Shown in pieces: positions 1-55,927 of a stretch of 55,927 nucleotides of DNA (positions are counted from its first letter, which is position 1; every line of letters starts with the position of its first letter). Source of the stretch: Candidatus Nitrosopelagicus sp. (GTDB lineage: Archaea > Thermoproteota > Nitrososphaeria > Nitrososphaerales > Nitrosopumilaceae); NCBI GenBank assembly GCA_028345965.1, contig JAOMEP010000006.1, forward strand, positions 1 through 55,927. The letters are read 5' to 3'. A model generated the notes under the pieces. It made no database searches. It worked only from the letters and a program-made list of their open reading frames with translations, and was not told the DNA's origin. The position numbers and the translations under genes are program-made.

Positions 1-229
1 TTTTTGACATTTGTTCTGATTTTGCACCTGTGCATACCATTTTTCCTGAAGTAAAAATTAGTGTAGCTGTTTTTGGACTTTTGATCCTGAATACTAATCC
101 TGGAAATTGGTCTGGATGATATTCTACATCTGGAAATTTTTTTGTAATCTCATTAAGATCCATTTTTTGGTCTACTGTAGCTGAAGCCACCACATTTTCA
201 ATACTGATGATTGGTTTTGTCTGTGGCAT
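1..229 (-). CDS. tbp: TATA-box-binding protein, N-terminal part (cut by window edge)
   Basis: General transcription factor that binds archaeal TATA elements and recruits TFB and RNA polymerase. Reading leftwards from ATG at 227-229, the protein starts MPQTKPIISIENVVAS and continues with TVDQKMDLNEI, FPDVEYHP, PGLVFRI and SGKMVCTGAK. These are hallmarks of the first half of the TBP saddle repeat. Only about 76 of the expected ~180-190 residues lie in the window. The gene is divergent from the DUF1512 gene, and the 105 bp between them must hold both promoters. A short inverted repeat (CGTG at 265-268, CACG at 275-278) lies there. The family assignment is secure; paralogue number is unknown. Confidence 0.93.
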   Translation of the reverse strand, partial: MPQTKPIISIENVVASATVDQKMDLNEITKKFPDVEYHPDQFPGLVFRIKSPKTATLIFTSGKMVCTGAKSEQMSK

Positions 230-334
230 ATCACAATGTAGAAAATATCATTAATAAAAATACTCGTGAAATTACACGTTTTCTCTCTCAATTGTATGGA
301 TATGATTAAATTACAAAATTAAAGTAATTGATTA

Positions 335-1459
335 TTGGAAATTTTTGGTTATAATCTTGATGAATTTTTAGCATGGGTTGGTGAAGATATTGACACAGTA
401 ATGATGTTGATATGGATACTACCTGTCATAATCTTTGTTTTTTATGGACAACGAATCCAACTGATAATCTCATCAAATGAAATTAAAAAAGATATTGGAA
501 AACTAGACGAATATACTACATCTACAAAAAAAGATTTTCTAACTTATGTAAAAAATAATCTTACTTACAAATCTGATCCATCAAAAAAATTAGATAGTTT
601 TTTCGATTATTTCACAATTATGCCTGTTGATATGGATCCAAATGGAATTATTTTAAAAATTAATCATCTAGTTCGTTCACGGGAAGATTTTATTAGATTA
701 CAAATTAATACAATGTTCTCTGATTTATCATCTGTAGAATTATCCAAACTTCAAAATTTATTGGAGATAGTTACAACTTTGCAATTATTTCATAAATACA
801 CGCGTCATCTCTATCTTACTGCAAAAAAACAAAAAAACTTCCCATTGATTTTACCATTACAAATGATGATTCCTTTCATTATGGAAGAGGCTGTTGCATT
901 AAAAGATGCAATGCCTGCAATAAAAAACGGTCAGCCAATTGGCGATGGTATTGGACCAATGATAGTTGGAGAAATGATGCTGGGTACTGTAAAAGAACCT
1001 GCTGCATTTGAAACGGTTTGGTCAAAAACAACTTTTGAAGATAGAGATTTATTTTTATTAAAAGCTGAAGGTCCAAACGCAACTGTTGGCCGCCCTGGTG
1101 ATGGACTCGAAAAGATAATCTCAATCAAAAAACCTGATTTGATAATTATGATTGACGCATCATTGAAACTTGAAGGTGAGGATTCTGCATCTATAGCTAA
1201 AGGATTCGGTGCGGCAATTGGTGGTATTGGAACTGAACGATTTAAAATTGAAGAAATTGCTACTAATAATCAAATTCCAATTCTAGCACTTGTTGTAAAA
1301 CAATCAATTCATGAAGCAATTACTCTAATGACTGAAGACATTGCAGACAGTGCAAAAACCGTCAAAGATGAACTTCATGAAATGATTAGAGAAAATACTT
1401 CTTCTGGACAATCAGTTCTAGTGATTGGTGTTGGAAATACAATTGGTGTATCACAATGA
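335..1459 (+). CDS. DUF1512 family archaeal membrane-anchored protein
   Basis: Conserved archaeal protein of unknown function, 374 aa. The N-terminus has one hydrophobic segment (about residues 21-38, WILPVIIFVFYGQR) and the rest looks soluble. The C-terminal half has the conserved run of glycine-rich segments (GDGIGPMIVGEMMLG, GFGAAIGGIGTERFKIEEIA, SVLVIGVGNTIG) that I associate with DUF1512. The start is a TTG at 335, and a TAAATTA-like TATA about 26 bases upstream supports a leaderless transcript. The stop overlaps the ATG of the next small gene, so the two are probably translated together. Function is not known for the family. Confidence 0.8.
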   Translation: MEIFGYNLDEFLAWVGEDIDTVMMLIWILPVIIFVFYGQRIQLIISSNEIKKDIGKLDEYTTSTKKDFLTYVKNNLTYKSDPSKKLDSFFDYFTIMPVDMDPNGIILKINHLVRSREDFIRLQINTMFSDLSSVELSKLQNLLEIVTTLQLFHKYTRHLYLTAKKQKNFPLILPLQMMIPFIMEEAVALKDAMPAIKNGQPIGDGIGPMIVGEMMLGTVKEPAAFETVWSKTTFEDRDLFLLKAEGPNATVGRPGDGLEKIISIKKPDLIIMIDASLKLEGEDSASIAKGFGAAIGGIGTERFKIEEIATNNQIPILALVVKQSIHEAITLMTEDIADSAKTVKDELHEMIRENTSSGQSVLVIGVGNTIGVSQ

Positions 1460-1635
1460 GTAAATCAAAAAATATAATTTCTACATGTTATACTTCTATG
1501 GAATGTAATTCGTGTAAATTCATAAAGAAAAGAAAATTTTCTAATGGGGATGTTGTTTTTTCCACTTCTGAAGATTGTTCTGAATGTGACGGTAAAATGT
1601 TAATTACAAAAATTTTTGGCGTAATTATGGATTAG
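1456..1635 (+). CDS. small zinc-ribbon protein (59 aa)
   Basis: A 59-residue protein whose ATG (1456-1458) overlaps the stop of the DUF1512 gene in an ATGA arrangement, strongly suggesting translational coupling. Two CxxC pairs, C17-x2-C20 and C41-x2-C44, could bind one zinc. The rest is rich in lysine, serine and hydrophobics. Its 3' end overlaps the end of the convergent map gene by 11 bp. I do not recognise a family. The coupling and paired cysteines are what make it credible as a gene; it may be a partner or accessory of DUF1512. Confidence 0.65.
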   Translation: MSKSKNIISTCYTSMECNSCKFIKKRKFSNGDVVFSTSEDCSECDGKMLITKIFGVIMD

Positions 1636-2518
1636 TTGTTATCATCACTCCGTTCTCATTTGGAATAAATGTATGTTCTGCTTGAGCAACTCTTTGACCA
1701 TTTCCTTCTACCAATACTGGATATGCGTGAACTGCCTTTTTCTTGATCAAAATTTCTAAAATTCTTCTACCATCCTTTTCTTCCCATTTTCCAAGTAACC
1801 ATCTTAGTGCAAATGGCAACATATTGAAATTACTCCATATGTAATCTAACATTTCATCTGCTTCTTTGTCTTTAGTTTTTTTCCTTGATGCTAATGCAAA
1901 AATGTTTTTTACTTTTCCTTCATGAACAAATCCTAACCCGTCTCCTGTTGTCACAAAAGGTTCACATGCAAACGCTTGCTCACTAGGGAAATTAAAAGAA
2001 CCAATTGACCAAATGTTTGGCACTGATTTCCCTGCATGAATTGTATATTGTTCCAAAGAATGCCCGCTGAGATTTGCAATTGGAATTAATCCTAAATCTT
2101 TGATAGTTTTTTCTATTGTTCTTCCAACATCACTTGACTTGATTCCTGTTTTCATCATTGACATTGCGTTCTTTAATGCAGATTCTGCACCCTGAACAAG
2201 TGTATCAAATTCTGGATTATAGCATACTGTTACTGCAGTATCTGCAATGTATCCATCGATCTGTGCACCAAGATCAATTTTTACAAGATCATTATCTGTA
2301 ATTACTATCTCATCATTTGGTTCTGCTGTATAATGTGCTGCAACTTCATTAATACTGGTATTTACAGGAAATGCACACTTCGCTCCTCGCTTTTTGATTT
2401 CCCCTTCAACATGTTCACAAATTTCGTATACTGTTTTTCCTACCCAATCTGTCTTTCTAACATTTTCTCTAACTTCTCCTGCAATTTTTCCTGCTTTAAT
2501 ATAATCATCAAGTGCCAT
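1625..2518 (-). CDS. map: type II methionine aminopeptidase
   Basis: Cytosolic dinuclear-metal enzyme that removes initiator methionine from nascent proteins. At 297 aa it has normal archaeal length. The expected pocket and metal residues are all visible: H62 (AAHYTAEPND), D82 and D93 (KIDLGAQIDGYIADTA), H153 and H161 (SGHSLEQYTIH), E186 (ACEPFVT) and E281 (AEHTF). The roughly 60-residue insert typical of type II enzymes lies at about 195-260. It is transcribed towards the DUF1512 gene pair. The upstream 65 bp separate it from a divergent tRNA-Pro. Assignment is secure. Confidence 0.95.
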   Translation of the reverse strand: MALDDYIKAGKIAGEVRENVRKTDWVGKTVYEICEHVEGEIKKRGAKCAFPVNTSINEVAAHYTAEPNDEIVITDNDLVKIDLGAQIDGYIADTAVTVCYNPEFDTLVQGAESALKNAMSMMKTGIKSSDVGRTIEKTIKDLGLIPIANLSGHSLEQYTIHAGKSVPNIWSIGSFNFPSEQAFACEPFVTTGDGLGFVHEGKVKNIFALASRKKTKDKEADEMLDYIWSNFNMLPFALRWLLGKWEEKDGRRILEILIKKKAVHAYPVLVEGNGQRVAQAEHTFIPNENGVMITTNP

Positions 2519-2583
2519 GCGCTATCTCTGATTTACTCAGTTAAGATTCTATTGTTTAAATTGGGCAATTGTTTTTGTTCGCT

Positions 2584-2657
2584 GGGAGCGTGGTCTAGCT
2601 TGGTATGATTCTGCGTTTGGGACGCAGAGGTCGCGCGTTCAAATCTCGCCGCTCCCA
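2584..2657 (+). tRNA. tRNA-Pro (anticodon TGG)
   Basis: Cloverleaf read by eye. The acceptor stem GGGAGCG (2584-2590) pairs with CGCTCCC (2650-2656), with discriminator A at 2657. The anticodon stem CTGCG/CGCAG encloses loop TTTGGGA, giving anticodon TGG. The T arm is GCGCG-TTCAAAT-CTCGC, with a C/T mismatch at the 52-62 position. No intron and no encoded CCA. Confidence 0.93.
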
Positions 2658-2795
2658 TTTTACATATTTATACAAAGAATTATCATATTATTCGCTGAAC
2701 GATGAAGAAGAGTTAGAGTATGGAAATTGAATGAAATAATCTATTATCTGAGTTTGGCATTATCTTTTTATCAATAACATTGAATATCAAATTAC

Positions 2796-3053
2796 TTGGC
2801 ACTAAAAAGAAAAGATTTTTTATTAATTATTGGAATTTTATTTTTTCTAATTGGTCTAATGGGGGTTGGTCTTCCTCCAATCTACGCAATTATTATTTCA
2901 TTAGCAATTTATTTTGGAATTCGAATTTTTGTGGGTCGTAGGAAAAAGATGATTGAAGAGTCTGTAGGTGAAGGCTTATGTGTAAAATGTGGTTCAAAGA
3001 TTGAGAATAAAAAATGTCCAATATGTGATAGAACGAAATTTGGAAATGTATGA
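2796..3053 (+). CDS. small two-TM membrane protein with C-terminal zinc ribbon
   Basis: 85 aa from a TTG start. After a short basic N-terminus there are two hydrophobic segments (about residues 8-25 and 29-46), then a basic stretch (GRRKKM) and a C-terminal CxxC...CPIC zinc ribbon (about residues 62-78). Topology places the zinc ribbon in the cytosol if the positive-inside rule holds. No family is recognised. It stands alone between tRNA-Pro and the large surface protein; the 135 bp after it hold nothing I can identify. Confidence 0.6.
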   Translation: MALKRKDFLLIIGILFFLIGLMGVGLPPIYAIIISLAIYFGIRIFVGRRKKMIEESVGEGLCVKCGSKIENKKCPICDRTKFGNV

Positions 3054-3188
3054 TTTCTACGAGTAGTTTATAGCAATTCATGCCTAATTTCCTGTATTGC
3101 TCTCAAAAACACATAAGACTTTGACAAACGGATCAACTTTTTCTCAATTTGATTCTATTATTGTTAAAAATAGGAATATGAGTAGTAT

Positions 3189-6100
3189 ATGCACTTGAAA
3201 AATCCTCTATTATTTGGCCTAATGGCGATTTTATTGTTAGGTGGTACTATAACTCCTGGACTTTCACAAAGTTCCTTTGAGTCTGAAATTGTAATTAACG
3301 AAGTTGAAATTAATTCTGCTGGTTCAGACAACTCTGAATTTGTTGAACTTTACAATCCTTCGGCAAAAGAAATTGATGTTAGTGGATGGTCGATAATCCC
3401 ATCTTCAACTTGGAAGACATATGAAATTCCTAATAATACAATTATTGAAGCAAACTCATTTCTAGCTTTCACACATGTTAATTTTTGGTTTAAAGACTTT
3501 GGTGAAACTATCGCACTTCGTGATGCAACTGGAAATCTAATTGATGAAACTCCTCTAATGAAAGATTTAGAAGATGATGGTAATTCCTGGCAAAGATCTA
3601 CTGATGGGTTTGATACAAACTCTGTTTCTGATTGGGAATTAAAACGAATGACACCAAAATCATCTAACGGAAAAATTGTTGATATTGAAGAAAAAACTTT
3701 CTCTCTTTTTTCAACTCTTGGTAATACTGAATATGTGTTTACTGAAACTGTAACAATTTCTGGAACTATATCTGAAGAATTGTATACTTCTTTATCGACT
3801 CCTGAAATGGTTAAAATCAACATAAAAGGTCCATCTTATTTCAAAAATCTGGCACTATTTCCTGACCGAGATCTAAGTTTTTCAACAACATTAAATCTGC
3901 AAAAAGTTTTAGGATTTAACGCTGGTGATTACACTGTAAAAATTTCTTATGGTGATTATATTTCAAATCTAGATTTTACCCTAAATACTGACGTAAAATC
4001 ATCTGTATCTGAATCTGAAAAAAATAATTTAGAAATTTCAACTGATAAAGAATCTTACATTCCTGGTGAAATTGTAATACTATCTGCAAATACTGACTCA
4101 TTAATACAATACGGTGGGTTAGATTACATTGTAACTAATCCGAATCAGGAAATTATATTCGAAGGAACAATTTTTCCAAATGAAAACTTTTCAAAAGTAT
4201 TTCAACAGGGTGGAGGCCAACTTTATGCATTTTCAACTCAATTATTTATGGGAACTGTAAACCCTGTTTATGGTACATACACAATTGAAGCTACTTACAA
4301 GTCTCAAAACCCTCGTTACTATATTGCTGAAGATATCATAAGTACAAGTGGTAGTTTTATTCTATCTGAAGATGTTAAAGAAAATGTACCAATTTCAATT
4401 TCAACTGATAAAGAAATCTATGCAGTTGGAGATATCATAAAAATTACTGGTAGGAGTAATGATATCTGGGTCGAAGATCTGGAATTACGGGTAATTCAAA
4501 CTGGTATTTTGTCATCTGCTGCAATAGGTGCAGATGCAAGATATCTTGCACCTGATCCATTTACCTTACAAGATGCCGTAAGATTGAATGGCGATGGAAC
4601 ATTTGAGTATGAATTTAGACTTGTTGAAGAGGCTAATTCTGATGACAATTATGCTAGTAGTTTTGGTGATTACAAAGTATCTGTTTCTGAATATTTTGGA
4701 GATGGTGTAACATACTTCAAGGTAGTTGAAGATCCTGAATCATTTGTTGACGTTAGAACTCCACTTGGTCTAAAAATTGATAAGTCTAGTTATGTGCTTG
4801 GTTCTAGTCTATCATTGACTGGAAAGATTTTAGATTATCACCAATCTGAAATTGGTAACAGTATGCGTAATTCTGTAGAAGTGACTTTCTCTGATTCTTC
4901 TGGTGCACTTGTAAACTATGTTCTTGACAAAAATAATCAAAGTAATGATGCAGCAAGAGAAATTAGTGGTGAAAAAACAGCGCCTATAGTATTTACTGCA
5001 TTTCCTGATTCTGTAGGGGGCTATAACATGGATATTGTATTACATCCACTACAATTTGATTATGGAATTTACACTGCAAATGTTGTACATCAAATTACTG
5101 GTGTTACTGAATCTCTCTCATTTGAAATAAAATCTGCACAGTCTGAAATTATTGCTGAAAATGAAACTCAGGAACCTCTCACACTAAATATTTGTAAAAG
5201 TAATCGTGCACACGTTGATGAAATCTTAAAAGATTTGAAAAGTATAGGAAAAGGTGAAATTCCTCCTTCCATGGAATCTGTGATATGCGGTGAAAATTTA
5301 GAATTCAATGTTGGCGATAAATTAGTTGTAACTGGAAAAGTAATTCCAAAAGATCCAAGATCCTTAACTTCTACATATGCAGATAGGAGTTCTGATTCTC
5401 AAACATCTGATGGCCATTCTTACAGTACTAATTACAATACTGCAATGATGAATTACGTCGAGGTCTCAATACCATATCCTAGGTCTATGAATATTTCTAC
5501 TAATTCGGCATACCAAACAATCCCTGATGGAGATGAAAATTATACTGGCGGTGGAGGCTCTGGTGGAGGAGGTAGTTATTATGAAGATAAGGACGGAAAT
5601 ATTATTCGTGGAAATGCTGGATACTGTGAATCATACAGAGAAGATTGTACTGATAGAGAAGAATCTAAACGTAACACTGGTTATGACGGAACTGCCATAA
5701 TGAAAGAACAAAAACTTCTTCTAACTGATATGCGTTACAAGGCATATCCTGATGATAATGGAAATTATGCGACTGTCTTTGAGTTACGCGCTGGAGTTTT
5801 CAAAGACGGAATTTATGCAGTAAAAGCAGATTACTTTGGCTATCATGATGAAACTTCTATTAAAATAAATGACTCATCACTAAAAGGAGGATTACCTCCT
5901 TCAATTTCAGTAAATTTGGAGAAAGATGAATTCGTATCTGGTGATTCTGTTCGTATTTCTGGAAAAATAAATAATATCTATTATTATGATAGTGTATCTG
6001 TGAAGATAGATACCCCTGATGTATCTCAGATTAATTGTTTTGAAGGACAACAGTGTGGATTTGGAAATACTGAGAAAAAACTAAGAGTTCAAGAAGGTGT

Positions 6101-6704
6101 TAGCGGACCTGGATTTTTCTGGAATTATAAACTTCCATCTGATGCTGTTTTAGGATTATACACAATAGTTGTGGATACTCATTTTGGTGAATTTGAAAAA
6201 CAGTTCTTTGTAGTAGATGAATCAGAAGTAATTGGAACTGCTCTTCCTGAAACAACCACAACTGTTTCTAAAAAAATCATTGACAAATTCAATAGAATTG
6301 CTGATGATAAAATTCCAATTATCTTAACTGAAAAATCCACTGATGATTCAACTCTCGCCCCTCGCGTAATACAAGGATCATTATTCACATCTGCTAGAGG
6401 TGAAGAATCTGACGTAAATCTTAGAATTACTACCTCTAGTGGTCAATGTGTAATTGGACAGGGTTCAGATTGTTTAGTAACTGAATCAACTAGAAAACCT
6501 GGAGCAATTTATTCAATTGTTACAATTGATGATATTAACTATAAAATTAGATACAGCGGAGATGATGTAAGATTAGAAAAATTCTCAATTGTACCTGAAG
6601 ATTCTAATTCAAAAATTGATATTGATAACTGGAATGTAGAAATTCTCAAAGATGAACAACCATCTAGATTCTATTACAAAGTATCATACGTCGCATTAGA
6701 GTAA
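3189..6704 (+). CDS. giant secreted surface protein with lamin-tail domain and Ig-like repeats
   Basis: 1171-aa exported protein. A signal peptide (residues 1-26, ending near LSQS) is followed by a lamin-tail (LTD) domain at about 33-140 (INEVEINSAGSDNSEFVELYNP, WSIIP, DGNSWQRSTDG). Several beta-sandwich modules follow, each opening with an ISTDKExYxxGDxxxxxG-type strand (about residues 280, 400, 535 and 920), like the Ig/macroglobulin-like modules of archaeal surface proteins. A natural double Gly4-Ser linker lies at 787-796. No clear C-terminal anchor is present, so it may be released or held in the S-layer. LTD domains elsewhere occur in secreted nucleases and adhesins, but no catalytic domain is visible here. 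Likely cell-surface adhesion or scaffold. Confidence 0.75.
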   Translation: MHLKNPLLFGLMAILLLGGTITPGLSQSSFESEIVINEVEINSAGSDNSEFVELYNPSAKEIDVSGWSIIPSSTWKTYEIPNNTIIEANSFLAFTHVNFWFKDFGETIALRDATGNLIDETPLMKDLEDDGNSWQRSTDGFDTNSVSDWELKRMTPKSSNGKIVDIEEKTFSLFSTLGNTEYVFTETVTISGTISEELYTSLSTPEMVKINIKGPSYFKNLALFPDRDLSFSTTLNLQKVLGFNAGDYTVKISYGDYISNLDFTLNTDVKSSVSESEKNNLEISTDKESYIPGEIVILSANTDSLIQYGGLDYIVTNPNQEIIFEGTIFPNENFSKVFQQGGGQLYAFSTQLFMGTVNPVYGTYTIEATYKSQNPRYYIAEDIISTSGSFILSEDVKENVPISISTDKEIYAVGDIIKITGRSNDIWVEDLELRVIQTGILSSAAIGADARYLAPDPFTLQDAVRLNGDGTFEYEFRLVEEANSDDNYASSFGDYKVSVSEYFGDGVTYFKVVEDPESFVDVRTPLGLKIDKSSYVLGSSLSLTGKILDYHQSEIGNSMRNSVEVTFSDSSGALVNYVLDKNNQSNDAAREISGEKTAPIVFTAFPDSVGGYNMDIVLHPLQFDYGIYTANVVHQITGVTESLSFEIKSAQSEIIAENETQEPLTLNICKSNRAHVDEILKDLKSIGKGEIPPSMESVICGENLEFNVGDKLVVTGKVIPKDPRSLTSTYADRSSDSQTSDGHSYSTNYNTAMMNYVEVSIPYPRSMNISTNSAYQTIPDGDENYTGGGGSGGGGSYYEDKDGNIIRGNAGYCESYREDCTDREESKRNTGYDGTAIMKEQKLLLTDMRYKAYPDDNGNYATVFELRAGVFKDGIYAVKADYFGYHDETSIKINDSSLKGGLPPSISVNLEKDEFVSGDSVRISGKINNIYYYDSVSVKIDTPDVSQINCFEGQQCGFGNTEKKLRVQEGVSGPGFFWNYKLPSDAVLGLYTIVVDTHFGEFEKQFFVVDESEVIGTALPETTTTVSKKIIDKFNRIADDKIPIILTEKSTDDSTLAPRVIQGSLFTSARGEESDVNLRITTSSGQCVIGQGSDCLVTESTRKPGAIYSIVTIDDINYKIRYSGDDVRLEKFSIVPEDSNSKIDIDNWNVEILKDEQPSRFYYKVSYVALE

Positions 6705-6735
6705 AACACAAAACCTTCTCTATAATCCTCATAAT

Positions 6736-7233
6736 ATGAAAATTAATCTCTTAATGTTTTATCAAGATGATCCAAAAAAATGCACAGCTGCCAAATTAAT
6801 AAAATTTGGACTAGCAAGAAAAATTACAAAATCTCAATCAAAGACAGTTCTTTTACATCCGTATGCACAAAAAACATTACTGAATAAGGAAAAATCACTT
6901 TTCACATCAATAACAGGAATTGATTGTTCCTGGGCTTTAGCGGAAGAAGTTTTTCAAAAAGACTTTGTAGGTGTATCTAGAAAATTGCCTCCTCTTTTAG
7001 CTGGAAATCCCGTAAACTATTCAAAAATTAACAAATTAACCACTGTTGAGGCTATAGCAGGGGCTGCTTTCATTTTAGGTAATGAAGAATTATCACAAGC
7101 ATTACTTGAGAAATTCAATTGGGGGCATACGTTTTTGGAATTAAATGAAAATCTCTTACATGATTATCAAAAAGTAACATCTGAAGATCAAGTAAATGAG
7201 ATCATACGTGAATATGGCTATGAATATAATTAA
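6736..7233 (+). CDS. tsr3: Tsr3-type 16S rRNA aminocarboxypropyltransferase (DUF367)
   Basis: Transfers the aminocarboxypropyl group of S-adenosylmethionine to a uridine-derived base in small-subunit rRNA, the last step of hypermodification in eukaryotes. The 165-aa protein has the family landmarks DDPKKCTAAKLIKFGLA (about residues 12-28), GIDCSWALAEEVF (about 56-68), RKLPPLLAGNPVNYS (about 77-91) and LTTVEAIAGAAFILG (about 95-109). Length fits archaeal Tsr3. It is followed after 19 bp by a methyltransferase gene in the same direction. Confidence 0.9.
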   Translation: MKINLLMFYQDDPKKCTAAKLIKFGLARKITKSQSKTVLLHPYAQKTLLNKEKSLFTSITGIDCSWALAEEVFQKDFVGVSRKLPPLLAGNPVNYSKINKLTTVEAIAGAAFILGNEELSQALLEKFNWGHTFLELNENLLHDYQKVTSEDQVNEIIREYGYEYN

Positions 7234-7252
7234 GTAAAATTTAATATCTCAG

Positions 7253-7876
7253 ATGGATAAAACTTCAAAATTATTTGATGTATGGGCAAATACTGGTCGC
7301 TCAGAAGAAATGGAAAAAGGTCATGGTACCACCGTAAACCAATTTCTAGATAAACTATCTCTGAAAGAAAATTTTAGATTTCTTGATATTGGTTGTGGTA
7401 ATGGATGGGTGGTACGAAAAATGTCTGAAAACTCATCTTGCATCAAAGCAATTGGAATTGACAAAAGCAAGATGATGATTAAAAATGCAATATCTAAAAT
7501 CTCATCTAAAAAAGAAAATTATTTTGTTACTGAACTTGAATCGTGGGATACAAAAGAAAAATTTGACATAATTTTTTCAATGGAATCATTATATTATTCT
7601 GTACCAATGGAGCCTGCATTAGAAAAGGTATTCAAATTACTTAAAAAAGGTGGAACATTCTACTGTGGAACTGATTTTTACAGTGATAATACTTTGACTA
7701 CTAGATGGGTAAAAGATATGGATATTCCAATGGATTTACGTTCTGAAAAAGAATGGAAGCAAATGTTCCGAGAAATTGGTTTTACCACTCGTTCAAAACA
7801 TGTCACGGATTCCAAAAACAAATCCAAATGGAAACGTGAATTTGGAACACTATTTGTTATTGGTAGAAAGTCTTGA
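7253..7876 (+). CDS. class I SAM-dependent methyltransferase
   Basis: 207 aa. The Rossmann-type SAM site is clear: motif I LDIGCGNG (residues 44-51), an acidic ribose-binding strand end (AIGIDKSK, about 70) and post-I FDIIFSMESLYY (about 104). A cluster typical of the Methyltransf_11/25 fold follows (LLKKGGTFYCGTDFY). The substrate cannot be read from the sequence. Its position just downstream of tsr3 hints at RNA or translation-related methylation, but this is weak. Its 3' end overlaps the convergent peptide-binding protein gene by 27 bp. Confidence 0.85.
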   Translation: MDKTSKLFDVWANTGRSEEMEKGHGTTVNQFLDKLSLKENFRFLDIGCGNGWVVRKMSENSSCIKAIGIDKSKMMIKNAISKISSKKENYFVTELESWDTKEKFDIIFSMESLYYSVPMEPALEKVFKLLKKGGTFYCGTDFYSDNTLTTRWVKDMDIPMDLRSEKEWKQMFREIGFTTRSKHVTDSKNKSKWKREFGTLFVIGRKS

Positions 7877-10318
7877 TTTTCTAATTATTAAAACTGCAAT
7901 AATACTAAAAATAGGAATAACTAATAACACGTACCAATAATTTACTTCTGATTCTTTTATGTCACTAATTGTCTCTACCTTTGGAATTTCTTTATCATTT
8001 GAAATTATCATGAAACTTTTTGAGTACTCATATGGTTTCAGAACATCATCTGATGCTGCAAAAATTTTGATAGTATGAACTCCTTCACTATTTACTGAAT
8101 TTCTATCTAAATTGATACTTGCCATATTATTCACTATATCTTTAGTTCCATTTAGAATGATTTTACCTTCTGAATTTACTATAAAGTAATGAATTTCTGA
8201 CGAGTTTTCTGTTGAAACAAGAATTTTTTCATTTGAACCTAAAACATATGGTTGTGCAAACTCAACTGAGTTGATTGATGGAAATTTAACATCTTCAAAC
8301 TCCTTCCATTTTCCTTGCTCAAAAACATAATTTCCATAATCAAATGATTTGATAACTATCGTCCTTGAATCTGGTGAATATCTGTCTAGATAAAATGGAC
8401 CATTACTAATTACTGCATGGTTGTTTTCATCAATCCATTCTTGACTGGAATAATATCTGATATTCTGAAATCCATTTTGTGGATTGAATTGTTTTAGTGC
8501 ATTTGGTATGTGTTCATTTTCCTCAAAAGTATTCAATTGTATCTTTACTTGATTTGCATCATTTGGAATTATCAATGAAAGCCAATTGATATTTTTTGTA
8601 ATTGATTCTGTACGTGAAAATGAGCTTTTTCCATCAACTACAATTTGTTCCATTGATGCCATAATTTCCCACGGCATACTGCTCCAAACACTTCCCCATG
8701 ATGCAATCTCTCCTGAATCAAAATGCCAAAAATCAGTATACACTTCAATTGTATTATCCCCAATTACACGAATTCCCTTCATTGTATTCAAAATCTGAGA
8801 TGCTTGTGGGGAAAAATCAGCATCATATGTTCTATCATCTTCAGTTCTTTCTGAACCCCATTCTGACAGAAAGTACACTGAATAGATTATGTCATTCATG
8901 TTCATCTCTTGGCCATGATGCCATTGATTAAATTTCAAATCATATGTAATCTTACTTTTTGCAGAAATTCCATTTCCAACTTTATCCCATTTTTCTGAAT
9001 CAGGATTCCATTTTATTGCATCATTTGGAACATCCACTGATGATGCAATTCCATTTGTTTCTACTTCCCATGAACTTCGTATTGGCATCATCTCTCCTGA
9101 AAATGGATGTCCTGTTAAAATTGGGTCTGTAATTGAGAGCCAAATTTGATTACTGTATGTATCACCTAATCCTCCAATAGGATTCCATGCTGCTTGATAA
9201 ATTTGCTTTACACCTACATCTAGTGTTCCTGAATCAGTTCTAACATTAATCGGTGTGAATCTACTTGGAACTCCAGCTCCTAATGCATTGATTATTCCAT
9301 CTACCTCTTGATTCACAACATATTGATCAATTTTACTTGCAAGAAATATTCGAACCGATTCATTTACGCCTTCTTTCATTGCCTCTTTGATTATACTGGT
9401 TCTTTCATCTTTATCATTAAATTCTCCAGAGTAAATTCTTTGAGTCAATTCATCTAATTTTTCATTTTCATAATTCCAGTTTGATGGGTTATTGTTTCCA
9501 GGCATGCTTGAAAACCATGGAGAATACATTTGGGCAAGTGTCACCGAATCATATCTTGTAAAACCTGAACTGCCCCATCCTTCAGTGTATAAACTCCATT
9601 TCTGTTCCGCAGGATTTGAACCATAAACCACAACATATGCCTTATTCAAATCTCCAAATTCTTTATTCACCTTAAATCCAATTTCTTCCAACTCTGATGA
9701 TAGAATTTCCCCTATCGCTTTTCTAACAGGATCATCACTTCTGATAAAAAATGTAATTTCTATTGGTTCATTTTCATAATTCCATATTCCATCAATTTTC
9801 TCTGCTCCACGTATTGTCAATTCATTTGTAATCACTTTCTCTGCAAATGATGGATTGTATCTAAACTGAAAAGTCTCAATCACATCTAAAACTCTCAAAT
9901 ATTCTGCAGAAAAACTTCCATAATTTGAAAACATTGATGTCCCAAATCCTCCTAGTAATTCATTTACAATCAATTCCCTATCAACCAGAAAATTTACCGC
10001 ATATCGTATCTCTTGAATTGAAAAGGGATTGAATGGACCTTCGTCTGTAGGATTTAATAAAATACTGTAGTATCCTCCAGTTGATTCAAACACCTTCAAC
10101 TTCTCTCTAGATTCGGAATCTTCTATTCTGTCTGAAGAAATTCTATAATAGTACATATCGAGATTTCCATTTTTGACCTCTTCTAATGCTGTATTTTCAT
10201 CAAGATATTGTATGAACTTTATCTCATCAACATACGTACCTTTTTGAGCAAATGCTGGTGGAATTATAGATATTAAACAAATAATGATAATTATTTTAAA
10301 AATTTTCAACTGTTTCAA
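7850..10318 (-). CDS. membrane-anchored ABC-type peptide/solute-binding protein (SBP_bac_5)
   Basis: 822-aa extracytoplasmic binding protein of the family that feeds oligopeptide or dipeptide ABC importers. It has an N-terminal signal peptide (ends near PPAFAQ), a long periplasmic-binding fold (for example REKLKVFESTGGYYSILLNP, IQEIRYAVNFLVDRE, ITYDLKFNQWHHGQEMN) and a C-terminal beta domain. A final transmembrane helix (WYVLLVIPIFSIIAVLII) is followed by RKSR and a short tail. C-terminal anchoring replaces the lipid anchor of bacteria. No permease or ATPase lies beside it; the only opp-type ATPase in the window is at 22.1-22.9 kb. Confidence 0.85.
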   Translation of the reverse strand: MKQLKIFKIIIIICLISIIPPAFAQKGTYVDEIKFIQYLDENTALEEVKNGNLDMYYYRISSDRIEDSESREKLKVFESTGGYYSILLNPTDEGPFNPFSIQEIRYAVNFLVDRELIVNELLGGFGTSMFSNYGSFSAEYLRVLDVIETFQFRYNPSFAEKVITNELTIRGAEKIDGIWNYENEPIEITFFIRSDDPVRKAIGEILSSELEEIGFKVNKEFGDLNKAYVVVYGSNPAEQKWSLYTEGWGSSGFTRYDSVTLAQMYSPWFSSMPGNNNPSNWNYENEKLDELTQRIYSGEFNDKDERTSIIKEAMKEGVNESVRIFLASKIDQYVVNQEVDGIINALGAGVPSRFTPINVRTDSGTLDVGVKQIYQAAWNPIGGLGDTYSNQIWLSITDPILTGHPFSGEMMPIRSSWEVETNGIASSVDVPNDAIKWNPDSEKWDKVGNGISAKSKITYDLKFNQWHHGQEMNMNDIIYSVYFLSEWGSERTEDDRTYDADFSPQASQILNTMKGIRVIGDNTIEVYTDFWHFDSGEIASWGSVWSSMPWEIMASMEQIVVDGKSSFSRTESITKNINWLSLIIPNDANQVKIQLNTFEENEHIPNALKQFNPQNGFQNIRYYSSQEWIDENNHAVISNGPFYLDRYSPDSRTIVIKSFDYGNYVFEQGKWKEFEDVKFPSINSVEFAQPYVLGSNEKILVSTENSSEIHYFIVNSEGKIILNGTKDIVNNMASINLDRNSVNSEGVHTIKIFAASDDVLKPYEYSKSFMIISNDKEIPKVETISDIKESEVNYWYVLLVIPIFSIIAVLIIRKSRLSTNNK

Positions 10319-10381
10319 CTAATGCTTCACCTTGGATAAATTTTAGCATTTTAATACAATTGTAATTGAACTGAATTATAC

Positions 10382-11011
10382 ATGAATCCAAAACAGGTTG
10401 TTAAGGGAATCAACGGTATACTTGAAGGTGGAGTGAGCGTTACTGATTTTTCAATTGTTACAGAATTAGATGAAATTAGTGCAAAAGAACTACTATACAC
10501 GCTAGTACAAAATGGGATTGGTACTTGGAATGACGATCTTGTGGATTTCGATATTCCAAATGATAGACTTCAAACAGCATTATTTGCAATCAAATTAGGT
10601 GCTGATGTGGAGTCTGTATCTGAATATCTCACCTGGCGGGATTTTGAATCTATCACTGGATTAATTCTTGAAAAAAAGGATTTTGATGTAACAAAAAATC
10701 TCATCTTAACAAAACCTAGAATGGAAATTGATGTAGTTGGAACAAAAATGGATATTGCGCTGTTGATAGATTGTAAACATTGGAAAACTATGAGTAAATC
10801 TGCATTAAATGAGATTGTAAAAAAACAGGTTGAACGTGTAAAACGATATGTAGCTGATGAAAATATGTCTGCACTTCCTGTCATTGTAACGCTTCACCAA
10901 GAAGAGATTCAATTTATTGAAAATGTGCCAATTGTGCCTATAATGAAACTCTCATCATTTCTAGATGAGTTTGTAGGAAATTTAGATTCTCTTGCGTCTA
11001 TAGAAAAATAA
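10382..11011 (+). CDS. PD-(D/E)XK-type nuclease-like protein
   Basis: 209 aa. The N-terminal ~85 residues are mainly helical and look like a small winged-helix or scaffold domain. The central part matches the restriction-endonuclease-like fold: E89 (DFESITGLIL), D117 (RMEIDVVG) and D130-C-K132 (ALLIDCKHWK), the order seen in Mrr- and Hjc-type enzymes. The acidic residue before K is Asp rather than Glu. No methylase or helicase partner is adjacent, so a solitary DNA repair or processing role is as likely as restriction. Activity and target are unknown. Confidence 0.65.
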   Translation: MNPKQVVKGINGILEGGVSVTDFSIVTELDEISAKELLYTLVQNGIGTWNDDLVDFDIPNDRLQTALFAIKLGADVESVSEYLTWRDFESITGLILEKKDFDVTKNLILTKPRMEIDVVGTKMDIALLIDCKHWKTMSKSALNEIVKKQVERVKRYVADENMSALPVIVTLHQEEIQFIENVPIVPIMKLSSFLDEFVGNLDSLASIEK

Positions 11012-11047
11012 CCTAGTTTAGATATGCCTTGTACATCCAAATAGATA

Positions 11048-11188
11048 TTGAAATTCAAAACTTTAGGTATCATCATGATGATGATTGTTGCAAGTTGTCT
11101 GTTAGTTTCAGTTCTTTCTACTGGTGACTTTAGTTCAGTTGGTGAATACCAGTCTGATAACGACAAGATCTTAGCACGGTCACCATAG
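11048..11188 (+). CDS. putative 46-aa secreted or membrane peptide
   Basis: In the 216-bp gap before DUF2070 a TTG-initiated frame (a downstream ATG at 11075 is an alternative) encodes a basic N-terminus, a hydrophobic stretch (GIIMMMIVASCLLVSVLS, about residues 7-24) and a short polar tail ending LARSP. A signal-like helix in a short frame is the only evidence. No ribosome-binding site or homologue is apparent. The opposite strand carries a competing frame of no clear character. Confidence 0.35.
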   Translation: MKFKTLGIIMMMIVASCLLVSVLSTGDFSSVGEYQSDNDKILARSP

Positions 11189-11227
11189 AGACCCAGGTTA
11201 GAAAAATAGATACTAGCTTTAAACTAT

Positions 11228-12970
11228 CTATAGAAAAATAGCGGCCAAGAATAATCCTGCATCTGCTATTAGACAATATTTTGTAATATTCATTGTCTTA
11301 TCCATTATCTTTGAATAATCTGAAAATATTGTAGGTCCCATGACCTTTACATTTGTCTGATGTTCTAACACCTCAAATGATCCTTCTTTAATTCTTGATT
11401 CAGCTTTTTGTGCCAAATCAAAATACCAGTTTGATAATTCAGGTGGTTTTGATAATACTCCTAATTGATGATATCCATTTCTATTTCTTGCACCGCTTGC
11501 TGTATAGTGTGTATCTGATGTACAAATTTCAATTAACTCTGATCCATTATCTGCAAAGTGCTTGACGATAGTTTCTCTTACTCCATTTTCCATGTTGTTG
11601 GCATCTGCCCATCCCAAAAAGTATTTTTTATTATTTATCTCCAAACATAAAATCGCAATTCCTCCTCCTGCGATATCGTTCTCAGTTAACTCCATGTCTT
11701 CGGAATTGGCAAATCCAAACTTGAACGGATGACTCTCTTTAGTCTTCAATGTATCCAGTGTAGATTTTGCAGCTAAAAGTAAATCTTCTGAATCTTCTTT
11801 TGAAATATCCTTTCCCATGGCATTATGAGTGTCCACAATCATAACTTGCTCAAAATTTCTATTTTCGGCAAACTGCTCAATTTCACTTCTAACGTTTGGT
11901 GGTAAATCTTCCATTCCGTGAGGTGATAATGACAAAAATAACAAAGCAGTTCTATCAAATAACAATCCTCCTGCTCTAGCCTTGTTTATTGTAACTGCTA
12001 CTGGTTCTGTACATACTGCTCCGCCCTGTTGAACTTTACTTTCTTGTAAACTGTTTAGATAATTTTGAACCTCTTTTTGTGTTGGTAAATTAAGATCATG
12101 GTTTGAAATGCTGTGCATGACCATTGCAGTTGAATCCATTTTTTTGTAAATCAGGTCTGTAATGTTACTTCCACCTATAGGATGGAATGGACCTGGATGA
12201 ATGTCTGGTAATACTATTCTAAAATCTTCTTCTTTATCTGATGATTCAAATCTTAATTGTGAAGTAGATACAGTTGACTCTGTTGCACTTTGTTCAATAA
12301 TTTTTTCTAATGGGTCTGGGTCTTTCCTAGACATTGATGTAACATAAGCTTGAATCAATTCATGAGTACTTTTCAATCCTGGTCGTCCTGCTTTGTCCGT
12401 AAGATAAGCCCATGCTGTTGCTAATCCTAAAAATATTGCTCCAAAAAATAATGCCATTGGATTTGTAAGTGAACTAACCCACATCTCTGGTGGTATCAAA
12501 ACTAAATACATTGCTAGAGGCTGAATAAATGCAACTGCCCATGCCTTCTTTAAACTTGCTCCAAGAATTGTTGTAAAAATTCCGATTCTAAAACTTGCAA
12601 ATACAATCATTCCCATTGTAACATAAAACAAATCTAATCCATCCTTTTCAAACAGTCCCATTGCACCAAACCCTATCAGTGTACTAACAAAGAATAATCC
12701 ATTTCCAAATAATGAAACGTGTAATGATTTTGAGTATTCTTTATGTTTTGAAAATAAAATATCTAAAAATTGTGTTCCAACTAATGCACCAATGACTGCT
12801 ATTGTTGGAAATAATAAATCAGTTGAACCCAAATATGTCGCAGCAGTAAATGCTCCAATCAATCCTGCAATTACAATTGATACTGCTAGAGAAATATAAT
12901 GTGATGATGGATTAATCAGTGATAATGTGTATTTGTCGTGTATCTTACTAACGTCGTCTTTTTCAGGCAT
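11228..12970 (-). CDS. DUF2070 family archaeal membrane protein
   Basis: 580 aa. The first ~190 residues form about six transmembrane helices; the remaining ~380 residues are a soluble domain, closed by a final hydrophobic helix (YCLIADAGLFLAAIFL). The soluble part contains the conserved-looking segments VLPDIHPGPFHPIGGSN, MVMHSISNHDLNLP, MIVDTHNAMG and CTSDTHYTASGARNRNGYH. The repeated His and Asp residues resemble a metal or nucleotide site, as in archaeal DUF2070 proteins. Function is not established. It is followed upstream on the same strand by the Sec61 beta gene, 7 bp away, so the two may form an operon. Confidence 0.82.
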   Translation of the reverse strand: MPEKDDVSKIHDKYTLSLINPSSHYISLAVSIVIAGLIGAFTAATYLGSTDLLFPTIAVIGALVGTQFLDILFSKHKEYSKSLHVSLFGNGLFFVSTLIGFGAMGLFEKDGLDLFYVTMGMIVFASFRIGIFTTILGASLKKAWAVAFIQPLAMYLVLIPPEMWVSSLTNPMALFFGAIFLGLATAWAYLTDKAGRPGLKSTHELIQAYVTSMSRKDPDPLEKIIEQSATESTVSTSQLRFESSDKEEDFRIVLPDIHPGPFHPIGGSNITDLIYKKMDSTAMVMHSISNHDLNLPTQKEVQNYLNSLQESKVQQGGAVCTEPVAVTINKARAGGLLFDRTALLFLSLSPHGMEDLPPNVRSEIEQFAENRNFEQVMIVDTHNAMGKDISKEDSEDLLLAAKSTLDTLKTKESHPFKFGFANSEDMELTENDIAGGGIAILCLEINNKKYFLGWADANNMENGVRETIVKHFADNGSELIEICTSDTHYTASGARNRNGYHQLGVLSKPPELSNWYFDLAQKAESRIKEGSFEVLEHQTNVKVMGPTIFSDYSKIMDKTMNITKYCLIADAGLFLAAIFL

Positions 12971-12977
12971 TTTTTGA

Positions 12978-13142
12978 TCAAGGAATTAACAGTATATCTA
13001 GTAACCATGAGACTATGATTAGACTAATTGGAACCGAGACCACAATTTTTGGATCTACTTTAACGCCTTTTGTCTCATCCTCAAAAAATCTTAAAAGACC
13101 TGCACCTGATGCTGGAAGTGGTTGACTTTTACTATCTGCCAT
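12978..13142 (-). CDS. preprotein translocase subunit Sec61 beta (SecG-like)
   Basis: 54-aa protein with the archaeal Sec61 beta plan: a polar N-terminus with SGAGLLRFFEDE (about residues 12-23), then one transmembrane helix (IVVSVPISLIIVSWLLDILL). It is the small, peripheral subunit of the SecYE-beta protein-conducting channel. The ATG at 13140-13142 and TGA at 12978-12980 give the expected size. It lies between the SSSCA1-like gene and DUF2070 on the same strand. Confidence 0.88.
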   Translation of the reverse strand: MADSKSQPLPASGAGLLRFFEDETKGVKVDPKIVVSVPISLIIVSWLLDILLIP

Positions 13143-13179
13143 AACTCAAATCAAGAAATTACGAATAAAAAGTTTTTGA

Positions 13180-13500
13180 CTACTTTTTTAGCTTGGATAT
13201 TGTATCAATGAGTAAATTGATTGATTTTAGTATAATTTGCTGTTTCTCAGGATCTTTTTCCTTTGATAATTCGTCGGTCATATTATGCAATTTATCTTCC
13301 AATTTTTTCACTGGTGAGTCATTTTGAGGCTCACTGACATTTTTTTCAAGTTCTTTGTCTGGTGATTTTCCACAACTTACACATAATGCATTTCCATCTT
13401 TCATAACTCTGACTCCTTTACAGTACGGACATGGTTCACTAAGTAATGTAGCCCCACTAAGTAGCATTTCTATTGCCTTTTTTCTAACATCATCTGACAT
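13180..13500 (-). CDS. SSSCA1 (autoantigen p27)-like zinc-ribbon protein
   Basis: 106 aa. The opening half matches the Sjogren syndrome/scleroderma autoantigen 1 family of archaea and eukaryotes: a helix (MSDDVRKKAIEMLLSGATLL) followed by a zinc ribbon with C24-x2-C27 and C40-x2-C43. A charged, probably coiled-coil tail (EDKLHNMTDELSKEKDPEKQ) completes it. Cellular role in archaea is unknown. It starts 84 bp from the divergent aIF1 gene and lies upstream of Sec61 beta. Confidence 0.82.
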   Translation of the reverse strand: MSDDVRKKAIEMLLSGATLLSEPCPYCKGVRVMKDGNALCVSCGKSPDKELEKNVSEPQNDSPVKKLEDKLHNMTDELSKEKDPEKQQIILKSINLLIDTISKLKK

Positions 13501-13584
13501 GTTCTTACTTATGTTACGACCTAAAAAAATTATATTTGTTCCACTAAGGCTTAATAACCTGATAATTCAAAGCTTTTCGAACTA

Positions 13585-13893
13585 ATGGCGGTAATTTGTA
13601 ATACTTGTGGTCTTCCTGATGATTTATGCGCTTGTGGTGATTTAGACAAAGATAGTTCTCAAATAATTATTCGTTTAGAGACTAGACGATTTAAGAAAAA
13701 AGGAACAATGATTGAAGGATTAGATCCTAAAATTAATAATTTGGAAAGTGTAGCAAAAGAGCTAAAAGGAAAATATGCTTGTGGCGGAACTGCAAAAGAT
13801 GGATACATCTTTTTACAAGGTGATCATAGAGATACAATTAAAGAAGCACTTGTTAAATTAGGATTTTCTGAAGAAAAAATAGAACTTCACTAG
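13585..13893 (+). CDS. translation initiation factor aIF1 (SUI1 family)
   Basis: 102-aa start-codon selection factor acting on the small ribosomal subunit. An N-terminal zinc knuckle (C5, C8, C15, C17) precedes the SUI1 domain, seen in IIIRLETRRFKKKGTMIEGL, the basic loop, and YACGGTAKDGYIFLQGDHRD, ending in the family's last helix and strand. Start ATG is clear. The CPBP protease gene begins 7 bp after its stop. Confidence 0.92.
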   Translation: MAVICNTCGLPDDLCACGDLDKDSSQIIIRLETRRFKKKGTMIEGLDPKINNLESVAKELKGKYACGGTAKDGYIFLQGDHRDTIKEALVKLGFSEEKIELH

Positions 13894-13900
13894 AATTACC

Positions 13901-14893
13901 GTGTCTTTCTTAGAAAATATGTTACAAGGTTTTGGAATTCCTTTCTCTGCTTTAATGTCTGTAATTTTTGGTTTGATGATTGTATCGTTTCCTCTGGGTA
14001 TGTATGCAGTATTTAATTCTGATATTGGAGATGACATTGATTATACATTTCCTCTAGAAAAATTTGATATTTTTATCGCTGGTGTGAATGTACAAGTTCC
14101 ATTAGAATATCAAATTGGTGATCTATTTGTAATTTTTTGGTCTATTTTTATAATTTTATTTACAATTTCATTTTTAGGTCCTAAGAAAAATTTTATAAAA
14201 ATAATTGGAAATATTCTATCAAATGAAAAAATTTCCTTTTCTGACAATTACATGCTTAATATTATCAAATGGTTTTCTATACTTGTTTTAATCTCTGCAG
14301 TAATTACAATAATTCAAGATAGTTTTGGAATTATAACTGAACCGCCTGATACTCAAAATGATCTTATATTATTTTTACAAATTTCTTTGGCTCCAATTAC
14401 TGAAGAAATTGGATTTCGTTTAATCTTAATAGGAATCCCATTATTTTTAATTTATTCACATAAATCATCCATAAAATTTTTCATAAAATCATTATGGACT
14501 CCATATTCCACCTTGCATGTCTATGATAACAAAAAGGCTATTGTGATAATTACAATTGTTGGAATTTTTTTTGGTGTGGCACACGTCATTTCAGGAGAAC
14601 CTTGGACTTCCGGTAAAATTCTCCAAGCATCACTTGGCGGCATAATTATTGGTTGGGTTTATTTTAGATATGGATTAGCTGCTGCAATAATCTTGCATTG
14701 GGCTACTAACTATTTCATCTATTCATACTTATTTTTAATATCTGAAATCAATGGAATTTCTGTACAAAATGCATCTGCTCATTCCATGATTGGAACATTT
14801 GAAATAATTCTAATTATTTCAGGTATAATTTCTCTAATAATGTTATTTCTAAATTATAAAAAATCTGTCAATTCTTCTATAATTCAAGAGTAA
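13901..14893 (+). CDS. CPBP family intramembrane metalloprotease
   Basis: 330-aa polytopic membrane protein from a GTG start. The Abi/CAAX-protease motifs are complete: E168-E169-x3-R173 (TEEIGFR), H228 in FFGVAHV, and H266-x3-N270 (HWATN). These residues form the metal site inside the membrane in Rce1-like enzymes. About eight hydrophobic helices are visible. Substrate unknown; archaeal members may act in prenyl-CAAX-like processing, signal cleavage or stress. It follows aIF1 after 7 bp and ends one base from the convergent cofC. Confidence 0.85.
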   Translation: MSFLENMLQGFGIPFSALMSVIFGLMIVSFPLGMYAVFNSDIGDDIDYTFPLEKFDIFIAGVNVQVPLEYQIGDLFVIFWSIFIILFTISFLGPKKNFIKIIGNILSNEKISFSDNYMLNIIKWFSILVLISAVITIIQDSFGIITEPPDTQNDLILFLQISLAPITEEIGFRLILIGIPLFLIYSHKSSIKFFIKSLWTPYSTLHVYDNKKAIVIITIVGIFFGVAHVISGEPWTSGKILQASLGGIIIGWVYFRYGLAAAIILHWATNYFIYSYLFLISEINGISVQNASAHSMIGTFEIILIISGIISLIMLFLNYKKSVNSSIIQE

Positions 14894-14894
14894 T

Positions 14895-15527
14895 TCAGTT
14901 TTCAATGATTTTTCTAATCTTGTCACAAAATTTTGGTTTAATATTCTGCTTTAGAACAAATTCTAAATCTTCAGTATTGTCAATATCCAACATCAGTCTG
15001 TATATCAAACCAATTACAATCACTACATCTGCGTTTTTTGCAGATTCTATTTGAAAACTGTAACTTCCCTCGTCATATCTGGGTGTCATGGAATTGATTG
15101 GTGTTCTAACTAGTGCGTTTGTACCATCAAAATGTCTTGATGGTACTATAATTGCTGATTTATCTGATGAGAATTTCAATAATTTCTCTAGATCTTCGGA
15201 ATAGAAAAATGGGACATCTAATGGTAGAACAATTGAATGTGTGAATTTGTTATCTATCAAATATTCTTCTGCTAGTCTTACTGCATCATTTACACTGGTC
15301 TCATATTTATCTTGAATTTTTTTACAATCATATTTTTCTAAAATATCTGAAATATTTTCTTCATTCGTAACAACAATTATTTTATCAATTATATTTGTCT
15401 GGCAAACTGTTTTTATGACTTCTTCTAAAAACAACCTACATAATTTTTTTGTTTTTTCTTCCGACAAACATAATCTTGTTTTAGATTTTTGAAATGTCTT
15501 AACAGGAATTATTACTGATGTTTTCAA
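14895..15527 (-). CDS. cofC: 2-phospho-L-lactate (or phosphoenolpyruvate) guanylyltransferase
   Basis: Makes the nucleotide-activated donor (LPPG or its enolpyruvyl form) for coenzyme F420. 210 aa of the nucleotidyltransferase fold: IIPVKTFQKSKTRLCLSEE at the N-terminus (GTP-binding loop), IVLPLDVPFF (about residues 98-107, metal-binding Asp), and IIVPSRHFDGTNALVRTP with RYDEGSYSFQ (about 130-165). It directly adjoins cofD, which ends at 15528, so the two form an operon with cofD upstream. Assignment is firm; the three-carbon substrate used cannot be read. Confidence 0.92.
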   Translation of the reverse strand: MKTSVIIPVKTFQKSKTRLCLSEEKTKKLCRLFLEEVIKTVCQTNIIDKIIVVTNEENISDILEKYDCKKIQDKYETSVNDAVRLAEEYLIDNKFTHSIVLPLDVPFFYSEDLEKLLKFSSDKSAIIVPSRHFDGTNALVRTPINSMTPRYDEGSYSFQIESAKNADVVIVIGLIYRLMLDIDNTEDLEFVLKQNIKPKFCDKIRKIIEN

Positions 15528-16448
15528 CTATAATTTCAATTGTTTTAAAATGAATCCTGCAAGTGCTTCTTCAGCTATTTTATTTTGCATTTTAATTTTT
15601 GTATCTAATACCCGTATATCTAAGCCTTCAATTTTTGAGGCATATGATTTATCTTTTGTATCTATAATCATTTTTGAACATACATCTGCGTAAAATTGTG
15701 CTAATCCAAATACTGAAACTTCAATTCCTGCAGCTTCCATGTATTTGTCTGCAGGTCCACTAAATGATTTATTTCCAACCAACGGTGATACTGCAACTAC
15801 TTTCTTTTTATTTTTAGTTAATTCTTTTCTAACTCCTTTAATTCCCATCATTGGTCCAATGCTTGTTAATGGGTTTCCTGGTGCAATAACTACTAACTCT
15901 GCATCTTGAATTGCAGCTATTGCATCTGGATTTGGTCTTGCTTTGTCTGCTCCAACATATTGAATTCCTTCAATAGTTCCTCTACCTCTATGTTTAACCC
16001 AAAACTCTTGTAAATGCAAGTCTTCGCCATTTGCTGTAATCCTTGTTTCAACTGTATTATCTGTAATTGGAATGACTTTCGACTCGACTGCAAATTTTTC
16101 GCACATCCATTGTGTGATGTCTGAAAGATTCTTTCCGTTCTTTAACATATTAGTTCTCATAAGATGTGTTGCAGCATCTCTGTCTCCAACTCTAAACCAA
16201 GTTTCTTCTCCAAAAACTTCCATTTGTCTTAGAAAATTATTGGTATCTTTTTTTACGCCCCAACCTTTTTCTTCATCTAAAATTCCTGATAATCCATAAA
16301 TTATTGTATCAATGTCTGGACAAACATACATTCCATAAAGCCAGTAATTATCTCCCACATTGCTAATTACTGTAACTTCTTGATCATGAGCTGCAAAACC
16401 TCTGACCATCTTTATTGATCCTGTGCCGCCAGCCAATATTGTTATCAT
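15528..16448 (-). CDS. cofD: 2-phospho-L-lactate transferase (F420 biosynthesis)
   Basis: Transfers the phospholactyl (or enolpyruvyl) moiety to the deazaflavin FO, forming F420-0. 306 aa. It starts ITILAGGTGSIKMVRGF (nucleotide-binding loop), followed by VISNVGDN and YGMYVCPDIDTIIYGLSG, the core of the CofD family. VIAPGNPLTSIGPMM (about residues 194-208) and VAVSPLVGNKSFSGPADKYM (about 227-246) complete it. It lies directly upstream of cofC on the same strand with no gap. F420 is typical of ammonia-oxidising archaea. Confidence 0.94.
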   Translation of the reverse strand: MITILAGGTGSIKMVRGFAAHDQEVTVISNVGDNYWLYGMYVCPDIDTIIYGLSGILDEEKGWGVKKDTNNFLRQMEVFGEETWFRVGDRDAATHLMRTNMLKNGKNLSDITQWMCEKFAVESKVIPITDNTVETRITANGEDLHLQEFWVKHRGRGTIEGIQYVGADKARPNPDAIAAIQDAELVVIAPGNPLTSIGPMMGIKGVRKELTKNKKKVVAVSPLVGNKSFSGPADKYMEAAGIEVSVFGLAQFYADVCSKMIIDTKDKSYASKIEGLDIRVLDTKIKMQNKIAEEALAGFILKQLKL

Positions 16449-16560
16449 AAATTATTATACCGAAAGTCTCAAAACGCTGACTACATATTACTTCTTCCAA
16501 ATGATCGCAAAAAACAATCGCCGAAGTTAGATTTATTATTAAGAGTAAAAAAATCGCTAC

Positions 16561-17886
16561 GTGTCTCGTGTAGGAATTTTAGTAGCATCTCTAGCAATTA
16601 TCATGCTAGCATCTACTGTTGGTCCTGCCTTTGCAGCACAAATGGAATTTAGAACTTGGGTTGAAGGTGGTGCATCTGATGAAGTTGAGATAAAGTTCCA
16701 AAGAACCGTCATTTTGAACTATGATGATGGTGGAATGCTCGCTGATGAACTTAGAGGTCAAAAGTTTGCAAAAACTTTCAGTGTTGACTCTAATGACCCA
16801 GGCGTCAATGAATTACGTGATAGAATTAATTACCAATTTTCCCAATCAGGAAGTTCTGCTGCTGTAACTGATGTCCAAATTGATTATGATACTAAATTAA
16901 CAGGTCGTGGATTAAACACCTCTATTGATTATAAAATTATTTTAACAATGACACTTACAAATCACGTACTCCGTGAATCTTCTGGAAGTAACTCCGGTTT
17001 AGTTGATATGAATTGGAGAGGATTAATGATTCCAGGTGAAGTTACTGTAAATGCTAAAGGAATCCCTCACGAAATCAATCTACCAATCTCATTTATTTCT
17101 GATGTTGCTCCAGGATTATACTCTGCAATATTAGGTAGTGAGGCTGAAACTCTATTGAATTCTCCAATTATGGATGCAAGTGGAATTAAAGCACAGCCAT
17201 TAGGCAACTGGCACTTTTTGTTTGACCCAACAGGAATTAACGTTGATGCATCACAATACGGAATGTCTTCTGAATTAGCAGGAGTTGTTTGGTCATCTTA
17301 CACAATGGGAGAAAGTAGTCTCAGAGAAGGAATCCAAACAGAAAAAGAACATGAAGCATCATTTACCACTGACACGACTTATGATTTACGAACTATTGAA
17401 TCTGCAGATTCTGCAAACATTTTCTTTGCAGGATTCGCAAACATTGACGTTTTAGATAGTGCTGAGGTTGTCGGTGTTTATCCTGAAGCACCTGAAGGTT
17501 ACGCAACAACATCTACTGGTGAATTCCCTGTTATGATTATCTATGGAATGGCTGGATTTGCTGGTATCGCCGGAGTTGCAATTTTCATCGTAAGTGAAAA
17601 GAAACGTAAAGGTGACATTGCAGCAGGAAATGTACAAACAGGTATTGATCCTTCGCAATTAGTCGGTGCTGATACAAGTACTGGCTCTGGTGGTTACAAA
17701 ACTAACAGAGGTGAAGCCCATCTCAAATCTGATGATTACGAACATCACAGAAGTGTTTATGATAATCCACAAGTTGAACAAAAAGCTGAAGAACCAACAA
17801 CCGAACAAGCACCAGCTGAAGAAACAACAACTGAAGACCCAGCAAGTAAACCTGGTGCCATGCCAAAAGGCTGGAAACCAGAGTAA
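16561..17886 (+). CDS. secreted, C-terminally membrane-anchored protein
   Basis: 441 aa from a GTG start. A signal peptide (residues 1-25, ending PAFAAQ) leads a large extracellular domain of about 295 residues without recognised motifs. One transmembrane helix follows (about 322-343, MIIYGMAGFAGIAGVAIFIV), then a basic stop (SEKKRKG) and a ~95-residue cytosolic tail rich in Glu, Thr, Gln and Pro. Its short, regular codon pattern and the absence of gaps suggest a well-expressed gene. I recognise no family. Its stop lies two bases from the 3' end of the convergent RNase P RNA. Confidence 0.65.
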   Translation: MSRVGILVASLAIIMLASTVGPAFAAQMEFRTWVEGGASDEVEIKFQRTVILNYDDGGMLADELRGQKFAKTFSVDSNDPGVNELRDRINYQFSQSGSSAAVTDVQIDYDTKLTGRGLNTSIDYKIILTMTLTNHVLRESSGSNSGLVDMNWRGLMIPGEVTVNAKGIPHEINLPISFISDVAPGLYSAILGSEAETLLNSPIMDASGIKAQPLGNWHFLFDPTGINVDASQYGMSSELAGVVWSSYTMGESSLREGIQTEKEHEASFTTDTTYDLRTIESADSANIFFAGFANIDVLDSAEVVGVYPEAPEGYATTSTGEFPVMIIYGMAGFAGIAGVAIFIVSEKKRKGDIAAGNVQTGIDPSQLVGADTSTGSGGYKTNRGEAHLKSDDYEHHRSVYDNPQVEQKAEEPTTEQAPAEETTTEDPASKPGAMPKGWKPE

Positions 17887-17888
17887 TA

Positions 17889-18174
17889 GTGCGTGCTGGC
17901 CGTAACCCTCTTTCTGTTTTACACATTATTCCGCTTTGCAGCCTACCTGAACCAGATGCAGAATTCTATAGTTCTGTTTGGCTTTGCTCCTTGTGGGTCA
18001 GATTTCTCATTCTCTTTTCTCGGAAATCTCAGACTTTGTCTTCATCGTACACTCCAAGAGAGATTTTTTTCTGCTCTGTTGCCAACCATCTCTGATTGCC
18101 CATCTCCGGACCACAATTTCTGCAAGGAGAGAGGAGTTTCCTCTGTCGTAACAGCACTGTGCACCAGCTCGCAC
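17889..18174 (-). ncRNA. rnpB: RNase P RNA
   Basis: Catalytic RNA that trims tRNA 5' leaders. On the minus strand the terminal helix P1 pairs GTGCGaGCTGG (5' end at 18174) with CCAGCaCGCAC (3' end at 17889). Conserved elements follow in order: CR-I GAGGAAACTCC (18133-18143), GGAGCAAAGCCAAACAGA (17973-17990), GGTAGGCTGC (17938-17947) and the P4 3' strand ACAGAAAGAGGGTTAC (17902-17917). These match the order and sequence of the bacterial and archaeal consensus. The ~286-nt length and higher GC than its surroundings also fit. Short frames on either strand here are not genes. Confidence 0.95.
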
Positions 18175-18222
18175 TTGTAATTTTTCTAAAAACTAATCAG
18201 TTATTTCAAGATATCTGAAAAA

Positions 18223-20568
18223 TCAGGCATTAAAGTGGTCATCATCATATCTGTCTTTTTGAGATTTTGCTCTCATGGCGTAAATTTTTTGCATAATGTT
18301 GACGTAAATTTGATAGATGAATTTCACTTGAATTATTTTTGGCATAATGAAATTTGCAAAAGATCTTGCATGTACTTCTGAAAACCTGTGATTTCTAACT
18401 ATTATTGCTGATTTACCACTTTTATCTAAAATACTTAATGTCTTTGGACTAAATGCGGTATCGGTTTGATTACCTGCACCTAATATCAACAATGCATTCT
18501 TTTCTTTTTTGAAATTATCTAATAGTTCATTTATGATGTTTGAATCTGAATACACTTTCTCAAACTGTATTTTTGGCAAATCCAACTCAAACATTTTTTC
18601 ATTAATCCTGTTCACAATTTGTGTTTCTTCTTTTGGATCCTCGATAACGCCTCTAATTATGCGAATTTTTGATTCTTCCATTTTTTGAAATGAGTTGGCA
18701 ATTTCCAAACCTAGATCACTATGTCTTCCTTTATCGTATGCTACAATGATATTTTTCATATCTTCTTCAAATGTTTTTCTTACTCTTACTCCAATAATAT
18801 CGCATGTTGTAAGTGAAAGTAATTTTCTATTATTTTTCAAAAAATCAAAGTCAATCAATAATGTATTGATATCTTGTTCTTCTGTAGTTTGTAAAATTGC
18901 CTCTGTTGGATCATGTGCTAATCTTACTAGGTATCTATTTCTTAACGAACCTGTAATTTCTCTTTTGAATTCTTCTATTGCTTTTAATCCTTTTTCACCA
19001 ATACCATGTGTTAATGACAATGGTGTTTGTCGTGGTACATTCACAACATCTAAAACTGTAATTTCTCCATCTTTATCTTTGGCAATAGATCTTGCCATTG
19101 TATACATTCTTTCTGCAGAACGTTTGTCAAAAACCATCAAGACTCTGTATTTTTTTCGTAACTTTGGTCCTTGTGTAAAGACTAGTGGGGCATTATGTTC
19201 TAACTCTTTTTTTGATGTATAAAATTTGTAAATCACAAAACCAATTACTATCCAAATTATAGCTATTAGCCAACTCTCCGGATGCGTAAATAATAGATAA
19301 ATTGAAAGTCCCATTGCCGTGACTATTCCTATTATTGGAATTAATGGAAAGAGTGGAGTCTTGAATCCATAATCTACCGTTGATGCATACAATCTTCTAA
19401 TCGTAATTGAAGCTAAATTCACCTGTGTGAACAAAAATAGGAACATAACACTTGCTGCAAACGCAATTGCGGTCAAATCCATGGATACTGCAAGAATCAA
19501 CATGATTATTCCTGAAACAATTGTTGCTACAAACGGTGTGCGATATTTTGGATGAATTTTACTGAACACAAACGGTAGATTATACTGTGTTCCCATTGCA
19601 AAACTAACTCGACTTGCTGCAAATGTGGTTGCATTTAATGCAGAAAGTGTAGAAACTAAACCTCCTGCTAATACAATTAATGCACCAAATGGAAGAAACT
19701 GATCTGCCGCTTCTATTATTCCTAATTCACCAAAACTTCCAATAAATTCCCATGCGGGCATTCCTATTACTGATTCATTTAATCCTCCAATGAAAACAAA
19801 TGTAAATACAATGTAAACTGAAACAACAATTCCAAGTGAAATCATAATTGCACGTGGGATATTTTTTCTAGGATTTTTTATCTCATCTCCTGCTTGTGAA
19901 ATTATTTCATAACCTTCAAAAGCAATAAATGTTAATCCCATTGCTAATGCTAATCCTGCTACGCCACTAGGAAGAAAATCTCTATAGTTATCAGACCAAT
20001 TTGGATTTGCAAACATCATTGCACCAATTGCTGCAGCAATTAGTATGCCAATTATTGCTAATTGTGTAAATGTAATTGCATTACCAACCTTTCCTGTATC
20101 TGATGATCCTCTGACATTAACAAATGTAAAAATGATTATTGCGATTATGGCAAAAATTTTATCTACTGGAATTCCTATGTCGTCTCCAATAATTCCTGAT
20201 GTTATCAATAGATGCGCAAAAAATGAACCAAACGCAACTGCATAGAGAGAACCTGCAATTGTATGTCCAAACCATGCCATCCATCCGCTAAGATATGCGT
20301 TAGGTCTTGGTAATCCCTCTCGCACCCATTTGTAACCTCCTCCTGTTGCAGGAAATGCAGATCCTAATTCTGCATATGTTAATGCTGTAAATACTGTAAT
20401 TACGCCATTAAGCAAAAATGCAATCATTAGTGCAGCTCCAGCTTGAGCCATACCTGGTCCTACTAGAACAAAAATGGCTCCACCTATCATGGATGCCACT
20501 CCAATCATAACTGAATCCTTTAGAGATAAGCTACGAACTAGCCCTGATTCTGATTTTTCAAATGCCAT
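18223..20568 (-). CDS. APC-superfamily amino acid permease with C-terminal stress-protein domains
   Basis: 781 aa. Residues 1-450 make about 12 transmembrane helices with the APC signature near the start (GVASMIGGAIFVLVGPG) and TFIAFEGYEIISQAGDEIKNPRKNIP in the TM6 region. The remaining ~310 residues are soluble and look like two universal-stress-protein-type (USP) alpha/beta domains (VLMVFDKRSAERMYTMARSI; NIIVAYDKGRHSDLGLEIANSF; LLILGAGN). Such fusions are thought to regulate transport through nucleotide binding. Transported amino acid is unknown. It starts 54 bp downstream of the geranylgeranyl reductase gene. Confidence 0.87.
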   Translation of the reverse strand: MAFEKSESGLVRSLSLKDSVMIGVASMIGGAIFVLVGPGMAQAGAALMIAFLLNGVITVFTALTYAELGSAFPATGGGYKWVREGLPRPNAYLSGWMAWFGHTIAGSLYAVAFGSFFAHLLITSGIIGDDIGIPVDKIFAIIAIIIFTFVNVRGSSDTGKVGNAITFTQLAIIGILIAAAIGAMMFANPNWSDNYRDFLPSGVAGLALAMGLTFIAFEGYEIISQAGDEIKNPRKNIPRAIMISLGIVVSVYIVFTFVFIGGLNESVIGMPAWEFIGSFGELGIIEAADQFLPFGALIVLAGGLVSTLSALNATTFAASRVSFAMGTQYNLPFVFSKIHPKYRTPFVATIVSGIIMLILAVSMDLTAIAFAASVMFLFLFTQVNLASITIRRLYASTVDYGFKTPLFPLIPIIGIVTAMGLSIYLLFTHPESWLIAIIWIVIGFVIYKFYTSKKELEHNAPLVFTQGPKLRKKYRVLMVFDKRSAERMYTMARSIAKDKDGEITVLDVVNVPRQTPLSLTHGIGEKGLKAIEEFKREITGSLRNRYLVRLAHDPTEAILQTTEEQDINTLLIDFDFLKNNRKLLSLTTCDIIGVRVRKTFEEDMKNIIVAYDKGRHSDLGLEIANSFQKMEESKIRIIRGVIEDPKEETQIVNRINEKMFELDLPKIQFEKVYSDSNIINELLDNFKKEKNALLILGAGNQTDTAFSPKTLSILDKSGKSAIIVRNHRFSEVHARSFANFIMPKIIQVKFIYQIYVNIMQKIYAMRAKSQKDRYDDDHFNA

Positions 20569-20622
20569 ACAATTTTCGAGAAAATCTAGATGAATAAAGC
20601 CTTGCCTCGTACTGATTGTAGA

Positions 20623-21831
20623 TTACGTACCTTTGACCATATTGAATAACTGTCTTACAACCATCTTTGGATGGTGTGTAGCAAGCTTTACCATTTTTGC
20701 CACTCCAAAATCTGCACGAATAAAATCTAAAAACTCATCAGCCGTTAATTCATTAATTATGTCTAATTCCTTATCCCACTCGTCATCTGATAATCCCACC
20801 CATCTATTTTGAACCTTAACTGCTGAATTAATTTTTGATTCTATTGCCTTTTTCCATTCTTTTTCATATGGAATTAATGATGCTTCTGTTGTATTGTTAT
20901 TTTTTATTGCATCTGCTGCAACCTTACCTGCAACTTCTCCAAATCTAATTGCATATCTTATTCCTTCTAACACAAGAGGATTTGCTTGACCTGCTGAATC
21001 TCCAACTAGAATTAAATTATCATAAACTGTTTTCCTTGACAATCCATCATTTGGTATTAATCCGTAATGAAACTCAATTTTTTCAATATTTCCCAAATCT
21101 TTGATAGGGCCAATTTTTTTATCAATTAATTCATTTAATCTGACCGTTGGATCAACATCTGAATCTGGTTTTCCAACCCCCACTCCAATTCTTGCAGTAT
21201 TTTTTGATGTTGGAAAAATCCATGCATATCCTGCAGGTGAATACTCCTGCCCTACCATTAACCACCAGTTATCATATTCTAATTTTTCTGTTTTTACTTC
21301 AAACTCTGCTCCTGCTCCAAACTTTTTCCATTGTGTTACATATCCTAATTCTTTAGCAACAATTGATGTAAATCCACTTGCATCAATTACAACTTTAGCC
21401 TTAAATTGCATAACTTTACCTTGTGATTTTGCAACAACTCCTACACATTTACCTGCTGAATTCTTTAAAACCTCTGAAACATTCGTACCTGTAAATAATT
21501 CACTGCCTGATGATTTAGCTCTTGTTGCTAAGAATCTGTATGTTTTTCTAACATCCAACACTGCTGCTTTGGCAATATCGTCTGCAATTGTAACATAATT
21601 TTTTGGTGAACAAAAAGAAAATTTCTTTATTGGATTGTAGCAATCTTTAGGAATTCCAAATTCATTAATATCTGAAATCCATGTTACACCGCTTGTTCTA
21701 ACAGTTTCTGCAATTTCTTTTTCTTTTTCAATTAATGCAACTGTACAACCATTCTTTGCTGCCATATATGCTGCAGATGAACCTGCAGGACCTCCGCCAA
21801 CTACTACTACATCAAAATTTAATTCTTCCAA
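20623..21831 (-). CDS. geranylgeranyl reductase family flavoprotein
   Basis: 402-aa FAD-dependent enzyme that probably saturates the isoprenoid chains of archaeal ether lipids. The FAD Rossmann motif is at 8-27 (VVVGGGPAGSSAAYMAAKNG), the family's second motif is AGYAWIFPTSKNTARIGVGVG (about 207-227) and the pyrophosphate-contacting LVGDSAGQANPLVLEGIRYA lies at about 276-295. These place it in the digeranylgeranylglycerophospholipid reductase group. Archaea often carry several paralogues, so the chain specificity is uncertain. Confidence 0.88.
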   Translation of the reverse strand: MEELNFDVVVVGGGPAGSSAAYMAAKNGCTVALIEKEKEIAETVRTSGVTWISDINEFGIPKDCYNPIKKFSFCSPKNYVTIADDIAKAAVLDVRKTYRFLATRAKSSGSELFTGTNVSEVLKNSAGKCVGVVAKSQGKVMQFKAKVVIDASGFTSIVAKELGYVTQWKKFGAGAEFEVKTEKLEYDNWWLMVGQEYSPAGYAWIFPTSKNTARIGVGVGKPDSDVDPTVRLNELIDKKIGPIKDLGNIEKIEFHYGLIPNDGLSRKTVYDNLILVGDSAGQANPLVLEGIRYAIRFGEVAGKVAADAIKNNNTTEASLIPYEKEWKKAIESKINSAVKVQNRWVGLSDDEWDKELDIINELTADEFLDFIRADFGVAKMVKLATHHPKMVVRQLFNMVKGT

Positions 21832-21918
21832 CTAAATTGATTACATTTCTGAATATTATAATCTAACAATTGATATTTTTTTTAACATGTTTATTTTGGT
21901 GTAAATTCACACTAATTC

Positions 21919-22056
21919 ATGGCAGATACTGAAGTTGTACCATTTCTAATGTGGTCAGGATTAACTGCAATTTTGATGGTCATCACCGGATTCGCCTATA
22001 AGGCATATCAAAGAAAAAACTCTAAAGAAAAAGTCACATTTCCAAGTGATGGTTAA
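21919..22056 (+). CDS. 45-aa single-pass membrane protein
   Basis: ATG at 21919 and TAA at 22054-22056 give 45 residues: a short acidic N-terminus (MADTEVVPF), one transmembrane helix (LMWSGLTAILMVITGFAYKAY, positive end inward) and a Lys-rich tail. The upstream sequence is A/T-rich with no clear Shine-Dalgarno, as expected for a leaderless start. It is divergent from the geranylgeranyl reductase and ends 10 bp from the end of the convergent ABC ATPase. No family recognised; the clean topology supports a real gene. Confidence 0.6.
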   Translation: MADTEVVPFLMWSGLTAILMVITGFAYKAYQRKNSKEKVTFPSDG

Positions 22057-22066
22057 ACTCGTATAA

Positions 22067-22894
22067 TTATTCGAATAAAATCTTCTTTTCTTTATAGAGA
22101 TTTTTAGGATCTGGTTCTGAAATTGCAGAAATTAGTGCTTTAGTGTATGGATTTTCAGGCTGTGACAATACTTTCTCGACTGTACCTATTTCCATCACCT
22201 TTCCTGATTTTAAAATTAAAATATCATCTGCAAAGTGTTTGGCTGTTGCAAGATCATGTGTAATGTATATCATAGAAATATTATTTTCTTTCTGAATCTC
22301 TTTCATCAATTCTAAAACTTCTGCACGTATTGAAACATCTAGCATGGATACTGGCTCATCTGCAATGATAATCTCTGGTTTTACTACTATTGCTCTTGCA
22401 ATAACCACTCTTTGTCGTTGTCCTCCTGATAGCATATGTGGATATTTTTTAGAAATTTCTTCTGCAGGTTCTAGTTTTACTTTTTCTAATGTTTCAATTA
22501 CTCTTTGTTCACGTTCCTTTTTTGTCCCTATACTATGAATATCTAAAGGTTCACTGACAATATCTGAAATTGTCATTCTTGGATTAATTGAATCGTATGG
22601 GTCTTGGTATATCATTTGACATTTCATTCTAAATTTTTTTAGCTCATCTGAATTATCCATAATCTCTTTTTGATTATGAAAAATTTTACCTGAATCTGGT
22701 TTAATAGCTCTGAGAATTAATTTTGCGATAGTTGATTTTCCTGAACCTGACTGTCCTGCTATAGCTAGAATTTTTCCTTGTTCGAGTGAAAAATTCACTG
22801 AATCTGCTGCAATAACTTCATCTGAATCAGATGAAAAAAAGTTTTTTTTCTTAAATTTCTTTGTCAGATCTTCAATTCTTAATACATCCTTCAT
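22067..22894 (-). CDS. oligopeptide/dipeptide-type ABC transporter ATPase
   Basis: ATP-binding subunit of the OppF/DppF type. The ATG at 22892-22894 (MKDVLRIEDLTKKF) is preferred; the frame is open further upstream, to 22972, but would run into the divergent egtD promoter and its start. Walker A GQSGSGKST, Q-loop (QMIYQDPYDSINPR), signature LSGGQRQR, Walker B IIIADEP and the switch His (YITHD) are complete. The QDPxxSxNPR sequence and a tail with PENPYTKALISA are typical of peptide importers. No permease genes sit next to it, so it is an orphan subunit here; the binding protein at 7.9-10.3 kb is a possible partner. Confidence 0.85.
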   Translation of the reverse strand: MKDVLRIEDLTKKFKKKNFFSSDSDEVIAADSVNFSLEQGKILAIAGQSGSGKSTIAKLILRAIKPDSGKIFHNQKEIMDNSDELKKFRMKCQMIYQDPYDSINPRMTISDIVSEPLDIHSIGTKKEREQRVIETLEKVKLEPAEEISKKYPHMLSGGQRQRVVIARAIVVKPEIIIADEPVSMLDVSIRAEVLELMKEIQKENNISMIYITHDLATAKHFADDILILKSGKVMEIGTVEKVLSQPENPYTKALISAISEPDPKNLYKEKKILFE

Positions 22895-22900
22895 ATTGGT

Positions 22901-22908
22901 ATTATATT
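22901..22908 (+). promoter_or_regulatory. TATA-like element for egtD
   Basis: ATTATATT at 22901-22908 lies about 24 bases before the ATG at 22928. That spacing places transcription initiation near the start codon and supports a leaderless egtD transcript beginning at 22928 rather than at the internal ATGs 22952 or 22976. Confidence 0.5.
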
Positions 22909-22927
22909 CTCCTATGATAAGAAATTT

Positions 22928-23977
22928 ATGCAAAGCAAAAATCGCGAAAATATGAAAGATAAATCGAAACAAGAAATGTCAGGCTATCAATCATATCTAA
23001 TTCAAGATAATCTAAAATATTTCAAACCCCATAAAACAAGTGTTACTGTAACCTTTGCTGACGAACTTCGTAAGACACTTCAGGAACCAAAAAAATCAAT
23101 CAGTCCAAAATTTTTCTATGATGAAAATGGTTCAAAAATCTTTGATGAAATATGCTCTCTTCCTGAATACTATCCTTATAATTCTGAAACAGAAATTCTA
23201 CAAACACTTGAGAAAAAATTACTCCCATATCTTTCAAATGAATTTCATTTAGTAGAGTTGGGAAGTGGTTCTTCTGTAAAGACTCGTCTTTTAATTGATA
23301 TTTTATTCAAATCTCAATCACATTTACAATATTTCCCAATAGATATTTCAGAAATTTTAGATCAAAGTGCCAAAAATCTTTGCATGGATTATGAGAATCT
23401 TACAGTAACTGGTGTGGTGGATACTTTTGAAAACGGTCTTGATTTCATTGAACATTATGATGATAAGCCTAATTTGATAACTTTTCTGGGTTCAAGTTTT
23501 GGAAACTTTAATCAAAATGAAGGAATGAAATTTCTTCAAAAAATTAACAATCTTATGAAATTTGATGATCTATTTCTAATTGGACTAGACCTGAAAAAAG
23601 ATCAACAGGTGTTACACAATGCATACAATGATTCTCAAAATATAACTGCAAAATTCAATCTAAATGTCTTGAAAAGAATTAATGATGAATTGGGTGCAGA
23701 CTTTGATTTAGAAAATTTTGAGCATCATGCAATCTATGATGAAGAAAAAGGTCGTGTTGAGATGTATCTTCGTTCATTATCTGATCAATCTATAACGATT
23801 CCAAAATCTGATCTATCTGTAAATCTTTCAAAAGATGAATTAATTCATACTGAAAACTCACACAAATTTTCCATCTCCCAAATAGATTCTTTATTGAAAG
23901 AATGTAATTTTGAAAAGTTAGAGATTTGGTTTGATTCTAAAAATTATTATTCACTAGTTTTAGCAAAAAAACTCTAA
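22928..23977 (+). CDS. egtD: L-histidine N-alpha-methyltransferase (ergothioneine biosynthesis)
   Basis: Trimethylates histidine to hercynine with SAM, the first step of ergothioneine synthesis. 349 aa. The family landmarks are FFYDENGSKIFDEICSLPEYYP (about residues 59-80), SAM motif LVELGSGSSVKTRLLID (about 100-116) and FLGSSFGNF (about 182-190), with SLSDQSITIP in the C-terminal beta domain. The next gene, egtB, is convergent and overlaps by 4 bp at the stops. Together these two make the minimal pathway core. Assignment is firm. Confidence 0.9.
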   Translation: MQSKNRENMKDKSKQEMSGYQSYLIQDNLKYFKPHKTSVTVTFADELRKTLQEPKKSISPKFFYDENGSKIFDEICSLPEYYPYNSETEILQTLEKKLLPYLSNEFHLVELGSGSSVKTRLLIDILFKSQSHLQYFPIDISEILDQSAKNLCMDYENLTVTGVVDTFENGLDFIEHYDDKPNLITFLGSSFGNFNQNEGMKFLQKINNLMKFDDLFLIGLDLKKDQQVLHNAYNDSQNITAKFNLNVLKRINDELGADFDLENFEHHAIYDEEKGRVEMYLRSLSDQSITIPKSDLSVNLSKDELIHTENSHKFSISQIDSLLKECNFEKLEIWFDSKNYYSLVLAKKL

Positions 23978-25275
23978 ATATCTTCTACGCATCTGAATCC
24001 AGAAATTAGCCATCTCTCATCTAATCTGAAAAAATTTCTGTAAGATCCTCTAATTGATTTTGATGGCGTTCCAAAAGATCCTCCACGTAAAACTTTTTGA
24101 TTTGTAAACCATTTGTCATTATATTCATCAAATCCACTTTTGAATCCTGGATATCCTGTAAACTCTGATGATGTCCATTCCCAAACATCTCCTATCATTT
24201 GGTAACATCCGTAGTTACTTTTTCCATTCTCATAAGCGCCTACATTACTACAATTCCAAACATTCGACTCTAACAAATTTGCATGTGATTCTGTAGGTTT
24301 TTCATTTCCCCATGGGAAAATTGTTTTGATTTCTTTTTCATCGTTCCACAGTGCAGCTTTTTCCCATTCTGCCTCTGTTGGTAGTCTTTTATTTGCCCAT
24401 TTACAGAATGCGGATGCTTCATAGAAGCTTACGTGACATACAGGCTCATTTGGATTAATTTTTCGTTTACCTGCAAAATCTCTTGTAATCCATTTGTCTC
24501 CATCTTTTTCCCAATACATTGGAGATTTCCACTCATTTTTCTTTACTGCGTCCCATCCATCTGAAAGCCAAAATGAATACTCTTCATATCCTCCATCATT
24601 CATAAATTCTAAATATTCTGAATTGCTTGTCAAAAAATTATCAATCTGATAATCATTTAGATACGTTTTATGTTCTGGAAGTTCAATATCATAACAATAA
24701 TCCTTTCCTGAATAACCTAAATTGTATAATCCTCCATTTACTTTGATACTTTTCTTTTCTTTATTTGATGATGCTACTGGTTCGTTTGTTTTAGCTGGTC
24801 TATATTGATCTCCTAGCAGATGTTGTAAATCGTAAACTAAAAGTTCTTGATGTTGACATTCATGATTGATTGCCATTGTGAAAAGATATGCGGTTTCTTT
24901 TTCTAAGGGTTTACTGATAACCTCTCTAACCTTATTTGTTATAACATCAAAATATTGTAGAATTTCATCTACCGTTGGTCTTGACATCACTCCTCGTTTT
25001 GATTTATCATATGGTTTTCCAAATTGGTTATAGTATGAATTTAGATATTCAGAAAGTTCCTCTGAAAAAAATTCATAATTAGGTTGTGTTTTGCTTAAGA
25101 CTATTTCATTTAACCAACTTACATGTCCAATGTGCCATTTTGGTGGGCTCATGAAAACTGCAGTTTGTACACCAAAATCATCTCTTTCTAAGTTTTTTAC
25201 TAATTGTAATGTGGTATTCCTTGTCTCATTAAATGAGTCTAAAAGAAAATTCTGAGATGGTTCTTCAAGTGTCAT
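23974..25275 (-). CDS. egtB: ergothioneine biosynthesis sulfoxide synthase EgtB
   Basis: Mononuclear iron enzyme that joins hercynine and a thiol (cysteine or gamma-glutamylcysteine) using O2. 433 aa: an N-terminal DinB-like four-helix domain with H51 and the H138-x3-H142-x-E144 motif (NHECQHQE), then a formylglycine-generating-enzyme-type C-terminal domain (RLPTEAEWEKAA, GDVWEWTSSEF, LRGGSFGTPSKSIR, SGFRCVED). The metal-binding histidines are present. It lacks the extra methyltransferase domain of OvoA, so ovothiol is not expected. It is convergent with egtD. A lyase (EgtE) and amidohydrolase (EgtC) are not visible nearby. Confidence 0.9.
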   Translation of the reverse strand: MTLEEPSQNFLLDSFNETRNTTLQLVKNLERDDFGVQTAVFMSPPKWHIGHVSWLNEIVLSKTQPNYEFFSEELSEYLNSYYNQFGKPYDKSKRGVMSRPTVDEILQYFDVITNKVREVISKPLEKETAYLFTMAINHECQHQELLVYDLQHLLGDQYRPAKTNEPVASSNKEKKSIKVNGGLYNLGYSGKDYCYDIELPEHKTYLNDYQIDNFLTSNSEYLEFMNDGGYEEYSFWLSDGWDAVKKNEWKSPMYWEKDGDKWITRDFAGKRKINPNEPVCHVSFYEASAFCKWANKRLPTEAEWEKAALWNDEKEIKTIFPWGNEKPTESHANLLESNVWNCSNVGAYENGKSNYGCYQMIGDVWEWTSSEFTGYPGFKSGFDEYNDKWFTNQKVLRGGSFGTPSKSIRGSYRNFFRLDERWLISGFRCVEDI

Positions 25276-25314
25276 GTAATAGTTGAAATTTTTTGAATAT
25301 ATTTGGTTTTATGA

Positions 25315-25803
25315 CTATTCTTTCATTACGCAGCATGTAGCGTTGTTAATGTTACGCATAGCCCACCAAATTGAAAACGTTAGCGCGCCGATAGATATGA
25401 ATTTCAATTCTAATCCTTGTAATGGGAATATGGCGAGTCCTCCTACTATTCCTAAAACTGCTGATAATGATGTTGTACATGCAGGACAACCTGGAGTAAA
25501 TGCTGTTAGTGCACCACCTAATATTGCACTTGTACCATTTTTCATATTTTTACTTCTCTGTGTCTTGATATTGTAAGCAACCAGTGCGATGTTTATTCCT
25601 GCTAATACTGCTACGACTGCTGTCAACGTAATTGATGCTGCCATATACATTGGCAATAATTCAATTTCTGCTGACATGTGCGCTAATCCCATTTCCAATG
25701 TGAGGAAATAATACAATGTTCCTACACTCACTCCTGAAATCACAGCAATCATTCCAAACGTTCGCTGTCTCAAAATATCCTTAATTGTTAATTTCAGCAT
25801 CAT
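25315..25803 (-). CDS. four-TM membrane protein with CPAC motif
   Basis: 162 aa. Four hydrophobic helices are visible. In the third lies GCPACTTSLSAVLG (about residues 102-115), a CxxC pair at a membrane boundary, and the C-terminus ends ATCCVMKE, with a further vicinal Cys pair. Such an arrangement suggests a thiol-redox or metal-binding membrane role, but I recognise no named family. The gene is followed by egtB on the same strand, 39 bp away, and its start faces the divergent MoxR operon. Confidence 0.6.
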   Translation of the reverse strand: MMLKLTIKDILRQRTFGMIAVISGVSVGTLYYFLTLEMGLAHMSAEIELLPMYMAASITLTAVVAVLAGINIALVAYNIKTQRSKNMKNGTSAILGGALTAFTPGCPACTTSLSAVLGIVGGLAIFPLQGLELKFISIGALTFSIWWAMRNINNATCCVMKE

Positions 25804-25808
25804 ATTAG

Positions 25809-25892
25809 TTTATGATAATCTATGATTAATAATATTGATGTTATTTTTTATGATAAACTTGAATTATCGAAATAGTACAATGATAGATCTAT
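25809..25892. promoter_or_regulatory. divergent promoter region with direct repeats and a palindrome
   Basis: In the gap before the MoxR gene, TTTATGATAA occurs twice (25809-25818 and 25847-25856, 38 bases apart), and ATAGATCTAT at 25883-25892 is a perfect 10-bp palindrome. They are placed where regulators of both the membrane protein gene and the MoxR operon could bind. Significance is uncertain in AT-rich DNA. Confidence 0.35.
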
Positions 25893-25936
25893 TGTGATCA
25901 TTATTATATTCATAATTCAAAATTAGATTGAATCTT

Positions 25937-26950
25937 ATGACTGTTGAATCATCATACCCCTCTGCTAATCCTGAAATTCAAACATTAACTGAACAATCTA
26001 AAACGTATGCTAAACAAATAATGACTATTGTTGACGAAGTTCAAAAAGTTATAGTAGGACAAGAGGAAGTAATTAAAAAATTAGTAATTGCAATGATGGC
26101 TGATGGACATGTTCTCCTAGAAGGTGTTCCTGGTCTAGCTAAAACCAAAATGGTTGACACATTATCAAAAACACTCGGTGCAAACTTTTGTCGTATACAG
26201 TTTACACCAGATTTACTTCCTGCTGATATAACTGGAACAAAAATCTATGATAACAAAAATGAAAAGTTTGTCACTGAAAAAGGTCCTGTCTTTAGCAATC
26301 TAATACTTGCAGATGAAATAAATCGTGCACCTCCAAAAGTTCAATCTGCATTACTTGAAGCAATGCAAGAACGTCAAGTCAGTATACATGGTGATACATT
26401 TGAAATTGAAAAACCATTTTTAGTTCTTGCAACACAAAATCCAATTGAGAGTGAAGGTACCTACAGATTACCTGAAGCACAAATTGATAGATTCGCATTA
26501 AAATTAATCATTAACTATCCATCAAAAGAAGATGAAAAACTAATCATTCAACGGAATACACAAGAAACCAAACCATCTGCAAAAAATATTGTTTCAAAAG
26601 ATGTAGTACTTGAGATACAAAAATTTGTCCAAAAAATCTATGCAGATGAAAAAATTGAAGAATATGTATCAAGTATTGTGGATGCCACAAGAAATCCAAA
26701 AAATTATGGTCTTGAATTAGGTGATATGATAGAATTTGGTGCATCTCCACGTGCATCTATTTGGTTAATTTTAGCAGCAAAAGCACATGCATTACTAGCA
26801 GGAAGAGGATTTGTCATACCTGATGACATTAAATCAATTGCACATGACGTCTTACGACACAGAATCATCTTAACATTTGAAGCAGAAGCTGAAGGAAACA
26901 CATCTGATGCTTTAATTGATAAAATATTAGAAAAAGTGCGCGCGCCATAG
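25937..26950 (+). CDS. MoxR-type AAA+ ATPase
   Basis: 337-aa chaperone-like ATPase (a TTG three codons upstream is an alternative start). Walker A LLEGVPGLAKTKM (about residues 56-68), Walker B LILADEINRAPP (about 118-129), sensor-1 region VLATQNPIESEGTYRLPEAQ (about 155-174) and arginine-finger segment IDRFALKL are all present. MoxR proteins pair with VWA-domain proteins to assemble or load cofactors into complexes. Here it heads an operon with DUF58, VWA and DUF4129-like genes, spaced 2-6 bp apart. Target complex unknown. Confidence 0.93.
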   Translation: MTVESSYPSANPEIQTLTEQSKTYAKQIMTIVDEVQKVIVGQEEVIKKLVIAMMADGHVLLEGVPGLAKTKMVDTLSKTLGANFCRIQFTPDLLPADITGTKIYDNKNEKFVTEKGPVFSNLILADEINRAPPKVQSALLEAMQERQVSIHGDTFEIEKPFLVLATQNPIESEGTYRLPEAQIDRFALKLIINYPSKEDEKLIIQRNTQETKPSAKNIVSKDVVLEIQKFVQKIYADEKIEEYVSSIVDATRNPKNYGLELGDMIEFGASPRASIWLILAAKAHALLAGRGFVIPDDIKSIAHDVLRHRIILTFEAEAEGNTSDALIDKILEKVRAP

Positions 26951-26956
26951 AACCTC

Positions 26957-27829
26957 ATGTCTGAAATTAAAGATCTTCTAAAACGTATTCGGGAATTAGA
27001 AATCAAAACTAAGGGATTAGTAGATGGTATGATGGCAGGAAGCTACAAATCAAAAATTCGTGGAAGGGGTATTGAATTTTCTGAAGTTAGAGAATATGTT
27101 TTAGGTGATGATGTAAGACATATTGATTGGAATGTTACTGCAAGAACTAACAAATTACACGTAAAAGAGTTCGTTGAAGAACGTGATTTGCGTGTATATG
27201 TGATTTTTGATTATTCTGCAAGTAATGATTTTGGATTTTTAAAAAGTAAAAAATCAATAGGACATGAAGTTGCAGCATCTATAATATTTTCTGCAATGAA
27301 AAATAATGATAATGTTGGACTTGGAATATTTACTGATAAACTTGAACAATTTGTTCCTGCAAGAAAAGGCCGTAAACATAGTTTATCATTACTTCGAACA
27401 TTACTTGCGTACAAACCAAAAAGTTCACAAACTAACATTGAATCTTCATTGTCGCAATTACATCACATTCTAGGACAACAGAGTGTAATATTCATAATTT
27501 CAGATTACATCTCTCCAAACTTTTTACGTCCATTAAAATTTCTTAAAAATCGTCATGATGTAATTTTAGTAAATCTCTCTGACATACGTGAATCTGAGTT
27601 ACCAGACATTGGATATACAATGTTAGAAGATATTGAATCTGGAGAACAATTACTGGTTAACACATCTGATAAATCATTTAGAGATGCATTTACAAAAAAT
27701 TCTCAAGATAACCATGAAAAAATAAAAAATGATATTACAAAATTAAAGGTAGAAATGGTTAATGTTTCAGAACAGGTTCCTTTTGATACTGCATTAAGAC
27801 AATTCTTTAATCAAAGGATGAGGCGATAA
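26957..27829 (+). CDS. DUF58 domain protein
   Basis: 290 aa, the standard partner of MoxR ATPases. It contains the DUF58 segment GRGIEFSEVREYVLGDDVRHIDWNVTAR (about residues 36-63) followed by LHVKEFVEERDLRVYVIFDYSASNDFG, a VWA-like fold with a degenerate MIDAS. It is 6 bp after the MoxR stop and 2 bp before the VWA gene. Cytosolic by sequence. Role is likely as adaptor between MoxR and its target. Confidence 0.92.
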   Translation: MSEIKDLLKRIRELEIKTKGLVDGMMAGSYKSKIRGRGIEFSEVREYVLGDDVRHIDWNVTARTNKLHVKEFVEERDLRVYVIFDYSASNDFGFLKSKKSIGHEVAASIIFSAMKNNDNVGLGIFTDKLEQFVPARKGRKHSLSLLRTLLAYKPKSSQTNIESSLSQLHHILGQQSVIFIISDYISPNFLRPLKFLKNRHDVILVNLSDIRESELPDIGYTMLEDIESGEQLLVNTSDKSFRDAFTKNSQDNHEKIKNDITKLKVEMVNVSEQVPFDTALRQFFNQRMRR

Positions 27830-27831
27830 AT

Positions 27832-28782
27832 ATGGATTATGAATTTGGTTATTGGTATGTTTTACTTGCTCTTTTGATATTACCTGGTTTTTTTTATTTA
27901 TACAGATTTTACACAAAGACAAAGAAATCAAATTCATTAAAATTTAGTAATTTACAGCTTGTAAAAAATTCTGTTTCATCGCAATCTCAATTAAGAAAAC
28001 ATCTTCCGTTTATACTGATACTTGTTGCCGTAGGCTTGATCATAATTGGTCTTGCAGATCCGAGAATACCTCTTGAAAATATACAAGAAGGAGTAAATGT
28101 TGTTCTCGTTCTTGATGGTTCTGGCAGTATGGCTGCAACAGATTACCCTCCTACTAGATTAGAATCTGCAAAAGATGCAGCTGAGATTCTAATATCCAAT
28201 CTTGAACCAAATGATCATACTGGAATAATTTTATTTGAATCTGGTGCTACCACCGTTTCATACCTAACTCCATTCAAAGACAAAACCATTGATGATTTAC
28301 AGTCAATTAGACAAAGAGATGGCGCAACTGCAATTGGAGATGGTCTTGTATTGGGTGTGGATATGGCAAATTCCATACCTAACAAAAAGAAAGTGGTTAT
28401 TTTACTAAGTGACGGTGATCATAATGCTGGTGTAGTTACTCCAAATGAAGCAGTACAATATGCGTTACAGAAAAAAATTCAAATTCACACAATAGGTATG
28501 GGTTCAGATGAACCTGTATTACTTGGAACTAACATTTATGGAAATCCTCTTTATGCAGAATTAAATGAAGAGGAGTTGATTGCTATTGCAACTGCAGCGA
28601 ATGGAAAGTATTACAAATCTGTTGATAATAATAGTCTGAATGAAATTTTCGAAGAAATTTCTGATGAAATTGACAGGGAGTTGGAGCAGGTAAGTATCAA
28701 AGATTGGTTTTTTATTGCAGCCGTCGTTGTTCTAGCTGCTAATATTTACATTGTATACGGCAAATATAGAATAGTGATTTAA
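27832..28782 (+). CDS. membrane-anchored VWA domain protein (BatA-like)
   Basis: 316 aa. Two N-terminal transmembrane helices (about residues 8-24 and 58-76) precede a VWA domain with a full MIDAS (DGSGSM, about 98-103; T about 174 in RDGATAIGDGLV; SDGDHNAG). A last helix (DWFFIAAVVVLAANIYIVY) ends the protein. This is the BatA/BatB plan of aerotolerance-type operons. It lies between DUF58 and the DUF4129-like gene, separated by 2 bp each. Confidence 0.9.
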   Translation: MDYEFGYWYVLLALLILPGFFYLYRFYTKTKKSNSLKFSNLQLVKNSVSSQSQLRKHLPFILILVAVGLIIIGLADPRIPLENIQEGVNVVLVLDGSGSMAATDYPPTRLESAKDAAEILISNLEPNDHTGIILFESGATTVSYLTPFKDKTIDDLQSIRQRDGATAIGDGLVLGVDMANSIPNKKKVVILLSDGDHNAGVVTPNEAVQYALQKKIQIHTIGMGSDEPVLLGTNIYGNPLYAELNEEELIAIATAANGKYYKSVDNNSLNEIFEEISDEIDRELEQVSIKDWFFIAAVVVLAANIYIVYGKYRIVI

Positions 28783-28784
28783 CT

Positions 28785-30293
28785 TTGAGAAAAATTTCTG
28801 GTACTTTCATATTACTTCTAGGAATAATGCCGCTTTTTGCATTATCAGCATTTGGAGGTGGGGGTTTTGGGTCTGCAATCAGTTTTGAGGTATTAAAATC
28901 TGATTCTGGATTTATAATACAACAATTGGATGAAACTGGGAATACTGTTTTCTTACAACATGTTTTGACAAATGATTCTGGTACTCCTGTGAATGTTTCA
29001 GTTTCTAGTTTTCAAAGTGTTGAATTTCAAAAAGTAGATGAAACGTGCAAGCCTATAACATTATTTACAAATCATATCTTGGTAATCCCATATTCTCCGG
29101 TTCAAATTTCTGATTTGGGACGATATGTAATGCTTCCTGCATTAGTTGAATTTGAACATCCTGAAACTTTTGAACCAATTGAAATCTATTTTGAAAAATA
29201 CAATCTTTTACTTGATGATGGAGTAAATGCGGGATTCACAAATGCTGTTGATTTTTCATGTGATGATGTTTACGCTGAAATGAATCCTCGATATGAACAT
29301 GCATTTGATGATAATTTAGGAATGCAGGATTCTGGTTCATCTTCTTCACAAGCTGGTGGACAAGGAAATCAACAACAAGGTGGTGGTCAAGGTAACCAAC
29401 AACAAGGTGGTGAACAAGAAAATAATTCCCAAAATGGTCCACAATCAGGCACAAATTTAACTCCACAAGAACAAGAACTTCTCCAACAGGCTGAAGAATT
29501 ACTTAGTGAATATGAAATGGCAGCTGAATTGCAAAATGCACCTGTTAACCCTACAGAACGTCCATACTTGGTAGAGCAAAATACTGAACAATTTCGAGAT
29601 GAAATTAGAGAACGAATGCAAATACAAGAACAACTAATGCAGCAATTACAGCAAAATTCTGACTTTCAAAATTTTGATGAACAATTATCAAATGAAGGTT
29701 TGACACAACAACCTCCATCACTTTCTATGTCTGATGATGAGACCTTGTTATCGGTTCCATATGAAAATGATGATATGTCTGCTGCAATATCTGCAGAATT
29801 TCAAAATGGACAAATAACAAATGTCTTACTAGAACGTCCATCTGATGAAATAGAATCTAATCTCTTATGGATAATTCCTTTGATAATCGGAGTTATTGCG
29901 GTTGCAGTATTCATATCAATGAAACTTCCAAAAAAGAAATCAATCATACAAACTCCTATGATAGTAAAAAATGATAATTATACTATCAGCTATGTCGATC
30001 TAACCCGTGAAATGCTAACTGAGGCTCAACAAATGTATGATGAGGATCTTTTCAAAGATGCACATGAAAAACTATCTCAATCAATTCGATTCTATTACTC
30101 CAATAGATTTTCTACCGGAACAGAAATCACAAACATGGATGCATTACAATTATTAAGAAAAGAGAATATTCCTGAATTCGATTCTATACTTGACTATCTT
30201 AGTATGTGTGAAATGATTGAATTTGCAAAAAATCCTACGGAAAGAAAAAGATTCTTCTCTGCGATAGAGAGATTTTCACAAATTATTGAATAG
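28785..30293 (+). CDS. secreted/membrane protein with C-terminal DUF4129-like domain
   Basis: 502 aa from a TTG start. There is a signal peptide (about 1-23), an extracytoplasmic region, a low-complexity Gly/Gln-rich stretch (about 185-220, repeats of GGQGNQQQG), an acidic/Gln-rich region and a transmembrane helix (about 365-384, WIIPLIIGVIAVAVFIS). The C-terminal ~100 residues (MLTEAQQMYDEDLFKDAHEKL, DALQLLRKENIP) look like a cytosolic DUF4129/TPR-like domain. It is the last gene of the MoxR operon, a position often taken by BatD or DUF4129 proteins. Family assignment is tentative. Confidence 0.65.
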   Translation: MRKISGTFILLLGIMPLFALSAFGGGGFGSAISFEVLKSDSGFIIQQLDETGNTVFLQHVLTNDSGTPVNVSVSSFQSVEFQKVDETCKPITLFTNHILVIPYSPVQISDLGRYVMLPALVEFEHPETFEPIEIYFEKYNLLLDDGVNAGFTNAVDFSCDDVYAEMNPRYEHAFDDNLGMQDSGSSSSQAGGQGNQQQGGGQGNQQQGGEQENNSQNGPQSGTNLTPQEQELLQQAEELLSEYEMAAELQNAPVNPTERPYLVEQNTEQFRDEIRERMQIQEQLMQQLQQNSDFQNFDEQLSNEGLTQQPPSLSMSDDETLLSVPYENDDMSAAISAEFQNGQITNVLLERPSDEIESNLLWIIPLIIGVIAVAVFISMKLPKKKSIIQTPMIVKNDNYTISYVDLTREMLTEAQQMYDEDLFKDAHEKLSQSIRFYYSNRFSTGTEITNMDALQLLRKENIPEFDSILDYLSMCEMIEFAKNPTERKRFFSAIERFSQIIE

Positions 30294-30308
30294 TTTCAAA
30301 AATTTTGA

Positions 30309-30485
30309 TTAGATTTCTTTAATGAGCGTCTTGATGTTTGCCACATTTTCAGGAGTAAGTTCAATTTCTTTGTGTTCTGCTTTAACATGTTCTTCGATTT
30401 TCACCATCAATTCATTTTCTGTTGGTGCGCTTGCAGACCATTCACAATCTTTTCCTGCATCGTGGCAGCTGATACTTTTTGTCAT
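30309..30485 (-). CDS. DUF1059 family small protein
   Basis: 58 aa. It starts MTKSISCHDAGKDCEW, continues SAPTENELMVKIEEHVKAEH and ends ENVANIKTLIKEI, matching the conserved Cys-His-Cys and EHVKxxH pattern of DUF1059. The conserved Cys/His could bind a metal. ATG at 30483-30485, TAA at 30309-30311. Function of the family is unknown. Convergent with the MoxR operon's last gene and divergent from the 80-aa gene at 30578. Confidence 0.8.
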   Translation of the reverse strand: MTKSISCHDAGKDCEWSASAPTENELMVKIEEHVKAEHKEIELTPENVANIKTLIKEI

Positions 30486-30557
30486 ATTCGCTCAATGTTA
30501 TTAAGAAACATAAAAATTTTAAAAAAAAGTTATTAACTTTTTACACATTTATTAATA

Positions 30558-30579
30558 ATATTCTATAGTCATAGAATAT
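30558..30579. promoter_or_regulatory. perfect inverted repeat at the start codon of the 80-aa gene
   Basis: ATATTCTAT-AGTC-ATAGAATAT: 9-bp arms, 4-base spacer, running into the ATG at 30578-30580. A TATA-like run TTATTAATAATA precedes it. The position is that of an operator covering the transcription and translation start. Confidence 0.5.
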
Positions 30580-30820
30580 GACGACAATGATTCAAGTAAA
30601 TCTTGAAACTGAAAATGTTGACAACGCCGAAGCATGGGTAAATGAAATTGCCAATGTCTATGCAGATATGGAAATATCTGACATTAGCATATCTGGAAAT
30701 AAGATTTCATTTAAAGCCGGTCTTTCTGGAATGGATGATACCACTTCTGATGATATCAGACTAAAGATTGACGAGTATGCTACCATGTCTGACACACAAC
30801 TCAAAAACATTTCATGCTGA
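30578..30820 (+). CDS. small unassigned protein (80 aa)
   Basis: An 80-residue acidic protein with alternating strand/helix character (MIQVNLETENVDNAEAWVNEI; ISGNKISFKAGLSGMDD; IRLKIDEYATM), ending in Cys. No signal peptide or transmembrane helix. No family recognised. The perfect inverted repeat across its start suggests it is regulated. It stands between divergent DUF1059 and the convergent FeoB gene. Confidence 0.6.
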   Translation: MTTMIQVNLETENVDNAEAWVNEIANVYADMEISDISISGNKISFKAGLSGMDDTTSDDIRLKIDEYATMSDTQLKNISC

Positions 30821-30898
30821 TAACCCAAAATTCTTATTTTTTTTATCTCATTCAATGAATATTTTCAATTCAGAATGAACTATTACTTTTAATCAAAT

Positions 30899-32533
30899 CT
30901 AAAGAATGATATTCAAAACTTTATCTGAATGTGCAAGCAGTAATGTAAATCCAACAACTGCAACAATTTGTTTTCCTACCATTTTAATTGCAAACATCCA
31001 TGACATTTCACGAATAACGGTTAAGAATGTCACAATGCATGGAAGTAATGTTCCTGCTAGATAAACTCCTGTCAAAATTTGTAATGCTGAAAGTGAACTT
31101 ACTAAATTAGGTTCAGCAAGAAGTAATAATCCGTCTTTTCGAATAGAGCCAAATATTATTGCAAGCGATGCATCTTCCGGTAGATTAAAGAATTTCATTA
31201 GGAAACCAATCTCGACTGCAAAATAATCTATAATGCCTGTCCAACTTATGATGGACGCAACAAATGTGATTGCCAAAAATATTGGGAGTGCCATCTTAAA
31301 GAATTGACTAATGTTTGACTTTGATTCTCTCCAAATTGCACTGACTGTAGGTTTTTCAAAGAATACTTGTCCCTCAATTACTGGCATGTTTAACTTGACG
31401 CGATTTTTCTTTCTGCTGACCAGTCTGGTGTAAAGAATAGTTGTTGCTGTCAAAAAAAGTAAAAATGGAATTACCAACCAAGGCATACCAGATGCTGAAA
31501 AAACAGCAATAGATGCACTAAATTGGTATGAACATGCAGAACCAAAACTTATTGCAGAAACGGTTGTTCCTCTTGTGCAACTTGAACAGGATCTACTGCT
31601 AATAACGGCAGGAACATTACATCCAAACCCCATTACTATTCGAGTTACATCTCTCCCGCTTACTCCAATTTTCTTTACTAGTGGATGAATTGCTAAAGAT
31701 GTTCTATCCAATAATCCCGTTGATTTGTAAATCCCTAATACTAATGCGTATATTACAACTACAGGGGTCGCCCAAACAAAAAGAAATGGACCCATGGATA
31801 CAAATCCATAGTCTCCAACAAAAATGTCCATTAATGGCGATGGCAGGGTGCTAAGACTTTCTATTGGTCCTCTCAAAAGATCTGATATTATTGGATGAAT
31901 AAGCTCTCCAAAATAATTGGCTCCAATGACTGATAATATGGACGGAGAAAGCAATAATGCTAGTCCAATCAAAATCCCTGCGTGTTTTTTCTCAAGTATT
32001 GTTGATTTTGGCCTAATCGATATGCCTGTATGAACTGTTTTGTTCGAGAATACACGTAGATTCTCTAATGTCTCAAAAATACTACTTTTTTGAGAATCGG
32101 TAATTCTTCGTGCATCTAAGGCTGTAATGGGAATCTTAAGATCCTGTTCTAGATTTTCAAGCATACCTACATTTTTTGAAATAAATCTATCCCAATTTGT
32201 TACTATTATCATTCCTTTCTTGTTTTTGATCAATGGGAGAAAATATTCAATATCTTCATCTATGTTTGTGGCACTAACAACAAGTAATATGGAATCGTTT
32301 CCATGTATCGATGAAATTGCAATCTTTGTTGTTTCACTGTCTGAATCAAAAACAATTCCAGGGGTGTCGACAAAGGAAAATTTATCGTTGTTGTAAGATT
32401 CCTTTGAAACGGTGGAACCTTTAAAATTACTACTCTCTGCATCCTTTCCGGTAAGAGATGATATTAATTGTGATTTACCAACTCCTTCTTTACCGATTAC
32501 AATAATTTTTGGAGTTGAAGAACTTTTTAGCAT
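30899..32533 (-). CDS. feoB: FeoB-type ferrous iron transporter (short)
   Basis: Probable GTP-gated Fe(II) uptake pump. The start at ATG 32531-32533 (MLKSSSTPKIIVIG) is preferred; it overlaps the upstream gene by 7 bp. At 544 aa it is shorter than typical FeoB (650-800). The G domain has GKEGVGKS (G1) and FVDTPG (G3), but the G4 motif is degenerate (VTNWDRF instead of NKxD). The membrane core has GFGCNVPAVISSRS and a cysteine-rich follow-on (SCSSC, GSACSYQ) that departs from the usual segment. The second Gate motif (GIIDYFAVEIG) and a hydrophobic C-terminus are present. Confidence 0.75.
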   Translation of the reverse strand: MLKSSSTPKIIVIGKEGVGKSQLISSLTGKDAESSNFKGSTVSKESYNNDKFSFVDTPGIVFDSDSETTKIAISSIHGNDSILLVVSATNIDEDIEYFLPLIKNKKGMIIVTNWDRFISKNVGMLENLEQDLKIPITALDARRITDSQKSSIFETLENLRVFSNKTVHTGISIRPKSTILEKKHAGILIGLALLLSPSILSVIGANYFGELIHPIISDLLRGPIESLSTLPSPLMDIFVGDYGFVSMGPFLFVWATPVVVIYALVLGIYKSTGLLDRTSLAIHPLVKKIGVSGRDVTRIVMGFGCNVPAVISSRSCSSCTRGTTVSAISFGSACSYQFSASIAVFSASGMPWLVIPFLLFLTATTILYTRLVSRKKNRVKLNMPVIEGQVFFEKPTVSAIWRESKSNISQFFKMALPIFLAITFVASIISWTGIIDYFAVEIGFLMKFFNLPEDASLAIIFGSIRKDGLLLLAEPNLVSSLSALQILTGVYLAGTLLPCIVTFLTVIREMSWMFAIKMVGKQIVAVVGFTLLLAHSDKVLNIIL

Positions 32534-33330
32534 GGTAAGCCATCCCATCCACATGATGGACAAAAACTAACTTCTTCTGGCCATGAATCACCACACGCCC
32601 CACAAACTTTCTTTGTTTTTTGAGACTGTTGTGTAAGATTAGTTTGTAATGGCTCTAATGCGCCTGCACCATAATCTTGTTCTGGTGGTTCAAAAGTTTG
32701 AAGAATTTTTGGAAATTTTTCAGATAGTTCAGACCATTTTTTATCTAAGCGAACAGGAGGAGACAAATATTGACCATCTAATGATTTATCGCGATATGTT
32801 TGTCCACATGTTGTTAATACCCATTTTTCATATCTTTCTAACCACTTTATGGATTTAACAAGTAGTTTTAACATCAGAAGTTTTTCATCAGAAGTTTTTG
32901 GTATTGTGCAATGTGAAATCTGATTAGGTTCCCAAATATGAGATGGGATTGAATTAACATCAAGTAATTTTGGTATAAATTCATGACGCCACAAAAACAC
33001 CGCATCATTTTTTGTAGCAAATATCATTCCAAAACCAAAAAGAATTATTTGATCATCTTGTTCAGTTAATGAATATTGACTAGTTCCCTGTTTAGGAATT
33101 GGGGCGCTCTGTTTGGTAAATCCATATTCTGCTAAAAGATTTTTCTCGTATAGTATATCTTTGCCAAAGGCATAGATTTGTTTTGTAAAAAATCTCTGCC
33201 AGTCTTTTTGAACATATTTTGGAATATATTCTGAATAACTCTGGTTATTTTTCTCTTCTGCAGAATTTTGTTTATTCGCTTTTAGTTTTTCAACAAATTT
33301 CCCTGTAACGCTAAATGCCCGAGTTCCCAT
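32527..33330 (-). CDS. unassigned protein with C-terminal zinc ribbon, upstream of feoB
   Basis: 267 aa, soluble. The N-terminal ~220 residues have no motif I recognise; there are several Trp-rich segments (WRHEFIPKL, IKWLERYEKWVLTTCGQ). The C-terminus is a zinc ribbon (VCGACGDSWPEEVSFCPSCGW, two CxxC pairs) plus a final Cys. It overlaps the start of feoB by 7 bp, so the two are probably translationally coupled. A role in iron transport or its regulation is inferred only from this coupling. Confidence 0.6.
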   Translation of the reverse strand: MGTRAFSVTGKFVEKLKANKQNSAEEKNNQSYSEYIPKYVQKDWQRFFTKQIYAFGKDILYEKNLLAEYGFTKQSAPIPKQGTSQYSLTEQDDQIILFGFGMIFATKNDAVFLWRHEFIPKLLDVNSIPSHIWEPNQISHCTIPKTSDEKLLMLKLLVKSIKWLERYEKWVLTTCGQTYRDKSLDGQYLSPPVRLDKKWSELSEKFPKILQTFEPPEQDYGAGALEPLQTNLTQQSQKTKKVCGACGDSWPEEVSFCPSCGWDGLPC

Positions 33331-33447
33331 ATCTCCGTAACCACTAGATTTCTCAGGAATTTTTATATATTAAGATTATTGCTTATTCTTAATAATTATT
33401 ATGATAAATACCTAAAAACTTTAATATTCATAGGCGTCAAATAGTGT

Positions 33448-34522
33448 ATGCTTGAAGTAGTTGTCGTAGGAGCGGGACCCTCAGGAATTGGTGTATCAAT
33501 AATACTCCAAAAGATGGGAGTCAATTTTACAATTTTAGACCGTAATAATGTGGGTAGTTCTTTTCTTAAATGGCCAAAACAGATGAAATTACTAACTCCT
33601 TCGTTTTTTAGCAACACATTCAAAATGATAGACCTCAACGCAATAACTTATGATACTTCACCTGCATTGACGTTGCAGACAGAACATCCAAGTGGGCAAG
33701 AATATGCAGCATATCTGAAAAAACTTTCAGAGCATTTTAAGCTGCCAATTCAGGGTAACACCAATGTAGATTCAGTATCCAAAAAAGATGATGTATTTAC
33801 AATAAAAACTAACAAAGGAGAAATAAAATCTAAATATGTGGTCTGGGCTGCAGGCGAATTTCAATATCCAAAAATTCACTCATTTCCAGGTTCAAAACAT
33901 TGTACACATAATAGTTTGATTTCTAATTGGGAGGATGTTCAAGGTGAAGAATTTTTTGTTATTGGTGGTTATGAAAGCGGTATGGATACTGCAATTAACT
34001 TAGCAGCACGAAAAAAACGTGTCCTAATAATTGATAAAGATAATTTGTTAAGCACTGAAGATATAGATCCTAGTAGAACAATTTCCCCATACACAAAAGA
34101 CAGATTGAGAAAAGTCAACACTGACAACCTAATAGAGTTTCATACTGGAAAAAGATCAAAATGAGTATATAATTTTTACAGACAAAAAGAAACTTCGCTC
34201 AAAAACAAAACCAATCCTTGCTACCGGTTTTAAAGGAAGTCTTTCACTAATTAAAGGATTGTTTGACTGGGAAGATGGAAAATCACAATTAAATTCATAT
34301 GATGAATCTACAAAAACACCAGGACTTTATGTAACAGGTCCAATGCTACAATCTCATAATATGATCTTTTGTTTCATTTACAAATTCCAACAGAGATTCG
34401 CAGTCGTTGCAAATAATATTGGAATAAAATTAAGCAAAGATGTCTCTGTAATTGAACAGTACAAAAAAGAAGGAATGTATCTTGACAATCTGGAAAATGC
34501 CAAAGACGAGTGTGCATGCTGA
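33448..34522 (+). pseudogene. FAD-dependent NAD(P)-binding oxidoreductase interrupted by a frameshift
   Basis: A flavoprotein whose frame is broken near 34153. The first frame starts MLEVVVVGAGPSGIGVSI (GxGxxG at 8-13), holds a second nucleotide-binding motif FVIGGYESGMDTA (about 170) and stops at 34164. Continuing in the next frame from the A5 run at 34149-34153 gives an unbroken continuation (ATGF, PGLYVTGPML) to 34522, ending ECAC. One A too many would explain it. The product resembles ArsO/thioredoxin-reductase-like monooxygenase flavoproteins and lies next to an arsenic cluster, but the substrate is unknown. It may be a pseudogene, a sequencing error or a slippage site. Confidence 0.6.
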
Positions 34523-34526
34523 AACG

Positions 34527-34706
34527 ATGAAAAGTTTAGAAGATAATTTACAAGAGTGTATAAACGAGATGATATGGGCAGATAACCGACAAGATACTAT
34601 CTATTGGTTAGGCAGAGTAGACGCATTTATGAAAATGGTTCATGAGCATGATTATCAATTATCTCTTTCAGTAAAACTTGAAAAATGTACTATTGAAGAA
34701 AAGTAA
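34527..34706 (+). CDS. 59-aa unassigned protein after the flavoprotein
   Basis: ATG at 34527, 4 bp past the flavoprotein stop. 59 residues, acidic-to-neutral and helical by eye (LEDNLQECINEMIWADNRQDT, GRVDAFMKMVHEHD, LSLSVKLEKCT). Two Cys and two His are present. A longer reading upstream to 34452 would overlap the flavoprotein. No family recognised. It is convergent with the aquaporin gene, 4 bp apart. Confidence 0.5.
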   Translation: MKSLEDNLQECINEMIWADNRQDTIYWLGRVDAFMKMVHEHDYQLSLSVKLEKCTIEEK

Positions 34707-34710
34707 TTTT

Positions 34711-35397
34711 TCAGGACTTTGCTTCCCTTTCTCTTTGAGCCTTGAATTTTCCACGAAATGCAAACGCTGCAATTATGGTTCCTACAAATGGGGCTGTCCA
34801 ATATAGCCACAAATTTTCCATTACTCCTGATAATAACGCTGGTGCAAGCGCACGGGCTGGATTCATTGAAGCACCTGAAATAAATGCCAAAAACAAAATA
34901 TCTAATCCCACAATGCCTCCTATCGCTACGCCGCTAAATCCTCTCAAACCTTTTGTATACACGACATAAAAGATGACTCCCATGAGCATCGCAGATGCCA
35001 AAACTTCAACAGGAAATATCAAAAGCATGGAAAAATCAAAGTTTGGCGCATTTGCACCAAGATCTGCTTTATCCCCAATTATACTTAGAACAAATAATGA
35101 ACCTAGTATAGCACCAATTATCTCTGCTGCAAAATAATACACTACCTGAATTTTTGAAATATGTCCTGTAATGTAATATCCAATTGTTACAGCGGGATTG
35201 AAATGTGCAAGTGATATCTTTCCAAATGAATAAACTCCAATTAGTAGTGCTACAAATGGTGCAACTGCTGCAAATGGAATTCCCAGTTCTCCGTTAAACA
35301 TCTCTGCGTCCAAAACAATTGAGCCTGTTGCAAAAACTACAAGAATGAAGGTTCCAACTAATTCAACTGTAAAAATTTGTAAATTTGAATATGTCAT
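34711..35397 (-). CDS. MIP-family aquaporin/aquaglyceroporin (AqpS-like)
   Basis: 228-aa channel with six transmembrane helices and both half-helix motifs: HFNPAVT (first NPA) and SGASMNPARALAP (second NPA). It overlaps the upstream arsC by one base and lies in an operon with it, divergent from arsR. This is the AqpS arrangement known from Sinorhizobium meliloti, where the channel lets arsenite made by ArsC leave the cell down its gradient. The family is certain; the arsenite role is inferred from context. Confidence 0.9.
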   Translation of the reverse strand: MTYSNLQIFTVELVGTFILVVFATGSIVLDAEMFNGELGIPFAAVAPFVALLIGVYSFGKISLAHFNPAVTIGYYITGHISKIQVVYYFAAEIIGAILGSLFVLSIIGDKADLGANAPNFDFSMLLIFPVEVLASAMLMGVIFYVVYTKGLRGFSGVAIGGIVGLDILFLAFISGASMNPARALAPALLSGVMENLWLYWTAPFVGTIIAAFAFRGKFKAQREREAKS

Positions 35398-35804
35398 TAT
35401 TTTTCATCATCTATTGATTTGATCAAATTCAAAACTTCAGATTTTATCTGATCACGAATCTCTCTGACCTGTTCTATTGTTTTTTCTTTAGGATCTGGTA
35501 TATTCCAGTCAATTACATCTTTTACAAAAAGTGCTGGACATGATTCTTTATCCATACATCCCATGTTAACTGTCTTAAATGAATTAGAAATCATTGATTG
35601 AGATAGTGTTTTTGGAGATTGATTTGCCATGTTAATTCCAATTTCTTTCATTACTTGTATAACGACTGGATTTAGCTTTGTTGAAGGAATTGTTCCTGCA
35701 CTAATTACATTAAATTTATCTTCTGAGAATTTTTTGAAAAATGCTTCTGCCATCTGACTGCGACCTGCATTTTCTACACATACAAACAGAACGTCTTTAG
35801 TCAT
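35397..35804 (-). CDS. arsC: arsenate reductase (low-molecular-weight phosphatase type)
   Basis: 135 aa of the LMW protein-tyrosine-phosphatase fold. The P-loop CX5R is CVENAGRS (about residues 9-16), the acid loop is IDWNIPDPKE and the pair of redox cysteines is NMGCMDKESCPALF (Cys-x5-Cys), which together give the three-cysteine relay of thioredoxin-coupled arsenate reductases. It converts arsenate to arsenite for exit through the adjacent aquaporin. Its start lies 41 bp from the divergent arsR. Confidence 0.88.
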   Translation of the reverse strand: MTKDVLFVCVENAGRSQMAEAFFKKFSEDKFNVISAGTIPSTKLNPVVIQVMKEIGINMANQSPKTLSQSMISNSFKTVNMGCMDKESCPALFVKDVIDWNIPDPKEKTIEQVREIRDQIKSEVLNLIKSIDDEK

Positions 35805-35838
35805 AATATTTATATAAATATATGTTGATATAAATATT
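35805..35838. promoter_or_regulatory. candidate ArsR operator in the divergent arsC/arsR promoter
   Basis: AATATTTATAT (35805-35815) and its exact complement ATATAAATATT (35828-35838) form an 11-bp inverted repeat with a 12-base spacer, filling almost the whole 41-bp intergenic region. It overlaps the TATA elements of both genes. The placement fits a dimeric winged-helix repressor blocking both directions. Confidence 0.6.
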
Positions 35839-35845
35839 AATTGAT

Positions 35846-36145
35846 ATGAATGGACCTGCTCTTTTGAAGTGTATTTGTGATGAAACCAGATTTGAAATTT
35901 TAGAATTATTACAAATAGACGATGAATTATGTGTAAATGATTTTGTTGATAAATTAGAAAAAGATCAACCGCTTGTTTCGCATCATCTCAAAACTCTAAA
36001 GCAATGTGGAATTGTAAAATCAAGAAACGAGGGAAAAAAGGCAATGTATTCAATTTCTAATCCTCAACTATCTACTTTGATATCTGCTGTGACTAAAACA
36101 AGCAATAAAATCCCAACTTTATGTACTGATGAAAACTCTTGCTAG
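35846..36145 (+). CDS. arsR: ArsR-family metalloregulator
   Basis: 99-aa winged-helix repressor. The helix-turn-helix region (FVDKLEKDQPLVSHHLKTLKQCGIVKSRNEGKKAMYSIS) is typical ArsR. Canonical arsenic binding in the alpha-3 helix (ELCVCDL) is changed to ELCVNDF with a single Cys (C29); other cysteines are C9, C11, C93 and C99, in the N- and C-terminal helices. A different thiolate site is therefore likely, as in other As(III) ArsRs with altered sites. Divergent from arsC, convergent (4-bp overlap) with the P-II-like gene. Confidence 0.85.
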   Translation: MNGPALLKCICDETRFEILELLQIDDELCVNDFVDKLEKDQPLVSHHLKTLKQCGIVKSRNEGKKAMYSISNPQLSTLISAVTKTSNKIPTLCTDENSC

Positions 36146-36444
36146 AACTTTTCTGTTCTAACTACGCCAACATCACTAACGTACAAAATTATGGTAAAAT
36201 CTGGAAATAATGTTCTAGATATATCCTCAATTACTGCTGATAATTTCTCTTCACGCATAATTACCTCCACTTTGACATTTTTTTCGGCTTGTATTCCTTG
36301 ACCTCTTAATCCCTTTTCTCCATTACCATCAACTTCATAAGATGTGTATCCTGTAATTTCATGATTCTTCAAAATCTCAATGACATTTTTCTGTGCCAAT
36401 ATTTCACAGGTGATTGTAAGTAATTTCACATCATAAAGTTTCAT
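36142..36444 (-). CDS. P-II-like regulator paired with SbtA (SbtB-like)
   Basis: 100-aa small trimeric-type signalling protein. The fold pattern is clear: LYDVKLLTITCEILAQKNVIEILKNHEITGYTSYEV (beta1-alpha1-beta2), a T-loop segment with GEKGLRGQGIQAEKN, then VKVEVIMREEKLSAVIEDISRTLF and IILYVSDVGVVR. No canonical T-loop Tyr or C-terminal CGPxGC loop. It overlaps sbtA by 4 bp, which in cyanobacteria marks SbtB controlling bicarbonate uptake via adenyl nucleotides. Its ligand here is unknown. Confidence 0.82.
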   Translation of the reverse strand: MKLYDVKLLTITCEILAQKNVIEILKNHEITGYTSYEVDGNGEKGLRGQGIQAEKNVKVEVIMREEKLSAVIEDISRTLFPDFTIILYVSDVGVVRTEKF

Positions 36445-37523
36445 ATGAACACCCTTGTAACGTAATTGAATAAGTCTATTGCTTCTTCACCATGTACCCA
36501 CGTTGAAACGGTGAACATGATTGGTAGTAACACGATAATATTGTATGGGAATGTAATTCCTAAAGCTGATGTAATGTATAGACTTGGATTAGCTTGAGGT
36601 ATGGCATGACGTAAAACAGCTGGTGCTGCAATAAATGATGCACTAGCCAAAAGTAATCCAAACATAACTGCCCCGCCTAAACTTAATCCCAATGCTGTTG
36701 AAACTAGTACGCCGATTATTCCATTAATTGTTGGCATTATTATTGCAAATGAGGTAAGAAAAACTCCAACCTTTTTGATATCCTCTAATCTTTGTCCTGC
36801 AATTATTCCCATTTCAATCATAAAAATTACTATTGCTCCTGTAAACAGATCATCAAAAACAATACTGATTGGTTCAAAACCTTCTTCCCCAATTATGTAT
36901 CCAATTACAATACTTCCAAGTAAAATTACTATTGCTTTTCCTGTAATTGATTCTTTTAACACCTGAGAAAGTTTTGTTTTAGTTTCTTTCATTCCCATGT
37001 CGATATCAGATACTTTGTCACCTGAAAATGACTGTTTTTTTGTACGAATTTGTTTTGATACTGCCATATTTGTCAAAAATATTGCCAGGATGAATGCTAC
37101 CGGTTCTAACACTGCAAGAATTGCTGCCAAATATCCTTCTGATGTAACTCCTTGATTTTTGAGAAATGACAATCCTACTGAGAATGTTACTGCTCCAACT
37201 GCACCGTATGTGGATGCTAATGCGTATGAATCAAAGATGTTGAATTTCCCTAATCTTCTTAGAATTTGATAATGGTTCAATGTGAATAATAATGACAGAC
37301 CTATTGCAACTAGCATTGGTACTAACATCTCCTCAAAACCCGTCTTTCTCATCTCTATTCCTCCATGAAGGCCGATAGCAGCTAGGAGGTATATTGGCAA
37401 AAACTCTGAAATTGCTTCAGGAATTTTTAAATCAGATTTTATTCGTGCTGCAATAATCCCAAACAAGAAGAATAGGATGATTGGAGTTAGCAGATTCGAT
37501 TGGATTAATTCTAAAATATCCAT
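36441..37523 (-). CDS. sbtA: SbtA-family sodium-dependent bicarbonate transporter
   Basis: 360-aa membrane protein with about 10 helices. Characteristic stretches are LPIYLLAAIGLHGGIEMRKTG (about 42-62), a long GAVGAVTFSVGLSFL (about 107-121) and FGLLLASASFIAAPAVLRHAIPQANPSLYI (about 289-318). These match the SbtA (DUF897) family. It precedes the P-II-like gene with a 4-bp overlap. Bicarbonate uptake fits the 3-hydroxypropionate/4-hydroxybutyrate cycle of ammonia oxidisers, whose carboxylases consume bicarbonate. Confidence 0.88.
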   Translation of the reverse strand: MDILELIQSNLLTPIILFFLFGIIAARIKSDLKIPEAISEFLPIYLLAAIGLHGGIEMRKTGFEEMLVPMLVAIGLSLLFTLNHYQILRRLGKFNIFDSYALASTYGAVGAVTFSVGLSFLKNQGVTSEGYLAAILAVLEPVAFILAIFLTNMAVSKQIRTKKQSFSGDKVSDIDMGMKETKTKLSQVLKESITGKAIVILLGSIVIGYIIGEEGFEPISIVFDDLFTGAIVIFMIEMGIIAGQRLEDIKKVGVFLTSFAIIMPTINGIIGVLVSTALGLSLGGAVMFGLLLASASFIAAPAVLRHAIPQANPSLYITSALGITFPYNIIVLLPIMFTVSTWVHGEEAIDLFNYVTRVFI

Positions 37524-37589
37524 TAGCTATATTTGAAAAAATTTTCTGCTGAAATAAAAATCCAGAGGTCATTTTTGATGCCTATAGTG

Positions 37590-37645
37590 ATAATCATTTG
37601 ATATGCATTTGATATAATATTCCATAGTTTCGAAATAATGATTAT
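37590..37645. promoter_or_regulatory. tandem and inverted repeats between sbtA and the P-II fusion gene
   Basis: CATTTGATAT occurs twice at 37595-37604 and 37606-37615, 11 bp apart start-to-start, one DNA turn. ATAATCATT (37590-37598) has its complement AATGATTAT at 37637-37645. The cluster lies 30-90 bases before the gene at 37676 and would also be upstream of divergent sbtA. Confidence 0.45.
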
Positions 37646-37675
37646 GTATAATAAAGAATAATTCAGCGAAATATT

Positions 37676-38242
37676 ATGAAGAAGATTGAAGCTATAATCA
37701 ATCGAAAAAATTACCCGGTTCTTCGTGAAAAATTAGATTCTTTGGGTATTGACATTATCGATAAACGAAATTTAGAAGACAGTAAATTCATCAGTGAATC
37801 AAAAGGTTCTCGTGCTGGTGGAACTGGTGTTAGATCTACAATGCTTGCAAAAATTGAATTGGCTATGCAAGACAAAGAAGCACGTGCGGTCTTGGAAATA
37901 ATTTCTAAAAATTCAGGTCTTCCTCAATCTATCAAGAGTAAAATTTTTGTCTTTGATATGGAAGAAAGTATTGATCTATCCACTCTTGAAGGTCAGGCTG
38001 ATGTAGAACCTGAAGAAAAACCTATTCCTGTTAGATTTACTACAAAACGTAATAGATTGGTTCCACTTCAAAAGCGAACCTTGTACAAATTAGAACAATA
38101 TTACGATGAGCATAGTGAAATTTTAGAATCTGACTATAGAATTCGTTCATTTAGTGATTTTGTTAATTATTGTATCTTGAAATATCTCCCAACCTTAGAT
38201 AAGCAATTAAAGAATCCAACAATGCTTTACGAAGATATTTAG
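37676..38242 (+). CDS. P-II-domain protein with a novel C-terminal extension
   Basis: 188 aa. Residues 1-105 follow the P-II fold: MKKIEAIINRKNYPVLREKLDSLG, a glycine/serine-rich T-loop-like segment (SKGSRAGGTGVRST), then IELAMQDKEARAVLEIISKNSG and SKIFVFDMEESIDL. An acidic linker (about 110-117) follows. The extension (about 120-188) is basic then helical (TTKRNRLVPLQKRTLYKLEQ; IRSFSDFVNYCILKYLP), like a small helix-rich or ribbon-helix-helix-type module. Its role may be DNA or protein binding, but this is inference. Convergent with the small gene at 38252. Confidence 0.65.
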   Translation: MKKIEAIINRKNYPVLREKLDSLGIDIIDKRNLEDSKFISESKGSRAGGTGVRSTMLAKIELAMQDKEARAVLEIISKNSGLPQSIKSKIFVFDMEESIDLSTLEGQADVEPEEKPIPVRFTTKRNRLVPLQKRTLYKLEQYYDEHSEILESDYRIRSFSDFVNYCILKYLPTLDKQLKNPTMLYEDI

Positions 38243-38251
38243 TAATTTTTT

Positions 38252-38371
38252 TTAAATATAATCTGCAAACAAATACAAACCAAGTAAGGTCATACCTACT
38301 GCTGCAAAGCCAAGTTTAGCAACAAAGATTTTTGATTTTCTAATTTGAGTTGTAATTTGTTGTAGTTTCAA
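38252..38371 (-). CDS. 39-aa membrane protein at the end of the glnK operon
   Basis: TTG start at 38369-38371 overlapping the stop of the 91-aa gene in a TTGA arrangement. It encodes a polar N-terminus (KLQQITTQIRKSKIF) and one transmembrane helix (AKLGFAAVGMTLLGLYLFADYI). The overlap supports translation as the fourth gene of the operon. Confidence 0.5.
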   Translation of the reverse strand: MKLQQITTQIRKSKIFVAKLGFAAVGMTLLGLYLFADYI

Positions 38372-38643
38372 TTTATTTTGATTAACCTTCGTTTTGTTCC
38401 ACGTTCTGTGGTAATATATGCCATTTTTGGTTTGGATGACTCAATTTCTGAAGAATTTTCCAAATATTTTGTTACAGTTCCTCTTGCTGAGGTGATCACA
38501 GTTTTATTTCTTTTAGATAAAATGACTGATGCGGTTCTTCTTGATTGATATTCTTTGAATGTTTGTCCTGCCCAGTTGTAGCTGATATCATCTTCAACTA
38601 TCTTGTTTGAGGTTCCACGTTTTGTTATTAATCTAAGGCTCAT
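38368..38643 (-). CDS. 91-aa unassigned basic protein in the glnK operon
   Basis: A basic, soluble protein with repeated short motifs: ITKRGTSNKIVEDD, VILSKRNKTVITSARGTV, and ITTERGTKRRLIK. The recurring RGT triplet suggests two or three copies of a small strand-turn unit. No family recognised. It is 6 bp after the 40-aa TM gene and overlaps the next gene by 4 bp. Its conservation alongside glnK is worth checking. Confidence 0.55.
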   Translation of the reverse strand: MSLRLITKRGTSNKIVEDDISYNWAGQTFKEYQSRRTASVILSKRNKTVITSARGTVTKYLENSSEIESSKPKMAYITTERGTKRRLIKIN

Positions 38644-38649
38644 GTTTCC

Positions 38650-38772
38650 TCAGTTCACCAACATTATCATAATTAGAGGTGGAATTACGACTATTACGCC
38701 TATAATTGTGCATTTTAGATAGTCTAATTTGGTTAATTTTGAGAATTTACTTCTATCGAGTGATAATTTCAT
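38650..38772 (-). CDS. 40-aa single-pass membrane protein in the glnK operon
   Basis: Starts at ATG 38770-38772, one base past the glnK stop (an upstream ATG at 38848-38850 would overlap glnK heavily). A basic N-terminus (KLSLDRSKFSKLTKL) leads a transmembrane helix (TIIGVIVVIPPLIMIMLV). No family recognised. Confidence 0.55.
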   Translation of the reverse strand: MKLSLDRSKFSKLTKLDYLKCTIIGVIVVIPPLIMIMLVN

Positions 38773-38773
38773 T

Positions 38774-39103
38774 TTAGATAACTTCTTCCCCTTCGTTTCC
38801 GGATTTGATATCAATTGCCCGTAACATTTGTGAGATGAAAATTTTACCATTTCTTGCGTTCTTCTTGATAATGTCTACGGTTTTTTCTTCTTTTGACTCT
38901 GGAACTACTACCATCATTCTATATTTGTCGCCAAAATGAGGTGTAAACACTTCCATACCTTTTGATGTGTGAATTTCAGGTTCAGTTTTTGCACCTCGAC
39001 CTCTAACTTTGATAATTGTTAGTCCGCCAACGTCAATTTCTTTTAATCCTTCACTGATTTCCATCACGTCGTTTTCTGCAAGTATGACTTCAAGTTTTAA
39101 CAT
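38774..39103 (-). CDS. glnK: P-II nitrogen regulator, GlnK-like
   Basis: 109-aa sensor of 2-oxoglutarate and adenylates, expected to block or tune Amt. Beta1-alpha1 (LKLEVILAENDVMEISEGLKEI), a canonical-like GLTIIKVRGRGAKTEPE, T-loop (TSKGMEVFTPHFGD) and YRMMVVVPE are visible. The uridylylated Tyr of bacteria is absent, as is usual in archaea, and the C-loop is short (NARNGKIFISQ). It is divergent from amt by 112 bp and starts an operon with three small unknown genes. Confidence 0.85.
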   Translation of the reverse strand: MLKLEVILAENDVMEISEGLKEIDVGGLTIIKVRGRGAKTEPEIHTSKGMEVFTPHFGDKYRMMVVVPESKEEKTVDIIKKNARNGKIFISQMLRAIDIKSGNEGEEVI

Positions 39104-39169
39104 GAATTATTTTATCTGTCAAAGTAATTAATAATTTAGAAATTGTACATCTTTTGATTATCACTGATA

Positions 39170-39180
39170 ACCAAATTGGT
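39170..39180. promoter_or_regulatory. inverted repeat in the glnK/amt intergenic region
   Basis: ACCAA-A-TTGGT, an 11-bp inverted repeat, lies 36-46 bases before amt. A TTAAAT-like TATA (about 39187-39192) follows, about 26 bases before the amt ATG. The repeat is a possible operator for divergent glnK/amt, or a coincidence. Confidence 0.35.
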
Positions 39181-39215
39181 AAACTGTTAAATGAAAAAAA
39201 CTTTCAAAATTTTTA

Positions 39216-40508
39216 ATGATAGATACCGGAGACACAGCATGGATGTTAATAGCAGGATGCTTGGTTCTGTTAATGATCCCAGCACTTGGATTATTCGAGT
39301 CGGGTCTTTTGCGAAAGAAAAATGTGGTTTCGATTTTCATGCAGATCTTCTTTGGAATGTCACTCCTAAGTGTAATGTGGTTTGTCTTCGGATTCAGTCT
39401 ATCATTTGGTCCATCAACACAGGGTATTATTGGTAATCTTGATTGGACATTTTTGAAAGGAATTCCTTGGGATGCACCTCTTGAACAGTACGCGCCAACA
39501 ATTCCTGGTGTATTATTTGTAAAGTTCCAATTGATGTTTGCATGTATCACACCTTTACTACTAACTGGAACTATCGCTGAAAGAATGAAGTTCAGCTCTT
39601 TTATCATATTCATATCTGCATGGTCAATGCTCATCTATTACCCAATCGTTCACATGGTTTGGGGCGGTGGATGGTTAGCAGAACTCGGTGTAGTTGACTT
39701 TGCTGGTGGTATCGTTATTCACACTACTGTAGGAATGGCAGCACTTGCAGCCGCTTTAGTACTTGGAAAAAGAAGAGGATTTGGCCCTGCCATAAACATT
39801 CCTCACAGCATTCCTCTTGCAGTATTAGGATCTTCATTATTATGGCTAGGATGGTTCGGATTTAACGCAGGAAGCGCACTCGCATCTGGCGGTGTAGCAG
39901 GAAATACTGTAATTGTAACTCACTTGGCATCCTCTGTATCTGCTCTAATCTGGGCTGGATTGTCTTGGATGCGTACAGGAAAACCATCTATTGTTGCTAC
40001 AATAAACGGCGCTATTGCCGGTCTTGCAGGAATTACCCCTGCATCAGGCTTTGTCAGCGTAGAACATGCATTTGTTCTTGCAATAGCAATTGGTATCTTA
40101 TCATACGGAGGAGTCGTACTAATTAGAGATAAATTAAAAATTGATGATTCACTTGATGTAAGTTCCGTGCACGGTATTGCAGGAATTGTAGGTGCACTTG
40201 GAATTGGAATATTTGCAAGCACTTTGATTAATCCTGCAGGTGTTGACGGCTTGCTCATTTCTGGAAGTCTGGATCAAATCTGGATACAGGGTGTTGGAAT
40301 CGCAGTAGCTGCTGCTATGGGCTTTGGTGGAACATGGCTACTTTTACAGTTAATCAAACATCTTATCGGTATACGTGTCGAACCAGAACAAGAAGACGTT
40401 GGTTTGGATATCAGTGAGCATGCAGAACAAGCTTACTCCGATGAAGAAGAATTCAAGTTAAGTCTTGATGAAAAATTAGAGTCATCAAAAAAGAAATCTA
40501 ACTCCTGA
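39216..40508 (+). CDS. amt: ammonium transporter (Amt family)
   Basis: 430-aa membrane protein with eleven helices. The opening (DTAWMLIAGCLVLLMIPALGLFESGLLRKKN) is the Amt signature and the paired pore histidines are at YPIVHMVWGGGW and SSVHGIAGIVG. Imports the energy and nitrogen source of an ammonia oxidiser. The acidic C-terminal tail (about 390-430) is longer and more charged than in many Amt proteins. Divergent from glnK. Assignment is firm. Confidence 0.96.
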   Translation: MIDTGDTAWMLIAGCLVLLMIPALGLFESGLLRKKNVVSIFMQIFFGMSLLSVMWFVFGFSLSFGPSTQGIIGNLDWTFLKGIPWDAPLEQYAPTIPGVLFVKFQLMFACITPLLLTGTIAERMKFSSFIIFISAWSMLIYYPIVHMVWGGGWLAELGVVDFAGGIVIHTTVGMAALAAALVLGKRRGFGPAINIPHSIPLAVLGSSLLWLGWFGFNAGSALASGGVAGNTVIVTHLASSVSALIWAGLSWMRTGKPSIVATINGAIAGLAGITPASGFVSVEHAFVLAIAIGILSYGGVVLIRDKLKIDDSLDVSSVHGIAGIVGALGIGIFASTLINPAGVDGLLISGSLDQIWIQGVGIAVAAAMGFGGTWLLLQLIKHLIGIRVEPEQEDVGLDISEHAEQAYSDEEEFKLSLDEKLESSKKKSNS

Positions 40509-40549
40509 TGTCTGATGGATGACGATAAAGAATACGAAGAGAGACCTGA

Positions 40550-40939
40550 ATGGGAATGGCTGAAGAAATAGTAACTACACAATCTTATGAAAAACTTTGT
40601 AGTGATGTACTTTATTCAAATGAAAGTGTTCGTTTTGTAGGTTTGGTAAATAACAAATCTGATTTACTACACAGTGTTCAAAAAAAAGATTTAGATCCAC
40701 TTTTGGATGATGATGAAATAAAAATCTCTATAAATTATTCATTAGAAAGATGGAGAAAAGCACAAAATCTTTCATTTCGTTTAGGTCATGAAAAACTCAC
40801 CCTAACTGAATATGAACATGTAACTTTAATTTCAATTCCATATGATGGAAAATTATTACTAATCAGTACTCAACCAACTATACATTATCATGAAATGATA
40901 CAAGCAATCATTTCTGTAATTCCTCCGTGGGAGAATTAA
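40550..40939 (+). CDS. unassigned conserved-looking protein after amt
   Basis: 129 aa, soluble, starting ATG at 40550 (MGMAEEIV; the internal ATG at 40556 is an alternative). A balanced alpha/beta pattern (YEKLCSDVLYSNESVRFVGLVN, YEHVTLISIPYDGKLLLIS, HEMIQAIISVIP) resembles roadblock/longin-type or PAS-like folds, but I cannot name the family. It lies between amt and the reductase gene with a 4-bp gap, so it may be part of the same transcription unit. Confidence 0.6.
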   Translation: MGMAEEIVTTQSYEKLCSDVLYSNESVRFVGLVNNKSDLLHSVQKKDLDPLLDDDEIKISINYSLERWRKAQNLSFRLGHEKLTLTEYEHVTLISIPYDGKLLLISTQPTIHYHEMIQAIISVIPPWEN

Positions 40940-40943
40940 TAAT

Positions 40944-41774
40944 TTGGAAAACGCTACTGTTAGTTATATTCAATTACTACGAGAAGATTTAGCTATATTT
41001 CGAGTGGTTCCTGAAGGTCCTTTTCCTGAATACAAAGCAGGTCAGTTTCTCACTTTAGGACTACCTGTAAAAAGTGAAAATAATCGTGTAATCAATCGTG
41101 CATATTCAATTGCATCTCATCCTGAAAATAAAAAATATATCGAGTTTGTCATTCGGTGGGTAAGAAAACCATATCCTGGAAGATTAACCACTGCAATGTT
41201 TAATCTCAAAGAAGGTGATCCAATTCAATGGAGAAAAGCTAATGGCACTCTTACAATTAATGACAAATTACCAAACGGTGAACCTGACAAACGAAGAATT
41301 GTCTGTATCGGGGGTGGAACCGGATTGGCACCGTTTGTTAGTTTTGCACAACATCTTCATGATGTAGGAGATAAGCGTGAACTAGTTGTTTTACACGGAG
41401 CAAGTTACGTTGATGAACTAAGTTACAGAGAACGTCTGACGGATTTAGAACTTGAAAGTATTGATAGAGGTGCAGACAAATGGAATTTCAAATATCGAGC
41501 AGCAATTAGTAGACCACAAGAATGGCTAAATCGTTCTTGGACCGGACAGGTGGGAAGAGTAGAACAATTTCTAAGAGCAAGACCTGGACGAGTATCTCCA
41601 TTAGAAGAATTAGTTGGTGAAAAAATTACACAAGAAAATACCATGTTTTACATTTGTGGATGGCAAGGAACAATCGATGGTACACTAGATTATCTTGGAA
41701 ATAAGGAGTTTGTAACAGAGAGAAATAAACGCGAAGATGGTAGTTACGAAGTTAAATTCGAATCTTACGGATAA
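40944..41774 (+). CDS. ferredoxin-NADP reductase family flavoprotein
   Basis: 276 aa from a TTG start. FAD-binding RAYSIASHPE (about 52-61), pyridine-nucleotide motif IVCIGGGTGLAPFVSF (about 117-132), and a C-terminal segment with FYICGWQGTID are typical of the FNR superfamily (bacterial Fpr-like). It probably moves electrons between ferredoxin and NADP(H). The C-terminal Trp/aromatic group of plant enzymes is absent. It is downstream of the amt-linked gene. Confidence 0.87.
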   Translation: MENATVSYIQLLREDLAIFRVVPEGPFPEYKAGQFLTLGLPVKSENNRVINRAYSIASHPENKKYIEFVIRWVRKPYPGRLTTAMFNLKEGDPIQWRKANGTLTINDKLPNGEPDKRRIVCIGGGTGLAPFVSFAQHLHDVGDKRELVVLHGASYVDELSYRERLTDLELESIDRGADKWNFKYRAAISRPQEWLNRSWTGQVGRVEQFLRARPGRVSPLEELVGEKITQENTMFYICGWQGTIDGTLDYLGNKEFVTERNKREDGSYEVKFESYG

Positions 41775-41792
41775 TAAATTTCTGTGTCATAT

Positions 41793-41830
41793 TACGGCGT
41801 TTAACAAAACAGATCAGTCGTATATACTAG
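41793..41830 (+). promoter_or_regulatory. 38-bp promoter element, copy 1
   Basis: TACGGCGTTTAACAAAACAG followed by ATCAGTCGTATATACTAG, identical to copy 2 at 41972-42009. It ends in a TATATACTAG TATA-like box. The next ATG (41848) starts 17 bases after the element. Confidence 0.7.
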
Positions 41831-41847
41831 CTTCACTTCTCAAAAGC

Positions 41848-41943
41848 ATGGGTTCAATTGATTTAGGACATACCGAAAATGAATGGGGTTCAAAGAAAAA
41901 AAAGAGATCTGTAATTATAGCATATGATGTTTTAGAAAAATAA
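41848..41943 (+). CDS. 31-aa basic peptide under the duplicated promoter
   Basis: ATG at 41848 placed exactly as in the ferritin-like gene, 17 bases after promoter copy 1. MGSIDLGHTENEWG is followed by SKKKKRSVII and ends VLEK. No similarity to the ferritin-like protein. The shared promoter is the main evidence that it is expressed. Confidence 0.45.
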   Translation: MGSIDLGHTENEWGSKKKKRSVIIAYDVLEK

Positions 41944-41951
41944 TTTTTTTT
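41944..41951 (+). terminator. T-rich run after the 31-aa peptide
   Basis: Eight T residues directly follow the TAA at 41941-41943 and precede the second promoter copy, matching the T-rich ends used by archaeal RNA polymerase. Confidence 0.4.
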
Positions 41952-41971
41952 AAAATATTACTCTGTTATAC

Positions 41972-42009
41972 TACGGCGTTTAACAAAACAGATCAGTCGT
42001 ATATACTAG
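41972..42009 (+). promoter_or_regulatory. 38-bp promoter element, copy 2
   Basis: Identical in 38 bases to copy 1. The TATA-like box ends at 42009 and the next ATG of the ferritin-like gene is at 42027, again 17 bases later. The preceding 8 bases are similar but not identical to those before copy 1. Confidence 0.75.
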
Positions 42010-42026
42010 TATTGCATTTTTGGCTT

Positions 42027-42509
42027 ATGGGCAAAAAGAATATTGAAATTGCTGGAGCTGCAGAAGGAACAATCGAAATGCTAAAAAAAGCATATGCATT
42101 AGAAATGTCCGCATTTCATTACTGGTTTTACATTGACCAGTATGCAGAAGGATTGGGATTCTTGCACAGTGATTTCTATTCAGAAAGTGCTAACGACGAG
42201 TTAGAACATGCAAAAAAAGTTGCATTGAGATTGGATCAGTTGGGAGCAAAAGCAACCGACAATCCACAAGACTGGGCAGAAGTTTCTGGACTAGGAAACT
42301 TAGAACCTGGTAACCATGTTACATTGCGAAGTGCATTAGAACACGCACTTGAATTCGAAAGAACTGCAATAGAACATTACAATGAACTTGCAAGTAGCAC
42401 TCAAGGAAAAGACCACATAACATACCATCTCGCACTAGACTTGGTAACTGATGAAGCAAAAGACGAACAAGACATCGAAGACATACTAGACAAACTGGAA
42501 ATTTCCTAA
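42027..42509 (+). CDS. ferritin-like (DPSL/bacterioferritin-like) protein
   Basis: 160 aa, four-helix bundle of the ferritin superfamily. The motifs are AYALEMSAFHYWFYI (helix A, carboxylate), ANDELEHAKKVALRL (E-x2-H), ALEFERTAIEHYNEL, and VTDEAKDEQDIEDIL. It resembles Dps-like archaeal proteins that oxidise and store iron with peroxide. The start at ATG 42027 is chosen because of the conserved 17-base gap from the promoter. Its identical promoter with the 31-aa gene suggests shared control. Confidence 0.8.
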   Translation: MGKKNIEIAGAAEGTIEMLKKAYALEMSAFHYWFYIDQYAEGLGFLHSDFYSESANDELEHAKKVALRLDQLGAKATDNPQDWAEVSGLGNLEPGNHVTLRSALEHALEFERTAIEHYNELASSTQGKDHITYHLALDLVTDEAKDEQDIEDILDKLEIS

Positions 42510-42514
42510 TTTCC

Positions 42515-42522
42515 TTTTTTTT
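42515..42522 (+). terminator. T-rich run after the ferritin-like gene
   Basis: Eight T residues lie between the convergent ferritin-like and 81-aa genes, consistent with archaeal termination. Confidence 0.4.
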
Positions 42523-42527
42523 AGAAA

Positions 42528-42773
42528 TTATTTAGATTTTGATTTTTGTGATTCTTTTGGATGTTTTCTTGGTAAATCTAATCCTACTATACTCATCATA
42601 GATTCTCCAATTGGTTCATAAATCGATTTGAGTGATTCTTCATCATAATATTTTGCAATCTCGTGTAACTTTGCTTCAATCTTTTTTTGTTCTATGCGAA
42701 TCAAAATACTTCTTGCGATGAGCGCTTTTAATTCATCAATCTTATTTTCTGGTATTGTATTTTTTGTTTTCAT
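42528..42773 (-). CDS. 81-aa unassigned helical protein
   Basis: Soluble, highly charged and probably helical (ENKIDELKALIARSILIRIEQKKIEAKLHEI), with a Lys/Ser-rich tail (KHPKESQKSKSK). No family recognised. It is 2 bp after the gene at 42776 on the same strand, so the pair forms an operon convergent with the ferritin-like gene. Confidence 0.55.
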   Translation of the reverse strand: MKTKNTIPENKIDELKALIARSILIRIEQKKIEAKLHEIAKYYDEESLKSIYEPIGESMMSIVGLDLPRKHPKESQKSKSK

Positions 42774-42775
42774 GA

Positions 42776-42940
42776 TTATGGTGCATCTCGAACTTTCACT
42801 ACAGAGCCATATGTGAGCTGAATCTCATTTAGTGAATATTTGATAGTCTCTAATGGGTCCAACATGTGTTCGTCAGCATCGCAAATGAAAATTGGAAGTT
42901 CTTCTTCTACTTCACTCTCAATTTCAGATATTTGTTTCAT
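42776..42940 (-). CDS. 54-aa acidic protein
   Basis: ATG at 42938-42940 preferred (MKQISEIESEVEEELP); the longer form adds 11 residues. Acidic, with a segment IFICDADEHMLDPLETI and a hydrophobic C-terminus. No family recognised. First gene of a two-gene unit with the 81-aa protein, divergent from the phosphate module. Confidence 0.5.
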   Translation of the reverse strand: MKQISEIESEVEEELPIFICDADEHMLDPLETIKYSLNEIQLTYGSVVKVRDAP

Positions 42941-43127
42941 GTTCGTTTGAACTTCTTTTCTAACATAAATCAAATTGTTATTCTAAGATCTTGTTCTAAG
43001 ATTATCAAATCAAACTCTTATGGGTGATTGATAAACAAAATCTTTTGATCGCGTGACATGTCTGCTATATAGTTGCCATATAGAATATACTGATCAGGGT
43101 TAACTCCAAAATTTCATTTCGTTTGTT

Positions 43128-43757
43128 ATGGTACAATTCTTCTCTTGGGTAAAATCAAATGAGAAAGAGCTTTTAACTATTTTGGAAAATCTAGCAAAAA
43201 AAGCTGTTGAAGCATCAGATGCAGTTTTGGAATTAATGGATGATCCAACCAATAAAGATAAGATAGCACACATTTCAGAAATTGAAACTGAGGCAGACGT
43301 TCTAACACGAGATATCTTTTCAGAATTAAACAAAACATTCATCACTCCACTTGACAGAGAAGACATGCAAAGAGTTGCTTCAAAGATAGACGACATTATT
43401 GATTTCATGGATGGAATTGGCGCAAGATTTGCCAGCTATAAAATTACCGAATCACCTCCACACACAAAACAAATGGCCGAAGAGTTAGCCAAGGCAACAA
43501 GAGAGGTTGAATACATGGTAGGAAAATTAGGTAATGTAAAAAATCCTAAATTAATGATAGAACATTGTAGAAATACAAGTGTAATCGAACATGTCATTGA
43601 TGATTTGTACAGATTAGCAATATCTGAACTCTTTGAAAGTAACGATCCAATAAAAATAATCAAACTAAAAGACATCTATGAAACTATGGAAACCGCATCA
43701 GACAGATGCGTAGATGTTGCAGATGTCGTAGAAGATATTGTTCTAAAATATACCTAG
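43128..43757 (+). CDS. DUF47/PhoU-like phosphate transport regulator
   Basis: 209-aa helical protein of the DUF47 family, normally adjacent to PiT transporters. E-x3-D-like repeats typical of PhoU folds (IETEADVLTRDIFSEL; PLDREDMQRVASKIDDIIDFMDGIG; MIEHCRNTSVIEHVIDDLYRLAISELF) are visible. It likely modulates Pi uptake. It precedes the PiT gene by 9 bp, in one transcription unit. Confidence 0.88.
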   Translation: MVQFFSWVKSNEKELLTILENLAKKAVEASDAVLELMDDPTNKDKIAHISEIETEADVLTRDIFSELNKTFITPLDREDMQRVASKIDDIIDFMDGIGARFASYKITESPPHTKQMAEELAKATREVEYMVGKLGNVKNPKLMIEHCRNTSVIEHVIDDLYRLAISELFESNDPIKIIKLKDIYETMETASDRCVDVADVVEDIVLKYT

Positions 43758-43766
43758 TGAAAAAAT

Positions 43767-44753
43767 ATGATAGAAATAGCGATTATTGGAATTATTATCG
43801 CTTTGGTATTTGATTTTGTTAATGGATTTAATGATTCAGCAAACTCTGTAGCCACCGTAATCGGTACACGTGTTTTAAAACCAATTCATGCTGTCACAAT
43901 TTCAGCTGCTGCAAATTTTGCTGGACCGTTTGTTTTTGGAGTTGCAGTTGCAACAACAATAGCAAAAGGAATTGTCAGTCCTGATGATATTACAGTCTAC
44001 ATGATAATAGGAGGTTTGGCAGGTGCAATCACATGGAGTACTCTATGTACATACTTTGGATTACCAATCTCAAACAGCCATTCATTAATAGGAGGAATAA
44101 TGGGTGCAGGAATTGCAGGATTAGGATTTGAAAAATTAGTATATGACGGATTAGCCAAAGTGTTTACCGGAATAATTGTTGCACCTATAGGAGGAATGAT
44201 GTTTGGCATTGCAGCAACTGGACTAATTATCTACTTTTTCGCAAGAAAAAAACCTGCAATAGTGAATCGGACATTTGGACGATTACAAATAATTTCATCA
44301 GCTTGGTTTGCTTTAACACATGGTGCAAACGATGGACAAAAAACTATGGGAATTATTGTTTTGATTTTATTCTCCGTAGGATTGATTGAAGAACTTGAAA
44401 TGCCTTTATGGGTAATATTTGCAGCAGCTGCGGCCATGGGATTAGGTACATTCTTTGGAGGATACAAAGTAATCAAAACCTTAGGCGTCAAAGTTACACG
44501 ATTAAAACCGTATCAAGGATTTGCAGCTGAAACTAGTGGCGGATTAATGCTTGCAGTCTTTGCAACATTAGGAATTCCTGCAAGTACAACTCATGCAATC
44601 ACTGGAACGATTATGGGTGCAGGTTCAGCGCGAAGAATACGTGCTGTAAGATGGAGGGTAAGTAGACAAATTATTTTTTCATGGGTCATAACAATTCCAG
44701 GCGCTGCAGGTTTAGGAATTGCATTTACATACATAATTCATTTGTTTTTGTAA
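43767..44753 (+). CDS. pit: inorganic phosphate transporter (PiT family)
   Basis: 328-aa permease with about 10 helices. The twin PiT signatures are DFVNGFNDSANSVATVIG (about 16-33) and FALTHGANDGQKTMGI (about 186-201). It imports phosphate as metal phosphate coupled to protons or sodium. It sits 9 bp after the DUF47 regulator and is followed by an AbrB-PhoU regulator. Firm assignment. Confidence 0.93.
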   Translation: MIEIAIIGIIIALVFDFVNGFNDSANSVATVIGTRVLKPIHAVTISAAANFAGPFVFGVAVATTIAKGIVSPDDITVYMIIGGLAGAITWSTLCTYFGLPISNSHSLIGGIMGAGIAGLGFEKLVYDGLAKVFTGIIVAPIGGMMFGIAATGLIIYFFARKKPAIVNRTFGRLQIISSAWFALTHGANDGQKTMGIIVLILFSVGLIEELEMPLWVIFAAAAAMGLGTFFGGYKVIKTLGVKVTRLKPYQGFAAETSGGLMLAVFATLGIPASTTHAITGTIMGAGSARRIRAVRWRVSRQIIFSWVITIPGAAGLGIAFTYIIHLFL

Positions 44754-44788
44754 AATTAATTTCAAATTACAGTCACTCGATAATTGTT

Positions 44789-44842
44789 GGCACTATGTAA
44801 CTTATTCTATAACTCTGTTATTATAACATGGAACTATGTTGC
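44789..44842. promoter_or_regulatory. imperfect direct repeat before the AbrB-PhoU gene
   Basis: GGCACTATGTAAC (44789-44801) and GGAACTATGTTGC (44830-44842) match at 10 of 13 positions, 41 bases apart. They are candidate sites for a dimeric regulator, possibly the AbrB-PhoU protein itself. Confidence 0.35.
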
Positions 44843-44875
44843 CCCCTTATATCCTCTGTATTTTTTGAAAAAGTT

Positions 44876-45937
44876 ATGATGTCTACAAAGACCAAAAACA
44901 TTGAACGTAGAAATATCCAGATTAGCGGAGGCTCTACCTATGTAATTTCACTTCCAAAAAAATGGATTGAAAAACTAAATCTAAAAAACGGAGATTCCAT
45001 GCAAATTGTAAACAATGCAAACAATTCTATCACACTTTCTGCTGATTCTATTCAAGAAGAATCAACAACATATCCTGAAATTAAAATCAAAAAAACAGAC
45101 TCTGTAGAGTCAATAAAGCGAAAAATCATCTCATTATACATCTCTGGGCACAATTTTATCGTATTAAATTCACCACGAGCAAAAATTGAAACAGATGTGC
45201 GCTCTATGGTTATGAAATTAATTCGAACCAAGTTTGTAGGAACTGAAATTATAGAATCTGATTCGGAGTCAATAACAATCAAGGTACTTACCGCAACTCC
45301 TGAGATGAAACTAGAGTTGGCATTCAACAGAATGTTCAAATCAACATCAAACATGTTTTCTGAAACAATGCATGCAATTGAAAAAGGGGATTCTGAATAT
45401 GCACAAGAAATCGTTCACATGGATGATGAGATTGACCGCTTTTCATATTATCTTACCCGAAACTTGGTTATGGCCTTAGATGATAGCAACATCTTATCTG
45501 CATTGGGATTAGAAAAAACATCTCAGGCAATCGGCTACAAACGAATCATCAACTGTGTTGAAAGAATTGCAGACCATATCACTACAATTGCAAAACTGGT
45601 TGTTGATATGGATAAAAATATCTCAAAAATCCCAAAAGACATCTTGAGTGCATATCAAAAAACAATTGAACTCTTTGATAAAACCATGATTCTCATATCT
45701 GAGAGAAATTACTCACAGGCAGAAAAACATGCTGAAGAAATAGAGGCACTAATTGATGAGACAAACGCCTTGGTAAAATCAACTAAATCAAATTCTGAAG
45801 CATCTGTCGTATATCAAAATTTGATATATCAAAACAGACGAATCTTAGATTACATCTTAGATGTATCTGAGGTTGTCATGAATGATACAGTAGATTCTAT
45901 TGTTTCTATGAAAACAATTGAGAATACTGAGGCTTAA
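44876..45937 (+). CDS. AbrB-type DNA-binding domain fused to PhoU
   Basis: 353 aa with ATG at 44876 preferred (44879 is possible). Residues 1-50 are a SpoVT/AbrB swapped-hairpin module (GGSTYVISLPKKWIEKLNLKNGDSM). Residues 150-345 are a PhoU helical domain (EIVHMDDEIDRFSYYLTRNLV; INCVERIADHITTIAKLVVDM; ILDYILDVSEVVMNDTVDSI). Such proteins are probable phosphate-responsive transcription regulators in archaea. The coupling of a DNA-binding domain to a phosphate-signal domain supports a role controlling the adjacent pit module. Confidence 0.85.
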   Translation: MMSTKTKNIERRNIQISGGSTYVISLPKKWIEKLNLKNGDSMQIVNNANNSITLSADSIQEESTTYPEIKIKKTDSVESIKRKIISLYISGHNFIVLNSPRAKIETDVRSMVMKLIRTKFVGTEIIESDSESITIKVLTATPEMKLELAFNRMFKSTSNMFSETMHAIEKGDSEYAQEIVHMDDEIDRFSYYLTRNLVMALDDSNILSALGLEKTSQAIGYKRIINCVERIADHITTIAKLVVDMDKNISKIPKDILSAYQKTIELFDKTMILISERNYSQAEKHAEEIEALIDETNALVKSTKSNSEASVVYQNLIYQNRRILDYILDVSEVVMNDTVDSIVSMKTIENTEA

Positions 45938-46005
45938 GATCCTATAGAAATCTCTTAGACTAACTACAACTTGTCATAATTTTGAACTTGAATCTTAAGA
46001 ATATT

Positions 46006-46521
46006 CTATAGTGAAGACATGATATCTGCAAGGTTGTCTGATGCAGATTCTACTACGTCTGGATGATATTCTGTAATTAGATTTGAAATTCTTTGTTTTT
46101 CTACAATAAAGTAATTTTTCTTCAAATTAACTTTCTTGAAACTAACAATTTCATCATTAACTAATTTTGATAAATAAAATGATACTGTAGCGCTTGCTTT
46201 TCCTACACTAGAGACAATTTCTTGGAACTCCATTCTGTCATTTTCTAATAATGATACGAGGATTGCTTTTGGTGTTGTCTGTCTTAGACGTGATACAACT
46301 TTGGTTTCTTCTTGTGTCATATCATTAATGAAGAATCTTGAAACTCGTGTTGTTCTTTGAGTTTTGATTACTCCATTATTTTCTAATTTTCTGACATAGT
46401 AACTTAAAACACCATTTGAGAGGTTTATTTTTTCCATTACTTCTCTAAATCTAATTCCAGGATTTCTTTTGATCTCTGAAATGATTAATTCCTCTCTTGA
46501 TTCCATGTTTGCCAATTTCAA
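46006..46521 (-). CDS. two-domain winged-helix regulator
   Basis: 171 aa carrying two MarR/ArsR-like winged-helix units in tandem: IISEIKRNPGIRFREVMEKINLSNGVLSYYVRKLENNGVIKT (about residues 12-54) and ILVSLLENDRMEFQEIVSSVGKASATVSFYLSKLVNDEIV (about 87-127). It overlaps the 3' end of the membrane gene at 46518 by 4 bp. A regulator coupled to a membrane protein suggests a sensor-like pair, but the signal is unknown. Confidence 0.75.
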   Translation of the reverse strand: MKLANMESREELIISEIKRNPGIRFREVMEKINLSNGVLSYYVRKLENNGVIKTQRTTRVSRFFINDMTQEETKVVSRLRQTTPKAILVSLLENDRMEFQEIVSSVGKASATVSFYLSKLVNDEIVSFKKVNLKKNYFIVEKQRISNLITEYHPDVVESASDNLADIMSSL

Positions 46522-46907
46522 TCTCTCCTAAATATAGCTAATGCGAGCAGCCCAATCATTGCAAGCATCATTAAATGTGCTATCTCTGATGGTGATTCTA
46601 AAATATTGTAAACGTGAGTTTTAGTTGCATCTAACAGTTGAACAATCTCTGCTGCTGTAAACACCATAAAGGCAATTGTAGTTATGATCATCTTCTTGGT
46701 TCTCATCTTATAGTATGCGTTAACACTGAGAATTGCTAGAAATACTGACAAAATTATTCCTGATGTGTGTAAAAGTAGATGCCAAATGTGTGCACCATGA
46801 TAAATGTGAGGCATCAATACTGGAACTGATAATGCTGCAACAGTTGTCAAAATGACTGCAATGAGTAATTTTGGTTTACTTTCTGCAAATTGCTGGTAAC
46901 TGAACAT
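46518..46907 (-). CDS. four-TM membrane protein upstream of the wHTH regulator
   Basis: 129 aa, four hydrophobic helices (about 14-31, 40-63, 70-90, 105-125), with several His in the second (MPHIYHGAHIWHLLLHTSG). The His-rich segment could bind haem or metal. ATG at 46905-46907. It is translationally coupled to the winged-helix gene. No family recognised. Confidence 0.6.
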   Translation of the reverse strand: MFSYQQFAESKPKLLIAVILTTVAALSVPVLMPHIYHGAHIWHLLLHTSGIILSVFLAILSVNAYYKMRTKKMIITTIAFMVFTAAEIVQLLDATKTHVYNILESPSEIAHLMMLAMIGLLALAIFRRD

Positions 46908-46977
46908 ATTTCATGATCATGGCATTTCTAATTTAAAACGATATAGTACAACTGTCGAAAATTTATGTATAGATGGA

Positions 46978-47448
46978 TTATCTAATGGTGATCACACCTT
47001 CCATCCAAGGGTGGAGTGTACAATGGTATTGGTATTTTCCTAATTCATGAAATTTGTAAACAAAATATTCATTTTGTTTTATGACATCTGTTGGGAAATG
47101 TAGATAATTTGGGTCTCCTCTTAGTCTAACATTATGTTCGAATTCATCTTGATTCACAAATAATATCGTCTCACCTACGCCAATTATTTTTTCATAGGGT
47201 AAGAAACATGAATCATCTACCTCACATCCTTGTTTCCATGAATCTTTTACTATTATGATTACATGCTGAGCTTTATCATTTGTGTTACCGCTATACGGTG
47301 CTTCTGTAAAAATTTCCTTTTCAGAATAGATTGAATCAATTAATTCATTATCTGTATTTTGAATTTCAAAATTCATCATACCTGATATACTTGCATACAA
47401 GATCAGAATGGATGCGGTAATGATTAAACCTAAGATGATAATTTTCAT
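46978..47448 (-). CDS. membrane-anchored blue copper protein (cupredoxin)
   Basis: 156 aa. An N-terminal helix (about 1-22) anchors or exports it; the rest is a cupredoxin fold with type-1 copper ligands: H in DEFEHNV, then C-T-L-H-P-W-M near the end (Cys, His, Met of the usual Cys-x2-His-x2-Met). Thaumarchaea use many such plastocyanin-like proteins as electron carriers for ammonia oxidation. Its start abuts the rlmN stop, so they may be co-transcribed. Confidence 0.88.
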   Translation of the reverse strand: MKIIILGLIITASILILYASISGMMNFEIQNTDNELIDSIYSEKEIFTEAPYSGNTNDKAQHVIIIVKDSWKQGCEVDDSCFLPYEKIIGVGETILFVNQDEFEHNVRLRGDPNYLHFPTDVIKQNEYFVYKFHELGKYQYHCTLHPWMEGVITIR

Positions 47449-48510
47449 CTAGTTCGTGTTTACAATATCTGTTCTAAGCTGACCGCATGCGGCAGATATT
47501 TCAGTTCCTTTCTCAATGCGAATTGTACAATTCACCCCTGCTTCATTTAAAATTCGTTTAAACTCAAAAACTCTACTTTTTGATGGGCGGTTGAAATTAC
47601 CTGCTGTTGGATTTATTGGAATTAAATTCACATGTGATCCATTTCCTCGCAAAAGTTCGGCCAATTCGTGTGCAACATCCCGTGAATCATTAACTCCTTC
47701 CATCAATGCATATTCAAATGTCACACGTCGTCCTGTCTTTTTAAAATAATAATGTCCTGCATCAATTATCTCTTTAACAGAATCTTTTGTCGCGGTAGGA
47801 ACCAATTTCTTACGTAATTCATTGTTTGGTGCATGTAGTGATATTGCAAGTCCAATCTGAAGATCCTCATTTGCCAATTTTTCAATTCCTTCCTTTATTC
47901 CAATTGTTGAAATTGTAATATGTCGTTGTCCCAAACCAAATCCTCTTGGGTCTGTTAAAATTTTCACGGCTCTAATCATTTCATCATAATTTGCCATCGG
48001 TTCGCCCATTCCCATAAAAACTAAATTTGTAATGTGTTCTTTTTTTTGCTCAATAATTTCTTCAAAATGAACTACTTGTGCAACAATATGCTCTGCCTTT
48101 AGATTTGTCTCAAAACCCATTTGTCCTGTTGCACAAAACGTACATCCCATGGCACATCCAATTTGAGTTGAAACACATACTGTTGATCTAGGTAGCCCTC
48201 CTTCTTTTTCAGATTCATATTGCATGAGAACAGTTTCAACAGATTTATCGTTAGTGAGATTAAGTAATAATTTGGTAGTATCTCCATCCTCACTAGTAAC
48301 TCTGTGAATTTCTTTTGCTGAACCTATTGTATATCCTGCTTCGACCAATTCTGCAATCATTGTCTTTGGAAGCTGTTTAATGTCTGAAATATTTTTAGGA
48401 AATTTGAAATAAAGTGGCATTAGAATTTGGTCTGCTCTATACCTTTGATAGCCCATATCGATTACTAATTTCTCCATCTCTTCAGGAAGTAATCTGTATA
48501 GATCAGTCAT
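47449..48510 (-). CDS. rlmN: radical SAM 23S rRNA (adenine-C2)-methyltransferase
   Basis: 353 aa. It has the Cys-x3-Cys-x2-Cys cluster motif (IGCAMGCTFCATGQMG, about 115-130), the conserved GMGEPMANYDEM, the IGLAISLHAPNNELR segment and the C-terminal catalytic Cys (ISAACGQL). RlmN is mainly bacterial; its presence in thaumarchaea suggests ancient transfer. It also modifies tRNA A37 in bacteria. Assignment is firm. Confidence 0.93.
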   Translation of the reverse strand: MTDLYRLLPEEMEKLVIDMGYQRYRADQILMPLYFKFPKNISDIKQLPKTMIAELVEAGYTIGSAKEIHRVTSEDGDTTKLLLNLTNDKSVETVLMQYESEKEGGLPRSTVCVSTQIGCAMGCTFCATGQMGFETNLKAEHIVAQVVHFEEIIEQKKEHITNLVFMGMGEPMANYDEMIRAVKILTDPRGFGLGQRHITISTIGIKEGIEKLANEDLQIGLAISLHAPNNELRKKLVPTATKDSVKEIIDAGHYYFKKTGRRVTFEYALMEGVNDSRDVAHELAELLRGNGSHVNLIPINPTAGNFNRPSKSRVFEFKRILNEAGVNCTIRIEKGTEISAACGQLRTDIVNTN

Positions 48511-48592
48511 ATCATATCTAAATCTCCAATTGATATTATAATCTAACTTCTAATGCTATGAAACAATTGTGAAATTTTTTATAATCATCTAA

Positions 48593-48979
48593 TTGAAAAT
48601 TTATCATATGATTACAGTTGATTGCCATGAAGTTGAATCAATTCAAAATGAATTACTAATTTATGTGGCTGATGATGTGGCGGCAATCCCTAATATCAAA
48701 TATCATGAATTTATTTTGTCTCCTATAGAAGAAGAGGGTGTTATTGATACAAACGAGGTGGTCACATCCATCAAACGATTTTTGGATTCAATTGGTGAAC
48801 AACGAAACTTTGCTGTAATTTCTAGAGGTGACATAATTTCAATAGAATCTGTTGCTGGTAAAACAATTGAACGTGATGCAAAACAATCTGCAGAAGGTCT
48901 ATTCTCTTGCCCTCACTGTGGTCATATTACTCCATATGAGACGGTACATCAAACTCATATGAAAATTCATTATTTTTAA
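48593..48979 (+). CDS. unassigned protein with C-terminal zinc-finger-like motif
   Basis: 128 aa from a TTG (or 123 aa from ATG 48608, MITVDCHEVE). The main part is alpha/beta with a segment IEEEGVIDTNEVVTSIKRFLD and NFAVISRGDIISIES. The last ~25 residues are a C2H2-like zinc finger (SCPHCGHITPYETVHQTHMKIHYF: Cys-x2-Cys...His-x4-His). It is convergent with the secreted gene at 48976 (4-bp overlap). No family named. Confidence 0.55.
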   Translation: MKIYHMITVDCHEVESIQNELLIYVADDVAAIPNIKYHEFILSPIEEEGVIDTNEVVTSIKRFLDSIGEQRNFAVISRGDIISIESVAGKTIERDAKQSAEGLFSCPHCGHITPYETVHQTHMKIHYF

Positions 48980-49530
48980 TTTAATATTATTTTCTTTTGA
49001 ATTTCAAAAATCCATGTTGTTTTATCTCCTACATCTACCATTGATCCTGGAAATTGTGCATCTAGTAATTTTATTACATAAATTCTATTACTTGTTTCAA
49101 ATTTATCAAAAATTCCAATATCTGCATAAAATGTACGTTCCATTTCTCCATGTTCTACTATGAATTGCCATTTTTCATAGTCTCCTTTTTCATCTCTTAT
49201 GATATCTTTTTTAGAATAATTCACTGTTTGAAATTCTTCTATCCCTAACCATGGAAATAATAACACATTTTTATTTTCATAAATTCTATCTAGTGATTTT
49301 TCTAATGTTTCTGTAGGAATAATACCTGAGTATACATTTGAAGTTGCAGAGACTAATGTTCCTTGTGAATCTCTGACAATTTGTATTATCTTTACTTTGT
49401 AAATATCATTAATTTCTTGAACATTCACCAATTCATTATTTGTTATAATATCCTCAATAGTCTCACCAGATGCTTGATAGAGTGAACTCCAAAAAATAAT
49501 CAAAACTATCAAGAATGCCATACGCCTCAT
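48976..49530 (-). CDS. secreted unassigned protein (184 aa)
   Basis: Signal peptide at 1-22 (MRRMAFLIVLIIFWSSLYQASG). The mature part is a beta-rich polypeptide without cysteine. Segments such as YKVKIIQIVRDSQGTLVSATSNVY and RTFYADIGIFDK suggest an extracellular beta-sandwich. No family recognised. Divergent from the membrane protein at 49606. Confidence 0.5.
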   Translation of the reverse strand: MRRMAFLIVLIIFWSSLYQASGETIEDIITNNELVNVQEINDIYKVKIIQIVRDSQGTLVSATSNVYSGIIPTETLEKSLDRIYENKNVLLFPWLGIEEFQTVNYSKKDIIRDEKGDYEKWQFIVEHGEMERTFYADIGIFDKFETSNRIYVIKLLDAQFPGSMVDVGDKTTWIFEIQKKIILN

Positions 49531-49605
49531 GAACCTATTTTTTGATTTTAGTTATTATATTTTGATATTTCAAAAGTTCATTTAGACTAGTTCTCTAGAT
49601 TCTTT

Positions 49606-50838
49606 ATGCAAAAACAATATTATCCTATAACCTCCTATGTGTTTATTTTTACATTATCTATCGTGTTACTTAATCTGACTTTTGTAATATTTCCTGCATT
49701 TCTAATTGCAAATATCGAATCGATTGATATTCAAATCAATCCTTTTGAAATAGGGAATAATGCACCTTTACTATTAACTAGTAACATTATTTTATTTTTA
49801 ATATGGTATATTCATTCGAAACAAAAATTTACTAGTTTTTCAAATTTTATAAATAATTTACAAACTTTTGATATCTCTAAAAAAATTGCTATATTAGTTG
49901 GTATTGTAATATTGATAATTTATTCTGGTTTTACAATTCCTGAATTATTCATTGATGAATCTACACAATTTGCAGATTATCAAATTTTAGTTAGAAGTCT
50001 AGATGTTTTTCCGAATACTGATACTGATGATATCTATGTCAATGAACAAAATTCACGATATTTTAGAATGTTACTTCTCTCATTTTCACAAGAGTTTCTT
50101 CAAAATATCAAGATAATTCCGTTTCTATCTAGTTTACTTCTTGTAATTATAACTGCACTTTTCACTATATCTCATTCAAAAAATAATCTATCTGGAATAA
50201 TTTCAATGGTTATTTTATTACAAGGTTTTACTTTTCTTGAATATGATTCGATTGCAGTATATGAAAATATTTGGGTTTTGTTATTCATATCGTCTATTTT
50301 TGTATTAAATTCTAAATGGTTTATTTCTGGACCGTTATACATTTTATCTGTTTTAACAAAAGCTTTTTCAGCTCCGTTCATTATTTTTAATTTATTTTAT
50401 GTATTAAATTCTGATATGTTGCGCTCTATTAAACTGAAAATCATATCTGTTTACTTGAGTATAACTGCACTTTTCATAATTTATTTTCTATCTGGTGATA
50501 CAATCTATGACAAAATTATTACTATTGATTTTAACAGATTCCTATACAGCCTATCTGATTTTTCATCACAAATGAGGTTTGATTATATTCTATTAATTTT
50601 GTTATTGCCGACTACTATTGGTTTGTATTCTCTGGCAAAAAATGGAATTAAATTTGCAAATTCATTATTATTTTTTCTAGGCGGACTATTGCTTATGGGA
50701 CCTCTTGTTGCATTGATAACTGATTTCTATGTAATTTTGCCATATCGTTTCGTCCCATTATTGGTATTCTTTTCAATCGCTGTAGCATTAATTTTCTTCA
50801 GAACTCCAAAACTAGAAGATGCACCTTCTAGTAATTAA
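49606..50838 (+). CDS. polytopic membrane protein, possible GT-C-type glycosyltransferase
   Basis: 410 aa with about 11 transmembrane helices and almost no soluble domain. An extracytoplasmic loop after the third helix contains FIDESTQFADYQ, whose acidic pair resembles the DE/DD motif of GT-C (PMT-like) glycosyltransferases, and a helix with YDSIAVYENIWVLLFI follows. The pattern fits a lipid-linked-sugar enzyme for surface glycosylation, but the match is weak. It is followed by tRNA-Thr. Confidence 0.5.
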   Translation: MQKQYYPITSYVFIFTLSIVLLNLTFVIFPAFLIANIESIDIQINPFEIGNNAPLLLTSNIILFLIWYIHSKQKFTSFSNFINNLQTFDISKKIAILVGIVILIIYSGFTIPELFIDESTQFADYQILVRSLDVFPNTDTDDIYVNEQNSRYFRMLLLSFSQEFLQNIKIIPFLSSLLLVIITALFTISHSKNNLSGIISMVILLQGFTFLEYDSIAVYENIWVLLFISSIFVLNSKWFISGPLYILSVLTKAFSAPFIIFNLFYVLNSDMLRSIKLKIISVYLSITALFIIYFLSGDTIYDKIITIDFNRFLYSLSDFSSQMRFDYILLILLLPTTIGLYSLAKNGIKFANSLLFFLGGLLLMGPLVALITDFYVILPYRFVPLLVFFSIAVALIFFRTPKLEDAPSSN

Positions 50839-50852
50839 TTTTTAAAAAGATA

Positions 50853-50927
50853 AGCCAATGGAGAGATTTGAACTCTCGACCTATTGATTACAAATCAATT
50901 GCTCTAACCAGGCTGAGCTACATTGGC
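50853..50927 (-). tRNA. tRNA-Thr (anticodon TGT)
   Basis: On the minus strand the acceptor stem GCCAATG pairs with CATTGGC, discriminator T. Anticodon stem ATTGA/TCAAT encloses TTTGTAA (anticodon TGT). The T stem GAGAG/CTCTC is perfect. No intron or encoded CCA. Confidence 0.95.
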
Positions 50928-51033
50928 ACTATTTTTTTTATAAAATTGCTGTTTTAAAATGTTGAGGATTACCAACAGGTCGTGTTTAATGGATCTAGAA
51001 AATCTTAACTAACGTTCAATTTATCTAAAATTC

Positions 51034-51408
51034 ATGCTAATGGATCTTCTTTCTGATATCGTTAAGGTTGACGATGTTTTAATGATAGTCAAAAGTAATG
51101 GGGCCACAATTGAAATGAGAAGTAATTCCCTTTCAATAAGACAAAAGGAAAAATGGATAACTATTGGAGAAAATGACGGTCCGTGTCACATGCATGTTAA
51201 TGATGAAATGATAAAAAATGCCGAATTTGTAACAGAAGAAAAACCTGAAAGAATTAGTTTTAGTGTAAGATTTTTTGATGAGAGTAACGAACGTGTCTTG
51301 GCATGTTTCTTCACAAAAATGTATGATGAATCTAAAACAATAAAGTCTGAGCGAAAAAAACTCTATGATAACTTACAGGCAAAATTCGGACAGAAAATTC
51401 AGTTCTAA
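51034..51408 (+). CDS. 124-aa unassigned soluble protein
   Basis: Alpha/beta protein. The C-terminal part (CHMHVNDEMIKNAEFVTEE; RISFSVRFFDESNERVLACFFTKMYDE) is reminiscent of the haem-carrier fold of HutX/ChuX-type proteins, but similarity is only in texture. ATG at 51034, no signal peptide. It stands alone between tRNA-Thr and the small membrane gene. Confidence 0.55.
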   Translation: MLMDLLSDIVKVDDVLMIVKSNGATIEMRSNSLSIRQKEKWITIGENDGPCHMHVNDEMIKNAEFVTEEKPERISFSVRFFDESNERVLACFFTKMYDESKTIKSERKKLYDNLQAKFGQKIQF

Positions 51409-51500
51409 TCGTAAGATCTTTCTATTAATTTACTCAAATTAGTTCGGCTTGAACTGTTCGATACTCATAATTTAATAACTTCTAAACTCTGGTTTGATTA

Positions 51501-51752
51501 TTGAAATTAAAATACGTTCAGCCAAAGAAACTCAAAATTCTCATATTAGTATTCACTGCGGTGGGTCTATGGGGTATTGGATTTGGTTTGTTCCGAGGTA
51601 GTATTGATGATTCTGGTTCAATGAATAATTTCATGATTGTTGTGTTAGGTGTAGTCAATCTATTCTTAGGCGCATTCATGGCATACCTATACTTAACACA
51701 AGTTAGAAAAATTGATCCAAGAAAAGATTCAAAGTACAAACGAAAGAAATAG
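51501..51752 (+). CDS. 83-aa two-TM protein
   Basis: TTG start. Two hydrophobic helices (about 11-31 and 43-62), a short extracellular loop with RGSIDDSGS, and a highly basic tail (KIDPRKDSKYKRKK). Similar small basic-tailed membrane proteins occur in many thaumarchaea. Its 3' end overlaps the convergent CPBP-like gene by 24 bp. Confidence 0.55.
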   Translation: MKLKYVQPKKLKILILVFTAVGLWGIGFGLFRGSIDDSGSMNNFMIVVLGVVNLFLGAFMAYLYLTQVRKIDPRKDSKYKRKK

Positions 51753-52301
51753 CATTCCCACGACCAAAATGTTTGTTGCAAAATGCATTGCGTAAGAATG
51801 CTTTATTCCTTTTTTATCATAAATATACTTGAATACAAATCCTATTGGTATCAAAACTAATGCCATGTGTATCTTTATGCCCATTCCAATGTGAATTAAT
51901 GCCCACACTAAGACCATTTTTTTTGATTTTCTAAAGTAAAACTCTTCAAAATAATTGATATGTAAAAACATGTAAAGTAATAATGGAATAAATGGGATTA
52001 TTCCTAGCATTCCTTGATCTGCAAATGGTCCAAATGCAATATTGTATCCCAGCCAACTCCAGTTTAGTATTGGTATTTGATCAACATATTCAAACACAAA
52101 CAAAACGTATACTGATAAAATTCCGAAAGCTATTGGCGCATATTTGATTGAATTAATTCCTTCTTTTAGATCTAAAACTCGTTTCTTAGTATCTTTGATT
52201 AAAAGAAGACTAGCTCCTACTGTTAGTACATAATATCCAATAAGAAATGCATCTGTATCTAGAAATGAAAGGTCCAATGTAATCAAAGTGCACACTTTCA
52301 T
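51729..52301 (-). CDS. CPBP-like intramembrane protease
   Basis: About 190 aa with the ATG at 52299-52301 preferred, since the ATG at 52335-52337 would overlap the divergent peroxiredoxin. About six helices. CPBP motif 1 (FEEFYFRKS, E-E-x3-R), motif 2 (VWALIHIGMG, His) and motif 3 (MHFATNI, His-x3-Asn) are present. Metal-site residues appear complete, so it may be active. Substrate unknown. This is the second CPBP-like protein in the window. Confidence 0.7.
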   Translation of the reverse strand: MKVCTLITLDLSFLDTDAFLIGYYVLTVGASLLLIKDTKKRVLDLKEGINSIKYAPIAFGILSVYVLFVFEYVDQIPILNWSWLGYNIAFGPFADQGMLGIIPFIPLLLYMFLHINYFEEFYFRKSKKMVLVWALIHIGMGIKIHMALVLIPIGFVFKYIYDKKGIKHSYAMHFATNILVVGMLFLSFVL

Positions 52302-52316
52302 AAATAACCCCTTCCA

Positions 52317-52793
52317 ATGGATTTCATGACTCTTCAAAAAGGTGATACTGCTGAAGACTTTGAATTATTGGCACATGATGGAATACCTATAACACTAAGC
52401 TCATACAAAAATTCAAAAAATGTAGTATTGTGTTTTTATCCAAAAAACCATCTCTTTGCATGTCCTTCAAAAAAAGTCTTTGAGATGGCAAAAAGTGTAA
52501 TTTCAGTTTATTCTGAAATTACTGCAACTGAAACTATTGTGTTTGCTGTATCTGTAGATTCTGTAGATTCTCAGTCTGATTTTGTCAAAGAATATGAAAT
52601 TCCATATGTACATCTAAGTGATCCAAAGAAAATTGCTTGTAAGAAATACGCTGGAACAAGCATCACCGGTCTTGCTAAACGGAGTACCTTTGTAATTGAT
52701 AAAAATGGAATAATACAAGATGTAATGAGAGACATTAATGTTGCATCTCATGGACAAGAAATTCTTAATTCTTTAAAGAAAATCAAAGTATAA
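52317..52793 (+). CDS. peroxiredoxin (PrxQ/BCP-like)
   Basis: 158-aa thiol peroxidase. The peroxidatic Cys is C49 in FYPKNHLFACPSKKVF; the usual Thr/Ser three residues before it (P-x3-T-x2-C) is Leu (P42-x3-L46-x2-C49). A further Cys lies in KIACKKYAGTS. VSVDSVDSQSDFVKEYEIPY is typical of the fold. It detoxifies hydroperoxides. The start at ATG 52317 is used; ATG 52326 is also possible. It starts 16 bp from the divergent CPBP-like gene. Confidence 0.82.
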   Translation: MDFMTLQKGDTAEDFELLAHDGIPITLSSYKNSKNVVLCFYPKNHLFACPSKKVFEMAKSVISVYSEITATETIVFAVSVDSVDSQSDFVKEYEIPYVHLSDPKKIACKKYAGTSITGLAKRSTFVIDKNGIIQDVMRDINVASHGQEILNSLKKIKV

Positions 52794-52818
52794 ATCACAC
52801 AGTAAAATTATTCGAAGA

Positions 52819-53370
52819 ATGATTGATTTAGTTGCTAAGGAGTTATTCCTTACACGAGGAATTGGTGTTCATGAAGATAAACTCACAAGTTTTGAATATG
52901 CATTACGTGATGCAGGAATTGCTGGAACAAACATTGTTTTAATTTCCAGTATCTTTCCTCCAAAAGCAAAACTTATTCCTAAAAAAGAGGGTTTAAAAAA
53001 AATTAAACCAGGACAAATTCTATTTACAATTTATTCCAGAAATCAAACAAATGAACCTCATAGAATGATTTCTGCATCTGTTGGTTTGGCATTACCAAAA
53101 GATCGTACTAGATATGGATACTTATCTGAATACGATGCATTTGGACAAAATGAAAAACAAGCAGGTGATTATGCTGAAGATATTGCAGCACAAATGCTTG
53201 CATCTTCACTTGGAATACCTTTTGATATTGATAAGAGCTGGGATGAAAAACGACAGCAGTGGTCTATTTCTGGAAAGATCTACAAATCTCAAAACATTAC
53301 AATGACTGCTAAAGGTGACAAATCTGGAAAATGGACTACGGTATTTTCTGCAGCGTGTTTAATTCTTTAA
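52819..53370 (+). CDS. pdaD: pyruvoyl-dependent arginine decarboxylase
   Basis: Self-cleaving enzyme making agmatine for polyamine synthesis. 183 aa. The autocleavage serine pair is at S43-S44 in VLISSIFPP; the second Ser becomes the pyruvoyl group. KLIPKKEGLKKIKPGQILFTIYSR and SASVGLALPKDRTRYGYLSEY match the family. It starts 25 bp after the peroxiredoxin stop. Its last stop overlaps the convergent surface protein gene by 4 bp. Agmatine is also needed for tRNA-Ile2 agmatidine in archaea. Confidence 0.9.
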   Translation: MIDLVAKELFLTRGIGVHEDKLTSFEYALRDAGIAGTNIVLISSIFPPKAKLIPKKEGLKKIKPGQILFTIYSRNQTNEPHRMISASVGLALPKDRTRYGYLSEYDAFGQNEKQAGDYAEDIAAQMLASSLGIPFDIDKSWDEKRQQWSISGKIYKSQNITMTAKGDKSGKWTTVFSAACLIL

Positions 53371-54593
53371 CGTTTTGGTTTGTATCCTTTCAGATAAAAT
53401 ATTGCAGCTCCAATACCTATTACAATTATGATTGCAAGCACTGCATATTGAGATTGATTATCTCCGGATTCTTTCTTTCCAAAGTCTTCTATTGATTGGT
53501 ATTCCTCATCATTCTGTGGAATGTCTTCTACTGAATAAAATGACAGTTCGCTGTTACCATCCCATGGTCCTATCTCTACTCTTAATTCATCTTGAGGAAT
53601 AACTTTACTTTGACCAAATAGGAATTTTGCATCAATTGAGTTTCCTGCAGGAGAGCTAAAGAACCAACCTCTTTTTGAAATATTCTCTAATGTGGTTAAA
53701 TCAGTTATTGCATGTGTTGCTATCGTATCTATTTTTGATGGTTCATTTGGAATAACTACTAATTGTATGACTGAATTCAATGGAACCTTTTTCCCATCAA
53801 ATACGTTTGACCGTGAAATTTCATTTATTCCGAAGTTTTCTAGTACGTTAATTCTTGAAATCTCATCAGCTACCTCTTTCATTTCGTTTGTCACCTTGAA
53901 AATGAATAAATTTTCATCTCCAGTTTTTATAATGCTAATGGAAATTATTGATTCATCATTTTTTGATAATTTTTTTGAAATATCATAGAAACCTTGTCCA
54001 TCTCTAATTTCTTTACTGATTAATTTCCCTGCCAAGTCTGTAAATAAGAAATCAGTTGATTGTTTTGGCATGATAAATGTGGCTGAAACTGCGCCTCTTC
54101 CAGAAATTACACCTGATGTTTCTAGTAATAGATTTGCATCATCTACTGTATGTATGAATGTGGAATGAAATTCACTATCTACTCCTAACTCTTCATTTAA
54201 TTGATCAATTAGTTCATTTCCCATCGCTCTTGCAGAATCTTGAACCATTCTAATTCCTGCGTCACCTTTCAGTTGTTGATAATCAAAATTAATCATTATG
54301 CATTGTTCTTCACTTGTAACTCCTATCACACATTCTCCTGCATTTGTAAAAACTATCGCTCTAATCTTTTCATTATCATTGATTTTTTGGATTAATTCAT
54401 CTGTAAATTTTATTTCTTGATTATCTGTAGTTTCTAGTCCGATTGAGGTTATTACTGAATTTGAATATTGTTGATCATAAATTACAAGTGCACTTTCTTG
54501 AAATGTGGCCTTTTCAAACAACTGTCCACTTGCAAATGGCATCATGAGCATTATGCCAAAAATTGCTCCAAGCGACAGTATTTTTCTTTGCAT
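53367..54593 (-). CDS. secreted unassigned protein with C-terminal membrane anchor
   Basis: 408 aa. Signal peptide at 1-23 (ends near FASGQL), a ~350-residue extracellular domain without recognised motif (two Cys about residues 108 and 119, possibly a disulfide), and a transmembrane helix near the end (YAVLAIIIVIGIGAAIFYL) followed by KGYKPKR. This layout repeats that of the 441-aa protein at 16.6 kb. No family recognised. The 219 bp before it hold a hairpin and a pepF remnant, noted separately. Confidence 0.6.
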   Translation of the reverse strand: MQRKILSLGAIFGIMLMMPFASGQLFEKATFQESALVIYDQQYSNSVITSIGLETTDNQEIKFTDELIQKINDNEKIRAIVFTNAGECVIGVTSEEQCIMINFDYQQLKGDAGIRMVQDSARAMGNELIDQLNEELGVDSEFHSTFIHTVDDANLLLETSGVISGRGAVSATFIMPKQSTDFLFTDLAGKLISKEIRDGQGFYDISKKLSKNDESIISISIIKTGDENLFIFKVTNEMKEVADEISRINVLENFGINEISRSNVFDGKKVPLNSVIQLVVIPNEPSKIDTIATHAITDLTTLENISKRGWFFSSPAGNSIDAKFLFGQSKVIPQDELRVEIGPWDGNSELSFYSVEDIPQNDEEYQSIEDFGKKESGDNQSQYAVLAIIIVIGIGAAIFYLKGYKPKR

Positions 54594-54695
54594 GAAACAT
54601 GAAACTTGTATTATTTTATTTAGTTTACGGCTTCATGCTATAACGTTTAAATCACTAATCTAATTCTGCATAATTGACATCGAATTCAAACCGTT

Positions 54696-54737
54696 GGGGA
54701 ACACGCTGGCAGTCCGATGGCTCGGGCTGCCAGCCCC
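54696..54737. other. GC-rich hairpin, possible structured RNA
   Basis: The hairpin arms GCTGGCAGTCCGA (54705-54717) and TCGGGCTGCCAGC (54722-54734) pair along 13 bp (one T/G wobble) around TGGC. GGGG at 54696-54699 can pair with CCC at 54735-54737 across a 5-base bulge. This is far more GC-rich than the rest of the window apart from tRNA and RNase P RNA. A small non-coding RNA, or a structured 3' end, is possible; no family is identified. Confidence 0.5.
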
Positions 54738-54742
54738 ACATT

Positions 54743-54802
54743 TTAATTATAATTTAGATAGTTCTATCGCTTTTTGATATAATCTAATCCGCTATGCCAG
54801 AA
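54743..54802 (-). pseudogene. remnant copy of the pepF 3' end
   Basis: This 60-bp stretch resembles the real pepF end at 54809-54871. Read on the minus strand it gives FWHSGLDYIKK, compared with FWQSGFDYIKK in pepF; a one-base shift inside then yields AIELSKL and a stop, similar to the real tail VDDLAKL. No open frame continues upstream, so only about 18 codons remain. Confidence 0.6.
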
Positions 54803-54812
54803 TTACAATTAA

Positions 54813-55927
54813 TTATAATTTGGCCAGATCATCTACTTGTTTTTTGATATAATCGAATCCGCTTTGCCAGAACTTTGCTTTAGAAATATCCAGTCCATGT
54901 TCTTTTAGGAGTTTTTCAGGTTTTTGTGAACCTCCTGCAGACAAGATATCGGTGTACGTCGACACAAAGTCATCCCCTTCATTTTTGTATGTCTGGAATA
55001 ATGACACTGCAAGTAAATTGCCAAATGAATAAGAATAGCAGTAAAATGGTGAATGGTAAAAATGTGGAATACAACTCCATTCTATTCCAAAATCATCTGA
55101 AATATCTACTGAATTTCCAAATTGTTCTTTTAGATTTTTTCTATAGATATTTGATATGTCATCAACTGTTATGGAGTTTGCAATTTGGTTATGGGCTTCA
55201 ATTTCAAATAATGTGAAAAATGATTGTCTTCCAATTGTTGCATAGAAATCATCTATCTTATCTGAAAGCATACTGGCTTTTTCACCATCTGAGATTTGAT
55301 TTGAAATGTTATCGTAGAGTAATAATTCTGAATATGTAGATGCAGTTTCTGCAAGTGGTAATGGTGCATCTGAAACTAGAATTGATTTATCAGATGCTGC
55401 AACACTGTGCACTGCATGTCCAATTTCATGAGCTAGTGTAAACACATCTCTTGATTTTCCTGTATAATTAATCAAAACAAATGGTGTGATGTATGGAAGT
55501 GGAGTACTACAGAATGCCCCATCTCTTTTTCCATGTCTTAATGAATAGTCTATGTGATTTTCATTAAAAACCCGTGATGCATATTCTGCAATTTTTGGAC
55601 TGAATCTATTAAGAGAATCAAGAACAAGTTTTGTTCCTTGATCAAATGTGTAATTTTTCTCTGCGGCACTCTTTTTTGATGGTGCATACAAATCATATCT
55701 CCTAAGTTTCTTTACTCCTACACGTTTTGCTTTTTGTTGGAAATATTTTTGAAATACAGGTGCATTTTTTTTACACACCTCTAACATAACATCAATTGTT
55801 TTATCATCTACATCATTTGAAATATTTTGAATTGAAATTGGATTCTTAAATCCTCTCATATCCATTCCTTCATTTTTCCAATTTAGTACAATATTCTGAT
55901 AAATCTGACCGATTACTCCTTTATTAT
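54813..55927 (-). CDS. pepF: M3-family oligoendopeptidase F-like peptidase (cut by window edge)
   Basis: Zinc peptidase that degrades oligopeptides in the cytosol. The frame stays open past 55865 to the end of the window, so the true N-terminus lies outside; about 371 residues of the usual ~600 are visible. The active-site motif is LAHEIGHAVHSV, with the third ligand Glu in the TASTYSELLLYD region. IEWSCIPHFYHSPFYCYSYSFG is typical of the family. Downstream it is followed by a remnant copy of its own 3' end. Confidence 0.92.
   Translation of the reverse strand, partial: NKGVIGQIYQNIVLNWKNEGMDMRGFKNPISIQNISNDVDDKTIDVMLEVCKKNAPVFQKYFQQKAKRVGVKKLRRYDLYAPSKKSAAEKNYTFDQGTKLVLDSLNRFSPKIAEYASRVFNENHIDYSLRHGKRDGAFCSTPLPYITPFVLINYTGKSRDVFTLAHEIGHAVHSVAASDKSILVSDAPLPLAETASTYSELLLYDNISNQISDGEKASMLSDKIDDFYATIGRQSFFTLFEIEAHNQIANSITVDDISNIYRKNLKEQFGNSVDISDDFGIEWSCIPHFYHSPFYCYSYSFGNLLAVSLFQTYKNEGDDFVSTYTDILSAGGSQKPEKLLKEHGLDISKAKFWQSGFDYIKKQVDDLAKL

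Follow-up and report, generated by a model that had tools for sequence, protein, structure and literature searches.

The window, a stretch of 55,927 nucleotides of Candidatus Nitrosopelagicus sp. analysed at its full length, contains a block of uptake and sensor genes, and every gene that the earlier note had named was found at the coordinates given here and scores above its own Pfam cut-off. The SbtA-family (Sbt_1) transporter (36441-37523, minus strand) matches PF05982 over its full length (352.8 bits against a cut-off of 27; E 2e-105) and the cyanobacterial Slr1512 SbtA with E 1.4e-35. Beside it lies the gene of an SbtB-like P-II protein (36142-36444, minus strand; PF00543), whose best match in a PDB search is TTHA0516 (E 7.7e-13), with SbtB also matched (E 4.6e-8); the two genes are paired at 25 of 25 loci in one set and at 7 of 8 in another. 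An ars-like set adjoins the SbtB gene. It comprises an ArsR/SmtB-type regulator (35846-36145, plus strand; PF01022, with NF033788 above cut-off), which shares 4 bases with the end of sbtB, an LMWP-family protein nearest to arsenate reductases (35397-35804, minus strand; PF01451, best NCBIfam models TIGR02689/TIGR02691, under cut-off) and an MIP (aquaporin-type) channel (34711-35397, minus strand; PF00230, under the NCBIfam cut-offs).

Divergently from sbtA runs the gene of a P-II fusion protein (37676-38242, plus strand), a candidate transcription regulator in which alignments and AlphaFold2 delimit a P-II domain (residues 1-105) and a conserved, helical C-terminus of 70 residues. A GlnK-like P-II protein with a shortened B-loop (38774-39103, minus strand; PF00543) and an ammonium transporter of the short (Amt1) type (39216-40508, plus strand; PF00909, and TIGR00836 with 403.6 bits against a curated cut-off of 343.3) follow. 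The three P-II-domain proteins lie within 3 kb (36142-39103), as the earlier note had recognized, and these three domains are the only PF00543 matches in this 72%-complete genome. The phosphate side consists of a DUF47/PhoU_div Pit accessory protein (43128-43757; PF01865), a PiT/PHO4 phosphate transporter (43767-44753; PF01384) and a MazE/AbrB-PhoU regulator (44828-45937; PF01895, PF04014), all on the plus strand. Also inside the block are a 91-residue ORF (38368-38643, minus strand; no Pfam match), which adjoins glnK in the genus of the window and in G162, a genome of another genus; a DUF6659 protein downstream of amt (40550-40939, plus strand; PF20364); an FNR-like FAD/NAD(P) oxidoreductase, a flavoprotein whose gene (40944-41774, plus strand; PF00970, PF00175) adjoins amt in the genus of the window and in G162; a ferritin-like protein (42012-42509, plus strand; PF00210); and an 81-residue ORF.

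The earlier note had placed each P-II protein beside the transporter that it would control. This is so for the SbtB-SbtA and GlnK-Amt pairs, but no separate transporter belongs to the fusion, whose gene accompanies glnK-amt or, in three genomes from a different genus (g18), lies beside pit; the protein looks like a regulator rather than a sensor for its own transporter. Its match to PF00543 is barely above the cut-off, residues 1-105 adopt a P-II fold in the AlphaFold2 model, and mean column identity is 67% in the C-terminus and 56% over the whole protein. In named genomes, a common P-II peptide marks at least 25 loci, at least three of them fusion relatives. Searches of the tail with Pfam, PHROGs, PDB sequences, AlphaFold2 alone and Foldseek/VIA did not identify a ribbon-helix-helix (RHH) fold. 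Aligned with 13 archaeal RHH_1 segments by hhalign, it gave a weak match in the RHH register (P 0.09), and under default settings a match over 25 columns with P 0.016, a result equalled by 4 of 200 column shuffles. NikR-type regulators, which we take to combine a ligand domain with a ribbon-helix-helix, are comparable in that a small ferredoxin-like sensor domain is joined to a DNA-binding part (putative in the fusion), whereas in the fusion the sensor is a P-II domain at the N-terminus and the tail is only a candidate RHH. A viral origin of the fusion was rejected, as 111 pattern matches in viral contigs included no relative.

A nitrogen element occupies two intergenic regions of the window. 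Between sbtA and the fusion gene (37588-37618), TGATAATCA is followed by two related copies in 11-base steps, and between glnK and amt (39153-39175) the element reads TTTGATTATCA / TGATAACCAAA. Across 22 genomes the TGATNATCA tandem palindrome was observed to be almost confined to the glnK|amt and fusion promoters (13 of 16 sites, overlapping sites counted apart; backward control 0), and of the 15 sites that a genus form has in 17 genomes, 14 are on target, against none in the control. Because the patterns were drawn from these same promoters, it is the near absence elsewhere that is informative. Of 21 distinct amt upstream regions, 18 contain the element where a mononucleotide shuffle predicts 0.03, the sequences being related and not independent. 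Three Nitrosocaldus-type loci also have TGATWATCA in the interval from fusion to amt; its presence at the fusion promoter is confined to the genus of the window and G162 (5 of 20). In G195, which bears the fusion, amt lacks an exact copy of the element, and five of the 16 fusion-bearing genomes (G000, G120, G144, G195 and G025) contain no tandem site within one mismatch.

The best lead from this analysis is the fusion itself: as a P-II sensor whose tail possibly binds DNA, it may be what recognises the TGATNATCA operator. We tentatively propose, with some reserve, that in ammonia-oxidising archaea (AOA) of two families a DNA-binding P-II regulator with a helical tail reads the 11-base-phased element at glnK|amt1 and, in some of them, at its own promoter, and that in one oceanic sublineage the relocation of this switch to the side of sbtA has tied carbon uptake to nitrogen status. 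Both the assignment of proteins to elements and the effects on expression are what we infer from these patterns: the degenerate P-II domain would sense a small effector and the C-terminus would bind the tandem palindrome both at glnK|amt and at the promoter of the fusion gene itself, which would make the ammonium unit autoregulated. The operator might instead be bound by another regulator, such as a winged-helix or TFB-type factor, with the fusion C-terminus serving as a protein-interaction tail; we consider this a real possibility, though short of probable, given that the C-terminus has no fold match and that G117, whose fusion gene is interrupted by one in-frame TGA, retains the glnK|amt element. 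The distribution points the other way: of the 19 amt upstream regions from genomes that bear the fusion, 18 contain the element, against neither of the two (G111 and G189) from genomes without a full-length fusion (tallied by eye, relatedness included), and palindromes phased by 11 bases suit a small cooperative DNA-binder. To our knowledge, how AOA choose whether to assimilate or to oxidise ammonium is poorly understood, and few of their regulators or operators have been defined. In the cases known to us, P-II pathways act through partner proteins; direct DNA binding by a P-II domain would, if the proposed reading of the operator by the fusion is true, be a shortcut past them, and the candidate operator is short and highly specific in position. 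The open-access literature, taken without subscription papers and supplements, yielded neither a P-II/DNA-binding fusion of these archaea nor such an operator.

In both AmtB-GlnK and SbtA-SbtB the transporter is gated by T-loop binding, and by analogy the archaeal SbtB and GlnK would gate their adjoining transporters in this way. The GlnK assignment follows from a P-II domain gene adjoining an Amt gene. As in AmtB-GlnK, these genes are neighbours and a basic residue near the T-loop tip (KG.E) is kept, but the archaeal genes are divergent, a separate P-II-fusion gene lies alongside and the motifs that we take to be canonical, the B-loop TGxxGDGKI and the T-loop Tyr51, have changed. The B-loop motif is absent from all 29 Amt-linked rows at 43% identity or more, where the loop is five residues shorter, and is present in 7 of 11 P-II rows from this set that are more distant; Val takes the place of Tyr51 in the window (by eye). 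The neighbourhood itself is already known, P-II genes adjoining the low-affinity Amt in group 1.1a AOA according to the accessible part of a published account, which makes no mention there of a C-terminal extension or an operator-like element (PMC4836417).

Gene content and synteny, as observed across the genomes, indicate that the block is probably a composite of two independently conserved units, A and B, of which unit B, with the P-II fusion as candidate regulator of TGATNATCA, was relocated in one sublineage. Unit A, an old one, would consist of sbtA-sbtB flanked by the ars-like set and, at the opposite end, by an exchangeable phosphate cassette (either DUF47-pit or pst-phoU); unit B, likewise old, would hold the P-II fusion, glnK and amt1 and, in the genus of the window, the 91-residue ORF, DUF6659 and FNR genes, the last forming the right end of the moved unit. 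The move would have inserted unit B into unit A, separating sbtA from the ferritin/pit side, with the ferritin-like gene not part of what moved. Carbon-phosphate adjacency recurs in relatives, sbtA-sbtB lying beside a PiT or Pst cassette in 19 of the 32 genomes read. The joint order, in which unit B is contiguous with sbtA and pit, was found in the window and in G005, G013, G017, G018 and G022, where G018 and G022 have it without the ferritin-like and 81-residue genes. An assembly accident is unlikely, since the order recurs in these separate draft assemblies. Among the 14 other genomes of the genus it is present in five, absent from eight and split over contigs in one, and the sbtA-amt distance exceeds 80 kb in nine of ten single-contig relatives. 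The exception is G162 (7 kb), in which the two units lie within about 10 kb in a different order; closeness of the units has therefore arisen more than once or been transferred.

It is quite possible, if not the likelier case, that the proximity is chance at a rearrangement hotspot, unit B having landed without regulatory meaning at an unstable site of frequent phosphate swaps and the element by sbtA serving the P-II fusion only. PiT, Pst or neither is found beside sbtA in relatives, and a duplicated stretch of 59 bases (41772-41830 and 41951-42009) adjoins the edge of unit B. In G120 and G020, whose sbtA sits elsewhere, the element is found at a spacing of 62-69 bases to the fusion gene, similar to that in the window. 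Retention of the joint order by the sublineage, the diverged G022 included, and the renewed closeness of the units in G162 argue against chance. Cassette swapping, which is also seen in the window (43.0-45.0 kb), is already published: for Ca. Nitrosopelagicus brevis, the accessible part of the report describes the same genes, with Pit and Pst alternating next to PhoU, and lists SBT, MIP, PII and WHTH among high-FST genes, while unit B beside sbtA and the promoter elements are not described in that part (PMC9239043). Here, Pst replaces PiT beside sbtA in G117 (by Pfam) and in G020, G001 and G021 (by eye).

Bicarbonate is a doubtful substrate for the archaeal SbtA on sequence grounds, and the carbon label is correspondingly uncertain. 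The archaeal pair resembles the cyanobacterial Slr1512-Slr1513 (PDB 7CYE, 7CYF) in the adjacency of an Sbt_1 transporter and a P-II-like SbtB with homology over the whole length. However, the archaeal SbtB lacks the C-terminal CGPxGC (read from the alignment), the archaeal pair often adjoins phosphate and arsenic-like genes, and the proposed bicarbonate site of SbtA, Ser114, Tyr140, Ser324 and Ser327 (PMC8352866), reads G, L, S and A in 34 of 34 archaeal sequences (S114G, Y140L and S327A). As three of the four residues are replaced and only Ser324 is kept in the window, we file the protein as an SbtA-family transporter without assigned substrate. That it carries some other anion, matching its phosphate and arsenic neighbours, appears unlikely. 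These replacements and the ArsR, ArsC-like LMWP, MIP and phosphate transporter genes that flank sbtA in many loci would fit such a role, but SbtB remains its neighbour, and Tyr140 and Ser327 do not decide the substrate, because both are also missing in eight of eight non-cyanobacterial plasmid homologues, one of which adjoins RuBisCO genes.

The phosphate promoters carry an element of their own, CTATATAG..TATAG, which marks both pit and pst promoters and differs from the nitrogen element; in the window it reads CTATATAGTTGCCATATAG (43065-43083), 63 bases upstream of DUF47. Its 18 matches in 69 stretches comprise 16 upstream of DUF47, one at pstS and one at AbrB-PhoU; it also occurs at two further pst promoters, and 16 of 27 DUF47 loci have it. 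Searched genome-wide, the gapped pattern gave seven sites in 21 genomes against six for the backward control, so that the count alone is no evidence; all seven sites lie at phosphate promoters (four of DUF47, pstS of G117, AbrB-PhoU of G111 and, in G189, a start judged PstC-like by eye). With a tighter pattern, 20 genomes yielded 11 sites and the control 5; nine of the 11 stand at DUF47 promoters, another in G003:C34 does so by its antisense frame, and one in G138 lies inside a frame. A PhoU-type regulator is the probable reader of this separate element, which marks a second candidate regulon.

The earlier note had read the block as a joint C/N/P control locus. The scattering in close relatives that it had named as refuting this reading is largely what the genomes show, and a single motif was rejected as the means of joint regulation, the nitrogen and phosphate elements being different. 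That the uptake systems are co-located for co-regulation through interacting P-II sensors is improbable: the order is kept in six genomes of one sublineage, window included, G162 of another genus holds both units close together, pit stands beside a P-II and P-II-fusion pair in the three g18 genomes, and sbtA and the nitrogen element lie in one intergenic region of the window, yet the promoters differ, the order is missing from most of the genus and single-contig genomes counted above, and the narrowness of the sublineage implies few independent events behind it. The arrangement does not amount to a conserved C/N/P control locus; the promoters argue for separate control, with each set apparently under a switch of its own, and the closeness of the uptake genes mirrors the traffic of cassettes more than shared regulation. 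The one gene that could have been captured by the nitrogen element is sbtA, which now stands divergent to the promoter of the P-II fusion. Their common intergenic region in the window is the only sign of carbon-nitrogen coupling, and the element occurs in two of 27 sbtA upstream regions, those of the window and G022, both with the joint order.

All of the genes that the earlier note had named between 36142 and 45937 are present, each above its Pfam cut-off, and the arrangement is real; the joint control of carbon, nitrogen and phosphate proposed from it is not borne out, since the predicted nitrogen and phosphate operators are separate and argue against it. The block is lineage-specific and composite. 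The P-II extension protein, a fusion of a P-II domain with a C-terminal tail (37676–38242, plus strand), scores barely above the cut-off (26.9 bits versus 25), and its P-II domain and two others are the only ones detected in the incomplete genome (1.0 Mb, 72% complete), of which the window is contig 39 of 42. Between the fusion and glnK (38774–39103, minus strand), a 91-residue open reading frame (38368–38643) contains, by eye, three similar RGT-containing segments and gave no match in a Pfam search.

The neighbourhood of sbtA (36441–37523, minus strand) was compared in 32 genomes (that of the window, 14 others of the same genus, 15 others of the same family and two of other families), with neighbouring genes identified by match to the window proteins and a few also by Pfam. 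The sbtB gene adjoins sbtA in 25 of 25 loci of one set and seven of eight of a second. On the opposite side of sbtA a phosphate cassette is found in 19 of the 32 genomes: DUF47–pit in 15, either directly or with only a ferritin pair and/or unit B (P-II fusion, glnK and amt) intervening, and pst–phoU in four (G117, 1 645 259 bases, by Pfam; G020, G001 and G021, from order and sequence by eye). A cassette was not recognised beside sbtA in 12 (G126, G058, G104, G089, G195, G144, G174, G192, G111, G220, G043 and G143); G006, with its halves on two contigs, was counted neither way. In the window an ars-like set (34711–36145; ArsR, an arsenate-reductase-like LMWP and an MIP channel) adjoins sbtB. 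The LMWP and MIP genes stand beside the phosphate/SbtA unit in many relatives and come next in all loci read from the genus and in the six from g23 (L063–L068). In a locus of another family (L103, G043) a ribbon-helix-helix gene adjoins sbtA–sbtB at about 9307–9417 (G043:C29:20306-20416).

Unit B retains its own gene order at other genome sites, and in the window's genus also includes DUF6659 and FNR genes. Synteny among relatives, the comparison proposed in the earlier note, tells against a joint locus: within the genus, unit B is contiguous with sbtA and pit in five genomes (G005, G013, G017, G018 and G022) and this joint order is absent from eight (G120, G014, G003, G012, G008, G020, G001 and G021). 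Among the ten single-contig genomes measured, sbtA and the short-type amt are 7 kb apart in G162, of another genus, and more than 80 kb apart in nine (G120, G048, G089, G195, G117, G138, G144, G174 and G111), G192 being excluded because its sole full amt is of another type. A different phosphate/P-II link occurs in genus g18 (L089, L090 and L091), where pit–DUF47 adjoins a P-II gene and a P-II-fusion gene; the P-II proteins there retain a full B-loop.

The single-contig congener G120 (1 232 128 bases) has the order AbrB–PhoU, pit, DUF47, an 81-residue protein, ferritin, sbtA, sbtB, and the window has this order with unit B inserted between sbtA and ferritin. The moved unit is bordered on its right by a 59-base direct repeat (41772–41830 and 41951–42009, 90% identical), a piece of which is also found, by eye, upstream of sbtA in G120. 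The two copies of the repeat flank a short open reading frame between FNR and the ferritin-like gene. In the trees built for Amt, for GlnK and for the fusion protein, G162 is nested within the window's genus (ten rows; 100/99, 100/99 and 100/100), beside the joint-order sublineage in the Amt tree (100/97) and more weakly so in the other two, whereas its SbtA and PiT group with Nitrosopumilus types (100/99 and 100/96). This discordance argues that unit B probably moved between genera, landing close to sbtA once more. At L066 this Nitrosopumilus-type genome has, next to its own sbtA–pit unit, a unit B like that of the window's genus, likely acquired by such a transfer.

From 36.2 kb onward the window is 95–100% identical to G017, but only 82–88% at 43.0–45.0 kb (88–92% ahead of 36.2 kb); in the same interval it is 96–100% identical to G120, against 68–95% elsewhere apart from a 99% block immediately before. 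An allele near-identical to that of G120 (43000–45000) within flanks matching G017/G018 indicates that DUF47–pit has been exchanged, in a recent cassette swap by recombination. Interchange of Pit and Pst next to phoU is already described for Ca. N. brevis in PMC9239043, whose list of genes with Pacific–Atlantic differentiation includes PhoU, WHTH, MIP, PII and SBT; PMC7490402 links pst and pit to phosphate supply.

The candidate nitrogen element, TGATWATCA, was sought in the 150 bases upstream of each gene after removal of rows below 45% identity to the window and of near-identical copies. It is present at 18 of 21 distinct amt promoters (0.03 expected from mononucleotide shuffling), 17 of 20 glnK promoters (the same intergenic regions), five of 20 fusion and two of 27 sbtA promoters, and at none of 22 DUF47 promoters. 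Nitrosocaldus-type loci (L088, L110 and L111) carry it between amt and the fusion. The entire window contains six single copies versus 2.4 expected, so that rarity belongs to the tandem form and to its position, not to the single element. With an 11-base period and one mismatch allowed, the tandem TGATNATCANNTGATNATCA is present in 11 of 22 whole genomes, with 16 sites in all (backward control, none), 13 at the glnK–amt or fusion promoter and three within reading frames, and a genus form is present in 11 of 17, with 15 sites (control, none), 12 at fusion promoters, two at glnK–amt and one elsewhere; as both patterns were derived from these promoters, their scarcity elsewhere is the informative part. 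Among the 22 genomes, the tandem occurs in 11 of 16 that bear the fusion and in none of the other six. In the window, the 152 bases that separate sbtA from the fusion contain the copy at 37588–37618, 65 bases away from the sbtA start and 58 from that of the fusion. A single coupling may still hold: in the sublineage that has the joint order, sbtA and the nitrogen element could be linked.

The phosphate element, CTATATAG..TATAG, occurs 18 times in 69 stretches: 16 times upstream of DUF47 (27 loci), once ahead of pstS (G117) and once ahead of AbrB–PhoU (G111). In G020 and G001 the pst promoters carry it too. Genome-wide, a gapped form has seven sites versus six for its control and a tighter form 11 versus five, so that the case for the element rests on where it stands and how well it is conserved, not on count.

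The P-II fusion and its candidate operator form the most valuable lead. A search of 121 genomes found full-length homologues in 25 from the window's own family and six from a second family, and the matches listed include a Nitrosocaldus schleperae MAG. The P-II part matches P-II structures, and AlphaFold2 gives residues 2–94 the P-II strand/helix order and the tail three helices (mean pLDDT 70.6; 78.0 for the tail alone, four sequences). The tail is strongly conserved (KRSRLVPLQKxTL...Y[RK]IKSFSDFVNxCIxxYLP) and may represent a ribbon-helix-helix motif whose first loop is lengthened; tests of the tail for this motif were all weak or silent. No canonical B-loop is seen by eye in the P-II part, and its effector is therefore not to be assumed. 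GlnK itself lacks the TGxxGDGKI B-loop in 29 of 29 rows at 43% identity or more (seven of 11 P-II rows at greater distance have it) and retains a basic T-loop residue ahead of Gly-x-Glu; effector sensing here may depart from the textbook case. In all 34 archaeal SbtA sequences, one of the four residues proposed for bicarbonate is retained; among plasmid homologues, counted in 10 of 18 plasmid records, both cyanobacterial ones keep all four and eight of eight others only Ser114 and Ser324, so that loss of Ser114 distinguishes the archaeal branch in this sample. In G117 the fusion gene (L082, 7626–8204) has one in-frame TGA ahead of the conserved tail, which is readable downstream.
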